A stretch of DNA of 64,000 nt from the NCBI GenBank assembly GCA_006384855.1, contig VCJN01002233.1, forward strand, positions 1 through 64,000. Reading direction: 5' to 3'. The translations under genes were made by a program, and so were the position numbers. This document shows, one piece after another, positions 1 to 64,000 of this stretch (within the stretch, counting starts at the first letter, position 1; each line of letters opens with the position of its first letter). Source of the DNA: Tetraselmis striata (taxonomy: Eukaryota; Chlorophyta; Chlorodendrophyceae; Chlorodendrales; Chlorodendraceae). Under the pieces are notes generated by a model. It saw only the letters and a list, made by a program, of their open reading frames with translations. It made no database searches and had not been told where the DNA came from.

Positions 1-514
1 GGCTGACGGGCTGTTCGGCCAGACGATGCGTGATCCAGGGGGTCGCCGCGTCGCGCGCCGGCGGCTGGTTGATCAGGATCACGTCGAGCCGCAGGGCTTC
101 GAGAGCCGCGATTAACTCGCCAAGGCCCGCCGATCGCAGCACCACCTCCACGTCCTGGCGCGACAACAGCGGCTTCAGGAAGGCGACCTGAAAGTTGCGC
201 GACAGCGTCGACAGCGCCCCGATGCGAATGACCTGACGCGCCGGTGCGCTGCTTCCAGTCAGCGTCGCCATCAGCTCCGAGCCGGTGGCGAAAATCGCAT
301 CCGCATGATCGAGCGCGATCCGCCCGGCTTCCGTCAGATGCAATTGCTTGCCGCGCCGGGCGAACAGCGCGTGGCCGACCTGCGCCTCCAGCTTCTGGAT
401 CTGCGTCGACAAGGCCGATTGCGAGACGTTCAGCCGCTCGGCGGTGCGGGTGAGATTGCCCTCATGCGCCACCGCCCAGAAGTAGCGCAGGTGGTTGTAG
501 TTCAGCGTCGCCAT
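1..514 (-). CDS. LysR-family transcriptional regulator (3' part beyond window)
   Basis: Reading leftward from the ATG at 514 gives an N-terminal LysR winged helix-turn-helix (residues about 5-60, with core NLTRTAERLNVSQSALS) and the start of a substrate-binding domain. The stop lies outside the window. The gene is divergent from dabB-dabA with about 100 bp between the starts, the usual layout for a LysR activator controlling its neighbour. It therefore probably controls inorganic-carbon uptake, but the ligand cannot be read from sequence and the effector domain is incomplete. Confidence 0.88.
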   Translation of the reverse strand, partial: MATLNYNHLRYFWAVAHEGNLTRTAERLNVSQSALSTQIQKLEAQVGHALFARRGKQLHLTEAGRIALDHADAIFATGSELMATLTGSSAPARQVIRIGALSTLSRNFQVAFLKPLLSRQDVEVVLRSAGLGELIAALEALRLDVILINQPPARDAATPWITHRLAEQPVS

Positions 515-616
515 TCGTTCGTTCCTTTTTATAGAACGATAACATCCAGACAGTGAATTTAATAGATCGTTTTGCCTCTGCTATCTCCTCGCAAACGGAT
601 CGTTCTGGAGGCTCAC
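515..616. promoter_or_regulatory. Divergent LysR/dabB promoter-operator region
   Basis: This 102-bp gap between divergent starts holds an inverted repeat CGTTC-N9-GAACG (520-538). Two further copies of GATCGTT lie at 565-571 and 598-604, and the complementary form GAACGAT is at 534-540. LysR regulators typically bind such interrupted dyads (T-N11-A type), so these are candidate operators for the divergent regulator. The last copy runs almost into the dabB ribosome-binding site. No -35/-10 pair is called. Confidence 0.45.
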
Positions 617-2257
617 ATGACCCCGATGGTTGCTTTTCTGCTCTTTGTCGCGCCGGCCGCCCTGTTGGTTGCCGCCTTCGTCGCGCGTACCGAACCGGGC
701 ATGCGCCCGCGCCATGCGCTTGCGGCCGCCGGCCTTGCATCCCTTGTCGCGCTTGCCGCGGCCCTTGCCTGTGCGGTTGTGCTCGCCATCTCCGGTCCTC
801 TCACCTCGCCGCTGATCGGTGCGGGCGGCATCGGCCTCTCGCTGCGGCTCGACGCTCTCAGCGTCACCATGCTGGCGCTTGTTGCAACGGTCGGTGTGGT
901 GGTGGTCCGCTTCAGCGCGACTTATCTCGATGGCGATGCCCGCCAGGGCCTCTTCATGGGCCGGCTCTGCCTGACGCTGGCCGCCGTCATGCTGCTGGTC
1001 ACCAGCGGCAACACTGTCCAGCTCGCCATGGCCTGGATCGCGACCAGCCTCGCGCTGCATGGTCTTCTCGTCTTCTACGCGGACAGGCGGCGGGCGGTGA
1101 TCGCGGCGCGCAAGAAATTCATTGCCGCCCGGCTCGGCGACGTCCTCCTGATCGGCGCGCTGGTGCCGCTGACGCTCGCTTTCGGCACGACCGACATCGC
1201 CACGATCCTGGGGGAGGCCGCACGGATGGAGGCCGCGCCCGCCGGTGTCGGCTTCGCAGCGGTGCTGATCGCGCTTGCCGCGCTGGTCAAGTCGGCGGCC
1301 TTCCCGACACACGGCTGGCTGCCGGAGGTGATGGACACGCCGACGCCGGTCTCCGCGCTGCTGCATGCCGGCATCATCAACGCCGGCGGGTTCCTCGCGA
1401 TCCGCTTCGCCGATGTGCTGATGCTGTTCACGCCGTCGCTGCATCTGCTTGCGATCGTCGGCGGCTTCACCGCGCTCTTCGGCGCCGTGGTGATGCTGAC
1501 CCAGACGAGCGTGAAGGTGTCGCTCGCCTGGTCGACGGTGGCGCAGATGGGCTTCATGCTGCTGCAATGCGGCCTCGGCCTCTTCGCGCTTGCCACCCTG
1601 CATCTGGTCGCCCATTCGCTCTACAAGGCGCATGCCTTCCTTTCCGCCGGCAGCGCCGCCGAGACGGTCGGCGAGACCCGGGCGCTCGCCAGGCTCTCGC
1701 CTGCGCCGGGTCGGATCGCCCTTGCCGGCGGGCTTGCGCTCGCCGTCACCGTGGCGCTCTCGTTCGGCTTCTCGGCGCTTCTGGGGGCGATCTTCGCCGA
1801 CACGGCCGCCGGCACTGCAGCCGCCTCGCCCCAGGCGATTGCGCTGGGCGCGATCCTGGTCTTCGGCCTGACCCTGATGCTGGTGCACGCCGGCCCGCAG
1901 GACGCCGAAGTCGCGGCCGGCGACGCGGCCACCGTCCCGTCGCTGCCGCTCGGCCGGCTGCTTGCGGTCTCCGCCGCCGTCACGCTCGCCTATCTCGCTC
2001 TGCATGCCCTGGCGCAGACGCTTTATGCCGGGGTGCTGCCGCCGCCGCCGGCTGCGGATGCGGCCGGGATCGCCGTCATGCTGCTGGCGGTCGTCTCCTT
2101 CGGCGTCGTGACGGTGTTCCAGATGGTCGAGCCGGCGCGCGCCGCCTCGCCCGCCTGGCGCGCCGCGCGCGTTCATCTTGCAAACGGCCTTTACGTCAAC
2201 ACGCTCTTCAACCGTCTCGCCGGCGCCTACACCGCCCCCGGCCACAGCAAAGCATGA
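617..2257 (+). CDS. dabB: DabB, NuoL-like proton-conducting subunit of inorganic carbon uptake system
   Basis: This is a 546-residue polytopic membrane protein of the NADH-quinone oxidoreductase chain 5 / Mrp antiporter (proton-conducting) family. It has the NuoL-type core with conserved lysines and a TM helix carrying LPEVMDTPTPVSALLHAG (about residues 235-252). The start at 617 is preferred over an upstream in-frame start at 572 because GGAG lies 7 nt before it. It is followed 10 nt later by dabA. In characterised DAB systems DabB couples the proton gradient to DabA, which hydrates CO2 vectorially to trap bicarbonate. The pairing with dabA separates it from true Nuo or Mrp subunits, and no other complex I genes are near. 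Confidence 0.88.
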   Translation: MTPMVAFLLFVAPAALLVAAFVARTEPGMRPRHALAAAGLASLVALAAALACAVVLAISGPLTSPLIGAGGIGLSLRLDALSVTMLALVATVGVVVVRFSATYLDGDARQGLFMGRLCLTLAAVMLLVTSGNTVQLAMAWIATSLALHGLLVFYADRRRAVIAARKKFIAARLGDVLLIGALVPLTLAFGTTDIATILGEAARMEAAPAGVGFAAVLIALAALVKSAAFPTHGWLPEVMDTPTPVSALLHAGIINAGGFLAIRFADVLMLFTPSLHLLAIVGGFTALFGAVVMLTQTSVKVSLAWSTVAQMGFMLLQCGLGLFALATLHLVAHSLYKAHAFLSAGSAAETVGETRALARLSPAPGRIALAGGLALAVTVALSFGFSALLGAIFADTAAGTAAASPQAIALGAILVFGLTLMLVHAGPQDAEVAAGDAATVPSLPLGRLLAVSAAVTLAYLALHALAQTLYAGVLPPPPAADAAGIAVMLLAVVSFGVVTVFQMVEPARAASPAWRAARVHLANGLYVNTLFNRLAGAYTAPGHSKA

Positions 2258-2267
2258 GGATCGAACA

Positions 2268-4718
2268 ATGACCGCTCAGACCAAAGCCCTTGTTGCTGCT
2301 GACGCCGCTTGCGCCCGTGTCGCGCCCGTGTGGCCGCTGCAAGCCTTCGTCGCCGTCAATCCCTATCTCGGGATGGCCGACCTTTCGCTGCCGCAGGCAG
2401 CACAGCGGCTGGCCCGGGTTGCCGGCGCCCGGACCCTGCAGCCGCGCAGCGTCTATCTTGCCGCGCTCGAGGCGGGCGAGATCGCGCCGGAGGATGTTCT
2501 CGCCGCCCGTGCCGCGATGCCGGGCGGGGATCTGCCCAAGGACGCGGCGGCGCTGATCGGGTTGGCACGCGACCTGCCCGAGACCGACGTCCAGCCGCTG
2601 CCGACGCTGGTCGATCTTGCCGGCGACGCCGACGGGCGCGCCTGGAGCGACCTTGTCGTCGATCGGATCTCCGCGCATGCGGCCAACGTCTTCGATTCCG
2701 GACAGGCGGCCTGGGCGCGGCCCGTCGACGGTCTTTACGCCGGCTGGTTGATGGATGCGCGGATCGACCGGACGCCGGATGCTGCCGGCCTCACCGGCCT
2801 GCGGGGGCAGTTCTCCGCCCTGCCGGAGACGGCGGCGGCGCTTGTCGAGGAAGCCGCCGCCGAGCTTGGCCTTCAGGGCGAGGCGCTGGAGCTCTATTTC
2901 CACCGGCTCATGATGAGCGTCGGCGGCTGGGCGGCCTATGCCCGGCATGCCGCCTGGCAGGCGGGGCTTGAGGGCAGGAGCGACGATACCCCCTTGCAGC
3001 TTCTTGCCATCCGGCTTGCGTATGACCTCGCGGTGCTGCGGGCGAATGCGGAGAATTCCGCCCTGCTTGAGGCATGGCAGACGGCGGCCGCCGCCTATGC
3101 GCAAAGCGACCAGCCGGCGCGCGCGCTGCAGCTCGATTGCCTGTTGCAGACGGCGCTGGAGCGGGGCGACGCGCGTCGGCTGGCGCGGGATCTGGAGGCC
3201 GGGTCGGCGGCGAGTGCCGATGCAACGGACATTGCTACTCCAGGCCCGGATGTTCAGGCCGTCTTTTGCATCGACGTGCGCTCCGAGGTCTACCGGCGGT
3301 CGCTGGAAAGCGTTGCGCCGCAGGTCGAAACGCTGGGCTTTGCCGGTTTCTTCGGCTTTGCCATCGCCTACAAGGGGGCGGGCGAGGAGGCGCGCAGCGC
3401 GCGCTGCCCGGTGCTTCTGGCGCCGCAGGCTTTCGTCTGCGAGGCGGTTCCCGCAAAGGACGTCGCCGAAAGAGCGGACCTGTCGAAGCGGATGGCCTCC
3501 GCCTGGGCGGCGTTCAAGCTTGCGGCCGTGTCCTCCTTCGCCTTCGTCGAGACGGCGGGGCTCGGCTATCTCGGCAAGCTCGCGGCCGATGGCTTTGCGC
3601 TTGGCAAGCGGGCGGACGCAAGGCTCGCCGCCGCGCCGCCGGCGCTGGCGCCGTCGACCGCAGCGGGAGAGGCGACCGGCCTGCCGCTGGAGCAGCGCAT
3701 CGCGGCCGCCGAAGGCGCGCTGCGGGGCATGTCGCTGACGCAAGACTTCGCGCGGATCGTCTTCCTCGTCGGCCATGGCGCGACCAGCCGCAACAATCCG
3801 CATGCCCACGGGCTCGACTGCGGTGCCTGCGGCGGCCAGTCGGGCGAGGCCAACGCGCGGGTCGCCGCCGCCGTCCTCAACGACCCTGAGGTGCGTGCAG
3901 CGCTCGCCGGGCGCGGCATCGCGATCCCCGAGGACACGCTCTTCGTCGCCGGTCTGCATGACACCACGACCGACGAGGTCGCGATCCTCGATGCCGCGAC
4001 CTTGCCGGCCTCTCACGCGGAGGATCTTGCGAAGCTCGCCGAGGCCCTGCAGGCCGCCGGCCGGCTGACGCGGGCGGAGCGGGCGCTCCGGATCGCCGGT
4101 GCCAGCGAGACGGACATCGCGGCGCGGGCGGCCGACTGGGCGCAGGTGCGGCCCGAGTGGGGCCTTGCCGGCTGTTCCGCCTTCATCGCAGCACCCCGCG
4201 CGCGCACGGCGAAGGTCGACCTCGGCGGGCGGGCCTTCCTGCACACCTACGACTGGAGAGCCGACGAGGGTTTCGGCGTGCTCGAGGTGGTGATGACCGC
4301 GCCGATGGTGGTCGCGAGCTGGATCAACCTCCAGTACTACGGCTCCAGCGTCGACCAGACGGTCTTCGGCTCGGGCAACAAGGTGCTGCACAATGTCGTC
4401 GGCGGCATCGGCGTGCTGGAAGGCGGCGGCGGCGATCTCAGGGTCGGCCTGCCCTTCCAGTCGCTGCACGATGGCGAGCGGGAAGCCCATGCCCCGCGGC
4501 GGCTGTCGGTGGTGATCGAGGCGCCGGAGGAAGCGATCCGCGATGTGATTGCCGGCAACGACGGCGTCAGGCAGCTGCTCGACAGCGGCTGGGTCTCGCT
4601 CTTCGTGATGGATGGCGAGGGCCGGATCGCGGCGCGCTACGCCGGCGATCTTGCCTTCGAGGACTGGACGGATGTCTCTGCCCCGGCCCCTGCGCTCCAT
4701 CGGGAAGAAGCGGCGTAA
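2268..4718 (+). CDS. dabA: DabA, DUF2309/UPF0753 zinc protein of inorganic carbon uptake
   Basis: This 816-residue protein is DabA, the beta-carbonic-anhydrase-like subunit of the DAB inorganic carbon pump. The four zinc ligands of the family are visible: Cys334 and Asp336 in VFCIDVRSE, His503 in VGHGATS, and Cys518 in LDCGACGG, with the same His-Cys spacing of 15 as the studied DabA. The ATG at 2268 follows AGGA at 2257-2260. The gene is co-transcribed with dabB. DabA/DabB convert CO2 to bicarbonate in the cytosol at the expense of the membrane potential. The rest of the protein is DUF2309 without other recognisable domains. Confidence 0.92.
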   Translation: MTAQTKALVAADAACARVAPVWPLQAFVAVNPYLGMADLSLPQAAQRLARVAGARTLQPRSVYLAALEAGEIAPEDVLAARAAMPGGDLPKDAAALIGLARDLPETDVQPLPTLVDLAGDADGRAWSDLVVDRISAHAANVFDSGQAAWARPVDGLYAGWLMDARIDRTPDAAGLTGLRGQFSALPETAAALVEEAAAELGLQGEALELYFHRLMMSVGGWAAYARHAAWQAGLEGRSDDTPLQLLAIRLAYDLAVLRANAENSALLEAWQTAAAAYAQSDQPARALQLDCLLQTALERGDARRLARDLEAGSAASADATDIATPGPDVQAVFCIDVRSEVYRRSLESVAPQVETLGFAGFFGFAIAYKGAGEEARSARCPVLLAPQAFVCEAVPAKDVAERADLSKRMASAWAAFKLAAVSSFAFVETAGLGYLGKLAADGFALGKRADARLAAAPPALAPSTAAGEATGLPLEQRIAAAEGALRGMSLTQDFARIVFLVGHGATSRNNPHAHGLDCGACGGQSGEANARVAAAVLNDPEVRAALAGRGIAIPEDTLFVAGLHDTTTDEVAILDAATLPASHAEDLAKLAEALQAAGRLTRAERALRIAGASETDIAARAADWAQVRPEWGLAGCSAFIAAPRARTAKVDLGGRAFLHTYDWRADEGFGVLEVVMTAPMVVASWINLQYYGSSVDQTVFGSGNKVLHNVVGGIGVLEGGGGDLRVGLPFQSLHDGEREAHAPRRLSVVIEAPEEAIRDVIAGNDGVRQLLDSGWVSLFVMDGEGRIAARYAGDLAFEDWTDVSAPAPALHREEAA

Positions 4719-4740
4719 CCTTCACGCATCCACATGAAAA

Positions 4741-4770
4741 ACGGGCGCGGGGAGATCTCCCCGCGCCCGT
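4741..4770. terminator. Bidirectional intrinsic terminator between dabA and FMO
   Basis: A perfect 30-bp palindrome with 15-bp arms (ACGGGCGCGGGGAGA and its complement) lies between two convergent genes. It has AAAA on the left side and CGTCGTTT on the right, so it can act as a terminator in both directions. Confidence 0.8.
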
Positions 4771-4788
4771 CGTCGTTTCGGATCGGCA

Positions 4789-6588
4789 TCAGCCCCTGTG
4801 ATGCACCTCCTGCAACCCGTAGACGGGCGTCGGGATGCCCTCCTTCCGCGCCTTGAGCTGCAGCGCCAGATAGAGCGAATAGTGCCGCGACTGGTGCAGG
4901 TTGCCGCCGTGGAACCACAGCGACTGCACCTGTGTCGGCTTCCACATGTTGCGCTGTTCGCCCTCCCAGGGTCCGGGGTCCTTCGGCGTGTCGGAGCCGA
5001 GCCCCCAGCACTTGCCGACGGTGTCCGCGACCTCCTGGCTGATGAGGTCGGCGGCCCAGCCGTTCATCGAGCCATAGCCGGTGGCATAGACGATGAGATC
5101 GGCTGGAAGCTCCGTCCCGTCGTCGAGCTTGACGCCCGTCTCGGTGATCTCGCTGACCTGTCCGGCCTTGAGCTTGATCTCGCCGTCGATGATCAGCTGG
5201 CTGGCGCCGACGTCGATATAATAGCCGGAGCCACGCCTGAGATACTTCATGAAGAGGCCCGAGCCGTCGGCGCCCCAGTCGAGCTGGAACCCGGCCTTCT
5301 CAAGCCCTTCGTAGAAATCCGCGTCGCGCTTCTTCATCTCCTCGTAGAGCGGGATCTGGAACTCATGCATGATCCGGTAGGGCAGCGAGGCGAAGATCAT
5401 GTCCGCCTTCTGCGTGGTCACGCCATTGGCCACCGCCTGTTCGGAGTAAAGCCCGCCGAGCCCCACATCCATCAGCGTGTCCGACTTCACGATATGGGTG
5501 GAGGAACGCTGCACCATGGTGACGTCGCAGTCGTGTTCCCAAAGCGCCGCGCAAATGTCGTGGGCGGAATTGTTGGAGCCGATCACAACGGCCTTCTTGC
5601 CGCGATAGGCATCCGGGCCGGGGTGTTTTGAGGAATGGTGCTGGTCGCCCTTGAAGCGGTCCATGCCGGGGAATTTGGGCACATTGGCCTTGCCGGACAT
5701 GCCGGTCGCCAGCACCAGCTCCTTCGGCCGCAGCACGATCTCCTTGCCGTCGCGCTCCACCGTCACGATCCATTCGCCGGCCTTGTCGTCGTAGCGGGCG
5801 GATTTGGCGGTGGTCGACGACCAGTAGTTCAGCTCCATGATGCGGGTGTACATCTCCAGCCAGTCGCCGATCTTGTCCTTGGGCGCGAACACCGGCCAGT
5901 TCGGCGGGAACGGCAGATAGGGCAGGTGGTCGTACCAGACCGGATCGTGCAGGCAGAGCGACTTGTAGCGGTTGCGCCAGCTGTCGCCGGCGCGCGGGTT
6001 CTTCTCGATGATGATGGTCGGCACGCCGAGCTGGCGCAGCCGCGCGCCGAGCGCGATGCCGCCCTGTCCGCCGCCGATGATCACCGTATGCGGCTGCTTT
6101 TCGAAGCCGAGCGTGCGCAACTCCTCCTCGCGCGCCTCCGCCCAGGTCTTGGTGTTCTTCGCGGCGCCGTGGCGCGCGCCGAGCGGACGTTCGAAGCCGA
6201 GCGGCTCCTCGTGGCCCTTCAGTTCGGTCATCGCGGTCAGAAGCGTCCAGATCAGCCCGTCCTTCAGCCGCATCAGGCCGAAGCCGCGCGCGACATCCGT
6301 CTCGAAGGTGATCCAGGCGGTGACCACGCCGTCGTCCTCGCTGGCGTCCTCTCCGTCGGCAAGCTGCCAGGACGACGGCCTGGTCGTCGAAAGCTGCGAC
6401 GACAGCATCTCCCGGATCTGGTCCTTTCCTTCCATCGTCTTGATGTTCCAGGTGAAGGTGACGAGATCGCGCCAGTAGCAATCGTCCTGAAACAGCGCCA
6501 CGGCCCGTTCGATGTCGTGGGCAGCCAGCGCCTCGTCCAGCGAAGACAGCGCGCCCTGGGCCTTGGCGTTCGGCGATGTATCGAGCAT
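4789..6588 (-). CDS. Flavin-containing monooxygenase with N-terminal NTF2/SnoaL-like domain
   Basis: This 599-residue NAD(P)H/FAD-dependent monooxygenase has an NTF2/SnoaL-like alpha+beta domain (about residues 12-130), an FAD-binding Rossmann motif IIGGGQGGIALGARL (170-184), an FMO-type signature FKGDQHHSSKH (312-322) and an NADPH-binding motif VIGSNNSAHD (335-344). The start at 6588 is chosen for the GGGAGG just upstream; a longer in-frame reading has no such site. It should hydroxylate, or Baeyer-Villiger oxidise, a small lipophilic substrate, but that substrate is unknown. A sigma54 promoter and activator sites lie upstream, and an AcoR-like activator is the next gene, so expression is probably substrate-induced. 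Confidence 0.85.
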   Translation of the reverse strand: MLDTSPNAKAQGALSSLDEALAAHDIERAVALFQDDCYWRDLVTFTWNIKTMEGKDQIREMLSSQLSTTRPSSWQLADGEDASEDDGVVTAWITFETDVARGFGLMRLKDGLIWTLLTAMTELKGHEEPLGFERPLGARHGAAKNTKTWAEAREEELRTLGFEKQPHTVIIGGGQGGIALGARLRQLGVPTIIIEKNPRAGDSWRNRYKSLCLHDPVWYDHLPYLPFPPNWPVFAPKDKIGDWLEMYTRIMELNYWSSTTAKSARYDDKAGEWIVTVERDGKEIVLRPKELVLATGMSGKANVPKFPGMDRFKGDQHHSSKHPGPDAYRGKKAVVIGSNNSAHDICAALWEHDCDVTMVQRSSTHIVKSDTLMDVGLGGLYSEQAVANGVTTQKADMIFASLPYRIMHEFQIPLYEEMKKRDADFYEGLEKAGFQLDWGADGSGLFMKYLRRGSGYYIDVGASQLIIDGEIKLKAGQVSEITETGVKLDDGTELPADLIVYATGYGSMNGWAADLISQEVADTVGKCWGLGSDTPKDPGPWEGEQRNMWKPTQVQSLWFHGGNLHQSRHYSLYLALQLKARKEGIPTPVYGLQEVHHRG

Positions 6589-6669
6589 TCGGTTCCCTCC
6601 CATGGGATTTTTCACAAGATGCGCGGATGGCGTGGCCTCCTCCGGCCCGCATCCGTCGTTCGCGGGATC

Positions 6670-6684
6670 GCAAGGCGCGTGCCA
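6670..6684 (-). promoter_or_regulatory. Sigma54 (-24/-12) promoter of the FMO gene
   Basis: Read on the minus strand, TGGCAC-N5-TTGC (6684 down to 6670) matches the sigma54 consensus exactly at the -24 GG and -12 GC. Transcription would start near 6658 and leave a leader of about 70 nt before the FMO start at 6588. The neighbouring activator belongs to the sigma54-dependent class, which supports the call. Confidence 0.8.
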
Positions 6685-6784
6685 GTCGCGCCGGGACCGG
6701 TCGCATCCACGGCGAGGGGATTGAAACATCGGGAGAAAACGCGAAGCGGCGGGTCGGAACCTGTGGCGATGCCGCCGGCCGGTC

Positions 6785-6846
6785 TGTTGCGTGCAACACT
6801 GTTGCACCGTGGCGCGCAACAGGCACGCAACAGGCGCGGTGCAACA
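6785..6846 (-). promoter_or_regulatory. Cluster of six TGTTGC/GCAACA activator half-sites
   Basis: TGTTGC occurs at 6785 and 6800, and GCAACA at 6793, 6816, 6827 and 6841. They include the perfect palindrome GTGCAACA-C-TGTTGCAC (6791-6807). The cluster lies about 100-160 bp upstream of the -24/-12 element, the usual distance for an enhancer bound by a sigma54 activator, and directly follows the activator gene. It is most simply the binding array for the AcoR-like protein. Confidence 0.7.
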
Positions 6847-6873
6847 CTCCGACCGGGCCGGAGTGCGGCCGCG

Positions 6874-7528
6874 TCAGTGCATCAGGCCCAGCCTCTTCAT
6901 GCGGCGGTAGACCGTGGTGCGGTCGATGCCGAGCCGGCGGGCGACGGCGCTGATGTTGCCGTTGCAGGCCTCCAGAACCCTGGCGAGCTCCGCGACGTTG
7001 GTCGCCGTCTCCGCGACGGGACCTGCGGGCGATCCCGGCAGTGGTGCTTGCCTTCGCGCACGCTGCGCGAGGCCGGCGGTTTGACCGGCCTCCGGCAGGG
7101 GCGCGGAGCTGGCCGTCGCGTCGTGCGGCAGGTCCTCGGGCGTGATCATGGCGTCCTCGCACATTGCCGCCGCCACATTGAGAACGTTGAGCAACTCGCG
7201 GATGTTGCCGGGCCAGTCGCGCCGGATCAGGGCGAGGCGGGCGGCAGGGTCGAGGCGCAGGCGCTGGCCACGCTCGTTGCCGATCGCGCCCAGCAGCCGG
7301 TCGAGCAGCCATTCGAAGTCGGTGCGCGCGCGCAACGGCGGCAGCGCCAGCGTCGCGGCGGCGATGCGGTAATAGAGGTCGTGGCGGAACCGGCCGCTTT
7401 CCAGTAGCGCGCCGAGGTCCCGATTGGTCGCGGAGACGGTCTTCACCCGCACCGGCCGCGCCCGGGCCTCGCCGAGCCGGGTCACTTCCCCTTCCGAGAG
7501 CACGCGCAACAGCCGGCCCTGAAGCGCA

Positions 7529-7560
<32 letters not shown>

Positions 7561-8856
7561 CACGCCGCCGTCGGCTTCCTCGATCAGGCCGGGGCGGCCT
7601 TTCGACAGCGCGCCGGAAAAGGCGCCCGGCGCATGGCCGAACAATTCACCCTCGATCAGCGCTTCGGGGATCGCCGCGCAATTGACCGCGACGAAAGGCC
7701 CCGGATTGCTTCGGCTCTGGTGCAGGGCGCGGGCGAGGCGTTCCTTGCCGCTGCCGGTCTCGCCGGTGATCAGGATCGGCAGCGGTTCGTCGGCGAGCCG
7801 GGCCGCCTTGAGTTGCAGGGATTTCATGTCGGCGTCGTCGCCGCCGAGCGCCTTCAGCGGCGCCGGGATCGCCCGCGCGGGCGCCCTGATCGACTGGCGA
7901 TGGGTGGTCGGTGCGATCGCATGGCAGAAGATGGCCGAGCCGTCCCTCAGTCGTGCCACCCGGTCTTCCGCCGCGCGGCCGCGGGTGAGGGCGGGCAGGT
8001 CGTCGATGCCGATGTCGAAGAAACCGGACAAGGGCGCGCCGATATAGGCGGACGGCGCGCGCAACCCCTTGCCGTCGGCCCGTCCCAGGATCGAGGCCGC
8101 GTCGTGGGTCAGGCCGATGATGCGCCCGGAGGCGTCGAGCGCGATGGCCGCTTCCGGGTCGACGTCGAGGAATTCCGGCGAATGGGCCAGCCGCAGCACC
8201 CAGTCGCGGCGCATGGTCGCCATCAGGTTGGCCAGTTCGATGCGGCGCACGGAGGCCGTGACCAGATGCAGCGCCAGATGCTGGCTCGCCTTCGGCTGCG
8301 GCGAGCGCAACAGCGAGATGTCGAGCACGGCGGAGAGATTCCCGCCGGTGTCGAAGATCGGCGCGGCGGTGCAGCTGAGCGGCGTATGGGCGACGTCGAA
8401 ATGGTCGCTCTGGTGGATCGTCATCGGCTGGCCGGTGGCGATACAGGCGCCGACGCCGCAGGTGCCGACGAGATCCTCCGACCAGTCGGCGCCCAGGTAA
8501 AGCCCCGCCCGGCGCAAGTCGTCCTCAAAGGCGGGATCGCCGAAAAAGTCGACAGTGATCCCGGCGCGGTCGGCCAGAAGCAGCACGTAATTCTGGCCCG
8601 CAACCTGGCGAAACAGGTTCTCGATGCCGCTGCGGGCAATGGAAATCAGTCGTTCGGACTGTTCGCGATGGGCGCGCAACTGGCTGTCGGGAACGATATA
8701 GGCCGGTTGCGAGCGCGCCGGATCCAGCCCGTGCTCGCGCACGCAGCGTTTCCAGGATTCCACCACCACGTCGTCGCGGGTCGACATCTGCCCGTTCAGG
8801 ACGCGCTCGATTTCGGTGATATGCGCCACCTGGGGCGACGAGGATCTCTGTCCCAT
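6874..8856 (-). CDS. AcoR-like sigma54-dependent Fis-family transcriptional activator
   Basis: This 660-residue protein has an N-terminal GAF sensor region (about 70-215, AcoR type), an AAA+ domain with Walker A GETGSGKE (365-372) and Walker B GGVLFLDEIGD (430-440), and a C-terminal Fis helix-turn-helix (NISAVARRLGIDRTTVYRRM, about 636-655). The sigma54-contacting loop reads GAFSGA (411-416) instead of the usual GAFTGA. The gene lies upstream of, and on the same strand as, the FMO gene, with its probable binding array and the target promoter between them. The effector is probably the monooxygenase substrate or a relative. Confidence 0.9.
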
Positions 8857-9020
8857 GATCGACCGTCCGCTCCTCCCGTTCGCGGATTTAATCGCGAAAG
8901 TAGAGCACGGCCGTACGGCTCGCGTCCACTCCGCAGGACGCGAATGCCGGATTTCTTTCCGTTACGGAAGGCTTGGAAGGTGGCGGCCCGGCGAGGCGAG
9001 CCGCGTTGCCGGGAGAGCGC

Positions 9021-9662
9021 TCAGGGATAAAGGCGTTCGGTCGTCCAGGTGCCGTCCGGCGTGTCGCGGCGGAAGATGTGCCGGTCGTGCAGGCGGAAGG
9101 GCTTGTCCATCCAGAACTCGATATAGACGGGCTTGATCCGGTAGCCGGTCCAATGCGGCGGACGGGGCACCTCGCCGAGACCGAAGCGCGCGGCCTGCCG
9201 GGCCACGGCCTTTTCCAGCGCGAAACGGCTTTCCAGCGGCCGCGACTGCTGGCTCGCCCAGGCGCCGATCCGGCTGTCGCGCGGGCGTGAGGCGAAATAG
9301 GCGTCGGCCTCGCCGTCGGAGACCTGCTCGACGGGACCGCGGAAGCGCACCTGCCGGCGCAGCGACTTCCAGTGCAGCACGCCGGCGGCCTGCATGTTCT
9401 GGGACAGCTCCACGCCCTTTTGCGATTCCGTGTTGGTGTAGAACACGAAGCCGGCGGTATCGAAGCCCTTCAACAGCACCATGCGCACGTCGGGCAGGCC
9501 GTCCGACCCTGCGGTGGCGATCGCCATGGCGTTCGGGTCGTTCGGCTCTTTCTGTTCCGCCAGAGCCAGCCATTCGCCGAGCAGCGTGAACGGGTCGCCC
9601 TCGGCAACGCGTTTTTCAAGGTCCTTGGCGTCTCGTTCGGCGGTGTCGGCGTCGCGCGTCAT
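9021..9662 (-). CDS. pdxH: Pyridoxine/pyridoxamine 5'-phosphate oxidase
   Basis: This 213-residue FMN enzyme oxidises PNP/PMP to pyridoxal 5'-phosphate. Family blocks are present: [34 protein letters not shown], the [15 protein letters not shown] segment and the C-terminal RLHDR...WTTERLYP substrate/FMN region. The ATG at 9662 gives the usual length; an upstream in-frame start at 9725 would add residues the family does not have. It is a single gene. The 164 bp between it and the sigma54 activator contain nothing I recognise. Confidence 0.93.
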
Positions 9663-9810
9663 GGCGGGTCCTGACCTTCTCTTCTGAAGCGGGCGGATCT
9701 GTCTGGCGGGAAGCGGCCGCGCCACGTCGCGACCGCTCGTTGCCTATGTATAGCGCGTGGCCCGCAGACGGCCAGCCCGGAACCGGGCCTTCCGCAGAGA
9801 AGACCTGAAA

Positions 9811-9838
9811 CCGGGCCTTCCGCAGCAGGAAAGCCCGG
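9811..9838 (-). terminator. Intrinsic terminator of the sulP-usp operon
   Basis: On the minus strand a hairpin (CCGGGC with inner CTTCC/GGAA pairing) lies just past the usp stop and is followed by TTTC. A second smaller hairpin, GCCCGG-AA-CCGGGC, is at 9775-9788. The 17-nt sequence AACCGGGCCTTCCGCAG occurs twice here (9781-9797 and 9809-9825), so the terminator stem looks partly duplicated. Confidence 0.55.
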
Positions 9839-9844
9839 GCCCGC

Positions 9845-10699
9845 TCAGCGGAACAGCAGCACCGGCACCTTGCAGGAGCGGATCATTTCCGTCGTGGTCG
9901 AGCCGATGATCAGCGAGCGGATGCGCGAATGGCCGTAGGCGCCCATCACCAGGAGGTCGATCCCTTCCGAGTCCACGGTCGCCGCGATGGCCGCATCCGC
10001 CTGGCCCTGGACGATGCCGGCGCGCACCTCGTAGCCGCCGGCTTCCAGCGTCGCGGTGGCATTGTCGAGCTTGCGCCGGGTTTCCGCGTTGTCGGCCCCC
10101 ACGGTGAGCAACCGGCATTCCAGTCCGGCGAAGACCTTCGAGCGGGCGATATGGTCGATGGCCTTCATGCTGCTGGTGCCGCCGTCATAGGCGACGAGAA
10201 AGCGCTTGATCGGCTTGAAGGCGCGGGCGGCGACGAGAACCGGCTTTTTCGAGGAGCGCACGATGCGCTCCAGGTTCGAGCCAAGGTGCAGCTTGGCGAA
10301 ATCCGCTGCCTCGCCGCGCTTGCCGATGACGACGAGATCGGCGTCGGCTTCCACATCTGCCAGGGTCTCGACGATGTCGCCGGTGCGCAGCCTCGTGGTG
10401 ACCGCGCTCACGCCGTCTTCCTCCAGCACGCGCTTTGCGTCGTCGAGGATGGCGCGTCCGCGTTTTTGCGAGAGCTTGGCCATCTGCGCGTCGAGATCGG
10501 AGAGTTCGTTGAGCAGCGTCGTGCGGGCACCGAGCGCAATGTTGCCGGAGAGATTGGTGGCCCCGCCCTCCGCCTGCCGGCGTCCGAGCACATGCAGCAC
10601 CTCGACGGCGGCGCCGTTGCGCTTGGCGATCCAGGCGGCGTGGTCGCACACGCTGTGCGAATAGAGCGAGCCGTCCACCAGGGCGATCAGCTTCGACAT
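9845..10699 (-). CDS. Tandem-domain universal stress protein (UspA family)
   Basis: This 284-residue cytosolic protein has two Usp domains (about 1-150 and 155-284). The second carries the ATP-binding glycine-rich motif VMGAYGHSRIRSLIIGSTT near the C-terminus; the first has VVIGKRG followed by a less complete loop. It starts 31 nt after the SulP stop, so the two form an operon. SulP-Usp pairs are common in proteobacteria, and the Usp is thought to modulate the transporter or protect during stress, though its role here is inferred. Confidence 0.88.
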   Translation of the reverse strand: MSKLIALVDGSLYSHSVCDHAAWIAKRNGAAVEVLHVLGRRQAEGGATNLSGNIALGARTTLLNELSDLDAQMAKLSQKRGRAILDDAKRVLEEDGVSAVTTRLRTGDIVETLADVEADADLVVIGKRGEAADFAKLHLGSNLERIVRSSKKPVLVAARAFKPIKRFLVAYDGGTSSMKAIDHIARSKVFAGLECRLLTVGADNAETRRKLDNATATLEAGGYEVRAGIVQGQADAAIAATVDSEGIDLLVMGAYGHSRIRSLIIGSTTTEMIRSCKVPVLLFR

Positions 10700-10730
10700 G
10701 TTGCAGTCCTTTCCGGTGTCATTTCCGGCC

Positions 10731-12215
10731 TCAGTGGCCCATCAGCCGTTCCAGCGCGCCCGGCTTGTCGTGCAGGGCGAGCTTGTCGACGATGGTCTCG
10801 CTCGCTTCGTTGATGCCGATGATCTCGACATCGGCACCCTCGCGGCGGAACTTCAACACCACCATGTCGAGCGCGGCAACCGCCGAGATGTCCCAGATGT
10901 GGGCGCGGCTGACGTTGATGGTCACCCGCTCCAGCACCTCCTTGAAGTCGAAGGCGGAGGTGAAGGCATCCGCCGAGGCGAAAAACACCTGGCCTTCCAC
11001 GACGTAGGTGCGGGCGCGCCCGTCGTCGGAGAGCGTCGAGGTGACGCGGAAGATCTGCGCGATCTTCCAGGCGAAGAAGATGCCCGACAGCAGCACGCCG
11101 ATCACCACGCCGATGGCCAGATTGTGGGTCACCACGACGCCCGCGACGGTCGCCACCATGACGATCGAGGACGAGCGCGGATGATCGCGCAGGTTCTTGA
11201 TCGACGACCAGCTAAATGTGCCGATCGACACCATGATCATGATCGCGACCAGCGCGGGCATGGGGATCTGCTTCACCCAGTCGCCGAGCGCGACGATCAG
11301 GAACAGGAGGATCACCCCGGCGGCGAAGGTCGACAGCCGGCCGCGACCGCCCGACTTCACGTTGATCATCGACTGGCCGATCATCGCGCAGCCGGCCATG
11401 CCGCCGATGAAGCCCGTGGCGGTGTTGGCGACGCCCTGGCCGATGCACTCCTGGTTCTTGTCGCTCTCCGTATCGGTGAGGTCGTCGACGATGGAGGCTG
11501 TCATCAGGCTTTCCAGCAGGCCGACCGCCGCGACACCCGCCGAATAGGGCAGGATGATCATCAGCGTTTCGAGCGTCAGCGGAATGTCGGGGATGAGGAA
11601 CACCGGCAGCGTGTCCGGCAGCTCGCCCATGTCGCCGACGGTGCGCACGTCGAAGCCGAAGAAAATCGCTGCCGCCGTCAGCACCAGGATGCACACCAGC
11701 GGCGAGGGCACCGCCGTCGTCAGGCGCGGAAACAGGTAGATGATCGCAAGGCCGGCGGCGACCATCGCATAGGTCAGCCAGGTCACGCCGATCAGCTCCG
11801 GCAGCTGCGCCATGAAGATCAGGATGGCGAGCGCGTTGACGAAGCCGGTCATCACCGAGCGCGACACGAAGCGCATCACGTCGCCGAGCCTGAGCAGGCC
11901 GGCGACGATCTGCAGCAATCCGGCGAGCACGGTGGCGGCGAGCAGATACTGCAGCCCGTGTTCCTTGACCAGCGTGACCATGAGCACGGCGGTCGCGGCG
12001 GTGGCGGCGGAAATCATCCCCGGCCGTCCGCCGACGATCGCGGTGATCACCGCGATGGAAAAGGACGCGTAGAGGCCGACCTTGGGATCGACCCCGGCGA
12101 TGATGGAAAAGGCGATTGCCTCGGGGATCAGGGCCAGCGCGACCACGAGGCCGGAGAGCAGATCGCGGCGCACGTTGCCGGTCCACTGGTCGCGGTAGGC
12201 GAGGAGTGAGAACAT
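10731..12215 (-). CDS. SulP-family inorganic anion transporter with STAS domain
   Basis: This 494-residue inner-membrane permease has the SulP transmembrane core (residues about 10-390, with [29 protein letters not shown] at the N-terminus and [12 protein letters not shown] in the middle) and a C-terminal cytoplasmic STAS domain (about 400-490). The start at 12215 gives the standard N-terminus; a longer upstream reading is basic and unconserved. SulP proteins carry sulfate, bicarbonate or other anions. The next gene is usp. A dab system in the same window makes bicarbonate a possible substrate, but sulfate is equally likely. Confidence 0.9.
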
Positions 12216-12473
12216 GAAATATCCAATTCTGTCGCGCGAGGTCGGCCGCCGGCGCGTCTCGCTGCAGTTCCGTGGGCGCGTCCGCGCCGCCATGGGTCGA
12301 TGGCCGCTGCGGGCCGTCCCGGACCGTCGGGTCCTGCGGTCGCCTGCGTTTTAGGGCGAAGCCTTTTGCATTGCAACACGGCCGGCCGCCGCGTCATGCG
12401 CGCCTTGCGGGGTTTCTGTCTGCGGTGGACGGCGCGCGGCGCCTGCGCGTTTGCAGTCGGTCCGCGCCTGTGC

Positions 12474-12502
12474 CTTGCGGTGCGCGAAGCAGCCACTTAT
12501 AT
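12474..12502 (+). promoter_or_regulatory. Candidate heat-shock (RpoH) promoter of dnaK
   Basis: CTTG (12474-12477) and CTTATAT (12496-12502) are 18 nt apart, matching the alphaproteobacterial sigma32 pattern CTTG-N17/18-CYTATNT. The leader to the dnaK start would be about 170 nt. The rest of the 464-bp gap (12216-12679) between the divergent sulP and dnaK genes holds no gene that I can support. Confidence 0.5.
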
Positions 12503-12679
12503 AGCGGGCACGTCTTGTCACCGGGGCGGGGTCGCGATGCAGCGGCCTTTCGCGGGGGCAAATCAGATTGCACCAACAAGCTGACCTGAAATCCGTACTG
12601 ATAAGCGGGACGCACTGACATAGGGACCGGCCCGATGCCGCAATGGGTCCGACCGGTCTGCTGAAAAGGAGAAGTGAAA

Positions 12680-13422
12680 ATGGCAAAGGTCATTGGTATC
12701 GACCTCGGCACGACCAACTCGTGCATCGCCGTCATGGACGGCAAGACCCCCAAGGTTATCGAGAATTCCGAAGGCGCGCGCACGACGCCGTCGATGGTGG
12801 CATTTTCCGACGATGGCGAGCGCCTCGTCGGCCAGCCGGCCAAGCGCCAGGCAGTCACCAATCCGACCGGCACTCTGTTCGCCGTGAAGCGCCTGATCGG
12901 CCGTCGCTATGACGACCCGACGGTCGCCAAGGACAAGGAGCTTGTCCCCTACAACATCGTCAAGGCCGACAATGGCGACGCATGGGTCGAGATCGACGGC
13001 GAGAAATACTCCCCCTCTCAGATTTCGGCCCTGATCCTCGGGAAGATGAAAGAGACCGCCGAGAGCTACCTCGGCGAGGAGGTGACGCAGGCGGTCATCA
13101 CGGTCCCCGCCTATTTCAACGACGCCCAGCGCCAGGCGACGAAGGATGCCGGCAAGATCGCCGGCCTTGAAGTTCTGCGCATCATCAACGAGCCCACGGC
13201 AGCGGCACTGGCCTATGGTCTGGACAAGAAAGAGACCAAGACGATCGCCGTTTACGACCTTGGCGGCGGTACCTTCGACATCACCATTCTGGAAATCGAC
13301 GACGGTCTCTTCGAGGTGAAGTCGACCAATGGCGACACCTTCCTGGGTGGTGAAGACTTCGACATGCGCATCGTCAACTATCTGGCGGGCGAGTTCAAAA
13401 AGGAAAACGGCGTCGATCTGAC

Positions 13423-13455
<33 letters not shown>

Positions 13456-14614
13456 AGCCGCGGAGAAGGCCAAGATCGAATTGTCCTCCTCCTCTCAGAC
13501 GGAGATCAACCAGCCGTTCATCTCGATGGACCCCAAAGGCGGGCAGCCGCTGCACATGGTCATGAAGCTGACCCGCGCCAAGCTGGAAAGCCTCGTGAAC
13601 GACCTGATCAAACAGTCGCTGAAGCCCTGTCAGGCCGCCCTGAAAGATGCCGGTCTGTCGAAAGGCGACATCGACGAGGTGGTTCTGGTCGGCGGTATGA
13701 CCCGGATGCCCAAAGTCATCGAGGAGGTTACCAACTTCTTCGGCAAGGAGCCGAACAAGGGCGTGAACCCCGATGAAGTGGTCGCCATGGGTGCCGCCAT
13801 TCAGGCCGGCGTTCTGCAGGGCGATGTGAAGGATGTGGTCCTGCTGGATGTCACGCCGCTGTCTCTCGGCATCGAAACGCTTGGCGGTGTCTTCACCCGT
13901 CTGATCGACCGCAACACCACGATCCCGACCAAGAAGTCGCAGATTTTCTCGACCGCCGAAGACAACCAGAACGCGGTGACGATCCGGGTGTTCCAGGGTG
14001 AGCGGGAAATGGCGACGGACAACAAGATGCTCGGCCAGTTCAACCTTGAAGACATCCCGCCAGCACCGCGCGGCATGCCCCAGATCGAGGTGACGTTCGA
14101 CATCGACGCCAACGGCATCGTGTCCGTGTCGGCCAAGGACAAGGGCACCGGCAAGGAACAGAACATCACGATCCAGGCGTCGGGTGGTCTGTCCGACGAG
14201 GACATCGAGAAGATGGTCCGCGACGCCGAAGAGAATGCCGAAGCCGACAAGCAGCGCAAGGAATTGGTCGAAGCCAAGAACCAGGCCGAAAGCCTGATCC
14301 ACTCGACCCAGAAATCGCTGGAAGAGCATGCCGACAAGGTCGATCCCACCACGGTGGAAGCTATCGAGCTTGCCATCAAGGCGCTGGAAGAGCAGATGGA
14401 GAGCGAAGACGCCGGCAAGATCAAGGGCGGCATCCAGAATGTCACCGAAGCGGCCATGAAACTGGGCGAAGCGATCTACAAGGCCCAGCAGGAAGAGGCC
14501 GGCGCTTCGGCGGAGGGTGCGGAAGACGCGCCCAAGGCCGATGACGACGTCGTCGATGCCGACTTCGAGGAAGTCAGCGACGACGACGACAAGAACGACA
14601 AGAAGTCGGCCTGA
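12680..14614 (+). CDS. dnaK: Chaperone DnaK (Hsp70)
   Basis: This 644-residue Hsp70 has a nucleotide-binding domain beginning [13 protein letters not shown], phosphate loops YDLGGGTFD and [11 protein letters not shown], and the interdomain linker [13 protein letters not shown] substrate-binding domain follows, with an acidic tail ending in [12 protein letters not shown]. It refolds proteins in an ATP cycle with DnaJ and GrpE. AAGGAG sits 8-13 nt before the ATG at 12680; the GTG two codons earlier is less likely. A candidate RpoH promoter lies upstream. dnaJ is separated from it here by an FkbM methyltransferase gene and a terminator. Confidence 0.98.
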
Positions 14615-14628
14615 CCCGGCAATCGAAC

Positions 14629-14656
14629 CGGCGCAGTCCCCACGGGGGCTGCGCCG
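14629..14656 (+). terminator. Intrinsic terminator after dnaK
   Basis: A GC-rich hairpin (CGGCGCAGTCCCC / GGGGGCTGCGCCG) is followed by TCTTCGTTT, 15 nt past the dnaK stop. It would uncouple dnaK from the genes downstream. Confidence 0.75.
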
Positions 14657-14715
14657 TCTTCGTTTGCGGGCCGCCCGCATTTCGCGACATTTCAGACGGA
14701 ACTGGGACCGGGGGC

Positions 14716-15579
14716 ATGACGCCGCGTTCGCTTGATCCTCCATTCGGCGCCCATGCCTTTTCGGGGCCGCTGGAGTCCTTGCGCCGGATGGCGGCGCTGA
14801 TGCCGAAGAACCGCCTCGGCCGGATCTGCGTGTCCGCGATCCGCCGCCTGGTGGTGCGCGGCCGTCCCGGCCCCTTCGACGTCGAGGTGTTCCCGAGCGT
14901 TCGTGCGCGGCTCTATCCGGCGTCCAACCGCTGCGAGAAGCGCGCGGTCGCCGGCGTCCAGCTCTTCGACTTCGGCGAACGAATGGCCCTGCGTGAGGCG
15001 TGTCTCTCCTCGCCGTCCGCGCCCTTCGTCTTTGTCGACCTTGGCGCCAATGTCGGGCTTTACAGCCTGTGGATGGTGTCGGTCGCCCGCGAGGCGAACC
15101 GTCCGTTCCAGGGGCTTGCGGTCGAGCCCGACCCGGAAACCCGGGCGCGGCTGGAAGACAATCTCGCCGCCTCCTGCGCGTCGGACATCGTTGCGGTTGC
15201 CCCCGTTGCGGTCGGCGAGACCGCCGGTCGGGGTGCGATCGTGACGCACGGCCAGAACCGGGGCGAGCATATGGTTCGCGCCGCGGAGGCCTCCGACGCC
15301 GACACCGTGGAGATCCTGACCGTGCAGGAGATCTGTGCGCGTCACGGGGTCTCCCGGATCGACGCGATGAAAATCGATCTTGAAGGCCACGACGAGGGCG
15401 CGTTGCGCGGACTGTTTTCCGGTGCACCGGACACGCTCTGGCCGCAGCTCATCGTCGTGGAAGCCGGCAAGGGCGCCGACCTGCCACCGGTGGTGCGCCT
15501 TTGCCTCGACAACGGATACCGGCTCGATCGCCGCACGCGGTTGAATGCGCTGCTGACGCGCGCCTCCCGCCCAAGCTGA
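14716..15579 (+). CDS. FkbM-family SAM-dependent methyltransferase
   Basis: This 287-residue protein has the FkbM methyltransferase fold: SAM-binding FVFVDLGANVGLYSLWM (about residues 108-124), an acidic VEPDPETRARLEDN loop, and IDAMKIDLEGHDEGALRG near the C-terminus. FkbM enzymes O-methylate sugars, lipids or secondary metabolites, but the substrate here is unknown. It sits between dnaK and dnaJ, which are usually adjacent. The dnaJ start is only 12 nt after its stop, so it may share transcripts with dnaJ. Confidence 0.8.
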   Translation: MTPRSLDPPFGAHAFSGPLESLRRMAALMPKNRLGRICVSAIRRLVVRGRPGPFDVEVFPSVRARLYPASNRCEKRAVAGVQLFDFGERMALREACLSSPSAPFVFVDLGANVGLYSLWMVSVAREANRPFQGLAVEPDPETRARLEDNLAASCASDIVAVAPVAVGETAGRGAIVTHGQNRGEHMVRAAEASDADTVEILTVQEICARHGVSRIDAMKIDLEGHDEGALRGLFSGAPDTLWPQLIVVEAGKGADLPPVVRLCLDNGYRLDRRTRLNALLTRASRPS

Positions 15580-15591
15580 TGGAACGACCGA

Positions 15592-16719
15592 ATGGAAAAG
15601 CGTGATTACTACGAGGTTCTGGGGTCTCCCGCGATGCCGACGGCACGGTGCTGAAGAGCGCCTACCGCAAGCTTGCGATGAAATATCACCCCGACCGCAA
15701 TCCCGGCGACGCGGAGGCCGAGGGCCGCTTCAAGGAAGTGAGCGAGGCCTATGACACGCTGAAGGACAGCCAGAAGCGGGCGGCCTACGACCGCTTCGGC
15801 CATGCCGCCTTCGAAAACGGCGGCTTCGGCGCGCAGGGCGGGCGGCCATCCCGGCGATTTCGCCTCCGCCATGTCGGACATCTTCGACGAGTTCTTCGGC
15901 ATGGGCGGCGGGCGCCGGTCGGGCGGTCGCGACCGGGGAGCGGACCTGCGCTACAATCTCGAGATCTCGCTCGAAGACGCCTACACCGGCAAGTCGGTGG
16001 AGATCGAGGTGCCGACGTCGGTCTCCTGCGAGGCCTGTTCCGGCTCGGGTGCCAAGCCCGGCAGCGCGCCCACCACCTGCCGCACCTGCGGCGGCTCGGG
16101 CCGGGTGCGCGCCTCGCAAGGCTTCTTCACGCTGGAGCGCGCCTGCGCCGCCTGCCAAGGGCGCGGCCAGGTGATCTCCGACCCTTGCGGCGACTGCGGC
16201 GGCGCCGGCCGCAAGACCGTCAACCGCAATCTCTCCGTCAGCATCCCCGCCGGCATCGAGGATGGCACCCGCATCCGCCTCGGCGGCGAGGGCGAGGCCG
16301 GCCTGCGCGGCGGCCCGTCGGGCGATCTCTACATCTTCCTGTCGATCCGCCCGCATGCCTTCTTCCAGCGCGACGGCGCGGATCTCTATTGCCGGGTGCC
16401 TATCTCCATGACCACGGCGGCGCTCGGCGGCCAGTTCGAGGTGCCGACGCTTGCCGGCGACATGACCCGCGTCAAGGTGCCCGAAGGCACCCAGGCCGGA
16501 AAGCAGTTCCGCCTGCGCGGCAAGGGCATGCCGGTGATGCGCTCGCAGAGTTTCGGCGACACCTACATTCAGGTGACGGTCGAGACGCCGACCAATCTGA
16601 CCAAGCGCCAGCGCGAGCTGCTTGCCGAATTCGAGGAGGAATCCTCCGGCGAAACCCATCCGGAATCGCATGGCTTCTTCGCCAAGGTGAAGGATTTCCT
16701 CGACAATCTGGGAACGTGA
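15592..16719 (+). CDS. dnaJ: Chaperone DnaJ (Hsp40), reading frame interrupted as sequenced
   Basis: All DnaJ parts are present: a J domain from [11 protein letters not shown] with [10 protein letters not shown], a short G/F region ([12 protein letters not shown]), four CxxCxGxG zinc repeats ([32 protein letters not shown]) and the C-terminal substrate-binding domains. The frame breaks twice. About one base is missing in a G run near 15622, and about one extra base lies in the GGGCGGGCGG stretch near 15842, which restores the original frame. As written, the first frame stops shortly after the J-domain start. Two compensating indels in an important chaperone suggest sequencing error. It follows fkbM by 12 nt. 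Confidence 0.85.
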
Positions 16720-16755
16720 TGTCCCGCTGCAGGTATCGGCATGCGGGTATGCCTT

Positions 16756-16792
16756 GAATTTGCCATGAGACTTGCGCATTGATGGCAAATTC
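16756..16792 (+). terminator. Inverted repeat after dnaJ, possible terminator
   Basis: Perfect 11-bp arms GAATTTGCCAT (16756-16766) and ATGGCAAATTC (16782-16792) with a 15-nt loop are followed by GTTTTCTC. It lies between the dnaJ stop and the pmtA-like start. It could end the dnaJ transcript or act as an operator or leader for the next gene. Confidence 0.5.
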
Positions 16793-16813
16793 GTTTTCTC
16801 AAGGGATTTCAGC

Positions 16814-17419
16814 ATGCTCGAGGTTTCCGCTCGTAAGGTGAAGGGCTTGTCGGCGAAGCTTGCCGACGAGGTCCGCTTCATCCGCAGCTGGGCGGAGAAC
16901 CCGCTTACCACCGGTGCCGTCAGCCCGTCCGGTCCCGACCTGACACGGCGCATGGCCGCCTTCATCGAGACCGACCGGCCCGGACAGGTGCTGGAGATCG
17001 GTCCCGGAACCGGCGTCGTCACCCATGCCATCCTGGAGCGCGGCCTGCTGCCGGCCCGCGTGATCGCGCTCGAATACAACGAGAGCTTCTGCGCCCTGCT
17101 GCGCCGCCGCTATCCCGACATGAAGGTGGTCCAGGGCGACGCCTACAAGCTGCGCGAGACGCTGGCCGATGTGCCGGAAGGCTCGCTTGCCAGCATCGTC
17201 TCCTCCATGCCGTTGTTCTCGCGGCCGAAAGAGGAACGCCGTTCGCTGCTGATGCAGGCCTTCGAGCTGCTGCCGCCGGGCGCCCCCTTCATCCAGTTTT
17301 CCTACGCGCTGGTCCCGCCGATCGCGCCCGAGCCGGAGCTGTTCTCCGTCGAGCGCAGCGGTTGGATCCTGAAAAACCTGCCCCCGGCGCGGGTCTGGGT
17401 CTACCGCAAGACGGTGTGA
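16814..17419 (+). CDS. pmtA: PmtA-like phospholipid N-methyltransferase
   Basis: This 201-residue class I SAM methyltransferase starts at an ATG preceded by AAGGGA. It carries the N-terminal EVRFIRSWAENPLTTGAVSPSG block typical of rhizobial PmtA, then the SAM motif VLEIGPGTGVVTHAIL (about 57-72). This family methylates phosphatidylethanolamine stepwise towards phosphatidylcholine at the membrane. Its place downstream of dnaJ matches rhizobial gene order. Some PmtA relatives are annotated as rRNA adenine dimethylases because the SAM domains are alike; the N-terminal block favours PmtA. Confidence 0.75.
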   Translation: MLEVSARKVKGLSAKLADEVRFIRSWAENPLTTGAVSPSGPDLTRRMAAFIETDRPGQVLEIGPGTGVVTHAILERGLLPARVIALEYNESFCALLRRRYPDMKVVQGDAYKLRETLADVPEGSLASIVSSMPLFSRPKEERRSLLMQAFELLPPGAPFIQFSYALVPPIAPEPELFSVERSGWILKNLPPARVWVYRKTV

Positions 17420-17506
17420 CGGCCCCTCGCCGGCCTGCTTTCCGCGACCTCTCCGCAAGACCGCAGCGGCGGCGTGTCGTCGCCGCTGTGTCTGTTGTGG
17501 CCGGGG

Positions 17507-18004
17507 TCATGTGTAGGCGCCTGCCGAGTATGTCAGCTCGTAGCTGTGGCTGTAGAGCTCGAAGACAATGCCGAACGGATCCTCGACATAGACCATGCGG
17601 TAGGGCTTCTTGTTCGGATAATACTCCCTGATCGGCATGCGCTGCTTTCCGCCGGCAGCAACGATCTTTGCCAGAAGCCCTTCAAGGTCCGGGTCCTGAA
17701 TGGCGAAGTGAAACGTTCCGTGCTGGCGAAACGCGAGATTGTCGTCAGGGGCCCTGTTGCCTGCAAACTCGAACAGCTCGATGCCGACACGGTCTGCTGT
17801 GGCGAGATGGGCAATGCGCAGTTTTGTCCAGCCGGGTCCGAAGACGTCCTTGCACATTTGCCCGATATCGCTGTCGTCTTCGACGATCTCGGTCGGCTCC
17901 ATGATCGTGTAGAAGCCAAGCACCTCGGTGTAGAATTTCACGGCCGCCTCCACGTCGGGCACGGACAGGCCGATATGGGAAAAACTTCTGGGTGTGGGTC
18001 GCAT
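17507..18004 (-). CDS. Glyoxalase/bleomycin-resistance (VOC) family protein
   Basis: This 165-residue VOC-fold metalloprotein has FSHIGLSVPDVEAAVKFYTEVLGF at the N-terminus. Metal-ligand candidates are His10 (SHIG), Glu in GIELFEF, His in TFHFAIQ and Glu in GIVFELYS, the His-Glu-His-Glu set of lyases and dioxygenase-like members. The start at 18004 is preferred over upstream codons that read into the operator. It is divergent from a LysR gene that probably controls it. The substrate is unknown; glutathione-lactaldehyde is only one possibility. Confidence 0.8.
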   Translation of the reverse strand: MRPTPRSFSHIGLSVPDVEAAVKFYTEVLGFYTIMEPTEIVEDDSDIGQMCKDVFGPGWTKLRIAHLATADRVGIELFEFAGNRAPDDNLAFRQHGTFHFAIQDPDLEGLLAKIVAAGGKQRMPIREYYPNKKPYRMVYVEDPFGIVFELYSHSYELTYSAGAYT

Positions 18005-18106
18005 GATGAGTGCCTCGTCTTGGATGTGATGGCGCAAATCTACCCTTGACGGCGATACATGAAAAATTATCATTTATTCTGATTTCAATAACAAAAAGAA
18101 ATCAAA
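18005..18106. promoter_or_regulatory. Divergent VOC/LysR operator region
   Basis: This is an AT-rich 102-bp gap between divergent starts. It holds TGATTTC (18080-18086) and its complement GAAATCA (18098-18104) separated by 11 nt, a LysR-type T-N11-A dyad. The second arm nearly touches the LysR start codon, which suggests autoregulation. Confidence 0.45.
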
Positions 18107-19027
18107 ATGATCAACGCGACCTGGCTGGAAACCTTCACGGTTCTTTGCGAAACGGGGCATTTCACCCGCACGGCGGAACATCTGGGAATGACGCAGCCGG
18201 GTGTGTCGCAACATGTCCGCAAGCTTGAAGAACAGCTTGGCCAGGCGCTTATATCCCGGCATGGCAAATCCTTCGCCTTGACGGCGGCGGGTGAGGACAT
18301 CTGGGCGCTGGGTCGGGCGCGGCGCTTGGAGGAGCGGGATCTTCTCGAGAAAATCCGGGAGGATTCGCCGGATGTCGGAGCGATCTCCGTCGCCTGTTCC
18401 GGCAGTTTCGCCATGCTGCTCTATCCGCGGGTGATGGATCTGATGATTGCCTCGCCTTTGTTGCAGATCCGCATGGAGGCAACGCCCCAAAGCGCGATCT
18501 TGCAGGGGATTGCAACGCGGCGGTTCGATCTGGGCGTCGTCGATCGCAAGCCGGAGCATCCAAGGCTTCATGCGGAACGGATCGGGGCGGAGGACCTGTG
18601 CCTTGTTCTGCCGGCCGACGCGGAAGCTGGACAGCCGGATTTCGAGGACCTGGAAGCACGGGGGTTCATTGCGCATCCGGACGGGTTCGGGTACGCGGAC
18701 GAGGTGTTTGCGCTCAACTACCCCGAGGCGTTCAGAGGCTCGGACCACCTGCAGGTTCGCGGCTTCGTCAATCAGATCAGTCAGATCCCGGCGCCGGTCT
18801 CGCGCGGTATCGGCTATACGCTGCTACCGCGCAGCGGCGTCGAGGCCTTTCCCCAAAGGGATAGGCTTTGCATCGCGCCGCTGCGCGAGACGCGCCGGCA
18901 TGAGCTTTGGCTGGCGTCAGAGCGTGGCCGCCCGATGCCGGCCCGCATGTCCCGCGTCTCCGCTCTGATTGCCGAGGTCGCCCGGGATCTGGAGGGGGAT
19001 CCCCTCAGATCGGGTTCACCAGCCTGA
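18107..19027 (+). CDS. LysR-family transcriptional regulator
   Basis: This 306-residue LysR protein has a winged helix-turn-helix at residues 1-60 (HFTRTAEHLGMTQPGVSQHVRKLEEQLG) and a periplasmic-binding-like effector domain from about 90. It is divergent from the VOC gene and its stop overlaps the end of the convergent mdeB gene by 23 nt. It is most likely the local regulator of the VOC gene; the ligand is unknown. Confidence 0.9.
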   Translation: MINATWLETFTVLCETGHFTRTAEHLGMTQPGVSQHVRKLEEQLGQALISRHGKSFALTAAGEDIWALGRARRLEERDLLEKIREDSPDVGAISVACSGSFAMLLYPRVMDLMIASPLLQIRMEATPQSAILQGIATRRFDLGVVDRKPEHPRLHAERIGAEDLCLVLPADAEAGQPDFEDLEARGFIAHPDGFGYADEVFALNYPEAFRGSDHLQVRGFVNQISQIPAPVSRGIGYTLLPRSGVEAFPQRDRLCIAPLRETRRHELWLASERGRPMPARMSRVSALIAEVARDLEGDPLRSGSPA

Positions 19028-21398
19028 CGGGCCGTCCGGGTGCCAGTTCGGAAGCCGCGGCGACGATGGCGTCGGCGTCGATCCCGAAATGGTGATGCAG
19101 GTCGGCGATCGTGCCGGTCTGGCCGAAGTGCTCCACGCCGAGCGCCGCCGTGCGGTGGCCGCAGACCGAGCCGAGCCAGGCGAGCGTCGCGGGATGGCCG
19201 TCGATCACCGTGATCATCGTGCAATGGGCCGGAAGCGGCGAAAGCAGCCGTTCGATGTGGCTCATGGCGCCGCGGCTGCCGCGTTTGCGCATGCGCATCG
19301 CCGCGTGCCAGCCGGCGTTGAGCCGGTCGGCGGAGGTCACGGCGAGCACGCCGATGTCGCGGCGGTCGGTGCCGATGCGGCCCGCCGCCTCGATCGCTTC
19401 CGGTCCGACGACGCCCTGATAGGCGATCACCACCTCGCAGTTGGGTCCGGGCTCGCGCAGCCAGTAGGCGCCGTCGATCACGCCCTGCCGGAAGGCCTCG
19501 TCCTCGCGCCGCGCCGGCTGTTCCAGCGCCTGCGTTGAGAGCCTGAGGTAGACCGAGCCGCCGGTCTCGTCGCGCAGCCAGGTGCGCTCGTCGGGGTCGC
19601 CCTCGCCGTCGCGCTGCAGGTAGTCGAAGCTCCAGTCCATCAGGATTGACAGCTCGTCGAGCCAGGCCGGTTCGAAGGAGGCCAGCCCGTCCTGGCTCAT
19701 GCCGATCAGCGGGGTTGCCACCGACTGGTGCGCGCCGCCTTCCGGCGCAAGCGTCACGCCCGACGGCGTGCCCACCACCAGGAAGCGGGCGTCCTGATAG
19801 CAGGCGTAGTTGAGCGCATCGAGCCCGCGCGAGATGAACGGATCGTAAAGGGTTCCGACCGGCAACAACCGCTCGCCGAAGAGCGAATGCGACAGGCCGG
19901 CAGCACCCAGGAGCAGGAACAGGTTCATCTCCGCGATGCCGAGCTCGATGTGCTGGCCCTTCGGCGAGAAGCCCCATTTCTGCGTCGAGGGGATGCGCTG
20001 GTCGCGGAAGGTGTCGGCCATGTCCTCGCGCGAGAACAGCCCGCGCCGGTTGACCCAGGGGCCGAGGTTGGTCGAGACGGTCACATCCGGAGAGGTGGTC
20101 ACCACCCGCTCGGCCAGCGGATGGTCGGACTTTGCCAGCGCGTCCAGGATCTTGCCGAAACCGGCCTGGGTCGAAAGCTGCTTGTCGTCGAGGAACTGCG
20201 GCCCCGGTGTCGCGACATGCGGCGAGCCATGCCGGCGCACGCCCTTGGCGAAAAACGGCGTCTGGCGGACGAAGGCGTCAAGTTCGGCCGGCGTCATGTC
20301 GAGGCCTTCGGCCGGGTCCCATTCGTACCCCTCGCGCACGCCGATTGCCTGGCGGAAGCTCTCCATCTGCGCCGGGGTCATCAGCCCGGCGTGATTGTCC
20401 TTGTGCCCGGCGAGCGGCGTGTTCCAGCCCTTGATCGTATAGGCGAGAAAGGCGACCGGCCGGTCGTGTTTCGCCTGTTCGGCGAAGGTCCGGCTCAGCG
20501 TCTCGATGCAATGCCCGCCGAGATTGGTCATCAGTTCCAGGAGCTCGGCGTCGGAGCGGCGCTCGATCAGCGCCGTCACCGGACCCTGGTCGCCGATGTC
20601 GTCGAGCAGGCGCTTGCGCCACGCCGCCCCACCCTGGAAGGCGAGTGCGGAATAGAGCTGGTTCGGGCAAGTGTCGATCCAGTTGCGCAGCTTGTCGCCG
20701 CCGTCTTCGGCGAAGGCTTCTTGCTGCAGCGCGCCGTATTTCAGGAGCACCACGTCCCAGCCGAAGGCGCCGAAGATTGCCTGAATGCGGCCGGCGAGAC
20801 CCTCGCGGACGACGCCGTCGAGGCTCTGGCGGTTGTAGTCGATGATCCACCAGGTGTTGCGCAGCCCGTGCTTCCAGCCCTCCTGCAACGCCTCGTAGAC
20901 GTTGCCCTCGTCAAGCTCGGCGTCGCCAACGAGCGCCACCATGCGCCCCTCGGGGCCGGGCTTTGCCCAGTCCTTGGCGCCCAGATAGTCCTGCACCATC
21001 GAGGCAAACGCCGTGATCGCGACGCCGAGGCCGACGGAGCCGGTGGAGAAATCCACGTCGTCGACGTCCTTCGTCCGGCTCGGATAGGACTGGGCGCCGC
21101 CATAGGCGCGGAAGGCTTCGAGCTTCTCGCGGGTCTGGTTGCCGGCGAGATACTGCATGGCGTGAAACAGCGGCGAGGCATGGGGCTTCACCGCCACCCG
21201 GTCCTGGGGCCTCAGGCTGGTAAAATAGAGCGCGGTCATGATCGAGGCCATCGAGGCGCAGGAGGCCTGATGCCCGCCCACCTTCAGCCCGTCCGGGCTC
21301 TTTTCGCGCAGGTGGTTGGCGTTGTGGATCGTCCAGCAGGCGAGCCACAGCAGCTTCTGTTCGATCTGCTTCAGCCGGGTCTTGGCGGGCGTCGTCAT
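19005..21398 (-). CDS. mdeB: MdeB-like homodimeric 2-oxoacid (2-oxobutyrate/pyruvate) dehydrogenase E1
   Basis: This 797-residue thiamin-diphosphate enzyme of the transketolase / homodimeric E1 type has the ThDP motif region VALVGDAELDEGNVYEAL...IIDYNRQ (about 165-205) and a central transketolase pyrimidine domain (HIELGIAEMNLFLLLGAAG, about 497-515). The start at 21398 has GAGAGGA upstream. It follows mdeA on the same strand, with mdeR divergent from mdeA. This is the mdeR-mdeA-mdeB arrangement known from Pseudomonas putida, in which MdeB oxidatively decarboxylates the 2-oxobutyrate released by methionine gamma-lyase. It could also serve as a pyruvate dehydrogenase E1, but no E2/E3 genes are nearby. 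Confidence 0.82.
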   Translation of the reverse strand: MTTPAKTRLKQIEQKLLWLACWTIHNANHLREKSPDGLKVGGHQASCASMASIMTALYFTSLRPQDRVAVKPHASPLFHAMQYLAGNQTREKLEAFRAYGGAQSYPSRTKDVDDVDFSTGSVGLGVAITAFASMVQDYLGAKDWAKPGPEGRMVALVGDAELDEGNVYEALQEGWKHGLRNTWWIIDYNRQSLDGVVREGLAGRIQAIFGAFGWDVVLLKYGALQQEAFAEDGGDKLRNWIDTCPNQLYSALAFQGGAAWRKRLLDDIGDQGPVTALIERRSDAELLELMTNLGGHCIETLSRTFAEQAKHDRPVAFLAYTIKGWNTPLAGHKDNHAGLMTPAQMESFRQAIGVREGYEWDPAEGLDMTPAELDAFVRQTPFFAKGVRRHGSPHVATPGPQFLDDKQLSTQAGFGKILDALAKSDHPLAERVVTTSPDVTVSTNLGPWVNRRGLFSREDMADTFRDQRIPSTQKWGFSPKGQHIELGIAEMNLFLLLGAAGLSHSLFGERLLPVGTLYDPFISRGLDALNYACYQDARFLVVGTPSGVTLAPEGGAHQSVATPLIGMSQDGLASFEPAWLDELSILMDWSFDYLQRDGEGDPDERTWLRDETGGSVYLRLSTQALEQPARREDEAFRQGVIDGAYWLREPGPNCEVVIAYQGVVGPEAIEAAGRIGTDRRDIGVLAVTSADRLNAGWHAAMRMRKRGSRGAMSHIERLLSPLPAHCTMITVIDGHPATLAWLGSVCGHRTAALGVEHFGQTGTIADLHHHFGIDADAIVAAASELAPGRPVRLVNPI

Positions 21399-21516
21399 GA
21401 TAGGTCCTCTCGTGCGTCGTGACCGGTGGCGCGGCGTCTCGTGCACCGCGCCTCGTTGGTCCTGACGATAGGGCGGGATCTGCGCAATTTCAGGCCAATT
21501 TCGACGTGTTTTCGAT

Positions 21517-21555
21517 CAATATCGCCAAATTTTGTTCCAGAATTTGGCGATATTG
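21517..21555. promoter_or_regulatory. Perfect 15-bp inverted repeat between mdeA and mdeB
   Basis: CAATATCGCCAAATT (21517-21531) and its exact complement (21541-21555) flank a 9-nt spacer. The repeat lies in the 192-bp gap between mdeA and mdeB. On the coding strand no U-run follows, which argues against a simple terminator. The TTTGGC/GCCAAA core resembles the repeats upstream of mdeR, so it may be an operator for the Lrp-type regulator in front of mdeB. Confidence 0.55.
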
Positions 21556-21590
21556 CAAAGCATTTCCCGAAATTGCCTCGGTCTGGCGGA

Positions 21591-22796
21591 TCAGGCGGCC
21601 TGCGCGCGCAGGCTGTCGAGCGCCGCCGAAACATCCGCGAGAATGTCGGCCCGGGTCTCGAGACCCGCGGACAGGCGGATCAGCCCGTCGGAGATGTCAT
21701 GCGCGGCGCGCTCCTCCGGCGTATAGGTCGAATGGGTCATGCTCGCCGGGTGCTGGACCAGCGTTTCGGCATCGCCCAGGCTGACCGCGCGCCGCGCCAG
21801 CGACAGCGCGTTCATGAAGCGGATGCCGGCCGCCGCGCCGCCGGTCAGCTCGAAGGCGACCATGCCGCCGAAGCCCGGCATCTGCCGTGCCGCGAGATCG
21901 TGCTGGGGAAAGCCGGCAAGGCCCGGGTAGTGCACGACGGCAACCGCCGGATGATGAACCAACAGCTCGGCGATCGCCATGGCGTTGGCGCAGTGACGCT
22001 CCATCCTGAGTTCCAGCGTCTTCAGTCCGCGCAACACCAGATGGGCCGTGAGCGGCGCCATTACCGCGCCGGTCATGTCCTTCAGTCCGACGAGCCGCAC
22101 CGTCTGCATGTCTTCCGCCGATCCGGCGGCGAGGCCCGCGACCAGATCGCCGTGTCCGCCCAGATACTTGGTGGCGGAATGCACGACGATGTCGGCGCCA
22201 AGTTCGAGCGGCCGGGTCAGCACCGGGGTCGCATAGGTGTTGTCGACGACAACGCGCGCGCCGGCGGCATGGGCGACCCTGGAGACCGCCGCGATGTCGA
22301 CGAGCCGCATGTTCGGATTGGCCGGGCTTTCGAAATAGACGATGCGGGTGCGCTCGGAAATCGCCGCTTCAAGGTTATTCGGATCGCGCAGGTCGACATG
22401 GGTGACGGTGATGCCGAATTTCGCCAGCCCGTGGCGGAAGAAGGCGAAGGTGCAGCCATAGAGCGTCCTGTCGACGATGATCTCGTCGCCGGGGGAGAGA
22501 AAACTCCACATCACGGCGGTGATCGCGCCCATGCCGGAGCCGAAGGCGACGCCGGCCTCGCCGCCTTCGAGATCGGCGATGCGGTCTTCCAGCAGCGCCA
22601 GCGTCGGATTGGAGATGCGGCTGTAGACATGGCCCGCCCGGTCGCCGGCGAAGATTTCGCCGCCCTGTTCGGCCGTGTCGAAGGCGAAGGTCGAGGTGAA
22701 ATGCACCGGCGGCGTCAGCGCGCCTTCATTGTCCATCGGATCGTAGCCGTGGTGGATGGCGCGCGTCGCGAAACCGAGGGGGGCGTTTGTCAGCAT
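21591..22796 (-). CDS. mdeA: Methionine gamma-lyase
   Basis: This 401-residue Cys/Met-metabolism PLP enzyme has SGMGAITAV near residue 87, the active-site stretch LYGCTFAF (Tyr113, Cys115) and the PLP lysine Lys210 in HSATKYLGG. The Cys after Tyr-Gly is the hallmark that separates methionine gamma-lyase from cystathionine beta/gamma-lyases. It splits methionine into methanethiol, ammonia and 2-oxobutyrate. It lies between divergent mdeR and downstream mdeB, so the three genes make a methionine catabolic unit. Confidence 0.88.
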   Translation of the reverse strand: MLTNAPLGFATRAIHHGYDPMDNEGALTPPVHFTSTFAFDTAEQGGEIFAGDRAGHVYSRISNPTLALLEDRIADLEGGEAGVAFGSGMGAITAVMWSFLSPGDEIIVDRTLYGCTFAFFRHGLAKFGITVTHVDLRDPNNLEAAISERTRIVYFESPANPNMRLVDIAAVSRVAHAAGARVVVDNTYATPVLTRPLELGADIVVHSATKYLGGHGDLVAGLAAGSAEDMQTVRLVGLKDMTGAVMAPLTAHLVLRGLKTLELRMERHCANAMAIAELLVHHPAVAVVHYPGLAGFPQHDLAARQMPGFGGMVAFELTGGAAAGIRFMNALSLARRAVSLGDAETLVQHPASMTHSTYTPEERAAHDISDGLIRLSAGLETRADILADVSAALDSLRAQAA

Positions 22797-22883
22797 GGGT
22801 CAGATCCTCACCGCACAAGAGATGGTCCCGCCGACCGGCGGGCTTTCCTGTCGCTACGGTAGGGCTTGCCGGCTGCGCATTTC

Positions 22884-22930
22884 TGGCGAATTATGCCACT
22901 TGAAGATCATATTTTGGCAGATCCTGCCAA
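22884..22930. promoter_or_regulatory. Candidate MdeR operators upstream of mdeR and mdeA
   Basis: Two dyads lie in the 148-bp divergent gap: TGGC-N7-GCCA (22884-22898) and the perfect TTGGCAG-ATC-CTGCCAA (22914-22930). Lrp/AsnC regulators bind such short imperfect palindromes, often in arrays. The second dyad ends 14 nt before the mdeR start codon, fitting autoregulation. Confidence 0.5.
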
Positions 22931-22944
22931 TTATTGGGGGTCTC

Positions 22945-23397
22945 ATGGACGAAACCGACCGCAAGATCATCCGCGCCCTGCAGCACAACGGGCGGCTGAG
23001 CAATCAGGACCTGTCGGAAAAGGTGAACCTGTCGCCCTCGCCCTGCCTGCGCCGCGTGCGCAATCTGGAACAGGCGGGCGTGATCTCCGGCTATGCCGCG
23101 ATCGTCGATCAGGAGGCTTACGGCCTGCCGGTCACCGTGTTTTTGCAGGTGCGTCTGGAGCGTCACGCCGAGGACAGCGTCGGGACCTTCGAGGCGGCGG
23201 TGGCGCGCATCGACGAGATCATGGACTGCTACCTGATGGCAGGCGACCGGGACTATCTCCTCAAGGTCGTCGTCGCCTCTCTTGCCGACTACGAGGATTT
23301 CATCCGCCGGCGCATCCACAAGATCCCCGGCATCGCCTCGCTGGACTCAAGCTTCGCCTTCGGCGTCGTCAAGCGCAGCCAGGTGCTTCCGGGCTAG
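22945..23397 (+). CDS. mdeR: Lrp/AsnC-family regulator MdeR
   Basis: This 150-residue Lrp-type protein has an N-terminal helix-turn-helix (MDETDRKIIRALQHNGRLSN onward, with LSPSPCLRRVRNLEQAGVI) and a C-terminal RAM/ligand domain (about 70-150). The ATG at 22945 follows GGGGG, and an upstream in-frame start lies inside the operator region. It is divergent from methionine gamma-lyase, as in the P. putida mdeR-mdeAB unit, so it probably senses methionine or a product and activates mdeA-mdeB. Confidence 0.88.
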   Translation: MDETDRKIIRALQHNGRLSNQDLSEKVNLSPSPCLRRVRNLEQAGVISGYAAIVDQEAYGLPVTVFLQVRLERHAEDSVGTFEAAVARIDEIMDCYLMAGDRDYLLKVVVASLADYEDFIRRRIHKIPGIASLDSSFAFGVVKRSQVLPG

Positions 23398-23789
23398 GTA
23401 TCTGTGGGCTTCGGATCGGCGCTCTTGGAATCAGGCAGGCCGAGATCCGCCCGCTGCCTGCGCGTGAGTTTCGCCGCGACCAGCTTGTGCGCCTCGATGA
23501 CATAGGCGCGGATATCGTCGTCGCTCAAGGCGTCATTGCTGCGGACCTGCACCCATTTCGCCCGCGCCAGATAGGGGGCGGGACCCACGCCGTCGCGCTC
23601 GCACAGCATCTGGTAGGCGAGGTCGGAGCATTTGAACGCGATGGCGTCCGCGCTTGCGGTGCCCCAGTTCGAGCAGATGGCGAAGATCTTGCCGCCGACC
23701 TTCCAGACCGAGGCGTCGCCCCATTGAACGACATGCGTCGTGCCGGGAAGCGCGCTGCAATGCGCGTCGAACTGCGCCCGTGTCATCAT
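23394..23789 (-). CDS. MmcQ/YjbR-family protein
   Basis: This 131-residue YjbR-fold (CyaY-like) protein starts MMTRAQFDAHCSALPGTT and has WGDASVWKVGGKIFAI and a C-terminal DDIRAYVIEAHKLVAAKL helix. AGGAGGG precedes the start at 23789. Family members are called DNA-binding by fold, but no function is established. It is convergent with mdeR, with a 4-nt overlap of the stops. Confidence 0.8.
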   Translation of the reverse strand: MMTRAQFDAHCSALPGTTHVVQWGDASVWKVGGKIFAICSNWGTASADAIAFKCSDLAYQMLCERDGVGPAPYLARAKWVQVRSNDALSDDDIRAYVIEAHKLVAAKLTRRQRADLGLPDSKSADPKPTDT

Positions 23790-23906
23790 GTCTGTTGCCC
23801 TCCTGTCGCACCCGCACTGGTCAACACCCGTATCCTGTTTATATCAGGTGACTGGGTTCCGTCTGGCTTCCGCCGGACCCTCTTTGAATCGACTGTGAGG
23901 TATTTC

Positions 23907-24488
23907 ATGAAAGACGTTCGCATTCTCACGTTTTCCGGGTCGACCCGGTCCGGCTCCTACAATACGCGTCTTGCCGAACTGGTGACGCGGACCGCATCCG
24001 AAGCCGGCGCCGAGGCGACCCGGATCTCTCTGGCCGACTATCCGATGCCGATCTACAACGGCGATCTGGAAGCGAATGAGGGCGTACCCGAGGCGGCGAA
24101 GGCGCTGAAAGAGGTGATGCAGGCCCATCACGGCATTTTCATCGCCAGCCCCGAGTACAATACCTCGGTCTCCCCCTTGTTGAAGAACACGCTCGACTGG
24201 GTGTCGCGTCTGTCTGCCGATGGCGAGCCGCCGGCGGCGGCCTTCAAGAGCCGGGTCTTCGCGCTTGGCGCCGCCTCGCCCGGCGCGCTGGGCGGCATTC
24301 GCGGCCTGATGGGGCTGCGAACGATCATGGAAATCGGCTATGGCGCCTTGGTCATCCCCGAGATGTCGACGGTCCCCGCCGCTGCCTCCGCCTTTGACGA
24401 CGATGGTGTATTGTCCAATGAACGCGCCGCCGGACTGCTCGAGGCGATGGTCAAGCGCCTGATCGACGAAGCGGCGCTGAGGGCCTGA
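23907..24488 (+). CDS. NADPH-dependent FMN reductase
   Basis: This 193-residue flavodoxin-fold reductase has the FMN phosphate loop SGSTRSGSYNTRL (about residues 9-21) and SPEYNTSVSPLLKNTLDWVSR (about 79-99), both diagnostic of the SsuE/ChrR/azoreductase-like family. It reduces FMN, quinones or similar with NADPH in the cytosol. The ATG at 23907 follows GTGAGG; upstream in-frame residues read across the divergent promoter and are rejected. It appears monocistronic, with a hairpin downstream. Confidence 0.88.
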   Translation: MKDVRILTFSGSTRSGSYNTRLAELVTRTASEAGAEATRISLADYPMPIYNGDLEANEGVPEAAKALKEVMQAHHGIFIASPEYNTSVSPLLKNTLDWVSRLSADGEPPAAAFKSRVFALGAASPGALGGIRGLMGLRTIMEIGYGALVIPEMSTVPAAASAFDDDGVLSNERAAGLLEAMVKRLIDEAALRA

Positions 24489-24525
24489 TCGGCCCGCAAC
24501 CTTCACGCATGATCGACACGGATGT

Positions 24526-24564
24526 CCGGACCGCGCCAGCGGGTTGCTTGCAGGCGCGGTCCGG
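24526..24564 (+). terminator. Inverted repeat downstream of the FMN reductase
   Basis: Perfect 12-bp arms CCGGACCGCGCC / GGCGCGGTCCGG with a 15-nt loop lie about 40 nt past the stop. There is no U-run, so termination is likely but not certain. The remaining gap to 24736 includes an AT-rich stretch (24580-24610) that may hold the promoter of the biosynthetic operon. Confidence 0.5.
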
Positions 24565-24736
24565 ACCGTCAGTCGTTGGAATTCTATTTAAACGTGCATA
24601 AATTCAAAAAGTAACTTTGACGATTTTCGCTCCGCCTTGATACGGTGACCCGGCACGTCAGCGGTCGCGCCCTCATGCGCCAGACCGGGCTGAATGAGCG
24701 CGTCTTGCGCGGTACCAGGCTTTTCCGGGGTCTCGA

Positions 24737-25388
24737 ATGTCTATCAATCCTGCTGGCGGGACGATCATTGTCGACAACTACGATTCCTTCACCTTCAACG
24801 TGGCGCAGATGGTCGCGGAAGCGGCCGGGGAAGAGCCGGTGGTTCTTCCCAATTCGGTTCCCTGGCGCGAGATCCGCAAGATACCGCATCGCCGGATCAT
24901 CCTGTCGCCGGACCGGGCACGCCGCAGCGCGCGGCCGATGTCGGGTCCTCGATGGATGTCCTGCGGTATGCGGAATGTCCCGTGCTTGGCATTTGCCTGG
25001 GGCATCAATGCCTTGTCGCGCATTTCGGCGGTGATGTCGGGCGGGGCGCCCGAACCCTTTCACGGGCGCATCAGCCGCATTCACTGCCGGCCAGACCCCC
25101 TGTTCGCGGGCTTACCGGCCGCCTTCGACGTGACGCGCTATCATTCGCTGATCGCCCGTCCGCCGCTGCCCGCGTGCCTGGAAAGCATTGCCGAAACCCG
25201 CGAGGGGCTGATCATGGCGGTGCGCCATCGCAGCCGGGCCGCTGCGGGGGGTGCAGTTTCATCCAGAATCGATCTGCTCCGAACATGGCGCCGCGCTTTT
25301 GGCGAATTTTGTCGCGCCTGCCGGTGCCCGTCCGGCCGCGCGGATGGCGCGGGTTGCGCCCTCGCATCTCGAGCCGGAGGGGGTCTGA
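24737..25388 (+). CDS. pabA: Aminodeoxychorismate synthase glutamine amidotransferase subunit, frame interrupted as sequenced
   Basis: A class I glutamine amidotransferase of the PabA/TrpG type is recognisable across all three frames: an N-terminal IIVDNYDSFTFNVAQ block, the oxyanion PGPGTP region, the nucleophile elbow GICLGHQC with catalytic Cys, and FHPESI with the catalytic His and Glu. It supplies ammonia to PabB. The frame breaks three times, near 24912 (one base short), 25040 (one extra) and 25234 (one extra), each in a G or C run. The stop at 25388 lies 1 nt before the PabB start. It is the first gene of a six-gene operon. Sequencing error is suspected, but real decay is not excluded. 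Confidence 0.75.
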
Positions 25389-25389
25389 G

Positions 25390-27395
25390 GTGGCTGACGT
25401 GATCGATCCGCCCGAGACCGCCGACACGCACAGTGGCGCATTCGAGGTCGTTTGGCGCAGCCAGGCCCTGTCCGTCTCGGCGGAGGCCGTGTTCGTGCAT
25501 CTCTTCGGCGCGGCGCGCGAGGCCTTCTGGCTCGATAGCAGCCTCCTGGTGCCGGGGCTGTCGCGGTTTTCCTTCATGGGCGATGCCTCCGGTCCGCATG
25601 TCTGTTCCGTGATCTTTCGCGACGGCGGCCAGTGCGGCGAGATCCGGACCGGGGGCAACGGCGCGCCCCGGCCGCTCGCGACGTCTGTGTTCGACTACCT
25701 GGACGGGGTTCACAGGACGCCCGCCCTTGATCCGCCGCCCGGTCTCGACTGCCCCTTTGTCGGCGGGCATGTCGGCTTTTCGGTTATGAACTCAAGCGCC
25801 TGACCTGCGGTGTGGCCGCGCATGAGGCGCCGACGCCGGACGCCGCCTTCCTGTTCGCCGACCGCCTGCTGGCGTTCGATCACCGCGACGGCACCGTGCA
25901 TGCCATCGCCCTGGCCTGTCACGGCGATCCGGCGGATTGCCGCGCCGCGCAGCGATGGGTGGATGAGACGATTGACGCGCTCGGGAAGGTTCGCGAGCCG
26001 GCGCCGTCCGCAGCAAGACCGGCGAGACAGGCGCCGCAGTTCCGCCTGCGCCATGATCGTGCCGCCTATCTGGCGCGGATCGAGGAATGCCTTGAGGAAA
26101 TCGCCGCCGGCGAAAGCTACGAGATCTGCCTCACCAACACCATCGAGGCGGAGGTGGATCTCGATCCGCTCGATCTCTACCGCATCCTGCGCCGCCGCAA
26201 CCCCGCGCCCTATTCCGCCTTCCTGCGCTTCGGCGATCTCGCCATTGCCAGTTCCTCGCCTGAGCGCTTCCTGCGCATCGATCCGGACGGAACCGTGGAG
26301 ACCAAGCCGATCAAGGGCACGGAACGGCGCGACCCCGATCCGACCCGCGACGCGGCGATTGCCGAAAGCCTGCGGCTTGACGAGAAAAGCCGTTCGGAAA
26401 ACCTGATGATCGTCGATCTGATGCGCAACGATCTCGGCCGGGTGTGCGAGACCGGTTCCGTGCATGTGCCGAGCCTGATGCATGTGGAAAGCTACAAGAC
26501 GGTGCATCAGCTCGTCTCCGTCGTACGCGGTCGGCTTCGCGCCGACGAAAGCCCGGTGAGCTGCATCGCCTCCTGTTTCCCCGGCGGCTCGATGACCGGC
26601 GCGCCCAAGGTGCGCACGCTGGAGATCATCGACCGGCTGGAGGGCGCGGCGCGCGGCGTCTATTCCGGCGCCATCGGCTTTCTGTCGCTGAGCGGCGCGG
26701 TCGACCTCAACATCGTCATCCGCACCGTCGTCTGCACGCCGGGCCATGTGTCCATCGGCTGCGGCGGGGCGATCGTCTATCTCTCCGACCCGCAGGCCGA
26801 GTTCGACGAGATCCTGCTGAAGGCGCGCGCGCCGATGGCCGCCGTTGCCGAGGCGGCGGGCGCTGCGACCGAAAGCGCCCCGCAGGTTGCGAATGCCGGT
26901 CCCACGCCTCTGGACCAAACCGTCACCGGGGCAAGGGTGCGCCGGCCGCGTAAGGACGAGGCCGGTGCCGTGGCCGCAGCCGTGGAGGCGCTGCTGCGCG
27001 AACTTGGCGGGCCGGGGCCGCAGTTCCGCGCCGGGGCGACACGCGCCGTCTGCGAAGGCTTTGCCGAGGACGAGAGCCTCGGCTTCATCCGCATCGCGGA
27101 AACGGAGGGCGGCGCCATTGCCGGCGTTGCGCTCGTCTCCATCGTCCGGGCCGCGCGCACCTCGGGGGATTATGCCGTGCTGCAGGAGCTCTGGGTCGAC
27201 GCGGGCGCGCGCGGCGGCGGTGTCGGCGCGGCGCTGCTTGCGGCGGTCGATGCGGAAGCGCGACGGCGGAGCCTGCCGCTGGTGGAAGTGTCCCTGCCGA
27301 AGCCCGGCCATCCTCAGGCGGAGCGATTGCAGGCGTTCTATGCCCGCGCCGGATATGCCCCGGCCGGCCAGCGCATGCGGCGGAGCCTTGCATGA
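25390..27395 (+). CDS. pabB: Aminodeoxychorismate synthase PabB fused to a C-terminal GNAT acetyltransferase, frame interrupted as sequenced
   Basis: The long N-terminal part is a chorismate-binding enzyme with ETKPIKGTERR, SENLMIVDLMRNDLGR, CFPGGSMTGAPK and YSGAIGFLSL. PIKGT (lysine, where anthranilate synthase has PIAGT) marks aminodeoxychorismate synthase, which makes 4-amino-4-deoxychorismate with PabA. After a linker, the last 150 residues are a GNAT acetyltransferase (ELWVDAGARGGGVGAALL acetyl-CoA loop), in one frame with PabB. The frame breaks once near 25776, where a T run is one base short; GTG at 25390 is the start used. The fusion with an acetyltransferase is unusual and suggests acetylation of the new amine. 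It overlaps the next gene by 4 nt. Confidence 0.78.
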
Positions 27396-28378
27396 CGCGG
27401 CCCGGCCTCCTGATCTTCGACGTGGCGCATCGCGCCGAACCGCGCGCCGCTATCCGCACAGCACGCGGCACGCTCAGACCGTCCAATGAGGTGGCCGAGC
27501 GCACCGCGCGCATTCGTTCCGGGATCCTGCGGGCGGCCGGGGCTCGGGCGCGCGGCGCGGAGATCCCGCAGCGCACGCCGCGCATGCTGCGCAGCCTCTT
27601 GCCGCTGGCGCATGACCCGGCCTATCTGGCGTTTCTCGAACATGGACCGCATCCGGCCGCCCCCGCGATCACGCCGCAGGGCCAGGCTTTCGCGGCGCCC
27701 GGCGTCGAGCAGGACACGCCGGTGGCAGCCGATTCCGCAGCCCGCGCCCTGACTTCCGCAACGGCGGCCGTTGCCGCTGCCGCCGCGCTCGGACGCGGGG
27801 AGGCGGCTCATGTCTATGCGCTGTGCCGTCCGCCCGGGCATCACGCCGGGCGGCGGTTCTTCGGCGGCTATTGTTTTCTCAACAATGCGGCGCTCGCGGC
27901 GCTGGCGCTGCGTCGCCAGACGCGGGCGCGGGTCGCGGTGATCGACATCGACTATCACGCGGGAAACGGCACCACGGATTGTCTCGCCGCCCATCCAGAC
28001 ATCGCGGTGTTCAGTTGCCATGCCCCGGGCGAGGTCGCCTTTCCGCATCAGCCGGATCTGGCGCCGGCCCTTCCCGCACATGTGTTTCATGCCTTTGACG
28101 CGCCGCCGGATGCGCAAGCCTATCTGGCGGTGGTGTCCCGTCTCGTGGAGCAGGCCGTGGCAACCGGTGCCGGGATGCTGGTGCTGTCGCTCGGCTACGA
28201 CGTGATCGACGGCGATCCGCATGGCGGCTGGCGCCTGTCGCCGGATGTCTTCGCCGGGGTGGGCGAGATCCTTCGCCAAAGCGGGCTGCCGGTCTGCGTG
28301 GTGCAGGAGGGCGGCTACCTGCTCTCCGCGCTGGGAGGACTGTGCCGCGCATTTCACCAAGGGTCTGATCGGCCTTGA
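27392..28378 (+). CDS. HDAC/acetylpolyamine-amidohydrolase family deacetylase
   Basis: This 328-residue class II histone-deacetylase-like hydrolase has tandem His150-His151 in RPPGHHAG, FGGYCFLNN, zinc ligands Asp187 and His189 in DIDYHAGNGT, the third ligand Asp270 in SLGYDVIDGDP, and the transition-state Tyr in QEGGY. All catalytic residues are intact. Bacterial members remove acetyl groups from polyamines, small amines or protein lysines. Translationally coupled to the PabB-GNAT gene, it is well placed to remove an acetyl group put on by the GNAT domain, though acetoin-type or polyamine roles cannot be excluded. Confidence 0.85.
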   Translation: MTRPGLLIFDVAHRAEPRAAIRTARGTLRPSNEVAERTARIRSGILRAAGARARGAEIPQRTPRMLRSLLPLAHDPAYLAFLEHGPHPAAPAITPQGQAFAAPGVEQDTPVAADSAARALTSATAAVAAAAALGRGEAAHVYALCRPPGHHAGRRFFGGYCFLNNAALAALALRRQTRARVAVIDIDYHAGNGTTDCLAAHPDIAVFSCHAPGEVAFPHQPDLAPALPAHVFHAFDAPPDAQAYLAVVSRLVEQAVATGAGMLVLSLGYDVIDGDPHGGWRLSPDVFAGVGEILRQSGLPVCVVQEGGYLLSALGGLCRAFHQGSDRP

Positions 28379-28416
28379 GGCTGATACAGCGCCTGACACA
28401 AGGGAGAGCGGAACGG

Positions 28417-28707
28417 ATGACGGCCGACACGCAAAGCCTGCTGGCGCCCTATCGTGACCAGCTGAACGCGATCGACGAGAAGCTGGTCACGCTGGTGGCC
28501 GAACGCCTGACGATATGCGCGCAGGTGGCGCACACCAAGCGCCGCCATGGCATCGCCATGATGCAGCCCGACCGGGTGGAGGAGGTGAAGAGCCGCTGTG
28601 CGAAACTGGGCGCGGACCAGGGGCTCGATCCGGAGTTCGTTCGCGCGCTCTACGGGCTGATCATCGGCGAGGCCTGCGCGCTGGAAGACCGGATCATCGA
28701 GCGATGA
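28417..28707 (+). CDS. AroQ-type chorismate mutase, probably 4-amino-4-deoxychorismate mutase
   Basis: This 96-residue all-helical AroQ/type II chorismate mutase has the expected active-site arginines and lysine (Arg13, Arg30, Lys41 in HTKRRHG, and PDRVEEVKSR). It has no fused dehydratase or dehydrogenase. Free-standing relatives act as chorismate mutase, isochorismate-pyruvate lyase (PchB) or 4-amino-4-deoxychorismate mutase (PapB/CmlD). Its place directly after an aminodeoxychorismate synthase favours the last. GGGAGA precedes the ATG. Its stop overlaps the next start (ATGA). Confidence 0.82.
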   Translation: MTADTQSLLAPYRDQLNAIDEKLVTLVAERLTICAQVAHTKRRHGIAMMQPDRVEEVKSRCAKLGADQGLDPEFVRALYGLIIGEACALEDRIIER

Positions 28708-29276
28708 TCCGCTTTCACACGCTCGGCCCGGCGGGAAGCTGCCACGAGCATGCGCTGAAGCGTTATCTCGCCTTTCAGGGGGTCGAGGAGGCTGACATCG
28801 CGCTGTGCGACGATCTGGTCGCGGCCGCCGCCCGCGCGGTGGAAGAGGGCAATTCCTATGTGCTTCAGTGCAGCGCGCATCTGAACGTGCATCAGGTGAC
28901 CGAGCGGTTTCTCGGCCGGCTCCATGTGGTCGACACCTTCATCCTGCCGACCCAGGAAATGGCGCTGGTCAAGCGCCGCGACGTCGACGTGCCACAAACG
29001 CTGGGCGTGCCGGAACCCGCGCTCGGCTATGTGAACGAGGCCGACTGGCGCGAGATCACCTTCGAGACCACCAAACCGGTCGTGGAGCAGGGCCTGCTCG
29101 CCGGGCGCTATGAGGCCGGCGTCGCCTACACCCGCTCCGCGCGCGACCATCCAGAGGCGCTCGAGATCATGCGGGTGATCGGCGAGGTGGTCACCACCTG
29201 GATCGTCTATGGACCGAAACCGCGCTATCGCGGGAATCTGATGGGAAATCCCTATCCAGAGTTGCATGCGGGGTGA
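28704..29276 (+). CDS. Prephenate dehydratase-fold protein, possible aminodeoxyprephenate decarboxylase
   Basis: This 190-residue single-domain protein starts IRFHTLGPAGSCHEHAL, which matches the YLGPxGTxSxxA motif of prephenate dehydratase. It lacks the essential TRF motif and the C-terminal ACT regulatory domain of true dehydratases. Short PDT-fold enzymes without TRF (BacA type) are prephenate decarboxylases that keep the ring non-aromatic. After an aminodeoxychorismate mutase, the natural substrate would be 4-amino-4-deoxyprephenate. This is inference: the reaction (decarboxylation, dehydration or deamination) is not proven by sequence. Confidence 0.6.
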   Translation: MIRFHTLGPAGSCHEHALKRYLAFQGVEEADIALCDDLVAAAARAVEEGNSYVLQCSAHLNVHQVTERFLGRLHVVDTFILPTQEMALVKRRDVDVPQTLGVPEPALGYVNEADWREITFETTKPVVEQGLLAGRYEAGVAYTRSARDHPEALEIMRVIGEVVTTWIVYGPKPRYRGNLMGNPYPELHAG

Positions 29277-29329
29277 GGGTGTGATCGTCTGGCCGGCGAC
29301 CCTTGCGACACCTGTGCAGACGGAGCGAC

Positions 29330-30517
29330 ATGAGCGGTAGCGGATCGAAGACCCTGCGCGGCGCCTCGCACCAGACGGTGCTGCTGGCGGCGCTGGGCGT
29401 GGGCGCGGTGGCCATCGGCATGGACACCTTCGTGGTGATCGGCGTGCTCAACGAGATCGCCGAAAGCCTGGAGATTCCGGCAACGCGCGCCGGGCAGCTC
29501 GTGTCGGTCTATGCGCTGTCCTATGCCGTCTTCGCGCCGCTGAGCGCCTGGCTGTTGCGCGGGCTCGACCGGCGCCGGGTGATCCTGCTGGCCATCGGCT
29601 TTTTTCTCGCCGGCAATCTGGCCTGCGGTCTGGCGACGGGCTTTTACCAGATCGTCGCGGGCCGGATCGTGTCGGCGCTGGGGGCTGCGATCTTCACGCC
29701 GGCGGCGACCGCGTTTGCCTCCGATCTGGTGCCGCCGCATCGCAAGGGCGCCGCCCTTGCGGTGATCTTCGGCGGCATGACCGTCGCCCAGGCGGCCGGC
29801 ATCCCGCTTGCGACCCTGATCGGCCAGATGTTCGACTGGCGCTATGCGTTTTATTTCGTCGTCGTGCTCGGCCTCGTCGCGCTGGCGATCCTGGCGCCGC
29901 TGATGGGGCGTTTGCCCGTCGGCGCGGCTGCCCCGGCGGCTGCGAGCGCCGCGCGCGCGCTGACCCCGGCAACCGCCGGGCTCTTGCTGGTGACCTTCCT
30001 GATCGTGCTGTCGGAATTCGTCGTCTACACCTATGTGAGCGTGATCCTCGCCAGAACCACCTACGCCGGGGCGCCGATCCTGCCGGCGGTGCTGCTCGCC
30101 TATGGCATCGGCGCGCTCGCCGGCAATTTCGCCACCGGGATCCTGACCGACCGGCTCGGGCCGCTGCAGGTGCTCGTCGGAGCGGTGGCGGCGCAGACGG
30201 CGCTGCTCGTCGCGCTCGTCGTCTGGCGCGATGCGGCGCTCCTTACGGTCGCCGTCGGCTTCGTCTGGGGCATCGCCAGCTACATGTATCTGGTGCCGAT
30301 CCAGCACCGCCTGCTCAGCCATGCCGGCGGGGGCGGCACGCTGATCCTGTCGCTGAACAGCTCGCTGATCTATATCGGCATTTCCGCCGGCGCCTGGGCC
30401 GGCGGCGCGGTTCTGGACCGCGCCGGCATTGCGCCGCTGGCGCTGGTGGCAGGCACGCTCGGCGCCGTGGCGCTGGTTGCGGCGGTCGTCTTCATGCGAC
30501 GCCCGGTTCCGGACTGA
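29330..30517 (+). CDS. MFS transporter, probable efflux pump of the biosynthetic cluster
   Basis: This 395-residue, about 12-helix major facilitator of the DHA1 drug-efflux type has a TM1-2 segment ending DTFVVIGVLNEIAESLEI and the loop LRGLDRRRVILLAIG (motif A-like). It is the last gene of the plus operon, 53 nt after the PDT-fold gene, and ends 9 nt from the convergent PKS gene. It probably exports the product or confers self-resistance; the substrate is unknown. Confidence 0.82.
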   Translation: MSGSGSKTLRGASHQTVLLAALGVGAVAIGMDTFVVIGVLNEIAESLEIPATRAGQLVSVYALSYAVFAPLSAWLLRGLDRRRVILLAIGFFLAGNLACGLATGFYQIVAGRIVSALGAAIFTPAATAFASDLVPPHRKGAALAVIFGGMTVAQAAGIPLATLIGQMFDWRYAFYFVVVLGLVALAILAPLMGRLPVGAAAPAAASAARALTPATAGLLLVTFLIVLSEFVVYTYVSVILARTTYAGAPILPAVLLAYGIGALAGNFATGILTDRLGPLQVLVGAVAAQTALLVALVVWRDAALLTVAVGFVWGIASYMYLVPIQHRLLSHAGGGGTLILSLNSSLIYIGISAGAWAGGAVLDRAGIAPLALVAGTLGAVALVAAVVFMRRPVPD

Positions 30518-30526
30518 AACAGCCGG

Positions 30527-33500
30527 CTAAGTTTCCCTGGTCGTCGCCTGCGCCTCGCACAGGCGCGTCATGTCGGCCACCGTCAGCGCCTTGAAGGCAT
30601 CGGCGGCTGGAACCGAAATTCCGCTGCGCTGTCGGATCAGGTCGATCACGTCGAGCATCATCAGCGATTCTCCGCCAAGCTCGAAGAAATTGTCCTGGGG
30701 ACCGACCGTGTCCGCGCCGAGCACGTCCTTGAAGCAGGCGGCGACCATGGCGGCCAGACCGTCGGCGGCCGGCTCCTCCGCCGCAGCCGGCGCGCGCACC
30801 GCTGGACGGTCCTGCGGCGCGGCCGCGTCTTGCGGCGAAGGCGGGGCAGGGCGCGACGACGCGGTGTCGGAGAGCCCCGGCCTGTCGGCGAGCGGCACCG
30901 TCGAAATCGCGTGCTCGCCGGCGCCGGCAGCGGCTGCAAGGGCAAGCACGGCCGCGCCTTCCGCCGGTTCGATCGCCCAGTCGGCGCCGCCCGCGCCGAT
31001 GGTCTTCTCGCGCGACGGCACGTGCCATGTGTCGTAGTTGACGACAATCCACGCGGCTTTCGAACGGCCCGCGAGCCTTTCGCGCAGCGCCACGGCATCC
31101 ATGTGGCGGTGGCCGGCGGCATGCGCGCCGTAGCTCAACCCGCCGACGAAACACGACAGGCTGGAACACAGAAGCACCTTGCCGACCGGCGTTTCCGCCA
31201 CCGCATCGGCGAGCGCGCGCATGCCCGCGACATGCGGCACCAGGAGGTCGGCGGCAAGGGCCGGCGGCGTGTCGCGGATGAACTTCAGGTGATCGGTGTC
31301 AACCACGCCGGCGGCATGGATCACCGTAGCGATGGCGCTGCTCTCCGCCTGCGCCTTGCGAAACAGTTCCGCCACCGCGCCGCCATCGGCGAGATCGACG
31401 GCGTGCAGCGAGACATGCGCGCCGCTGTTCAAGAGCGCCGACAGCGCCTCTGCCCCGGTGTCGCGGACCCTGCCCGAGCGCGAGGCAAGATAAAGCCGCG
31501 CATCGGGTGCGGACCGGGCGATCTCGCCGGCAAGCGCCAGCCCGACATGGCCGGTTCCCCCGAAGATCACATGCGCACCGCCGCCGCCCCACAAACGCGC
31601 GCCGGTCGCGGAATTGGCGTCCGCGTCTGTCGGCCTTGCCGGCGCCAGTTCCGGCACGAAGCGCGCCCGGCCGCGCCAGGCGATCTCGCGCTCGTCACCG
31701 GGATCGTGAAGTTCGTCGAGGATCCAGCCGATGGCGCGCGCGCCCGTGTCCGGGGTTTCGTCGATGGATAGGGGCAGGTCGAGCGCGCGGGCATCGAGCG
31801 TCCGGTGCTCCTGCGCGATCACCCGCGCCAACGCGGCAAGCGGCGCGGCCTCGGCCGCGATGGTCGTGTCGCCCGGCAGATGCTGCGCGCCGCAGGTGAC
31901 GAACCACAGGCGGCTTTTGTCCCGTCGCCCGCCGAGCGCTCTTGCAAGCGCCAGCGGCCAGAGCACGCTGGCTGAAAGGTTCGCGTCGGGAGTAGCAGTG
32001 TCGCACCACAGATAGAGCAGGTCGCGCCACGCCACCCCGTCGCGCTCCAGCGCGTCGAAGAGCAGCTTGTGGGAGGCGGTATCCGAGGGATCGATGGCAA
32101 AGCGGTCCTCTCCGTGGCGTTCATAGCCGGTGCCGGGTCGGACCTCGATCACGCGGCCCGCGCCCGTTTGGCGCAGGGCGGCAGTCAGCGCCTGTTGCCA
32201 TTGCGGGTCGCGGAGGAAGACGATCCGCGCCGGTGACGTGGTGTCTTCGTCCGGACGAGCCGCGTCATGGGGCGCCGGCAGGCGGGTCGCGCGCCAGCGG
32301 CGCTGGTGAAACCAGTCGGCGATGTCGGCCTGCTTGCGGGGTCTCGTCCGCGCCTCGACGGAAGCTGCGGGAGACGCGGACGCGACCGGCTTAGATCCGC
32401 GACCGGAGGCAAGATCGGCAAGCCCGTAGGTCTTGCGCTCATAGGCATAGCCGGGAAGCGGTATCAGTCGGGCGTCCGACGCCTGCGGAAACGCATCGAG
32501 GCGAACCGGCGCGCCCGCCTGCCAGAGGCGTGAGGCCGCGGTGAGCAGATGGGACACTGCGCCCGGTCGATGGGCCGGGCGCGGTCCTGCGGTCGGAAGG
32601 CTGGAGACGATCAGCGGCAGGGTCGCCGGGGTGGCCTCGATGCGCAGGAGGTCGGAGAGGAACCCGTCCGGCCCGATCTCGATCACCGTTCGGCCCTGCG
32701 ACAGACACTGCGCGGCGAAACTCGTGACCGGGGGCCGGTGCTGCGCGCGCTCGGGCTCGGCCTCCGCGCCGCTTGCTGCCGGACGCGGGGAGGTTTGCGC
32801 GATGCCGCCGGTTTGGCTCGTTGCAAGGCACAGCGCGGCACCCAGCGGGTCCAGGACCTCGCCCCGGGCCGCAGGCGCTGTATCGGCGGGGTCGGCAACG
32901 ACAGCCGACCAGGTCGTGGCAAAGGGGTGCTCTTTCGTCAGTTCGGTCGCCGCCCGTGCAAGGCGCGCGGCGCGACTGGCGCCGCCTTCCACGCTGGCCG
33001 CGAAGAGGTGGCGGGCGAACAGCCGTCCCGGCCCGGTGCCGACACAGGCGCCGGGAAGAACCCCAAGATCGCGCCACAGGCTGACCAGCGCATGGGCGAG
33101 CACGAAGGCATCGGCCGGTTCCGGGGCGATCCGCGCGGGCAGGGCGGCGCGGGCTTCGGCGCAGGCGTCGCGAAACGCCGGAAACGCGCTGAACAGGGTA
33201 AGCTCTTCCGGGGCCTCCTCGCCGGCACGGCCGGAAAACACGAACAGCGGTGCGATCCAGGCGCCGGACGACGTTTGCGGCAGGGCAAGCGCGGAAAACC
33301 GCCGGGCCGCCTCCGCGGCATCGGCTGCAACGACGGCCGCGCGATGGGAATGGGTGCCGCGGCCCTCGCGCAGCGTGCGTGAGGCGTCGCGCATGTCGAG
33401 CGCGGGATCGGCGGCGAAGGCCGACCCCAGGGCCTCGACCATCCGCTTCAGCGCGGTCGCGGTCTTGGCGGAGACCGGCAGGACGGCGGGGGCGCTCGCC

Positions 33501-34798
33501 GGCGGTCGCTCGGGCCGTCGCGGCGCTTCCTCCAGAATGGCATGGGCGTTGGTGCCGCCGAAGCCGAGCGCGCTGACGCCGCCACGGCGGGGAGCAGCCG
33601 GGCTCTTCCAGTCTTCAAGCGCCGTTGCAATGCGAAAGGGGGTGTTGGCGAAGTCGATGGCCGGATTGGGCGTTTCGAACCCGGGGGCGGGCGGGATCTT
33701 GCGGTGGTGCATCATCAGCGCAAGCTTGATGGTGCTGGCGACGCCGGCGGCATGCACCGTGTGGCCGATGTTGGCCTTCAGCGAGCCGAGTGCCGCGATC
33801 CCGGTCGCCTGCGTCTTCAGCCGAAAGGCGCGGGTCAGAGCCTCGACCTCGATCGGATCGCCGAGAAGCGTGCCGGTGCCATGCGCCTCGATATAGGACA
33901 GGGTCTCGGGATGGACGTCGGCGAGCTCCTGCGCCAGCGCGATGGCCTCCGCCTGTCCGTCGATGCCGGGCGCGGTGTAGCTCATCTTCGACGCGCCGTC
34001 GTTGTTGATCGCGGAGCCGCGGATCACCGCCCAGATGTGGTCGCCGTCGGCCAGCGCGTCGTCCAGCCGCTTCAATGCGACCACGCCGACCCCGTCGCTG
34101 GAGACCATGCCGTCGGCGCGGGCGTCGAAGGGGCGGCAATGGCCGGACAGCGAGAAATGCAGTCCCTGCTGGGTGCGGTAGCCGAATTCCTCCGCCGTCG
34201 CGACGTTCACCCCGCCGGCAAGCGCCATGTCGCTGCTGCCGGACAGAAGGCTCTGGCAGGCCATGTGAATGCCGACGAGCGAGGAGGAGCACGCCGTTTG
34301 AACCGCCATGCTCTCGCCGCGCAGGTCAAGGCGGTAGGACACCCGGCTCGGCGCATATTCCGCGTAGTTGGAACTGTAGGCGAGGCTGCGTTCCGCCGGC
34401 GAGCGGACGATCTGCAAGAGCTGTTCGTGATAGCGGTTCTGGCTGCAGGAGGCATAGACGGAGATCGCGCCGTCGAAGCGCGCCGGATCGCAGCCCGCGT
34501 TCTCCAGCGCCGCATGGCTGGTTTCCAGGAACAGCCGGTGCTGCGGATTGAGATAGCAGGCTTCCCGCGTGGGAATGCCGAAGAAGGCCGCGTCGAACCC
34601 TTCCGGCTCGCTGACGAGGCCCCGCACCGGCTGGTAGCCGGGTTCCGCCCGTGCCGGATCGCGATAAAGCGTGTCGCGCCCCGCGCAGAGCATCTCCCAG
34701 AAGGACGCAAGGTCGTCGGCACCGGGAAAGCGGCAGGCCATGCCGACAATGGCGATGGAGGTTTCCGGCCAGCCGCCGGCGGTTGCATCATGTGTCAC
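30527..34798 (-). CDS. Type I polyketide synthase, KS-(inactive AT)-(inactive KR)-PCP
   Basis: This 1423-residue one-module PKS has a KS domain (about 14-430) with intact Cys170, His306 (EAHGTGT) and His346 (NIGHT). The AT region (about 515-790) lacks the GHSxG motif: the position reads GTGPG (587-591), so the serine is lost. The KR region (about 1070-1310) keeps the NADPH motif GGTGHVG and a Ser, but the catalytic Lys, Tyr and Asn are replaced (His at about 1226 and 1230 for Tyr and Asn). The C-terminal carrier has LGGESL with Ser1378. The gene overlaps the end of the NRPS gene by 11 nt. It must rely on acyl supply in trans, if it elongates at all. Confidence 0.88.
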   Translation of the reverse strand: MTHDATAGGWPETSIAIVGMACRFPGADDLASFWEMLCAGRDTLYRDPARAEPGYQPVRGLVSEPEGFDAAFFGIPTREACYLNPQHRLFLETSHAALENAGCDPARFDGAISVYASCSQNRYHEQLLQIVRSPAERSLAYSSNYAEYAPSRVSYRLDLRGESMAVQTACSSSLVGIHMACQSLLSGSSDMALAGGVNVATAEEFGYRTQQGLHFSLSGHCRPFDARADGMVSSDGVGVVALKRLDDALADGDHIWAVIRGSAINNDGASKMSYTAPGIDGQAEAIALAQELADVHPETLSYIEAHGTGTLLGDPIEVEALTRAFRLKTQATGIAALGSLKANIGHTVHAAGVASTIKLALMMHHRKIPPAPGFETPNPAIDFANTPFRIATALEDWKSPAAPRRGGVSALGFGGTNAHAILEEAPRRPERPPASAPAVLPVSAKTATALKRMVEALGSAFAADPALDMRDASRTLREGRGTHSHRAAVVAADAAEAARRFSALALPQTSSGAWIAPLFVFSGRAGEEAPEELTLFSAFPAFRDACAEARAALPARIAPEPADAFVLAHALVSLWRDLGVLPGACVGTGPGRLFARHLFAASVEGGASRAARLARAATELTKEHPFATTWSAVVADPADTAPAARGEVLDPLGAALCLATSQTGGIAQTSPRPAASGAEAEPERAQHRPPVTSFAAQCLSQGRTVIEIGPDGFLSDLLRIEATPATLPLIVSSLPTAGPRPAHRPGAVSHLLTAASRLWQAGAPVRLDAFPQASDARLIPLPGYAYERKTYGLADLASGRGSKPVASASPAASVEARTRPRKQADIADWFHQRRWRATRLPAPHDAARPDEDTTSPARIVFLRDPQWQQALTAALRQTGAGRVIEVRPGTGYERHGEDRFAIDPSDTASHKLLFDALERDGVAWRDLLYLWCDTATPDANLSASVLWPLALARALGGRRDKSRLWFVTCGAQHLPGDTTIAAEAAPLAALARVIAQEHRTLDARALDLPLSIDETPDTGARAIGWILDELHDPGDEREIAWRGRARFVPELAPARPTDADANSATGARLWGGGGAHVIFGGTGHVGLALAGEIARSAPDARLYLASRSGRVRDTGAEALSALLNSGAHVSLHAVDLADGGAVAELFRKAQAESSAIATVIHAAGVVDTDHLKFIRDTPPALAADLLVPHVAGMRALADAVAETPVGKVLLCSSLSCFVGGLSYGAHAAGHRHMDAVALRERLAGRSKAAWIVVNYDTWHVPSREKTIGAGGADWAIEPAEGAAVLALAAAAGAGEHAISTVPLADRPGLSDTASSRPAPPSPQDAAAPQDRPAVRAPAAAEEPAADGLAAMVAACFKDVLGADTVGPQDNFFELGGESLMMLDVIDLIRQRSGISVPAADAFKALTVADMTRLCEAQATTRET

Positions 34799-36710
34799 GG
34801 CGGGTCTCCGGCAGGCGGACGGGACGGGTGCGGGCGCGCAGGCGGCGGTCGACGCGCCGACGCAAAGCCGTGTCCCCGCCAGCGCTCGCGTCCGAACGCT
34901 CCGCGGCGGATGTTCCGTTGCTTTGCCGGCTTTGGAGGTGCGCGGCCAGATCCATCAGGCGCGGGTGTTCGAAGAGGGCGGTGACGGGGATCGACGTCTG
35001 CACGTCGCTCTCCAGCGCCTTTTGCACCCTGGTGAGCAGCAGCGACGTGCCGCCGAGCTCGAAGAATGTCTGCTCCCGGCTGCACTCTGTAAGGCCGAGG
35101 CAATCGCACCAGATCCGCGCAATCCGCGCCTCCATGCCGGGGCGGGGCGCATCGCGCGTGCCGCCGGCGGGCAGGCGGGCGGCCGTATCGAGGTCCGGCA
35201 GGGCGGCGCGGTCCAGCTTGCCGTTGGGGGTCAGCGGTAGGGCGGGAAGCGCGACAAACAGGGAGGGGATCATGTAGTCCGGCAGGCTTTGCGCCAGAAA
35301 CCGCCGCAGCTCCGCCGGCGTGGGGGTGGATCCCTCCTCGGCAACGAGATAGGCGCACACTCCGTTCTCGCCGGACGGCAGCTGTTTGAGCGCCGCGGCC
35401 GCCTGCCGCACCATCGGGTGGCGCTCCAGCGCGGCATTGATTTCCGGCAGCTCGACGCGGTGGCCGCGCACCTTCACCTGGTCGTCGCGGCGGCCGAGGA
35501 CATCATAAAGGCCCTGCTCCGTGCGCCGCGCCAGATCGCCGGTCGCATAGACCTGCCGCGCGGGATCGTGCGGATGCGGGCGAAACGCCGCCCCGGTCAG
35601 CTCCGGGCGGTTGTGATAGCCGGGGGTAAGGCGCGTGCCGGCGATATGCAGCACGCCGGTCTCGCCATCGGCAACGGGCCGACCGTCGTCATCGAGGATG
35701 AAGAGCTCGTCGCCGCCGATCGGGTGGCCGACGGGAATGCGCAGCGCATCCGCTGCAAGATCGCGCGGCACGCGGTAGCAACAGGTGAAGTCGCTGTTTT
35801 CGGTCGGGCCGTAGCCGTTGATCACCGTGATGTCGGGAACCGCATCATAGAGCAGGCGCACATGGTGCGGCGACAGCGGTTCCCCGCCGAGCACCAGCTG
35901 GCGGACGCCGGCGAAAATGCGGGGGTCCTCGGCGGCGATGCCGTTGAACACCGACGGGGTCAGCCACAGCGTGGTGATGCGGTGATCGGCGATCGCCGCG
36001 CCGAGCGTCGCGGCCGTCGGGATGCGCTCGCGGTAGAAGACGAGCTCCGCGCCGTTCGCGAGCGCGCCCCAGATGTCGAAGACCGAGGCGTCGAAGGCAA
36101 TCGGCGCGGTCTGCAGGAAGCGGTCGCCGGGCTTGGCCGCGTAATAGTCATTGCCGAAAAGCAGCCCGTGCACGCCGCGATGCAGGATCGGAACCCCCTT
36201 CGGCCGGCCGGTCGAGCCGGAGGTGTAGATCATGTAGACCGGATCATCCGCGCCAATCGTCCGCTCGGGAGCGGATGCCGCCGGTGCGGATGTTGCGTCG
36301 GCGGGCGAGAGGCTCAGCACCGGCAGGCCGGGGGCGTCGAGAGGGCGGCTGCCGTCGGTGAGGACCGCGGCGCACTGGCTGTCGTCGAGCATGAAGCGGA
36401 TGCGCTCGGCCGGATAGGCGAGGTCGACCGGCACATAGACCGCGCCCGCCTTCATCGCGGCCAGCATGGCGCAGACGGCGACGGCGGAGCGTTCCAGCAC
36501 CAGCGCCACACGGTCGCCGGGCCGCACGCCGAGATCGACAAGCGCGGTGGCGGTCGCATTGGCCCAGGCGTCGAGCTCGCGGTAGCTCAGCGAAAGCGCA
36601 CCGTCACGGATCGCCGGGGCATCGGGAGCGATCCGCACATGGTCCTGGACATGCGCATGCAGCGGGCGGGGCCGGGTCGTGTCGCGTGGCAGGCTCTCAT
36701 GGTGGTCCAT
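34788..36710 (-). CDS. NRPS module A-PCP (adenylation domain plus carrier)
   Basis: This 640-residue protein has an adenylation domain (about 15-505; YTSGSTGRPKG at 162-172, GYGPTE at 299-304, TGD at 390-392, NGK at 496-498) and a carrier domain with LGGTSL (Ser556). There is no condensation or thioesterase domain. A by-eye ten-residue code is D-A-F-W-V-G-G-D-F-K, close to valine-type codes except for the Asp; treat it as tentative. GGAGGA precedes the ATG at 36710. It loads an amino acid for the adjacent PKS. About 80 basic C-terminal residues after the carrier may be a docking tail. Confidence 0.88.
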   Translation of the reverse strand: MDHHESLPRDTTRPRPLHAHVQDHVRIAPDAPAIRDGALSLSYRELDAWANATATALVDLGVRPGDRVALVLERSAVAVCAMLAAMKAGAVYVPVDLAYPAERIRFMLDDSQCAAVLTDGSRPLDAPGLPVLSLSPADATSAPAASAPERTIGADDPVYMIYTSGSTGRPKGVPILHRGVHGLLFGNDYYAAKPGDRFLQTAPIAFDASVFDIWGALANGAELVFYRERIPTAATLGAAIADHRITTLWLTPSVFNGIAAEDPRIFAGVRQLVLGGEPLSPHHVRLLYDAVPDITVINGYGPTENSDFTCCYRVPRDLAADALRIPVGHPIGGDELFILDDDGRPVADGETGVLHIAGTRLTPGYHNRPELTGAAFRPHPHDPARQVYATGDLARRTEQGLYDVLGRRDDQVKVRGHRVELPEINAALERHPMVRQAAAALKQLPSGENGVCAYLVAEEGSTPTPAELRRFLAQSLPDYMIPSLFVALPALPLTPNGKLDRAALPDLDTAARLPAGGTRDAPRPGMEARIARIWCDCLGLTECSREQTFFELGGTSLLLTRVQKALESDVQTSIPVTALFEHPRLMDLAAHLQSRQSNGTSAAERSDASAGGDTALRRRVDRRLRARTRPVRLPETRRDT

Positions 36711-36748
36711 CGGATCGTCCTCCGGTTGGGATGCGCTTGCGCCCGGCT

Positions 36749-37606
36749 TCAGGCGACGCCGGCTGCAAGCGCCCGTGCCGGCGCCGTGCCGGAACGCTCG
36801 CGCGGGGCGGCCCGCTCGGCGAGCAGCGTGCTGCACACCAGGCGAAGGTCGCTGGCGAGCCGCTGCAGGAAGGCGTCGCGGGCGGATTCGAGGAAAAAGA
36901 AATGCCCGCCGGGAAAGGCGGTGAAGCGGAACGCCGCGCGCGTATGCGCGCCCCATGCCCGCACCGCCTCGACGGGTTCGGTCTCGTCGGTCTCGCCCGC
37001 ATAGGCAAAGATCGGGATGTCGAGCGGGGCGCCGTCCTCAAGCGCGTAGGTCTCGCAGATTTCGAGATCCGCCCGGAGCGGCGGCAGGATCCGCTGCAGC
37101 AGGGCCGGGTCGTCGAGCAGGTCCGGCGGGGTTCCGCCCCAGGCGCGCAACTGGCGCACCAGCGCCGCATCGTCGAGGGCATGCAGGCCATTGTGCCGCT
37201 TTGCCGCCAGATGCGGCGCGGCGTGACCGCAGACGAAGAGCGCGACCGGTCCGACCCCGCCCTCGCGCGCCAGGCGCCGCGCCAGTTCGAAGGCGATGAG
37301 CGCGCCCATGCTGTGGCCGAAGAGCGCCATCGGCCGGGGCGGCCGCGATGCGATGCGGTCGACGAGTTCGTCGAGCAGGCACGACAGCCCTTTCGCCGGC
37401 GGATCGTCCGCGCGCAGGCCGCGCCCGGGCAGTTCCAGCCCGGTGAGCGCGATGGCCGCCGGCAGGGCGGCGCCCCACGGGCGGAAGCTCTGCACGCTGC
37501 CGCCGGCGAAGGCCAGGCAATGCAGGTCGAGAAGCGTGTCGTCGCCCGCCGCGGCCTGAAACACCGTCGGCGGCAGCGGCGACGCCGGCGTGCGGCGCGC
37601 CGTCAT
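36749..37606 (-). CDS. Type II thioesterase of the PKS/NRPS cluster
   Basis: This 285-residue alpha/beta-hydrolase has the thioesterase elbow FGHSMGALIAFELA and a C-terminal catalytic His in GGHFFF; LPGRG is in the N-terminal region. Stand-alone type II thioesterases clear wrongly primed carriers or release short products; with no integrated TE in the PKS or NRPS, this may also be the releasing enzyme. It starts within the stop of the PLP enzyme (ATGA) and is followed 38 nt later by the NRPS. Confidence 0.87.
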   Translation of the reverse strand: MTARRTPASPLPPTVFQAAAGDDTLLDLHCLAFAGGSVQSFRPWGAALPAAIALTGLELPGRGLRADDPPAKGLSCLLDELVDRIASRPPRPMALFGHSMGALIAFELARRLAREGGVGPVALFVCGHAAPHLAAKRHNGLHALDDAALVRQLRAWGGTPPDLLDDPALLQRILPPLRADLEICETYALEDGAPLDIPIFAYAGETDETEPVEAVRAWGAHTRAAFRFTAFPGGHFFFLESARDAFLQRLASDLRLVCSTLLAERAAPRERSGTAPARALAAGVA

Positions 37607-38910
37607 GCGGACCTCACGTAGTGGTCGGTCTCTGCGATGAACCGCTCCAGATCCTCCACCGTGTTGTAATAATGGACGGAACAGCGGGCGACGGCTTCCA
37701 GGTTTCGCCGGTCCATGTCGAGGCGCACCAGGTCGCGGTCCGAGACGCCGATGTTGATTTTCCGCTGGCGCAGATGCGAGACGAGTGCGTAGGGCGAGCC
37801 CCGGTCGAGGTCGAAGGTCACGGTCCCGCATTGCCGCGAACCGGTGTCGCACAGGCGCACGCCCGGCAGGTCGGCGAGCATCTCGCGCAGCACCGCCGAC
37901 AGCGCGCCGATCGACGCCTCGATGGCATCGAGCCCCCAGTCCAGGGCCTCGTCGACGGCCGCGCCGAAGGCAAGCTTCGAGGCAACGCATTTGTCCCAGG
38001 TCTCGAACCGTTCGGCCTCGGCATAGATGCGGTATTCGTCGCTGCCGCTCCAGAAGCCGCTGCGCATGTCGAGAATCCGCGGCTCCACTGCCGCTGCCAG
38101 GCCCGGTTGCGCGCGTCGCACATAGAGAATGCCGACCCCGCGCGGGCCGCGCAGGAACTTGCGGCTCGTCGCCGTCAGCATGTCGCAGCCGAGCGCATCG
38201 ACGTTGACGTCCATTTGCCCGACCGTCTGGCAGGCATCCACCGCAACCAGCGCATTGGGGGCGAGCGCGCCGGAGCCGCGCGCCTCGCGCACGATCCGCG
38301 ACAAGGTCTCGACCGGAGAGATCGCGCCGTTGTTGGTCGCGACATGGGTGAGCGACACCAGCCGGATGCGCCGGCCGTGACGGTCGATCAGCTTGCGCAG
38401 CGCGTCGGCGTCCGCCGTGCCGTCCGGGCCCGGCGCGATGACCTCGATCTCGATGCCACAGCGTCGCCGGGCCTGAAGCATCGACATGAAGTTGCTTGCA
38501 TATTCCCCCTCGGTCGTCACCACGACATCGCCGGGTGCCAGGTCGAGACTGGCAAAGAACAGCGCCCAGGCCCGCGAGGCGTTTTCCATGATCGCGATTT
38601 CGTCCGGCGCGCAGCCGAGAAGGGCGGCGGTGGAGCGATAGACGGCGAACATGCGCGCCTGCGCCCGGTCGGCCGCCTCATAGCCGCCGACGACCGCTTC
38701 AAGCCGCAGGTGCTCGATTGCGGTGTTCAGCACCCGCTCCGACATCAGGGCGGCGCCGGCGTTGTTGAGATGGGTGATGTTGGCAAGGCCGGGCGTCCTT
38801 GCCCGCGCCAGATCCACATCTATCTTTCGCGACGGGCCGAGTGGCGGCGGGGTAACGGGACGCGCGTCGAGCACACGGCCCGCCGGCGTCCTGGTCGATT
38901 GAGCGTCCAT
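37603..38910 (-). CDS. Class V aminotransferase-fold PLP enzyme (isopenicillin N epimerase/cysteine desulfurase-like)
   Basis: This 435-residue fold-type I PLP enzyme has an aldimine Lys in ATSRKFLRGPRGVG, a VDACQTVGQMDVNV loop with the PLP-contacting Asp, and HLNNAGAAL near the N-terminus as in EgtE/CefD-like enzymes. There is no clear desulfurase active-site Cys loop. It may transaminate the cluster's 2-oxoacid, epimerise an amino acid, or act as a C-S/C-N lyase; sequence alone cannot choose. It is the first gene of the minus operon, and the ATG at 38910 is used. Confidence 0.78.
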   Translation of the reverse strand: MDAQSTRTPAGRVLDARPVTPPPLGPSRKIDVDLARARTPGLANITHLNNAGAALMSERVLNTAIEHLRLEAVVGGYEAADRAQARMFAVYRSTAALLGCAPDEIAIMENASRAWALFFASLDLAPGDVVVTTEGEYASNFMSMLQARRRCGIEIEVIAPGPDGTADADALRKLIDRHGRRIRLVSLTHVATNNGAISPVETLSRIVREARGSGALAPNALVAVDACQTVGQMDVNVDALGCDMLTATSRKFLRGPRGVGILYVRRAQPGLAAAVEPRILDMRSGFWSGSDEYRIYAEAERFETWDKCVASKLAFGAAVDEALDWGLDAIEASIGALSAVLREMLADLPGVRLCDTGSRQCGTVTFDLDRGSPYALVSHLRQRKINIGVSDRDLVRLDMDRRNLEAVARCSVHYYNTVEDLERFIAETDHYVRSA

Positions 38911-39253
38911 TTGCAAAAGACAAACCTCGGCGTCCTGGGTGTCACTTGTTAGAGTGCCTCGAAGTCAAAAAACGTATTATTATTTATGATGATAATATTA
39001 GTTGGTTGCAGATAAGCATATTTTAAAACCAAAGATTGTCAACACGGATCGCCTGAATTTTCCGCGCCGCAGCACGGGGCGCCCGGGAGGCTGGCTCCGG
39101 CCGCTTGAAGCTGCCAGTCCCGGCCGTGCCGCCGGCCAAAGGCGCCGATCGATCTGGACGGCTCAGTCCTGGCCCGCTAGGGTCCGGCAATGCGCATCAG
39201 GGCGTGTGATTTCATTTTTTTCACCTTTAGATTATTCCGTTCCGGAGACCTGA
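38911..39253. other. AT-rich intergenic region between the biosynthetic operon and eamA
   Basis: This 343-bp divergent gap has a strongly AT-rich stretch (38960-39045) in otherwise GC-rich DNA, including an imperfect palindrome around 38972-38996. I see no gene in it. It must contain the promoter of the minus-strand biosynthetic operon and probably that of eamA, but no -35/-10 pair stands out. Confidence 0.6.
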
Positions 39254-40109
39254 ATGAGGCCTGCAACTCCCCTTGTCGGCATTGGCCTGATGGCCGCCGC
39301 ATCGCTCGCCGTTCCCTTTGTCGACGGGATTGCCAAACACCTGAGCGCCGAGCACTCGCCGTTCCTGGTGGCCTGGTCGCGCTATTTCGGCTCCGCGCTG
39401 ATCGTCTCCGTGCTGTTTTTCGGCCAGGGCGGAAACCTGCGCGATCTGGGGCAAGGGGGCAATCGCCAACACGGTTCGCACCGTGTTCATCGTCGGCGCA
39501 ATGACGACATTCCTCTTTGCAATCGTTGAGATTCCGCTTGCCACCGGCCTCGGCGGCTATTTCGTCGGGCCGATCATCGCATCGGTGCTTTCGGTGATCT
39601 TTCTCCGTGAACGCCTGACGCCGAACCGTCTGATCGGCGGCGGCCTCGGCGTGGTGGGGGCGTTGCTGATCATCAAGCCGGGGGTCGAGGTCGAGTTTGG
39701 CTCCCTGCTGGCGGTGATCAGCGGGTTGCTCTTCGGCGGCTATCTGATCGCGACGCGGGCGGCGGCGACCACCGCCCCGCCTATGGTCGCGCTCTATTTC
39801 CAGGTCTGTGTCGGGACGCTTCTGCTCACACCCTTTGCCATTGCCACGTGGTCCTGGTTCTCCGCATCCGAGTTGCTGCTGGTTGCGGCGATGGGTCTTG
39901 TCTCCACTGCCTGCCATTTCATGGTGATCGCCGCTTTCCGCCACGCGGAGGCCTCGGTGATCTCCCCGCTGGCCTATCTGGAACTGATCAGCGCCTTCTT
40001 CATCGGATACTTCGCCTTTTCGGAAATTCCCGGAAGCGTCGATGTAATCGGCATTTTCTGCATTCTTGCCTCTGGGCTGGTGATTTCCCTCTATTCGCGA
40101 AAACCGTGA
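39254..40109 (+). CDS. EamA/DMT-family transporter, frame interrupted as sequenced
   Basis: This drug/metabolite transporter has two EamA repeats, about ten TM helices in all. The N-terminal part begins MRPATPLVGIGLMAAASLAVPFVDGIAKHL, and the rest continues in another frame with TGLGGYFVGPIIASVL and a second EamA repeat ending SLYSRKP. One extra base in a run of G near 39455 separates them. Members export amino acids or metabolites. Since the same kind of indel recurs in this window, sequencing error is as likely as decay. Confidence 0.78.
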
Positions 40110-40125
40110 AATATCTCTCCGGGAC

Positions 40126-40184
40126 CGTTTGCAGGCCGACCGGCAGGGCGGGCCGGTTTGCAAACGCGCGCGCTGGGCTTACAT
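40126..40184 (+). promoter_or_regulatory. Hairpin and candidate RpoH promoter upstream of hslV
   Basis: A hairpin (arms CGTTTGCA 40126-40133 and TGCAAACG 40159-40166 with further GGCCG pairing) could end the eamA transcript. Overlapping it, TTTG-N17-CTTACAT (40157-40184) resembles the alphaproteobacterial heat-shock promoter CTTG-N17-CYTATNT with two mismatches. hslVU is a heat-shock operon, so the position, about 60 nt before the start, is sensible. Confidence 0.4.
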
Positions 40185-40244
40185 AGGCGGAAACGGTCTT
40201 GCCGGTGATCCGTCCCGGCAAGGCAGGACAGGCTGGAAAGGTGA

Positions 40245-40808
40245 ATGATGCACTCGCAGGACGATCCCACGGGCTGGCACGGAACGACGATCGTGAGCGT
40301 GCGCAAGGGCGGACGCGTCGTGATCGCCGGCGACGGCCAGGTCTCGCTCGGCCCCACGGTCATCAAGGGCACCGCGCGCAAGGTGCGCCCGCTTGCCAAG
40401 GGCGAGGTGATCGCGGGCTTCGCCGGCGCGACGGCGGATGCCTTCACGCTGTTCGAGCGGCTCGAGGCCAAGCTCGAGCAATATCCCGGGCAGCTGATGC
40501 GCGCCTGCGTCGAGCTTGCCAAGGACTGGCGCACCGACCGCTACCTGCGCCGGCTCGAGGCGATGATGCTGGTCGCCGACAGTTCCATTTCGCTGGTGCT
40601 GACCGGAACCGGCGACGTGCTGGAACCGGAGGGCGGCATCATGGGGATCGGATCTGGCGGCAACTACGCGCTGGCCGCCGCCCGTGCGCTCGCCGACAGC
40701 GACCTGGGCGCGGAAGAAATCGCCCGCAAGGCGATGAAGGTCGCCGCCGAGATCTGCGTCTACACCAACGAGAATGTGACGATCGAATCGCTGGAGAGCA
40801 CCGCGTGA
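40245..40808 (+). CDS. hslV: ATP-dependent protease subunit HslV (ClpQ)
   Basis: This 187-residue N-terminal-nucleophile peptidase of the HslUV protease has the mature N-terminus [23 protein letters not shown]; the catalytic Thr is near residue 14 after a short propeptide. It forms the double hexamer that degrades unfolded proteins delivered by HslU. The next start codon overlaps its stop (GTGA), but the next gene is a membrane protein rather than hslU. Confidence 0.96.
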
Positions 40809-41893
40809 CCACCCTGGCGGGCGAGGCCTGGACCGCAGACGAGATGACGGCCCGGCTGCGGCGCGCGGAGGCGGCCGGCATCGTCTCCCCCGATCAGGTG
40901 CAGCGCATGCAGGAGCTGTGGCGCTCGGAGGAGGAGGCGCGCACCGGGGTTTCCGTCGCGGATGCGGAGGAAGTCCGTTTCGCACGCGGCTTCCATGACG
41001 TTTTCCTGTCCATCGGCATCGTCATGTTGCTGGTCGGGGCCGCCTACGGTTTGGGCGCCTTCCTGCCGGATGCCGTCGTCGCCGGGCTGTTGGCCGCTGT
41101 CATCTGGATGCTGTCGGAGATCTTCGCGCGGCGGATGCGCCTCGCGTTGCCCTCCTTCCTGCTGGCGGTGGTGTTTGCGCCCGTGTTCCTCCTCGCGGGC
41201 CTCCTGGCGATGGCCTCCGGTCCGCTGTTTTCGGAGTCGCAGGATCTGTTGGCGAGCAACGCCGGCTCTGCGATCCTGCCTGCCCTGATCGGTGTCTGCG
41301 GTGCCGGTCTGCATTACTGGCGGTTCGGCGTTCCGGTCGGCGCGGCGGGCATTGCCGGCAGCCTTCTGTTTCTTGTCGCGGTCCTGCTGGAAACGGCAGT
41401 TCCGGGCTTCCTGGAGGCGCATCTCGCCTGGTTCACGCTGGCAGCCGGTGGGGCGACCTTCATCGCCGCCATGTGGTTCGACAGCCGCGACGTTATGCGC
41501 GTTACCACCGCAAGCGACAAGGCCTTCTGGCTGCATCTTCTCGCCGCGCCCCTGCTGGTGCATTCCATCCTGATGCTGGCGACCGCCGATGCGAACCCGC
41601 AGGGCGCGGGCGACGCGCTTGCGGTGATCGGGCTGTTCGTCGTGCTCGCGCTCGTGGCCGTTCTGGTAGACCGCAGGGCGATGCTCGTCTCCGGCCTCGG
41701 CTATTTCGGCGTCGCCATCGCCCAGTTGCTGGGGTCGGTCGACCCCTCGGGCGAGGTCACGCTGGCGGCAACGCTCGTTGTGCTCGGCTGCTTCATCCTG
41801 CTCCTGGGCTCGGGCTGGCGCCGCGTGCGCCGCGTGGTCGCGAGCCCGTTCCGTTCGATGACGGCCTTGCGCTATCTGCCCGCCGTCGACTGA
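40805..41893 (+). CDS. Polytopic membrane protein between hslV and hslU
   Basis: This 362-residue protein starts with GTG inside the hslV stop. An N-terminal soluble stretch (about 1-60, [20 protein letters not shown]) resembles the DUF2157-type cytosolic segment, and about ten hydrophobic helices follow (about 60-345), ending in a basic tail. No catalytic motif is visible and its function is unknown. The very tight coupling to hslV and the 25-nt gap to hslU mean it is co-expressed with the HslUV protease. It might be a substrate, adaptor or unrelated passenger. Confidence 0.8.
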
Positions 41894-41918
41894 CCTTCCT
41901 TCAACGAGAGACACCGCC

Positions 41919-43223
41919 ATGACCACGCTTTCTCCCCGCGAGATCGTTTCCGAACTGGACCGGCACATCATCGGCCAGAAGGATGCCAAGCGCGCCGTTG
42001 CCATCGCGCTCAGGAACCGCTGGCGCCGTCAGCAGCTCGAGGAAGGGCTGCGCGAGGAGGTGATGCCGAAGAACATCCTGATGATCGGCCCCACCGGCGT
42101 CGGCAAGACCGAGATTTCCAGGCGGCTCGCGCGGCTTGCCAATGCGCCCTTCGTCAAGGTGGAAGCGACCAAGTTCACCGAGGTCGGCTATGTCGGGCGC
42201 GACGTCGAGCAGATCGTGCGCGATCTGGTGGAGGCCGGTATCGCGCTGGTGCGCACGGCCAAGCGCAAGTCCGTCGAGGCCAAGGCGCATCTGCAGGCCG
42301 AGGAGCGCGTGGTCGAGGCGCTGGTCGGCAAGAATGCCAGCCCGGCAACCAAGGACAGCTTCCGCAAGAAGCTGCGCGCCGGCGAGCTGGACGACAAGGA
42401 AATCGACATCGAGGTGCGCGCCCAGCCGCAGATGCCCGGCTTCGACATGCCCGGAATGCCCGGCGGCAGCATCGGCGTGATGAACCTCTCCGACATGCTG
42501 GGCAAAGCATTGGGCGGAGCCACCAAGACCCGTCGGGTCAAGGTGAGCGAAAGCTACGACATTCTGCTGGAGCAGGAGGCGGACAATCTGCTCGACGAGG
42601 AAAAGGTGATCGAGGAGGCGATCGATCTGGTGGAAAACGCCGGCATCGTGTTCCTGGACGAAGTCGACAAGATCTGCGCCCGCAGCGAGCGCACCGGCGG
42701 CGACGTGTCGCGCGAGGGCGTGCAGCGCGACCTGCTGCCGCTGATCGAGGGCACGGTGGTCTCGACGAAGCATGGCCCGGTGAAGACCGACCACGTGCTC
42801 TTCATCGCCTCCGGCGCCTTCCATGTCTCCAAGCCCTCGGACCTCTTGCCGGAACTGCAGGGCCGTCTGCCGATCCGCGTGGAGCTGAAGGCGCTGACCA
42901 AGGACGACTTCCGCGCCATCCTGACCGATACGGAGGCGAGCCTCATCAAGCAGTATGTCGCGCTTCTGGGAACGGAGGGTCTGATGCTGGAGTTCACCGA
43001 CGATGCGATTGAGGAAATCGCCTCCATCGCGGTCGACCTCAACGCCACCATCGAGAACATCGGCGCGCGCCGCCTGCAGACGGTGATGGAGCGTGTGCTC
43101 GACGAGGTGTCCTTCACCGCGCCCGATGCCGGCGACACGACAATGGTGATCGATGCGGATTATGTGCGCGAAAACATCGGGGAGCTGGCCAAGAATGTCG
43201 ACCTGTCGCGTTTCATTCTCTAG
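41919..43223 (+). CDS. hslU: ATP-dependent protease ATPase subunit HslU (ClpY)
   Basis: This 434-residue AAA+ unfoldase has Walker [10 protein letters not shown] (about residues 55-63), the HslU GYVGRDV pore motif, an I domain (about 110-240), Walker [11 protein letters not shown], and a C-terminal tail ending DLSRFIL that docks into HslV. It unfolds substrates and feeds them to HslV. Confidence 0.97.
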
Positions 43224-43298
43224 CCGCTGCCGTCGCGCCGTATCGGGTGGGACAGGATGGCGCTTGCCGCATGACGTGGCCGGTGGCAGCATGCGCCC

Positions 43299-43794
43299 AT
43301 GGTAGCGATCCGCAAAAGCTTCGAGGAAGGTCACCGCCGCAAGTTTCTCGTCGTCGTCGACGAGACGTCGGAGGCCGACCGGGCGATTGTCTATGCCGCA
43401 AAGCGCGCGGAGCGCACCAACGGCATTGCCACTCTGCTCTATGTCATTGCGCCCGGCGATTTCCAGCACTGGCTGGGCGTGGAGGACATTATGCGCGCCG
43501 AGGCTCGCGAAAACGCGGAAAAACTGCCTTGAAAAGGCAGCCGACCGCGTGCGGTCCGTGGCCCGGACCGAGCCCGAGCTTGTCGTGCGAGAAGGCAACC
43601 GGTCGGACGAGATCCTCGCCCTGATCGAGGAGGACGCCGACATCGCGATCCTCGTTCTTGCCGCCGGCAGCGGCTCGGAAGGGCCGGGGCCGCTCGTTTC
43701 GGCGATCGCCGGCAAGGGCGCGGCGAGCTTTCCCATCCCCGTCACCATCGTTCCGGCGACGCTCGACGACGAATCGATTGCGGCCCTCGCCTGA
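43299..43794 (+). CDS. Universal stress protein (UspA family), frame interrupted as sequenced
   Basis: This is a single Usp domain. The first part reads MVAIRKSFEEGHRRKFLVVVDETSEADRAIVYAAKRA, and the second, in another frame, reads LVVREGNRSDEILALIEEDADIAILVLAAGS and a C-terminal VTIVPATL. One extra base near 43527 separates them. The usual ATP-binding GxGxxGS tail is replaced by LAAGSGSEGPGPLVSAI, a variant found in small alphaproteobacterial Usp proteins. Its role is presumably in stress. Confidence 0.72.
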
Positions 43795-43887
43795 GCGACC
43801 CTTGCGGGGCGTCTGAGATCCGCTCGCGGGTCACCTTGCGTATATCCTGCAAGACCGAGACACGAAAACGCGGTAAAAACGCCACTC

Positions 43888-43908
43888 TGGAACAATTCCA
43901 ATCTGGAA
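43888..43908. promoter_or_regulatory. Irr-box-like element upstream of nfuA
   Basis: TGGAA-CAA-TTCCA (43888-43900), followed by ATC and another TGGAA (43904-43908), matches the GAA-N3-TTC core of the iron-control element bound by Irr in Hyphomicrobiales. It lies about 150 nt before nfuA, an iron-sulfur gene. The rest of this 267-bp gap has a TATACT-like hexamer near 43927. Confidence 0.4.
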
Positions 43909-44061
43909 TTCGCGGCCGCGGCCCTCTATACTGTCCAAGACAGTGCGCGGGTCGTCTCGTCGCAAACGGCTGGCAAAATGACGACGAGCGCGCGGCGTTG
44001 CCTCTTGACCTCGACACGGTTGGACAGGGGTGGCGCCACCAGCGACAAAGGAAAGAGCATC

Positions 44062-44616
44062 ATGTTCATTCAGACCGAGGCGACGCCGAATCCGGCGACA
44101 CTCAAGTTCCTGCCCGGCCGTGTCGTGTTGCCGCAGGGCACGATGGATTTTCGCAAGTCCGAGGATGCGGGCGCATCTCCGCTGGCGGAAAAGCTGTTCG
44201 AGGTCGAGGGCGTCGAGGGCATCTTTTTCGGCCATGACTTCATTTCGGTGACCAAGGGCGATGCCGAATGGCAGCACATCAAGCCGGCGGTGCTGGGTGC
44301 GATCATGGAGCATTTCATGTCCGGCGCGCCTGTCACCCGCGACGAGATGGCCGAGGAAAGCGCCGAGGAGTTCTTCGAGGCGGGCGACGAGACGACCGTC
44401 GGCACCATCAAGGAGCTGATCGAGACGCGCGTGCGTCCGGCGGTTGCCCAGGATGGCGGCGACATCACGTTCCGCGGGTTCCGCGACGGGGTCGTCTATC
44501 TGTCGATGCGCGGCGCCTGCTCCGGCTGCCCGTCCTCCACGGCCACGCTCAAGCACGGCATCCAGAACCTGCTGCGCCACTTCGTTCCGGAAGTCGAGGA
44601 AGTGCGCGCGATGTAA
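44062..44616 (+). CDS. NifU-like iron-sulfur scaffold/carrier (NfuA type)
   Basis: This 184-residue protein has an N-terminal Nfu domain (MFIQTEATPNPATLKFLPGR) and a C-terminal NifU domain (from about 108) with the Fe-S ligand motif GACSGCPSS (CxxC). It carries 4Fe-4S clusters to apo-enzymes in the cytosol. The start is chosen for AAAGGAAAG upstream. It stands alone between a Usp gene and tsaB, with a strong terminator downstream. Confidence 0.9.
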   Translation: MFIQTEATPNPATLKFLPGRVVLPQGTMDFRKSEDAGASPLAEKLFEVEGVEGIFFGHDFISVTKGDAEWQHIKPAVLGAIMEHFMSGAPVTRDEMAEESAEEFFEAGDETTVGTIKELIETRVRPAVAQDGGDITFRGFRDGVVYLSMRGACSGCPSSTATLKHGIQNLLRHFVPEVEEVRAM

Positions 44617-44640
44617 TCGTGCCGCTGAAAAGCGTTTCGG

Positions 44641-44668
44641 CGGCCCGGCGCTTGCGCCGGGCCGTTTT
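44641..44668 (+). terminator. Intrinsic terminator after nfuA
   Basis: A perfect 10-bp stem, CGGCCCGGCG / CGCCGGGCCG with loop CTTG, is followed by TTTT. Confidence 0.88.
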
Positions 44669-44793
44669 GCGTCGGCGGACGGTTTTTCGTTGATGGACCG
44701 GATCAAGGCCCGTGCGGGGCTCGCGATTTCGGCAAAGACCAGCTAGCAAATGGTCGGGTCGACGGATCCTGCCTCTATGGGTTTACTCGCTTC

Positions 44794-45483
44794 ATGCGCC
44801 TCCTTGCGATCGATACCGCGCTCGACGCCTGTTCCGTCGCCGTCCTTGACGGCGAAGGGGCTTCCGCGCGCCTGACGGAGGCGAGCGAGGTGCTCCGGCG
44901 TGGCCACGCCGAACGGCTGATGGGCATGATCGGCGAGGTGACGGCGGAAGCGAGCATCGCCTTCAGCGAACTCGACCGGGTCGTCGTCACCGTCGGACCG
45001 GGCAGTTTCACCGGCTTGCGCGTCGGACTGTCCGCGGCCCGCGGGATCGCACTGGTGGTGCATGTGCCCGCTGTCGGCGTTTCGACGCTCGCGGCCCTTG
45101 CCGCCCGGGCCCGGCGCGAGAACGCCCCGGAGCGCAGTGGAGCCGCGATCTGGGCAACCATCGCCGGGCGCGGGGCCGACGTCTACATCCAGGGATTTTC
45201 CGCCGATGGCACGCCGTGCGATGCCGCGCGCGCGGTTGCGGCCGCAGCGCTCGGCGATGAGCTGCCCGAAGGGGCGTGTCTTGCCGGAAGCGGGGCGGAG
45301 AAGATCGTCGCGGCCACGCAGCGCGGCGACCTGACCGTGCTTCACACCCATGGCTGGCCGGCGATCGCGGATGTCGCCCGCCTCGGGGCGCTGGCGGATC
45401 CCGAGACATCGCGGCCCGAGCCGCTTTATCTGCGTGCGCCCGATGCCGCGCCGGCGCGCCGCGACGCGAGGCTTTTGGCATGA
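44794..45483 (+). CDS. tsaB: tRNA threonylcarbamoyladenosine biosynthesis protein TsaB
   Basis: This 229-residue ASKHA-fold protein starts MRLLAIDTALDACSVAVLDG and has VVTVGPGSFTGLRVGLSAARGIA (about 66-88). It pairs with TsaD/TsaE for t6A37 modification of ANN-decoding tRNAs. Its stop overlaps the rimI start (ATGA), a classical arrangement. Confidence 0.93.
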   Translation: MRLLAIDTALDACSVAVLDGEGASARLTEASEVLRRGHAERLMGMIGEVTAEASIAFSELDRVVVTVGPGSFTGLRVGLSAARGIALVVHVPAVGVSTLAALAARARRENAPERSGAAIWATIAGRGADVYIQGFSADGTPCDAARAVAAAALGDELPEGACLAGSGAEKIVAATQRGDLTVLHTHGWPAIADVARLGALADPETSRPEPLYLRAPDAAPARRDARLLA

Positions 45484-45968
45484 CCTTCTGGTGGTTCTGG
45501 GCGCCGCCGCCGGTGATCGAGGAGGCGCGTCGCGAGGATCTCGACGCCCTTGCCGATCTGCACGACCGGTCGTTTCCCGTCGGCTGGGGCGCGGACGAGC
45601 TGGTTGCGCTGGCGCGCCAGCCGGGCGTCTTCATCCTGCAGGCGCGCCGCGCGAATGTGATGGGCAGCCGGGCGGCGCTGGGCTTTGTCATCGTGCGCGA
45701 GGCGGCCGACGAGGCGGAAATCCTGACGATTGCCGTCGATCCGCGCCAGCGGCGGCGGGGCGTCGGCGCGCATTTGATGCGCGCCGCGATCTCCAGGCTC
45801 TATGCGGACAGGATCAAGGCGCTGTTCCTGGAGGTCGATGCCGCCAATGCGGCCGCGGTCACACTCTACAAGTCGCTGGGCTTTCACACCGTCGGCACCC
45901 GAAAGGGCTATTATCAGGACAGCGACGGCGACGGCGGTGCGCTTGTCATGCGCGTCGATCTGGCGTAA
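45480..45968 (+). CDS. rimI: RimI-like ribosomal protein S18 alanine N-acetyltransferase
   Basis: This 162-residue GNAT protein has the acetyl-CoA loop VDPRQRRRGVGAHLM (about 83-97) and EVDAANAAAVTLYKSLGFHTVGTRKGYY, which is typical of RimI. Translational coupling to tsaB supports the call. Confidence 0.88.
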   Translation: MTFWWFWAPPPVIEEARREDLDALADLHDRSFPVGWGADELVALARQPGVFILQARRANVMGSRAALGFVIVREAADEAEILTIAVDPRQRRRGVGAHLMRAAISRLYADRIKALFLEVDAANAAAVTLYKSLGFHTVGTRKGYYQDSDGDGGALVMRVDLA

Positions 45969-46075
45969 TCGGCTGGGCATGGTGGCGCCCGCTTCAGGCG
46001 GGTCGCTTCGACCGGAGCACGGCCGGGTCCGCCGGCCCTCGGGCCGCGACCGGCGACCAGAAAGAGGCAGGCGAG

Positions 46076-46525
46076 ATGTCCGATCTCGGAAGTTCGCAGT
46101 CGTTGGAGGACGTGTGCGTCGCCAAGGGCATGCGCATGACCGAACAGCGCCGGATCATTGCCCGCGTGATCGAGGATGCCAGCGACCATCCCGATGTCGA
46201 GGAGCTCTACCGTCGCGCCGTGCTGAACGATCCGCGCATCTCGATCTCCACCGTCTATCGCACGGTGAAACTGTTCGAGGACGCCGGCATCATCGAACGC
46301 CACGACTTCCGCGACGGGCGGGCCCGCTACGAGACCGTGCCGGATGAGCATCACGACCATCTGATCGACCTGAAGAGCGGTCGCGTGATCGAGTTCCGCA
46401 ACGAGGAAATCGAGCGCCTGCAGGAGGCGATCGCCGTTCGCCTCGGCTATCGTCTCGTCGATCACCGGCTCGAGCTTTACGGCATTCCGCTCGGCTCTTC
46501 GCCCGGGTCCGGCGAACGGGACTGA
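46076..46525 (+). CDS. fur: Fur-family metal-responsive regulator (Fur/Mur)
   Basis: This 149-residue Fur-family repressor has a winged helix (GMRMTEQRRIIARVIEDASDHPDVEEL, ISISTVYRTVKLFEDAGII) and a metal/dimer domain with HHDHLIDLKSG. The C-terminal cysteine pairs of classical Fur are absent, as in many alphaproteobacterial Fur/Mur proteins. In Hyphomicrobiales this position holds the Fur ortholog that often responds to manganese (Mur). AGGCAGG precedes the ATG. It is followed 4 nt later by plsC. Confidence 0.88.
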   Translation: MSDLGSSQSLEDVCVAKGMRMTEQRRIIARVIEDASDHPDVEELYRRAVLNDPRISISTVYRTVKLFEDAGIIERHDFRDGRARYETVPDEHHDHLIDLKSGRVIEFRNEEIERLQEAIAVRLGYRLVDHRLELYGIPLGSSPGSGERD

Positions 46526-46529
46526 CGCG

Positions 46530-47384
46530 ATGTCGAGGCTGCGCGCCTTTGCCGTTCTCTCCGCCCTCACGGCGATCACCTTGCCGATGATCCCGGTGCA
46601 ATGGGTGGCCCTGCGCATCCCCGGCGAGCTGAAGCGCCGGCTGCCGGTTGTCTGGCACCGCATGGCCTGCGCGCTCGTCGGCATTCGCGTCAGGGAGATC
46701 GGCCGGGCGGCGGGCGACCGGCCCCTGCTGATCACTGCCAACCATGTCTCCTGGCTCGACATCACCGTGCTCGGCAGTCGCATGCCGCTCAGTTTCGTCG
46801 CCAAGTCGGAAGTGGCCTCCTGGCCGGTGTTCGGGCTGTTTGCCAAGTTGCAGCGCTCGGTCTTCGTCGACCGGGAGCGGCGCAGCGCCACGGCGCGCAC
46901 CGCAAGCGAGCTGGGCGCGCGCCTGGCCGAGGGCGATGCCATGGTGCTGTTCGCGGAAGGAACCTCGAACAGCGGCAACGAGGTGCTGCCGTTTCGCTCC
47001 GCCCTGATCGGCGCCGCGCGCCATGCGGTGGCGGGCGAGGGCGAGGACGTGTGGATCCAGCCGCTGGCGCTGGCCTATACGGACTTGCAGGGCGTGCCGA
47101 TGGGGCGGCAGTTCCGCGCCCATGTCGCCTGGTATGGCGACATGGAGATGATCCCGCATTTCATGAATGTGGTGCGCAAGGGGGCCGTGGACGTGACCGT
47201 CGTCTGGGGCGGGCCGCTGCGCGTGTCGCCGGGCGACGACCGCAAGATGCTGACGCGCAGGCTCGAGCGCAGCGTCCGGGAGATGGCGGCCGGGGCACGC
47301 GCCGGCCGCGCGCTGCCGGCCGCGGGTGTGGAATCGGATTCCGAGGCGGAAGCTGCTATTCTCAAAGCGGCAAAAAACGGGTAA
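46530..47384 (+). CDS. plsC: 1-acyl-sn-glycerol-3-phosphate acyltransferase-like (PlsC/OlsA)
   Basis: This 284-residue membrane-associated acyltransferase has an N-terminal TM helix, the catalytic NHVSWLD (HX4D, about residues 72-78) and [19 protein letters not shown] (EGT acceptor motif). It makes phosphatidic acid, or acylates lyso-ornithine lipid if it is OlsA. The two cannot be told apart by eye. Confidence 0.86.
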
Positions 47385-47470
47385 AGCAGGCCCGGTTTCA
47401 TGATCGAGGATCCCTGATCCGAGATCCGCGACACACCACACGGCACCGGCCGAAAGGCCTGCCCGGGGAT

Positions 47471-48910
47471 ATGATGAGCGACGAACACACCAGCGTCACA
47501 AAGCCTGCCGACACGCCCGCCGACGCCGCCGTATCCGGCGCGCCGGGCGGCCGCCGCGTCTTCGTCAAGACCTATGGCTGCCAGATGAACGTCTATGACA
47601 GCGAGCGGATGACCGACGCGCTGGTGCCGGACGGCTTTACGCCGACCGAGACGCTCGACGAGGCGGATCTGATCATCCTCAACACCTGCCACATCCGCGA
47701 GAAGGCGGCGGAAAAGGTCTATTCCGAGCTCGGCCGGCTGCGCAAGCTGAAGCAGGAGCGCGCCGCGCGCGGCATCGACACGATGATCGGCGTCGCCGGC
47801 TGCGTGGCGCAGGCGGAAGGCGAGGAGATCGCCCGCCGCGCCCCCGTCGTCGACCTCGTCTTCGGGCCGCAGACCTATCACCGCCTGCCGGATCTGGTGA
47901 AGCGCGCCGCCAGCGGCGAAAGCGTGGTCGAGACGGACTTCGAGATCGAGGACAAGTTCCGCCACCTGGCCGAACCATCCGCTGCGCAGGCTTCCAAGCG
48001 CACGGTCTCCGCGTTTCTCACCGTTCAGGAAGGCTGCGACAAGTTCTGCACCTTCTGCGTCGTGCCCTATACCCGTGGCGCGGAAGTGTCGCGCCCGGTC
48101 GAGCAGATCGTCGGCGAGGCGGAGCGTCTGGCCGCGCGCGGCGTGCGCGAAGTCACGCTTCTGGGGCAGAACGTCAACGCCTGGCACGGCGCAGGCAGCG
48201 ACGGCCGCAGCTGGGGGCTGGGCGAACTCTTGTTCCGTCTGGCGGAGATCCCCGGTCTCGACCGGCTGCGCTACACGACGAGCCACCCGCGCGACATGGA
48301 CGACGCGCTGATCGCCGCCCACCGCGACCTGCCGCAGCTGATGCCCTATCTGCACCTGCCGGTGCAGTCCGGCTCCGACCGCATTCTCAAGGCGATGAAC
48401 CGCCGCCACACGCGCGACGATTATTTCCGCCTGATCGACAGCATCCGCGAGGCGCGGCCCGATCTGGCGCTGTCGGGCGATTTCATCGTCGGCTTTCCGG
48501 GCGAGAGCGACGCCGATTTCCGCGACACGATGGATCTGGTCGAGCGGGTCGGCTACGCCTCGGCGTTCTCGTTCAAATACAGCCCGCGCCCCGGCACGCC
48601 GGGAGCCTCGCTGGACGAACAGGTGCCCGACGCCGTGATGGGCGAAAGGCTTGCCGAGCTTCAGGCGCTGATCGCGGACCAGCAGCGTGCGTTCAACCTG
48701 GCGATGGTCGGTCGCAGCTGCGACGTGCTGCTGGAGAAGCGCGGCCGCAATCCCGGACAGCTGACGGGGCGCTCGCCCTGGCTGCAACCGGTGCAGCTCG
48801 ATCTGCCGGAAACGCGCATCGGCGAGATCGTTGCGGTGGAAATCACGGACACGGGCACAAATTCCCTGTTCGCGCGCCCGGTGAACGGGCAGGATATTCA
48901 GGTCGCATGA
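47471..48910 (+). CDS. miaB: tRNA-2-methylthio-N6-dimethylallyladenosine synthase MiaB
   Basis: This 479-residue radical-SAM methylthiotransferase has an N-terminal UPF0004 domain with three Fe-S cysteines ([24 protein letters not shown]), a radical-SAM [15 protein letters not shown] motif (CxxxCxxC), and a C-terminal TRAM domain (about 405-475). It converts i6A37 to ms2i6A37. A proline/alanine-rich N-terminal tail of about 28 residues precedes the conserved start. Confidence 0.95.
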
Positions 48911-48967
48911 CCCGACAGGGACAGTCCGCGCAAGGCCACCAGGAGGCAGAATGCCAGGAGTAGCCGT

Positions 48968-50050
48968 TTGACCGGCGAGAGCCGGACCCAGAGCCGGGGC
49001 AGCAGCCGCGCTGCGGTCTCCGCCTCGGACATGACGCATGTCGTGCTCGCCTTCGACGACAATCGCCTTGTCGGCGACCTGTTCGGCCAGTTCGACCAGA
49101 ATCTTGCCCTCATCGAACAGCGTCTGGGCGTCGATGCCGTCGCGCGCGGCAATCAGGTGATCATCAAGGGCCGCCACGCGGCCTGCGAGCAGGCGCGGCG
49201 CGCGCTCGAGGCACTCTATGCCCGGCTTCAGCAGGGGCAGGAGCTGCATCCGGGCGACGTGGATGGCGCGTTGCGCATGGCCATTGCCGAGGAGGCGCAA
49301 CTGGACCTTCCGACCATCGAGCCGCGCTCGCATCTGTCGTTCGCGCAGATTTCCACCCGCCGCAAGACCGTGCTGGCGCGCACGCCGGCGCAGGATGCCT
49401 ATATCCGGGCGATGGACCGGGCGGACCTGATCTTCGGCGTCGGCCCCGCCGGCACCGGCAAGACCTTCCTGGCGGTCGCCTATGCGGCAGCACTTCTGGA
49501 GCGCGGCGACGTGGCCCGGCTGATCCTCTCCCGTCCGGCGGTGGAGGCGGGCGAGCGTCTCGGCTTCCTGCCCGGCGACATGAAGGAGAAGGTCGACCCC
49601 TATCTGCGCCCGCTTTATGACGCGCTCTTCGAGATGATGCCGGCGGAAAAGGTCGATCGCGGGCTTCAGTCCGGCATGATAGAGGTTGCGCCGCTGGCCT
49701 TCATGCGCGGCCGCACGCTGTCGAATGCGATTGTCATCCTGGATGAATCGCAGAATACGACCGCCATGCAGATGAAGATGTTCCTCACCCGGCTCGGCGA
49801 GAATTCGCGCATGATCGTGACCGGCGATCCGACCCAGGTCGACCTTCCGCCGGGCCAGAAGTCAGGCCTGCGCGACGCGCTGTCGCTGCTGACCGGCATC
49901 GAGGGCGTGGCCCGCGTCGATTTCACCGAGGTCGACGTGGTGCGTCACGAACTGGTCGCCCGTATCGTGCGGGCCTATGACGCGGCCGGCCGGGAAGCCT
50001 CGCTTGCGGCCGAGGAAGCAGCGAAATCCGTGCCGGGGCCGCGCAAATGA
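48968..50050 (+). CDS. phoH: PhoH-family ATPase (YbeZ type)
   Basis: This 360-residue PhoH-like P-loop ATPase has Walker A GPAGTGKTFLAVAYA and Walker B NAIVILDESQNTT. A KH-like N-terminal region precedes it. A TTG start at 48968 with AGGAG just upstream is used; a later ATG at 49031 is an alternative. It is coupled to ybeY (4-nt overlap), the usual pair in ribosome quality control. Confidence 0.9.
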   Translation: MTGESRTQSRGSSRAAVSASDMTHVVLAFDDNRLVGDLFGQFDQNLALIEQRLGVDAVARGNQVIIKGRHAACEQARRALEALYARLQQGQELHPGDVDGALRMAIAEEAQLDLPTIEPRSHLSFAQISTRRKTVLARTPAQDAYIRAMDRADLIFGVGPAGTGKTFLAVAYAAALLERGDVARLILSRPAVEAGERLGFLPGDMKEKVDPYLRPLYDALFEMMPAEKVDRGLQSGMIEVAPLAFMRGRTLSNAIVILDESQNTTAMQMKMFLTRLGENSRMIVTGDPTQVDLPPGQKSGLRDALSLLTGIEGVARVDFTEVDVVRHELVARIVRAYDAAGREASLAAEEAAKSVPGPRK

Positions 50051-50574
50051 GCGATGCCGCAGTGCCGTCGATCGATCTCGCCGTCGAGGCCGACGGATGG
50101 GGAAACGGGGACGATCTGGAGGCGCTTGTCGCGCGCGTGGTCGCCACCACCTGCCGGATGGCGCGGCTCGAGCTGGTGCCGGGCTCGGAATTGTCCGTGC
50201 TTTTGAGCGACGATGCCCGGGTGCGGGTGCTGAACCGGGAGTGGCGTGGAAAGGACACGCCGACCAATGTCCTGTCCTTCCCGGGCGGCGACGAGGACGA
50301 GCCGCCCTTCGGGCCGCTGCTGGGCGATCTGGCGCTTGCGCGCGAGACGGTGGCGCGCGAAGCCGACGAGATGGGTATTCCCTTTTGCGATCACCTTACC
50401 CATCTTGTGACGCACGGATTTCTTCATCTTTTCGGCTATGATCACATCGATGATCGCGAAGCTGCGGAGATGGAAACCCTGGAACGGCAGATACTGGCCG
50501 AACTGGGAATTGCCGACCCCTATGGGGATGACCTGGCGATACCCGCCGATATGGAGAGCGAGACGTCCCGTTGA
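50047..50574 (+). CDS. ybeY: Endoribonuclease YbeY
   Basis: This 175-residue metalloprotein has the zinc motif HLVTHGFLHLFGYDH (HX3HX5H) near residue 119, and it starts inside the phoH stop. It matures 16S rRNA 3' ends and takes part in ribosome quality control. Confidence 0.94.
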   Translation: MSDAAVPSIDLAVEADGWGNGDDLEALVARVVATTCRMARLELVPGSELSVLLSDDARVRVLNREWRGKDTPTNVLSFPGGDEDEPPFGPLLGDLALARETVAREADEMGIPFCDHLTHLVTHGFLHLFGYDHIDDREAAEMETLERQILAELGIADPYGDDLAIPADMESETSR

Positions 50575-50592
50575 TCGGGGCGCATAAACCAC

Positions 50593-51831
50593 ATGAATGA
50601 TGCAGAGGCCCGAAGTACCGACAAGCCGGCGCCGTCCGGAGACGAAGCCAGCTCCAAACGGAGCGATGACACCGCCGAGCAACGGTGGTCGCCGTTCGCC
50701 TGGGCTGCCGAGCAACTGAAGCGGCTTGCCGCGCTCAGGACCAACGGGTCCGTGTCGCTCCGGCAGAACCTTCAGGACGAGCTTGCCCGCGAAGCCGATT
50801 CCGGAACCAATTTCACCCCCGAGGAACGCATCCTCCTGTCGAACATCCTGCGCCTGCGCGAGGTCAGGGTCGATGACGTGATGATCCCGCGGGCCGATAT
50901 CGATTCCGTCGAGGACAGCGTTCCGCTGGCGCGGCTGATGGAAATCTTCCGTGAATCCGGCCATTCCCGCATGCCCGTCTACCATGACGGTCTGGATGAC
51001 CCGCGCGGCATGGTGCACATCAAGGACCTGATGGCCTATTTCGCCGCCCGCGCCACCGAGGCGGCGGACAGCCGGGCCTGCGATGCCGCGGATGCGGCCG
51101 CGGCTGCGGCCGGGGAAACCACTGCGCAAGCCGCGCCGCCGGCAAAGACCGCCGACGCAACCGGCGGCGAAAACGACGCGCAGGATTCCGGCGATCCCGT
51201 GGTGGCGGACACGCCGTTGGGCGACGCGGAGGCGACGGACGGCCGGTCGAACCGCTCGGTCGGCTTCGACCTGTCGTCGGTGGATCTCTCCCTGCCGTTG
51301 AGCGACACCGGGCTCATTCGCCCGGTTCTCTTCGTGCCGCCGTCGATGCCGGCGACCGACCTGATGGCCAAGATGCAGGCGGATCGCGTGCAGATGGCGC
51401 TGGTGATCGACGAATATGGCGGCACCGACGGCCTCGTGTCGCTGGAAGACGTTGTCGAAACCGTCGTCGGAGACATCGAGGACGAGCACGACGAGGACGA
51501 GGACGCGATGATCGAGAAGGTCGCCGAAGGCGTCTGGGTCGCCGATCCGCGCGTTCCGGTCGAGGAGATGGAAGAGGCGATCGGCGCCGATTTCGAGCTG
51601 GGCGACCTCGGCGAGGAAATCGATACGCTGGGCGGGCTGGTGTTCACACTGGTCGGCCGCGTGCCGGTGCGCGGCGAGCTGATCACCTCCCGCGATCTCC
51701 CGCGTCTGGAGTTCGAGGTTCTCGACGCCGATCCGCGACGGATCAAGCGCCTGCGCATCCGCACGAAACGGCCCGACGCACGCCTCGTGGAGGCCCGGCG
51801 CCGGATGCGCCGTCCCGACACCGCGGCGTGA
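50593..51831 (+). CDS. corC: CorC/HlyC-family CBS-domain protein
   Basis: This 412-residue cytosolic CorC-type protein has paired CBS domains (about 92-150 and 243-298, the second with LVIDEYGGTDGLVSLEDVVE) and a C-terminal transporter-associated domain (about 310-395). It lacks the DUF21 membrane domain. Between the CBS repeats lies an Ala/Asp-rich insert of about 90 residues (151-240, DNA 51043-51312) absent from typical CorC. It links to magnesium/cobalt efflux in other bacteria. It lies between ybeY and lnt, the standard gene order. Confidence 0.88.
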   Translation: MNDAEARSTDKPAPSGDEASSKRSDDTAEQRWSPFAWAAEQLKRLAALRTNGSVSLRQNLQDELAREADSGTNFTPEERILLSNILRLREVRVDDVMIPRADIDSVEDSVPLARLMEIFRESGHSRMPVYHDGLDDPRGMVHIKDLMAYFAARATEAADSRACDAADAAAAAAGETTAQAAPPAKTADATGGENDAQDSGDPVVADTPLGDAEATDGRSNRSVGFDLSSVDLSLPLSDTGLIRPVLFVPPSMPATDLMAKMQADRVQMALVIDEYGGTDGLVSLEDVVETVVGDIEDEHDEDEDAMIEKVAEGVWVADPRVPVEEMEEAIGADFELGDLGEEIDTLGGLVFTLVGRVPVRGELITSRDLPRLEFEVLDADPRRIKRLRIRTKRPDARLVEARRRMRRPDTAA

Positions 51832-52011
51832 TGCGCCGACCCCACCCGATCCGATAGACGATGGGACGACCTGCACGGCCGGGCGCCGCGCGGGCGCGCC
51901 CTTGACCGCGCGCTCGCCTGCGCGGATCGTCAAACGAAATCCGTGTGATTCGCCGGAAAATCCGGCGCCGGGGCGCAGGCTGCGCCGCGCGGTCAGGCAG
52001 GAGCGGTTGCG

Positions 52012-53631
52012 GTGCTGCGCTTAGCGCAAGTTTTTCTTCTCGCATTCGGCTGGCGTCGTTTGCTTCTGGCCACCGGTTGCGGTGCGCTTGCCGCACTCGC
52101 CATGCCGCCCTTCGGCGTGTTTCCCGTCCTTGCGATCAGCTTTCCTGGCCTTGTGTGGTTGCTGGACGGCGCGATCGGCGAAGGCCGGGGCGCGGTTGCG
52201 CGCTTCCGCGCCGCCTTCCTGCCCGGCTGGCTCTTCGGCTTCGGCTTCTTTCTCGCCGGGCTTTGGTGGATCGGGCGCGCCTTTCTGGTGGAAGCGGACG
52301 TCTACGCCTGGATGATCCCCTTCGCCGTGCTGCTGCTGCCGGCCGGGCTTGCCCTTTTCACCGCCTTGGGCGTCGGGGTGGCGGGAGTGTTCTGGAGCGA
52401 TCGCTGGCAGCGCGCCGGCTTTCTCGCCCTCGGTCTTGCCGGCGCCGATGCTGTGCGCGGGCATGTGCTGACGGGGTTTCCCTGGAACACCTGGGCCTAT
52501 GCCTTCGCCGCCCTCCCCGAACTGTCCCAGGCGGCCGCGCTGGTCGGCATCTACGGTCTGGGGCTTCTGGTCGCGCTGATCTTTTGCGGACTGGCCGGCT
52601 TTGTCGACCAGACCGCCGGAGGCCGCCGCCTGACGGTGATGTCCGTCGTACTCTTCGCCGGGCTTGCGGTCTTCGGCATCGCGCGGCTGTCGCTGGCCGG
52701 CGATGCGAAGTTCGAAGCCGTCGCGCTCAGGGTCGTGCAGCCCTCCATCGCGCAGGAGGACAAATGGAAGCCGGAGAACCGCTCGCGCGTCTTTGCCTCC
52801 TATCTGGAAATGAGCAAACGCCCCTGGACGGGCAACGACCCGTCCGCGGCGACCGACGCAGAGGCGACCAGCGACAATCTGCCGCGGATCGTGATCTGGC
52901 CGGAATCGGCCGTTCCCTTCCTGCTCACGGATGCGCCGGAGGCGCTGTCGGCGATTGCCGCGCTGCTCGGCCCCGCCGACACGCTGGTCACCGGCGCGGT
53001 GCGCGCCGATGCAGAAGGCGCGGAGCGGGTCTTCTATAACTCTGTCTATGTGATCGATGGCGACGGGGCGGTGCGGGACGCCTACGACAAGGTGCGCCTT
53101 GTCCCCTTCGGAGAGTATCTGCCGTTCAAGCCGCTGCTGGAGCGCATCGGCCTGACAAAGCTCGTGACCCTGCCCGGCGTGTTTCGCGCCGGCTTCCGCC
53201 ACCGCACGCTTGAGCCGCTCTCCGGGCCCGCGTTCCTGCCGCTGATCTGCTACGAGGCGATCTTTCCAGGCGCCGCCACGACCCGTGACGCCCGCCCCGG
53301 GTGGATCCTCAACGTCACCAACGACGCATGGTTCGGAGATACGCCCGGACCCCGGCAGCACTTCGCGCAAGCACGGATGCGGGCGATCGAGCAGGGACTG
53401 CCGCTGGTGCGCGCGGCCAACACCGGGATCTCGGGCGTGGTCGATCCCTACGGCCGCACGCTTGCCCGCAGCGACCTTGCGGCCGCGGTCGTAATCGACA
53501 CCCGTCTTCCCGCCGCGATCCTGCCACCGCTCTATGCCCGTCTGGGTACTTTCGCGCCGGTTACGCTCTTTTTGGTAAGTTTTGGCGTCCTTTTTGTAAC
53601 GGGGTACTTGCGGAATGCGCGTAATGATTGA
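52012..53631 (+). CDS. lnt: Apolipoprotein N-acyltransferase
   Basis: This 539-residue inner-membrane enzyme has six to eight TM helices followed by a nitrilase-like catalytic domain with the triad Glu (IWPESAVPF), Lys (YDKVRLVPFGEYLP) and Cys (PLICYEAIFP). It adds the third acyl chain to lipoproteins. The GTG start at 52012 has AGGAG upstream, and the preceding 180 bp show no gene. Confidence 0.94.
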   Translation: MLRLAQVFLLAFGWRRLLLATGCGALAALAMPPFGVFPVLAISFPGLVWLLDGAIGEGRGAVARFRAAFLPGWLFGFGFFLAGLWWIGRAFLVEADVYAWMIPFAVLLLPAGLALFTALGVGVAGVFWSDRWQRAGFLALGLAGADAVRGHVLTGFPWNTWAYAFAALPELSQAAALVGIYGLGLLVALIFCGLAGFVDQTAGGRRLTVMSVVLFAGLAVFGIARLSLAGDAKFEAVALRVVQPSIAQEDKWKPENRSRVFASYLEMSKRPWTGNDPSAATDAEATSDNLPRIVIWPESAVPFLLTDAPEALSAIAALLGPADTLVTGAVRADAEGAERVFYNSVYVIDGDGAVRDAYDKVRLVPFGEYLPFKPLLERIGLTKLVTLPGVFRAGFRHRTLEPLSGPAFLPLICYEAIFPGAATTRDARPGWILNVTNDAWFGDTPGPRQHFAQARMRAIEQGLPLVRAANTGISGVVDPYGRTLARSDLAAAVVIDTRLPAAILPPLYARLGTFAPVTLFLVSFGVLFVTGYLRNARND

Positions 53632-53836
53632 CGACAGCCACCTTCGCGCTGCATCATAACAACCGTTCCCGTTGTCCTCGCCAAACGGGTTGTAATTGGT
53701 AATAATGACGAGGCGACGACCCCGGCGCCGGAGGTGTCTGACGCGAAATGCGGGGCCCGATGGCACTGCCGGACAAAAAGTGAAAAACAAAGAAAAGCGG
53801 TCACAGCAACCGAACGAGCCAGAAAGAAGACCAAAA

Positions 53837-54244
53837 ATGAACAGCAAGAAAGCACCGAATCCCATCGACGTGCATGTTGGCAGCCGGGTCCGCTTGCGGC
53901 GGATGATGCTTGGCATGAGCCAGGAGAAGCTGGGCGAGGCCCTCGGGATCACGTTCCAGCAGATTCAGAAATATGAAAAGGGCACGAACCGCATCGGCGC
54001 CAGCCGCTTGCAGCATATCGCGACCGTTCTCAAGGTTCCGGTTGCCTTTTTCTTCGAGGATGCGCCGGGTACGCCGGACGAGGCCAACGGTTTCGGCGAG
54101 GCGAAACCCGCATCCTATGTCGTCGACTTCCTGTCGTCTTCGGAGGGCCTGTCCCTGAACAAGGCCTTCGTCCGCATTGAGGATGCCAAGGTGCGCCGTC
54201 GCGTCGTGGATCTCGTGCGCGCGCTTGCCGGCGACGAAGTGTGA
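53837..54244 (+). CDS. XRE-family helix-turn-helix regulator
   Basis: This 135-residue protein has a Cro/C1-type helix-turn-helix (VRLRRMMLGMSQEKLGEALGITFQQIQKYEKGTNRIGASRLQHIATVL). The tail is a short helical domain with LSSSEGLSLNKAFVRIEDAKVRRRVVDLV. An identical arrangement (lnt-xre-metK) is found in many Hyphomicrobiales, where the protein is not well characterised. The ATG at 53837 is preferred over upstream starts in an unconserved basic stretch. The roughly 200 bp upstream hold an AT-rich stretch (53690-53710) that may be its promoter. Confidence 0.86.
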   Translation: MNSKKAPNPIDVHVGSRVRLRRMMLGMSQEKLGEALGITFQQIQKYEKGTNRIGASRLQHIATVLKVPVAFFFEDAPGTPDEANGFGEAKPASYVVDFLSSSEGLSLNKAFVRIEDAKVRRRVVDLVRALAGDEV

Positions 54245-54299
54245 CGCAGCTGCCGCGTTCGGCTTGACGAACGCTTGCGTCCGCTGGCATGTGTCTTCG

Positions 54300-54325
54300 G
54301 CGGCGGCGAGGCTCCTCGCCGCCGC
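54300..54325 (+). terminator. Intrinsic terminator before metK
   Basis: A stem of GCGGCGGCGAG / CTCGCCGCCGC with loop GCTC, followed by TTGTTGTACTCTT, lies between xre and metK. Confidence 0.75.
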
Positions 54326-54357
54326 TTGTTGTACTCTTCCCAGAAGGACGGTTGATC

Positions 54358-55530
54358 GTGGCGCGTCAAGAATATCTCTTTACCTCCGAATCCGTTTCCG
54401 AAGGTCACCCCGACAAGGTGTGTGACCGCATTTCCGATACGGTCGTCGATGCTTTTCTCGGCGAGATGCCGGAAGCACGCGTTGCCTGCGAAACGCTGGC
54501 AACGACGAACAAGGTCGTGATCGCGGGCGAGACCCGCGGCCCGGCCACAATCACCAACGAATATATTGCCCACCTTGCGCGCATGGCGATCAAGGACATC
54601 GGCTATGAGCAGGACGGTTTCCATTGGGAGACCTGCGACATCGACGTGCACCTGCACGCCCAGTCCCCGCATATCGCGCAAGGCGTTGACGCCTCGGACA
54701 ACAAGGACGAGGGCGCGGGCGACCAGGGCATCATGTTCGGCTACGCCTGCCGCGAAACCCCGGCCCTGATGCCGGCGCCGATCTTCTATGCGCACAAGAT
54801 CCTTGAACTCCTGGCCGAAGCGCGCAAGTCCGGCAAGGAGCCGGCGCTCGGCCCCGACGCCAAGAGCCAGGTCACCGTGCGCTACGAGAACGGCGTGCCG
54901 GTCGGCATCACCTCGGTGGTGCTGTCGACGCAGCATCTCGATGAAAAGCTCAGCTCCGACGACATCCGCTCCATCGTCGAGCCCTATATCGTCACCGCGG
55001 TTCCCGGCGGCTGGATCTCCAAGGACACCGTCTGGCACGTCAATCCGACCGGCGCCTTCGTGGTCGGCGGCCCGGACGGCGACTGCGGCCTGACCGGGCG
55101 CAAGATCATTGTCGACACCTATGGCGGCGCAGCCCCGCACGGCGGTGGCGCCTTCTCCGGCAAGGATCCGACCAAGGTCGACCGCTCGGCCGCCTACGCC
55201 GCGCGCTACCTCGCAAAGAATGTGGTCGCGGCCAATCTCGCCGACCGCTGCTCCATCCAGCTCTCCTACGCCATCGGCGTCGCCGAGCCGCTGTCGGTCT
55301 ATGTCGACCTCTATGACACCGGAAAGGTCGACGAGGCCAAGCTGGAAACGGCGATCCGCCAGGTCATGAACCTGACGCCGCGCGGCATCCGCCAGCACCT
55401 GGGCCTCAACCGTCCGATTTACGCGCGCACCGCGGCCTACGGCCACTTCGGCCGCGATCCGGAAGACGACGGCGGCTTCTCCTGGGAGAAGATCGATCTG
55501 GTCCATGCGCTGCGTGATGCGGCGGGCTGA
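54358..55530 (+). CDS. metK: S-adenosylmethionine synthase
   Basis: This 390-residue enzyme starts GTG ([23 protein letters not shown]) with AAGGACGG upstream. It has [12 protein letters not shown], the methionine/ATP-binding [22 protein letters not shown] loop, and the DxxGK-like LYDTGK. It makes SAM from methionine and ATP. I saw no SAM or SAH riboswitch in its short leader, which holds only the terminator hairpin. Confidence 0.97.
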
Positions 55531-55560
55531 CCCTTCGTCGTCGCTTTACAAATGAAAGAC

Positions 55561-55597
55561 GAGGCGCGCGCCCGGTTGTAACCGCGGCGCGCGCCTC
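55561..55597 (+). terminator. Long hairpin between metK and trmB
   Basis: Perfect 12-bp arms GAGGCGCGCGCC / GGCGCGCGCCTC enclose a second stem CGGTT-GT-AACCG. It lies 30 nt after metK and ends 10 nt before the trmB start, with no U-run. It could be a metK terminator or a structure that limits trmB translation. Confidence 0.6.
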
Positions 55598-55607
55598 GCG
55601 GAAAGTC

Positions 55608-56294
55608 ATGATAGATCACACCAAGGGTTCCTTTTTCGGCCGCCGTGTCGGCAAGCCGCTGCGCCCGGCCCGGCGCGAGATCTTCGAGGCCGGCCTCGCC
55701 CGCCTGCAGCCGGATCTGTCGCAGGCCCCGCCCGAAGACCTGCGCGCCCTGTTTCCCCACACGGTGTCCGATGTCTGGCTCGAGGTCGGCTTCGGCGGCG
55801 GCGAGCACCTGCTGCATGAGGCCCGCCGCCTGCCGCAGACGGGCTTCATCGGCGTCGAGCCCTTCGTCAGCAGCCTGGCGAAGGCGGTGGCCGACATCGA
55901 GGAAGAGGGGCTGGAAAACCTGCGCGTCTACGGCGACGATGCGATCAAGCTGCTCGACTGGTTGCCGGAGGCCTCGCTCGACGGTGCCTATCAGCTTTAT
56001 CCCGACCCCTGGCCGAAACGGCGCCACTGGAAACGGCGGTTCATCAATCCGGTCAACCTCGACCGCTACGCCCGCGTGCTGAAGCCCGGCGCGACCTTGC
56101 GCTTCGCCAGCGACATCGAGACCTATGTCGAGTGGACGCTGGCGCATCTGCGCGACCATCCGGCCTTCGAATGGACGGCCCGAACGGCGGACGACTGGCG
56201 CAGGCCCTGGCAGCCCTGGTCGGGGACCCGCTACGAGCAAAAGGCCTTCCGGGAAGGCCGTCGCGGGTGCTACCTGGAATTCCGCCGCCTGTGA
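55608..56294 (+). CDS. trmB: tRNA (guanine-N7-)-methyltransferase TrmB
   Basis: This 228-residue SAM methyltransferase has [16 protein letters not shown] (about 57-72), a FIGVEPF motif and the catalytic [15 protein letters not shown] segment. It modifies G46 in the tRNA variable loop. The start abuts the hairpin described above. Confidence 0.95.
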
Positions 56295-56369
56295 ATTTGC
56301 TTGCTTTCGGCGCCGCCAGGCGTATTATGCAGGCACTAAATTCTCTAGCGGCTCGCATGAGCAGTCTGA

Positions 56370-56405
56370 GAGTGGGCCCCGCCAGGGACCCGCTCTTTTT
56401 GTTTT
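56370..56405 (+). terminator. Intrinsic terminator/leader hairpin upstream of rimP
   Basis: GAGTGGG (56370-56376) pairs with CCCGCTC (56389-56395) and is followed by TTTTTGTTTT. It is placed after trmB and 65 nt before rimP, so it can terminate trmB or attenuate the rimP-nusA-infB operon. Confidence 0.8.
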
Positions 56406-56469
56406 GGCCAAGGCCCATCGGGTGCCGGGGATCAGCGGACGAACCGGTCCGCGAACCGCGCGATCGTTG

Positions 56470-57171
56470 ATGTCGGATGCCGCTGATGGAATACCGTCGT
56501 CGCACCGGGCGCGGACGGAACGAGACGAGGCCTCTTTGCAGGATCAAAACCAGGTGCAGGATCAGGACCAGGTGCAGGACCAGAACAAGGTACAGGATCT
56601 ACATGAGCCGCGGTTCGTCCGTGAGAACGGACTGGAAGCGCGGATTTCCGCGATGGTCGAGCCGGCGATCCTGGACCTCGGCTTTCGTCTCGTGCGGGTC
56701 AAGCTGTCGGGCCTGAACGGGCTGACGCTGCAGATCATGGCGGAGCGTCCCGACGGCACCATGTCGGTCGAGGATTGCGAGAAGGTCAGCCGGGCGATCG
56801 CGCCCGTGCTCGACGTCGAGGATCCGATCAACCAGGAGTACAATCTGGAGATCTCCTCGCCGGGTGTGGACCGTCCGCTGGTGCGGGCGAGCGATTTCGC
56901 CAGGTGGGCCGGCCATCTGGTCAAGCTGGAACTGGCCGAGCCGCTCGACGGCCGGCGCCGGTTCCGCGGCGAGATCCGCGGAGTCGACGGTGGCGATCTC
57001 ATCCTTCGGCTTGAAGATCTTCCCGACGACGGTGTGCCGGATATTCCGCTGCCTCTGGCCAATATGGGCGAGGCGCGGCTGGTCATGACGGATGCGCTGG
57101 TCGAGGCCGCGCTGAAGGCTGAAAAGGCCGCGCGCCGCAAGGCGGCGAAGGCGGCTGCGAAATCCGATTGA
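56470..57171 (+). CDS. rimP: Ribosome maturation factor RimP
   Basis: This 233-residue protein assists late 30S assembly. The conserved RimP domains begin around residue 50 ([27 protein letters not shown]) and continue with [19 protein letters not shown]...[20 protein letters not shown]. The first 50 residues hold a QDQ-rich repeat encoded by three 18-bp units (56539-56592). It starts the rimP-nusA-ylxR-infB-rbfA-truB-rpsO cluster. Confidence 0.92.
56539..56599 (+). repeat. 18-bp tandem repeat in rimP
   Basis: Three in-frame units (56539-56556, 56557-56574, 56575-56592) plus a partial fourth (56593-56599) encode near-repeats of Q-D-Q-x-x-V. The unit consensus is CAGGATCAGAACCAGGTG, with a few changes between copies. 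The length of 18 bp preserves the frame, so copy number can vary without breaking rimP. Confidence 0.85.
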
Positions 57172-57287
57172 GGTGTGGGCGGCTCCGGTGAGCGGGGCGG
57201 CCTGAACAATGCGACGTGTCTGCAGGCGGCAGGCGTGGTGAGTGGAGACAGCGCCGGAGTGAACCGGCGCGAGAGGAGTGGACTGAG

Positions 57288-58943
57288 ATGGCAATCAGTG
57301 CGAACCGGCTTGAGCTGTTGCAGATCGCGGATGCGGTCGCGCGGGAAAAGTCGATCGACCGCGGCATCGTGATCGCCGCGATGGAAGATGCGATCCAGAA
57401 GGCGGCCCGGTCCCGCTATGGCTCCGAAACCGAAGTGCGCGCCGAGATCAACGGCCGCACCGGCGAGATCAAGCTTCAGCGCCTGCTGCTGGTGGTCGAG
57501 GAGCTCGACAATCCCGCCACCGAGATCGCCCTTGAGGACGCGCTTCGCCGCAACCCGGCAGCCCAGGTCGGCGACTATATCGCCGAGCCGCTGCCGCCGC
57601 TCGACTTCGGCCGCATCGCGGCCCAGTCGGCCAAGCAGGTGATCGTCCAGAAGGTCCGCGAAGCCGAGCGCGATCATCAGTACGACGAATTCAAGGACCG
57701 CATCGGCGAGGTCGTCAACGGCGTGGTCAAGCGGGTCGAATACGGCAATGTCGTCGTCGATCTCGGCCGCGGCGAAGCCGTGGTGCGCCGCGACGAGCTG
57801 ATCCCGCGCGAGTTGTTCCGCACCGGCGATCGCATTCGCGCCTACATCTATGACGTGCGCCGCGAGCAGCGCGGGCCCCAGGTCTTCCTGTCGCGCACCC
57901 ATCCGCAGTTTATGGCGAAGCTCTTCGCCCAGGAAGTGCCGGAAATCTACGACGGCGTCATCGAGATCAAGTCGGTCGCCCGTGATCCCGGATCGCGCGC
58001 CAAGATCGCCGTGACCTCGTCGGACTCCTCGATCGATCCGGTCGGCGCCTGCGTTGGTATGCGCGGCAGCCGCGTTCAGGCGGTGGTTGGCGAATTGCAG
58101 GGTGAAAAGATCGACATCATTCCGTGGAACCCGGATGCGGCGACCTTCATCGTCAACGCGCTCCAGCCGGCGGAAGTCTCCAAGGTCGTGCTCGACGAGG
58201 ACGCGCAGCGCATCGAGGTCGTCGTGCCGGACGAGCAGCTGTCGCTCGCCATCGGCCGCCGCGGCCAGAACGTGCGCCTCGCCTCGCAACTGACGGGCTG
58301 GGCCATCGACATCATGACCGAGCATGACGAGTCCGAGCGGCGCCAGAAGGAATTCGCCGATCGCACCCAGCTCTTCATGGACGCGCTCAACGTCGACGAG
58401 GTCGTCGGCCAGTTGCTGGCGTCGGAAGGGTTTGCCTCGGTTGAGGAAGTGGCGTATGTCGAGCGCGACGAGATCGCGACGATCGAGGGTTTCGACGAAG
58501 AGACCGCCGACGAGATCCAGGCCCGCGCTCGCGAGTATCTGGACGAGGTCGAGGCGAAACTCGACGAGGAGCGCAAGGCGCTCGGTGTTTCCGACGACCT
58601 GCGCGCGATTAACGGGCTGACGACCGCGATGATGGTCGCGCTCGGCAAGGACGAGGTTCGCAGCGTCGAGGATCTTGCCGGCTGCGCGACCGACGATCTG
58701 GTCGGCTGGACCGAACGCGCCAATGGCGAGACGGTTCGCCACGACGGCGCGCTGAGCGGGTTCGAGGTGTCTCGTGCCGAGGCCGAGGAGATGATCATGG
58801 CGGCCCGTCTGGCGGCCGGATGGATCACCGAAGACGATCTTCGCGCCGATGACGAGGCGTCCGCGGATGCCGAAGACGAAGACGAAGCCGAAGAGAACGC
58901 GGTCAGCGGCGTGGTCGCGACCGGGGTCGTTCACGAGGCTTGA
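57288..58943 (+). CDS. nusA: Transcription termination/antitermination protein NusA
   Basis: This 551-residue protein has an N-terminal RNAP-binding domain, S1 (about 135-200, [16 protein letters not shown]), KH1/KH2 (about 230-345), the C-terminal AR-like helix-hairpin repeats ([30 protein letters not shown]) and an acidic alphaproteobacterial tail. The ATG at 57288 follows GAGGAG. Confidence 0.96.
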
Positions 58944-58964
58944 GAACGAGCGCATCCTTCGCGG

Positions 58965-59639
58965 ATGCGCGGCTGGGAGACGGGAGTGCCGAGACAGAAC
59001 GAACCCTTGGAGCGATGCTGTGCGTTGACCCGTGAGGTTCGTCCCGTCTCGCAACTGATCCGTTTCGTGGCGGGACCCGACGGACGTGTCGTCGCCGATC
59101 TGCGGCGCCGGCTTCCCGGTCGGGGCGTCTGGGTGACGGCGACACGCGACTGTGTGGCCGAGGCCCAGAAGAGAAAGGTTTTCGCGCGCGGCTTCAAGGA
59201 TGCGGCCGTGCGCGTGGAAGGCGATCTCGCCGCCGAGGTCGATGCGCTGCTGGAACGTGCGGCTCTCAATGCCGTTTCGCTAGCGCGCAAGGCCGGCGAG
59301 ATCGTATCCGGCTTTGCCAAGGTGGAGGCGGCCCTGCGGGGCGGCGATCCGGTCATTGGGCTGATCCAGGCCAGCGACGGCGGAGACGATGGAACAGGAA
59401 AGCTCGCGGCGATCGCGCGGGCGCGATTTGCCGACGCCGGTGGATGCCGGATTGTTCGGACTTTCGAGTCGACTCAATTGGATTTGGCATTGGGTCGGTC
59501 AAATGTGATACATGCTGCACTGCTTGCAGGCCGCGCAGCCAAAAACGCCCTGGACCGGATCGCGGATCTGGAGCGTTTTCGGGCCGGCTTTAATGAGGCT
59601 TCACATGGCGGTGTAAGCGATGCGGTGATCCAGGACTGA
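58965..59639 (+). CDS. YlxR (DUF448) RNA-binding protein fused to an L7Ae-like domain
   Basis: This 224-residue protein starts [35 protein letters not shown], with the YlxR RCC..R motif, [12 protein letters not shown] and an RNA-binding fold. The second half (about 100-224, [23 protein letters not shown]) matches the L7Ae/YlxQ-like domain that in other bacteria is a separate gene. It lies in the nusA-infB operon, and both domains bind RNA. Confidence 0.84.
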
Positions 59640-59646
59640 AGGCGAT

Positions 59647-61054
59647 ATGAGCGAAACGAAGAATCCCGGCGACAAGACGATTAGCGTGGAACGCAAGACC
59701 CTGGGCCTGAAGCGCTCCGGCGTGGAACAGGGAACGGTGCGTCAGAGCTTTTCCCATGGCCGCACGAAGGCGGTCGTGGTCGAGAAGAAGAAGCGTCGTG
59801 TCGTCCTGCCGGGGCAGGAGGGCAAGCCCGAGGCCGAGCAGGACGCTCCGGACGCCGGTGCCGCGCGCCCCGCTGCGCCGCGTGCCGAGGTCGAGCGCCG
59901 TCCCGACATCGAGCGCGGATCCGACAAGGCCGACGTTGCGGCGGCTCGCCGCTCCGCGTCCGGCCAGCGTCCGCGCGGTGGCAACATCCTGCGCACCCTG
60001 ACCAACGACGAGGCTGCTGCCCGACAGGCCGCCCTGCGCGAGGCGCAGGAGCGTGAGGTCGAGGACCGCAAGCGCCGCGAAGAGGAAGAGCGCCGTCGCG
60101 CCGAAGAGGATGCCCGCCGCAAGGCCGAGGCAGCCGAACGCGCCAAGCGTGAAGCCGAGGAAGAAAAGCTGCGCGCCGAAGAAGCGGCAAAGCGTGCCGC
60201 CGAGGCACCGGCCGACGAAGGCAAGGAAAAGGTCAGCGCCGCCGATGCCGCCGCCGCGATCGGCGCGGTTGCACCGGCCGCCGATCTCTCGGCTCCGGCC
60301 GTGGACGAGCCGGCCCGTGCCGCCCGCAAGGCGCCTGCCGCCGCGCGTGGCGACGACGATGCCGAGGCCCGCAAGACCGTGAAGGCGGTGAAGCGCGCGA
60401 AGCCCGCTCCGGTGCGCACGCCGAGCCGGACCGGCGACGATCGCCGCAAGTCCAAGCTGACGATCACCTCTGCGACCGGCGACGGCGAAGGCCGCAACCG
60501 CTCGCTCGCCTCGCTGCGCCGTCGCCGCGAGAAGGAAAAGCGTGCCGGCCAGCAGGTCGTGCGCGAGAAGATCTCGCGCGAGGTCGTGCTGCCCGAGGCG
60601 ATCACCATCCAGGATCTCGCGAACCGCATGGCGGAACGCGCCGTGGATGTGATCAAGCTGCTGATGAAGCAGGGGCAGATGCTCAAGATCAACGATGTCA
60701 TCGACGCCGACACGGCCGAGCTGATCGCCGAGGAAATGGGCCACACCGTCAAGCGCGTGTCGGAATCCGACGTCGAGGACGGTCTGTTCTCCGAGGCGGA
60801 TGCCGAAGACACCCTGCAGCCCCGTCCGCCGGTGGTGACCATCATGGGTCACGTCGACCACGGCAAGACGTCGCTGCTCGACGCGCTGCGCCGTTCCAAG
60901 GTCGTGCAGGGCGAGGCCGGTGGCATCACCCAGCACATCGGCGCCTATCAGGTCGACCTCAACGGCAACAAGATCACCTTCATCGATACGCCCGGCCACG
61001 CGGCGTTCACGCAGATGCGTGCCCGTGGCGCCAAGGCGACGGATATCGTGATCC

Positions 61055-61092
<38 letters not shown>

Positions 61093-62331
61093 AAGGAAGC
61101 CATTGCCCACGCGAAGGCGGCCGGCGTGCCGATCATCGTGGCGATCAACAAGATGGACAAGCCGTCGGCGGATCCGACCCGGGTGCGCACCGAGCTACTC
61201 CAGGACGAGATCGTCGTGGAATCGATGGGCGGCGACGTCATCGAGGTCGAGGTCTCGGCGCTCAAGGGCACCAATCTCGACAAGCTGCTGGAAATGATCC
61301 TGCTGCAGTCGGAAGTCCTTGAGCTCAAGGCCAATCCCGACCGCACCGCGGAAGGCACTGTCATCGAGGCGCAGCTCGACAAGGGCCGCGGTCCGGTGGC
61401 GACGGTTCTCGTCCAGAAGGGCACCCTCAAGGTCGGCGACATTCTCGTTGCCGGTGCCGAGTGGGGCCGCGTGCGCGCCATGCTCGACGAGGACAGCCAG
61501 CAGGTGAAGGAAGCCGGGCCGTCCAAGCCGGTCGAGGTCCTGGGCTTCCAGGGCACGCCGGAGGCCGGCGACATGGTCGCGGTCGTCGAGAACGAGGCCC
61601 GCGCCCGCGAGATCGTCGAATACCGCCAGCGCCAGAAGCGCGAGAAGGCCTCCGTCGTGGCGACCGGATCGCGCGGCTCGCTCGAGCAGATGATGAACCG
61701 TCTGCAGGAATCCGGCCACCAGGAGTTTCCGCTGCTGGTCAAGGGCGACGTGCAGGGCTCCGTCGAGGCGATCGCCGGCGCGCTGGACAAGCTCGGCACG
61801 GACGAGGTCAAGGCCCGCATTCTGCATGCCGGCGTCGGCGGCATCACCGAAAGCGACGTCACCCTCGCGGCGGCGTCCGGCGCCCCGATCATCGGCTTCA
61901 ACGTGCGTGCCAACAAGCAGGCCCGCGACGCGGCCGAGCGCGAAGGCATCGAGATCCGCTACTACAACATCATCTACAACCTGGTGGATGACGTGAAGGC
62001 GGCCATGTCGGGCCTGCTTTCGCCGGAACGCCGTGAGACGTTCCTCGGCAACGCCGAGATCCTGGAGATCTTCAACATCACCAAGGTCGGCAAGGTGGCC
62101 GGTTGCCGCGTGACCGAAGGCACCGTCGAGCGGGGCGCGGAAGTGCGCCTCATCCGCGACGACGTCGTCATTCACGAGGGCAAGCTCGGCACGCTGAAGC
62201 GCTTCAAGGACGAGGTGAAGGTGGTTCAGTCGGGCCAGGAGTGCGGCATGAACTTCGAGAACTACCAGGACATGCGCGCCGGCGACGTCATCGAATGTTA
62301 CCGGGTCGAAGAGGTCGCCCGTACGCTGTAA
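59647..62331 (+). CDS. infB: Translation initiation factor IF-2
   Basis: This 894-residue GTPase has a long charged N-terminus (about 1-300, E/R/K/A-rich coiled coil) and the IF2_N fold. G1 is [16 protein letters not shown]3 DTPGHAAF and G4 NKMDK (about residues 402-513), followed by domains II-IV, ending in [10 protein letters not shown]. It places fMet-tRNA on the 30S subunit. Confidence 0.97.
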
Positions 62332-62425
62332 GGCCAGGCGAAGACACATGCGATCGCCGGCGGGTCCGCTCGCCGGCGCTTCGCGTTTCCGTTTCGGCCA
62401 CGCGCACCCACGTTTGGACAAGATC

Positions 62426-62848
62426 ATGGCATCATCAAACAGGACACCCGCCGGGATGCCGTCGCAGCGCCAGCTGCGCGTCGGCGAGCTCGTGCGCAAG
62501 GAGGTCTCCGACATCCTGACGCGCGGGACCATGGCCGATCCCGACCTCGACGGAACGATCATTTCCGTCCCGGAGGTGCGCATGACCCCGGACCTGCGCC
62601 TCGCAAGCTGTCTCGTCATGCCGCTGGGCGGCCGCGACGCCGACAAGGTGGTGGAGGCGCTGAACCGCGCCGCCAAGACCATCCGCCGCGATCTCGCCCG
62701 GCGCATGACCATGAAGTATCTGCCGGACCTGCGGTTCGTGCTCGACACCCGCTTCGACGACGACGACCGGATCACCAACCTGCTGAACAGCCGGGAAGTG
62801 CGCCGCGACCTCGACGCCGAGGATGCCGGTCCCGAGGACGACAGATAA
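62426..62848 (+). CDS. rbfA: Ribosome-binding factor A
   Basis: This 140-residue KH-fold 30S assembly factor has QLRVGELVRKEVSDILTRGTM and the core VEALNRAAKTIRRDLARRMTMKYLPDLRFVLDTRFD. The ATG at 62426 is the best start: the upstream in-frame residues are unconserved and overlap the infB terminator region. Confidence 0.94.
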   Translation: MASSNRTPAGMPSQRQLRVGELVRKEVSDILTRGTMADPDLDGTIISVPEVRMTPDLRLASCLVMPLGGRDADKVVEALNRAAKTIRRDLARRMTMKYLPDLRFVLDTRFDDDDRITNLLNSREVRRDLDAEDAGPEDDR

Positions 62849-62853
62849 CCCTT

Positions 62854-63828
62854 ATGTCGCGCCGCAAGAAAACCAACCGCAACCGCATCGACGGCTGGCT
62901 CGTGCTCGACAAGCCGGTCGGCCTGAGCTCGAACGATGCCCTGACCCGCCTGAAGCGGCTCCTGCATCCGCAAAAGGTCGGCCACGCCGGCACGCTCGAT
63001 CCGCTGGCCTCCGGCTGCCTGCCGATTGCCTTCGGCGAGGCGACGAAAACGGTCTCCTTCGCCATGGACGGGCGCAAGGTCTATCGCTTCTCCGTGCGCT
63101 GGGGCGTGGCGACGGAGACGGACGACACCGAAGGCGCGGTCTGCGAGACCAGCGACATGCGCCCGACGGCCGAGGAGATCCTCGCGGTTCTGCCGGAGTT
63201 CACCGGCACGATCTCGCAGGTTCCGCCGGTCTATTCGGCGATCAAGGTCGATGGCGCGCGCGCCTATGACCTTGCCCGCGACGGCGCCGAGGTGGAGCTT
63301 GCCGCCCGCGACATCACGGTCCACCGGCTCGACCTGGTGGAGTGTCCGGATGCCGATCACGCCGTCTTTGAGGCCGAATGCGGCAAGGGCACCTATGTGC
63401 GCGCCCTGGCGCGCGATCTCGGTCATCGCCTCGGCAGCTGCGGCCATGTGACCGCGCTGCGCCGTCTTCTCGTCGGCCCCTTCGGCGAGGACGACATGAT
63501 TCCGCTGGAAACTCTCGAGGACTTGGGGCAGTGTGCGCCCGGCGAAGGCCTCGACGAGGACCATGCGTCTCTTATTCTGCCTGTAGCGACCGCGCTGGAC
63601 GACATCCCGGCGCTGGCCGTCTCCCGACAGGATGCCGCCCGCCTCAGACGAGGGCAGGGCGTTTTGCTGCGCGGGCGTGACGCGCCGCTGTTCAAGGGCC
63701 TCGTGTCCGTCACTTCTCTTGGAGAATTGGTGGCGATCGGGGAGGTCGAACGGGGCGAGTTGCTGCCGAAGCGCGTTTTCAATCTCGCGGCGGAGGAACC
63801 CGCCGCGATCAGTCTCGAAAGGACCTGA
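62854..63828 (+). CDS. truB: tRNA pseudouridine(55) synthase TruB
   Basis: This 324-residue enzyme has the catalytic Asp in GHAGTLDPLASGCLPIAFGEATK and a conserved YSAIKVDGARAYDLAR segment. A C-terminal PUA-like domain is present. It modifies U55 in the tRNA T-loop. Confidence 0.95.
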   Translation: MSRRKKTNRNRIDGWLVLDKPVGLSSNDALTRLKRLLHPQKVGHAGTLDPLASGCLPIAFGEATKTVSFAMDGRKVYRFSVRWGVATETDDTEGAVCETSDMRPTAEEILAVLPEFTGTISQVPPVYSAIKVDGARAYDLARDGAEVELAARDITVHRLDLVECPDADHAVFEAECGKGTYVRALARDLGHRLGSCGHVTALRRLLVGPFGEDDMIPLETLEDLGQCAPGEGLDEDHASLILPVATALDDIPALAVSRQDAARLRRGQGVLLRGRDAPLFKGLVSVTSLGELVAIGEVERGELLPKRVFNLAAEEPAAISLERT

Positions 63829-63831
63829 CCG

Positions 63832-64000
63832 ATGTCGATTACCGCCGAACGCAAAGCGGAACTCATCAAGGAATACGCGATCAAGGAAGGGGACACCGGA
63901 TCTGCCGACGTGCAGATTGCCGTCCTGACCGAGCGGATCGTCAACCTGACCGACCACTTCAAGACCCACGGCAAGGACAACCATTCCCGCCGCGGCCTCC
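63832..64000 (+). CDS. rpsO: 30S ribosomal protein S15 (3' part beyond window)
   Basis: [20 protein letters not shown] begins the S15 family, followed by [36 protein letters not shown]. The gene continues past 64000. It lies 3 nt after truB, the usual order. Confidence 0.96.

Follow-up and report, generated by a model that had tools for sequence, protein, structure and literature searches.

What is made by a gene cluster that places the enzymes of a chorismate-derived amine beside a short NRPS-PKS line, and do its two halves serve one product? The question is raised by positions 24737-38916 of the window (the whole stretch of 64,000 nucleotides that was analyzed), where the host of the cluster is an alphaproteobacterium. 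An earlier note on the same DNA had read the locus as a shikimate-derived amine beside a short NRPS/PKS line, and this is still the best reading, amended in that an aromatic PABA/PAPA-type unit has become the less likely form of the amine. We favor, at a probability of about 0.65, a first operon that supplies a non-aromatic C9 amine unit and a second that would act as the NRPS-PKS line described below.

Organization of the Locus

The two operons are convergent, as had been claimed, with facing reading frames that end at 30517 on the plus strand and at 30527 on the minus strand. The plus-strand operon runs in the order pabA, pabB(-GNAT), HDAC-like gene, AroQ mutase, PDT-fold gene and MFS gene, and the minus strand encodes a class V PLP-dependent enzyme, a thioesterase, an A-PCP protein and a KS-containing protein:

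24737..25389, plus strand: pabA-type glutamine amidotransferase (PF00117; 216 aa in G001, frame broken in the window)
25390..27395, plus strand: pabB-type aminodeoxychorismate (ADC) synthase with C-terminal GNAT domain (about 26920-27395); PF00425, TIGR00553 and PF13508/PF00583 on the open part; frame broken once in the window, open in G001, G366 and G372
27392..28378, plus strand: HDAC-like zinc deacetylase (PF00850, 4.4e-48; last residues off-frame relative to G001)
28375..28707, plus strand: AroQ-type (chorismate or aminodeoxychorismate) mutase (PF01817; TIGR01803 above cut-off)
28704..29276, plus strand: stand-alone PDT-fold protein of 190 aa, BacA-like (model pLDDT 94.5; top PDB matches prephenate dehydratases)
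29330..30517, plus strand: MFS exporter (ATG start as in the 395-aa reading frames of G001 and G372)
30527..34798, minus strand: KS (about 33509-34798), degenerate AT (about 32471-33508), KR (about 31061-31579) and ACP (about 30560-30745)
34788..36716, minus strand: A-PCP NRPS protein (reading frame open to 36956; start picked by eye)
36749..37600, minus strand: stand-alone thioesterase (PF00975, 9.1e-43; start taken from the 283-aa reading frame in G372)
37603..38916, minus strand: class V PLP-dependent enzyme (PF00266; best NCBIfam match EgtE, TIGR04343, at 154.5 against a cut-off of 400)

The transporter, the class V PLP enzyme, the thioesterase, the A-PCP protein and the KS were each found where the earlier note had placed them. 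It had passed over the GNAT domain that ends PabB, the HDAC-like amidohydrolase and the frame breaks in pabA and pabB.

Enzymes of the First Operon

The proposed ADC synthase is confirmed by the presence of a PabA/GATase protein and by a PabB score of 362.6 bits against TIGR00553 (cut-off 328.4). The PIKGT motif, whose lysine we take to be the mark of PabB (ADC synthase component I), occurs in all six proteins looked at, the G001 copy included. Likewise, the mutase had been correctly named as AroQ, since it scores 79.6 against TIGR01803 (cut-off 73.35), a family that presumably includes aminodeoxychorismate mutases. The four patterns taken here as metal and active-site marks of the HDAC family are all found in three of four HDAC-like copies (G001, Plectonema radiosum and Lonsdalea), and one of the four failed in the Bradyrhizobium copy.

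Searches of Pfam and NCBIfam with the PDT-fold protein were negative, and by sequence it had no PDB match that was convincing. The fold assigned to it earlier agrees with the structural model, whose five best PDB matches are prephenate dehydratases, led by 3mwb (E 3.6e-11, TM 0.67 by query length); other periplasmic-binding-type folds follow, with 654 structural matches at E <= 0.001 in all. The letters TRF, which we assume to be the catalytic motif of PDT, are present in four true PDTs of G001 and G372, but the window protein lacks them, as do 47 of the 49 rows of the alignment behind the model and the tree (A3; the window protein plus 48 of the 80 loci described below). In the other two rows TRF lies elsewhere, its place being judged by eye because a profile comparison between the PDT-like family and true PDTs gave no alignment. 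By this model, it is the predicted fold alone that ties the family to true PDTs.

Among the ten cluster proteins scanned, no prephenate-dehydrogenase-type (PapC) protein, ADC lyase, cupin or class IV aminotransferase family was found, and a search with the P. radiosum cupin, run without a positive control, gave no match in six genomes (including G001, G366, G372 and G374). With a BacA-like protein encoded, and with no prephenate dehydrogenase or ADC lyase found among these ten proteins, the amine is more likely non-aromatic, and a PAPA/PABA-type reading is not preferred. Such a reading would have the first operon make p-aminophenylalanine or p-aminophenylpyruvate, as for chloramphenicol and pristinamycin, with the PDT-fold protein performing an oxidative or eliminating step. 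It would account for PabA/PabB and the TIGR01803 mutase, and the best NCBIfam match of the MFS exporter is the chloramphenicol-efflux family Cmx/CmrA, although below cut-off. In the p-aminophenylalanine sub-clusters of chloramphenicol and pristinamycin, however, ADC synthase and AroQ mutase are accompanied by the dehydrogenase that leads to the aromatic product, and no enzyme of this type was found among the ten proteins scanned. Furthermore, the BacA-like protein recurs together with the cassette, and P. radiosum, which has the same core, gave a non-aromatic product according to the literature passages cited below, so that an aromatic unit is regarded as distinctly improbable.

A Recurring Six-Gene Cassette

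To the earlier note the architecture was not recognizable. This holds for the operon pair, which is seen only in this genus among the fetched loci, but the first half is a cassette that recurs. Named genomes were scanned against an alignment of nine PDT-like proteins, the best 80 of 130 relatives were kept, and the gene content of these 80 loci was determined by tblastn with window and G001 proteins. All six genes (pabA, pabB, GNAT, HDAC, CM and PDT) are present in 10 of the best 80 of 130 loci, and at least four core genes in 13; matches to pabA and to pabB occur in 20 each. The full-core loci belong to Pseudomonadota, Actinomycetota and Cyanobacteriota, and comprise a relative of the window (L040), three from Lonsdalea (L041, L042 and L044), a Solirubrobacterales bin (L048), Saccharospirillum (L054) and four from cyanobacteria (L057, L058, L060 and L061). 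The PDT tree (49 rows) places the window protein together with Lonsdalea (100/100). Sixteen of its rows were labeled as core, although the gene set is incomplete in six of these, several of which lie at contig ends; the labels require 3 changes, compared with 13.7 for shuffled labels. The neighborhoods of stand-alone PDT-like genes that were read hold no cassette. PDT-like genes also adjoin TRAP or amino-acid ABC transporters, and the family is therefore wider than the cassette.

Similar arrangements come from plasmid p187_1 of Bradyrhizobium sp. 187 (PDT identity 66%), whose annotation lists the HDAC-like and PDT products as hypothetical proteins, and from Lonsdalea quercina (L042; PDT identity 59%). 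As in the window, pabA, a fused pabB-GNAT, HDAC-like, CM, PDT and MFS genes follow each other in the same order. Unlike in the window, the HDAC and CM genes of L042 share one reading frame, and pabB is in pieces in Lonsdalea britannica (L041). The fetched Bradyrhizobium and Lonsdalea stretches also differ in that they contain no match to the window KS, TE or PLP and have other NRPS genes nearby. For genome miners, the six genes could serve as a marker of hidden 4-amino-dihydro-aromatic natural products, and their recurrence raises the question of why acetylase and deacetylase genes should accompany each other.

Distribution and Selection in the Genus

At E 1e-3 the PDT-fold protein finds matches in 4 of 289 genomes of the class, 19 of 87 of the family and 6 of 398 of the phylum; at an identity of at least 90% only G001, G366 and G372 remain. 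The whole cluster occupies the same site in G001 and G372, and in G366 it extends as far as the contig end, which falls close to where the KS gene begins. Ten other congeners, for which 14 kb at the site were fetched (the right-hand flank lying outside this stretch in six of them), show no match to any cluster protein. In G365, G367 and G375 the cluster-flanking genes are 110-140 bases apart, which corresponds to an empty site, and about 1.7 kb separates them in G371. Between G001 and G372, dN/dS is 0.09-0.26 for each gene. The cluster thus looks like an insertion specific to this lineage and subject to purifying selection, and this conservation in place, together with the low dN/dS, indicates that it is more than a chance assembly. 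The conserved synteny for which the earlier note had suggested a search exists for both operons in G001 and G372, and for the first-operon cassette also outside the genus.

At the same site in G374, an intact MFS gene lies amid remnants of the PDT, PLP, TE/A-PCP and KS/ACP genes. The MFS frame is stop-free; compared with the window it has a dN/dS of 0.16, and compared with G372 one of 0.17, values that also cover the time before the loss. A search of 14 genomes of the genus at E 1e-60 recovered the exporter from G374 and the three cluster carriers and from no other. This pattern suggests that the pump was kept after synthesis was lost and that it may protect against the product, and a congener without synthesis but with the exporter in turn suggests that the product is bioactive.

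The Second Operon

The KS has the usual active-site motifs (by eye). The AT-like stretch that follows gave no match to an AT family, reads GTGPG where GHSxG is expected in four of four genomes (place by eye), and is 62% identical between window and G372, compared with 92% for the KS. By part, dN/dS is 0.12 for the KS, 0.28 for the AT-like stretch and 0.31 for the remainder. The KR keeps its dinucleotide motif and has a His aligned with the Tyr of a solved KR in four of four genomes. The A-domain letters, D-A-F-W-V-G-G-D-F, were read by eye from the motif positions of gramicidin synthetase and are not decisive; since they are unlike those of the L060, L061 and L062 A domains (by eye), the A-PCP protein may load an ordinary amino acid. 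Two PPTase-family genes (PF01648) are present in each of G001 and G372. Matches to the class V PLP enzyme at E 1e-20 occur in 95 of 240 genomes of the class (39-49% identity for the closer ones), and a paralog with 43% identity exists in G001, so that the presence of this enzyme alone says little.

The two operons could also be separate, the first exporting a free 4-amino-dihydro-aromatic amino or keto acid, which the cassettes of Lonsdalea and Bradyrhizobium may do as well, and the second making an unrelated short NRPS-PKS product. Indeed, Lonsdalea and Bradyrhizobium carry the six genes and the MFS gene without this KS, TE and PLP in the stretches fetched, and among the 80 loci (best of 130) the KS is matched only in L040, and TE and PLP in none; L040 is the same locus in a relative, and its contig ends before both. 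By contrast, G001 and G372 carry the two operons side by side, every gene under constraint, and the scar in G374 holds fragments of both, which makes two independent pathways a somewhat unlikely explanation.

State of the Reading Frames

The nearest genome is G001, which has 80% of the window's sampled 31-mers in common. Relative to all three relatives aligned (G001, G366 and G372), four single-base differences break the frames of pabA and pabB in the window over about 0.9 kb, and the HDAC gene has one such difference near its end relative to G001. G001 has open frames for pabA and for the pabB-GNAT fusion, and in G366 (read through L040, 98% PDT identity) and G372 pabA, pabB and GNAT are a single unbroken match each. 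Two further single-base differences in the same 20-kb comparison lie beyond the right-hand end of the cluster; positions 43685-63684 compare with zero gaps, and 3733-23694 contain several frame-changing gaps, many within poorly aligned stretches.

The breaks in pabA and pabB may represent early decay or sequencing errors. An ongoing decay, with a silent cluster in this strain and with the breaks as the onset of a loss like that in G374, is a serious possibility that falls somewhat short of even odds: four breaks within so short a stretch, with a fifth in the HDAC gene, contrast with the gap-free 43685-63684, and the G374 scar provides a precedent. However, the differences are single-base and lie beside short one-base runs (by eye), as in sequencing or assembly errors, two more lie outside the cluster and a few over 3733-23694, and the remaining cluster genes are open. 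With pabA and pabB broken, the strain is possibly a non-producer, unless the breaks stem from sequencing errors.

Proposed Pathway

The small decarboxylase BacA (204 aa), similar in size to the PDT-fold protein, is described as decarboxylating prephenate without aromatization (PMC9147277), and a prephenate decarboxylase has been proposed for the suomilide pathway (PMC10157211). Given these precedents, a route via ADC, aminodeoxyprephenate and 4-amino-dihydrophenylpyruvate would be the most economical chemistry. We infer its chemical steps, the timing of acetylation and the A-PCP substrate as follows. PabA/PabB would form 4-amino-4-deoxychorismate, which the AroQ enzyme would convert to 4-amino-4-deoxyprephenate. 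The BacA-like PDT-fold protein would then decarboxylate this compound with retention of the 4-amino group, giving 4-amino-dihydrophenylpyruvate, and the class V PLP enzyme or a housekeeping aminotransferase would produce an amino acid of the 4-amino-dihydrophenylalanine type. If no cupin isomerase acts, the ring may retain its double bonds, in contrast to radiosumin. The GNAT domain may acetylate and the HDAC-like protein deacetylate the 4-amine, a pair that would act as a protecting-group or self-protection switch. On the second operon, the A-PCP protein would activate an amino acid, which the KS module, having no working AT of its own, may extend; the KR probably cannot reduce, and the thioesterase would release the product, to be exported by the MFS protein with protection of the cell.

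A more elaborate version appears improbable. In it, the 4-amine of ADC or aminodeoxyprephenate would be acetylated against expulsion and aromatization and unmasked last, and the amino acid loaded on the A-PCP protein would be extended by the KS without AT or KR catalysis, after which the class V PLP enzyme would aminate the resulting beta-ketone to a diamino acid scaffold. To our knowledge, such a scaffold has not been described from any pathway.

Comparison With Known Systems

The bac operon of bacilysin resembles the window in its small non-aromatizing decarboxylase and its exporter, and differs in that its starting compound is prephenate and that it also contains BacB, a ligase and reductases, with no ADC synthase named in the passages cited (PMC9147277). 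The sta cluster of stravidin/amiclenomycin, compared here by its published description, shares chorismate-type enzymes, and an N-acetyl-amiclenomycin residue is reported; unlike the window, it comes from Streptomyces and includes branched-chain amino acid enzymes (PMC13336041).

A further close comparison is with radiosumin, a dipeptide built of 4-aminocyclohexenylidene-alanines and described from Plectonema radiosum according to a title in a reference list. Radiosumin C, a trypsin inhibitor, consists of two 4-amino-2-cyclohexen-1-ylidene alanines and two acetyl caps (PMC10531186), and the cloning of the radiosumin cluster is the subject of a separate paper (Org. Biomol. Chem. 2023, 21, 4893; doi 10.1039/D3OB00385J). 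From species identity, gene content and these literature passages we infer that the locus of P. radiosum NIES-515 (L060) is the radiosumin cluster. Its contig holds NRPS genes, a pabAB fusion, PDT, CM and HDAC; two further genes were assigned by eye, one to a BacB-like cupin and the other to a class IV aminotransferase, at whose end the GNAT match lies. The two loci thus have in common PabA/PabB, an AroQ mutase, a BacA-like PDT-fold protein, a GNAT domain and an HDAC-like protein beside NRPS genes. They differ in the location of the GNAT domain (on PabB in the window, on the aminotransferase in L060), in the cupin, which was not found among the ten proteins scanned, in the NRPS and in the A-domain letters (by eye), and the window has in addition the KS module, the stand-alone TE, the class V PLP enzyme and the MFS exporter. 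The L060 cupin is present in 5, and its aminotransferase matched in 6, of the best 80 of 130 loci. Because aminotransferase, cupin and NRPS differ, the window is not filed as a radiosumin cluster, and its second operon is not radiosumin-like. Instead, its cassette is like the building-block cassette of P. radiosum, and the chorismate-to-amine genes of a radiosumin-yielding species recur in three bacterial phyla.

Transporter Gene Adjoining the Cluster

One further gene, whose identity was judged by inspection of its sequence, adjoins the cluster in the window:

39177-40109, EamA/DMT-like transporter gene

In the related genome G374, where cluster fragments and an intact MFS gene form a scar, this transporter gene is retained next to the scar, and no match to it was found at the empty sites of three other relatives (G365, G367, and G375). 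The gene may have arrived together with the cluster insertion.

Cassette Genes and PDT-Like Relatives at Other Loci

The plasmid p187_1 of Bradyrhizobium sp. 187 bears an extra set of pabB and pabA matches (25356-27529), which is fragmented, lies close to insertion sequences and is apparently a degraded copy. In Lonsdalea britannica (L041, 6665-8665) pabB-GNAT is shared among three reading frames, as opposed to a single frame in Lonsdalea quercina (L042), a split that reflects either decay or sequencing error.

Relatives of the PDT-fold gene also occur outside the full cassette. At three Variovorax loci (L066, L068, and L071) the PDT-like gene is adjoined by pabA/pabB matches and, as judged by eye, amino-acid transporter genes, with no matches to GNAT, HDAC or the cassette mutase. 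Two Solirubrobacterales loci (L045, 10907-11296; L052, 9497-9883) carry stand-alone PDT-like genes (identity 42-46%), each adjoined by a small cupin gene (by eye).

On the Pseudoalteromonas xiamenensis plasmid NZ_CP099918.1, the stretch 1388-16103 yielded no pabA/pabB matches and includes a PDT-like gene neighbored by three ATP-grasp genes, a branched-chain transaminase, MFS and RND pump genes, and a DAHP synthase/chorismate mutase, perhaps constituting another dihydro-aromatic peptide cluster. In Saccharospirillum salsuginis (L054, 6063-13672) the six-gene core (pabA, pabB, GNAT, HDAC-like deacetylase, AroQ mutase, and PDT-fold gene) is followed by an ATP-grasp ligase gene, recognized by inspection, and a class IV aminotransferase match, an arrangement suggesting that the products there are dipeptides made by a ligase rather than by an NRPS.
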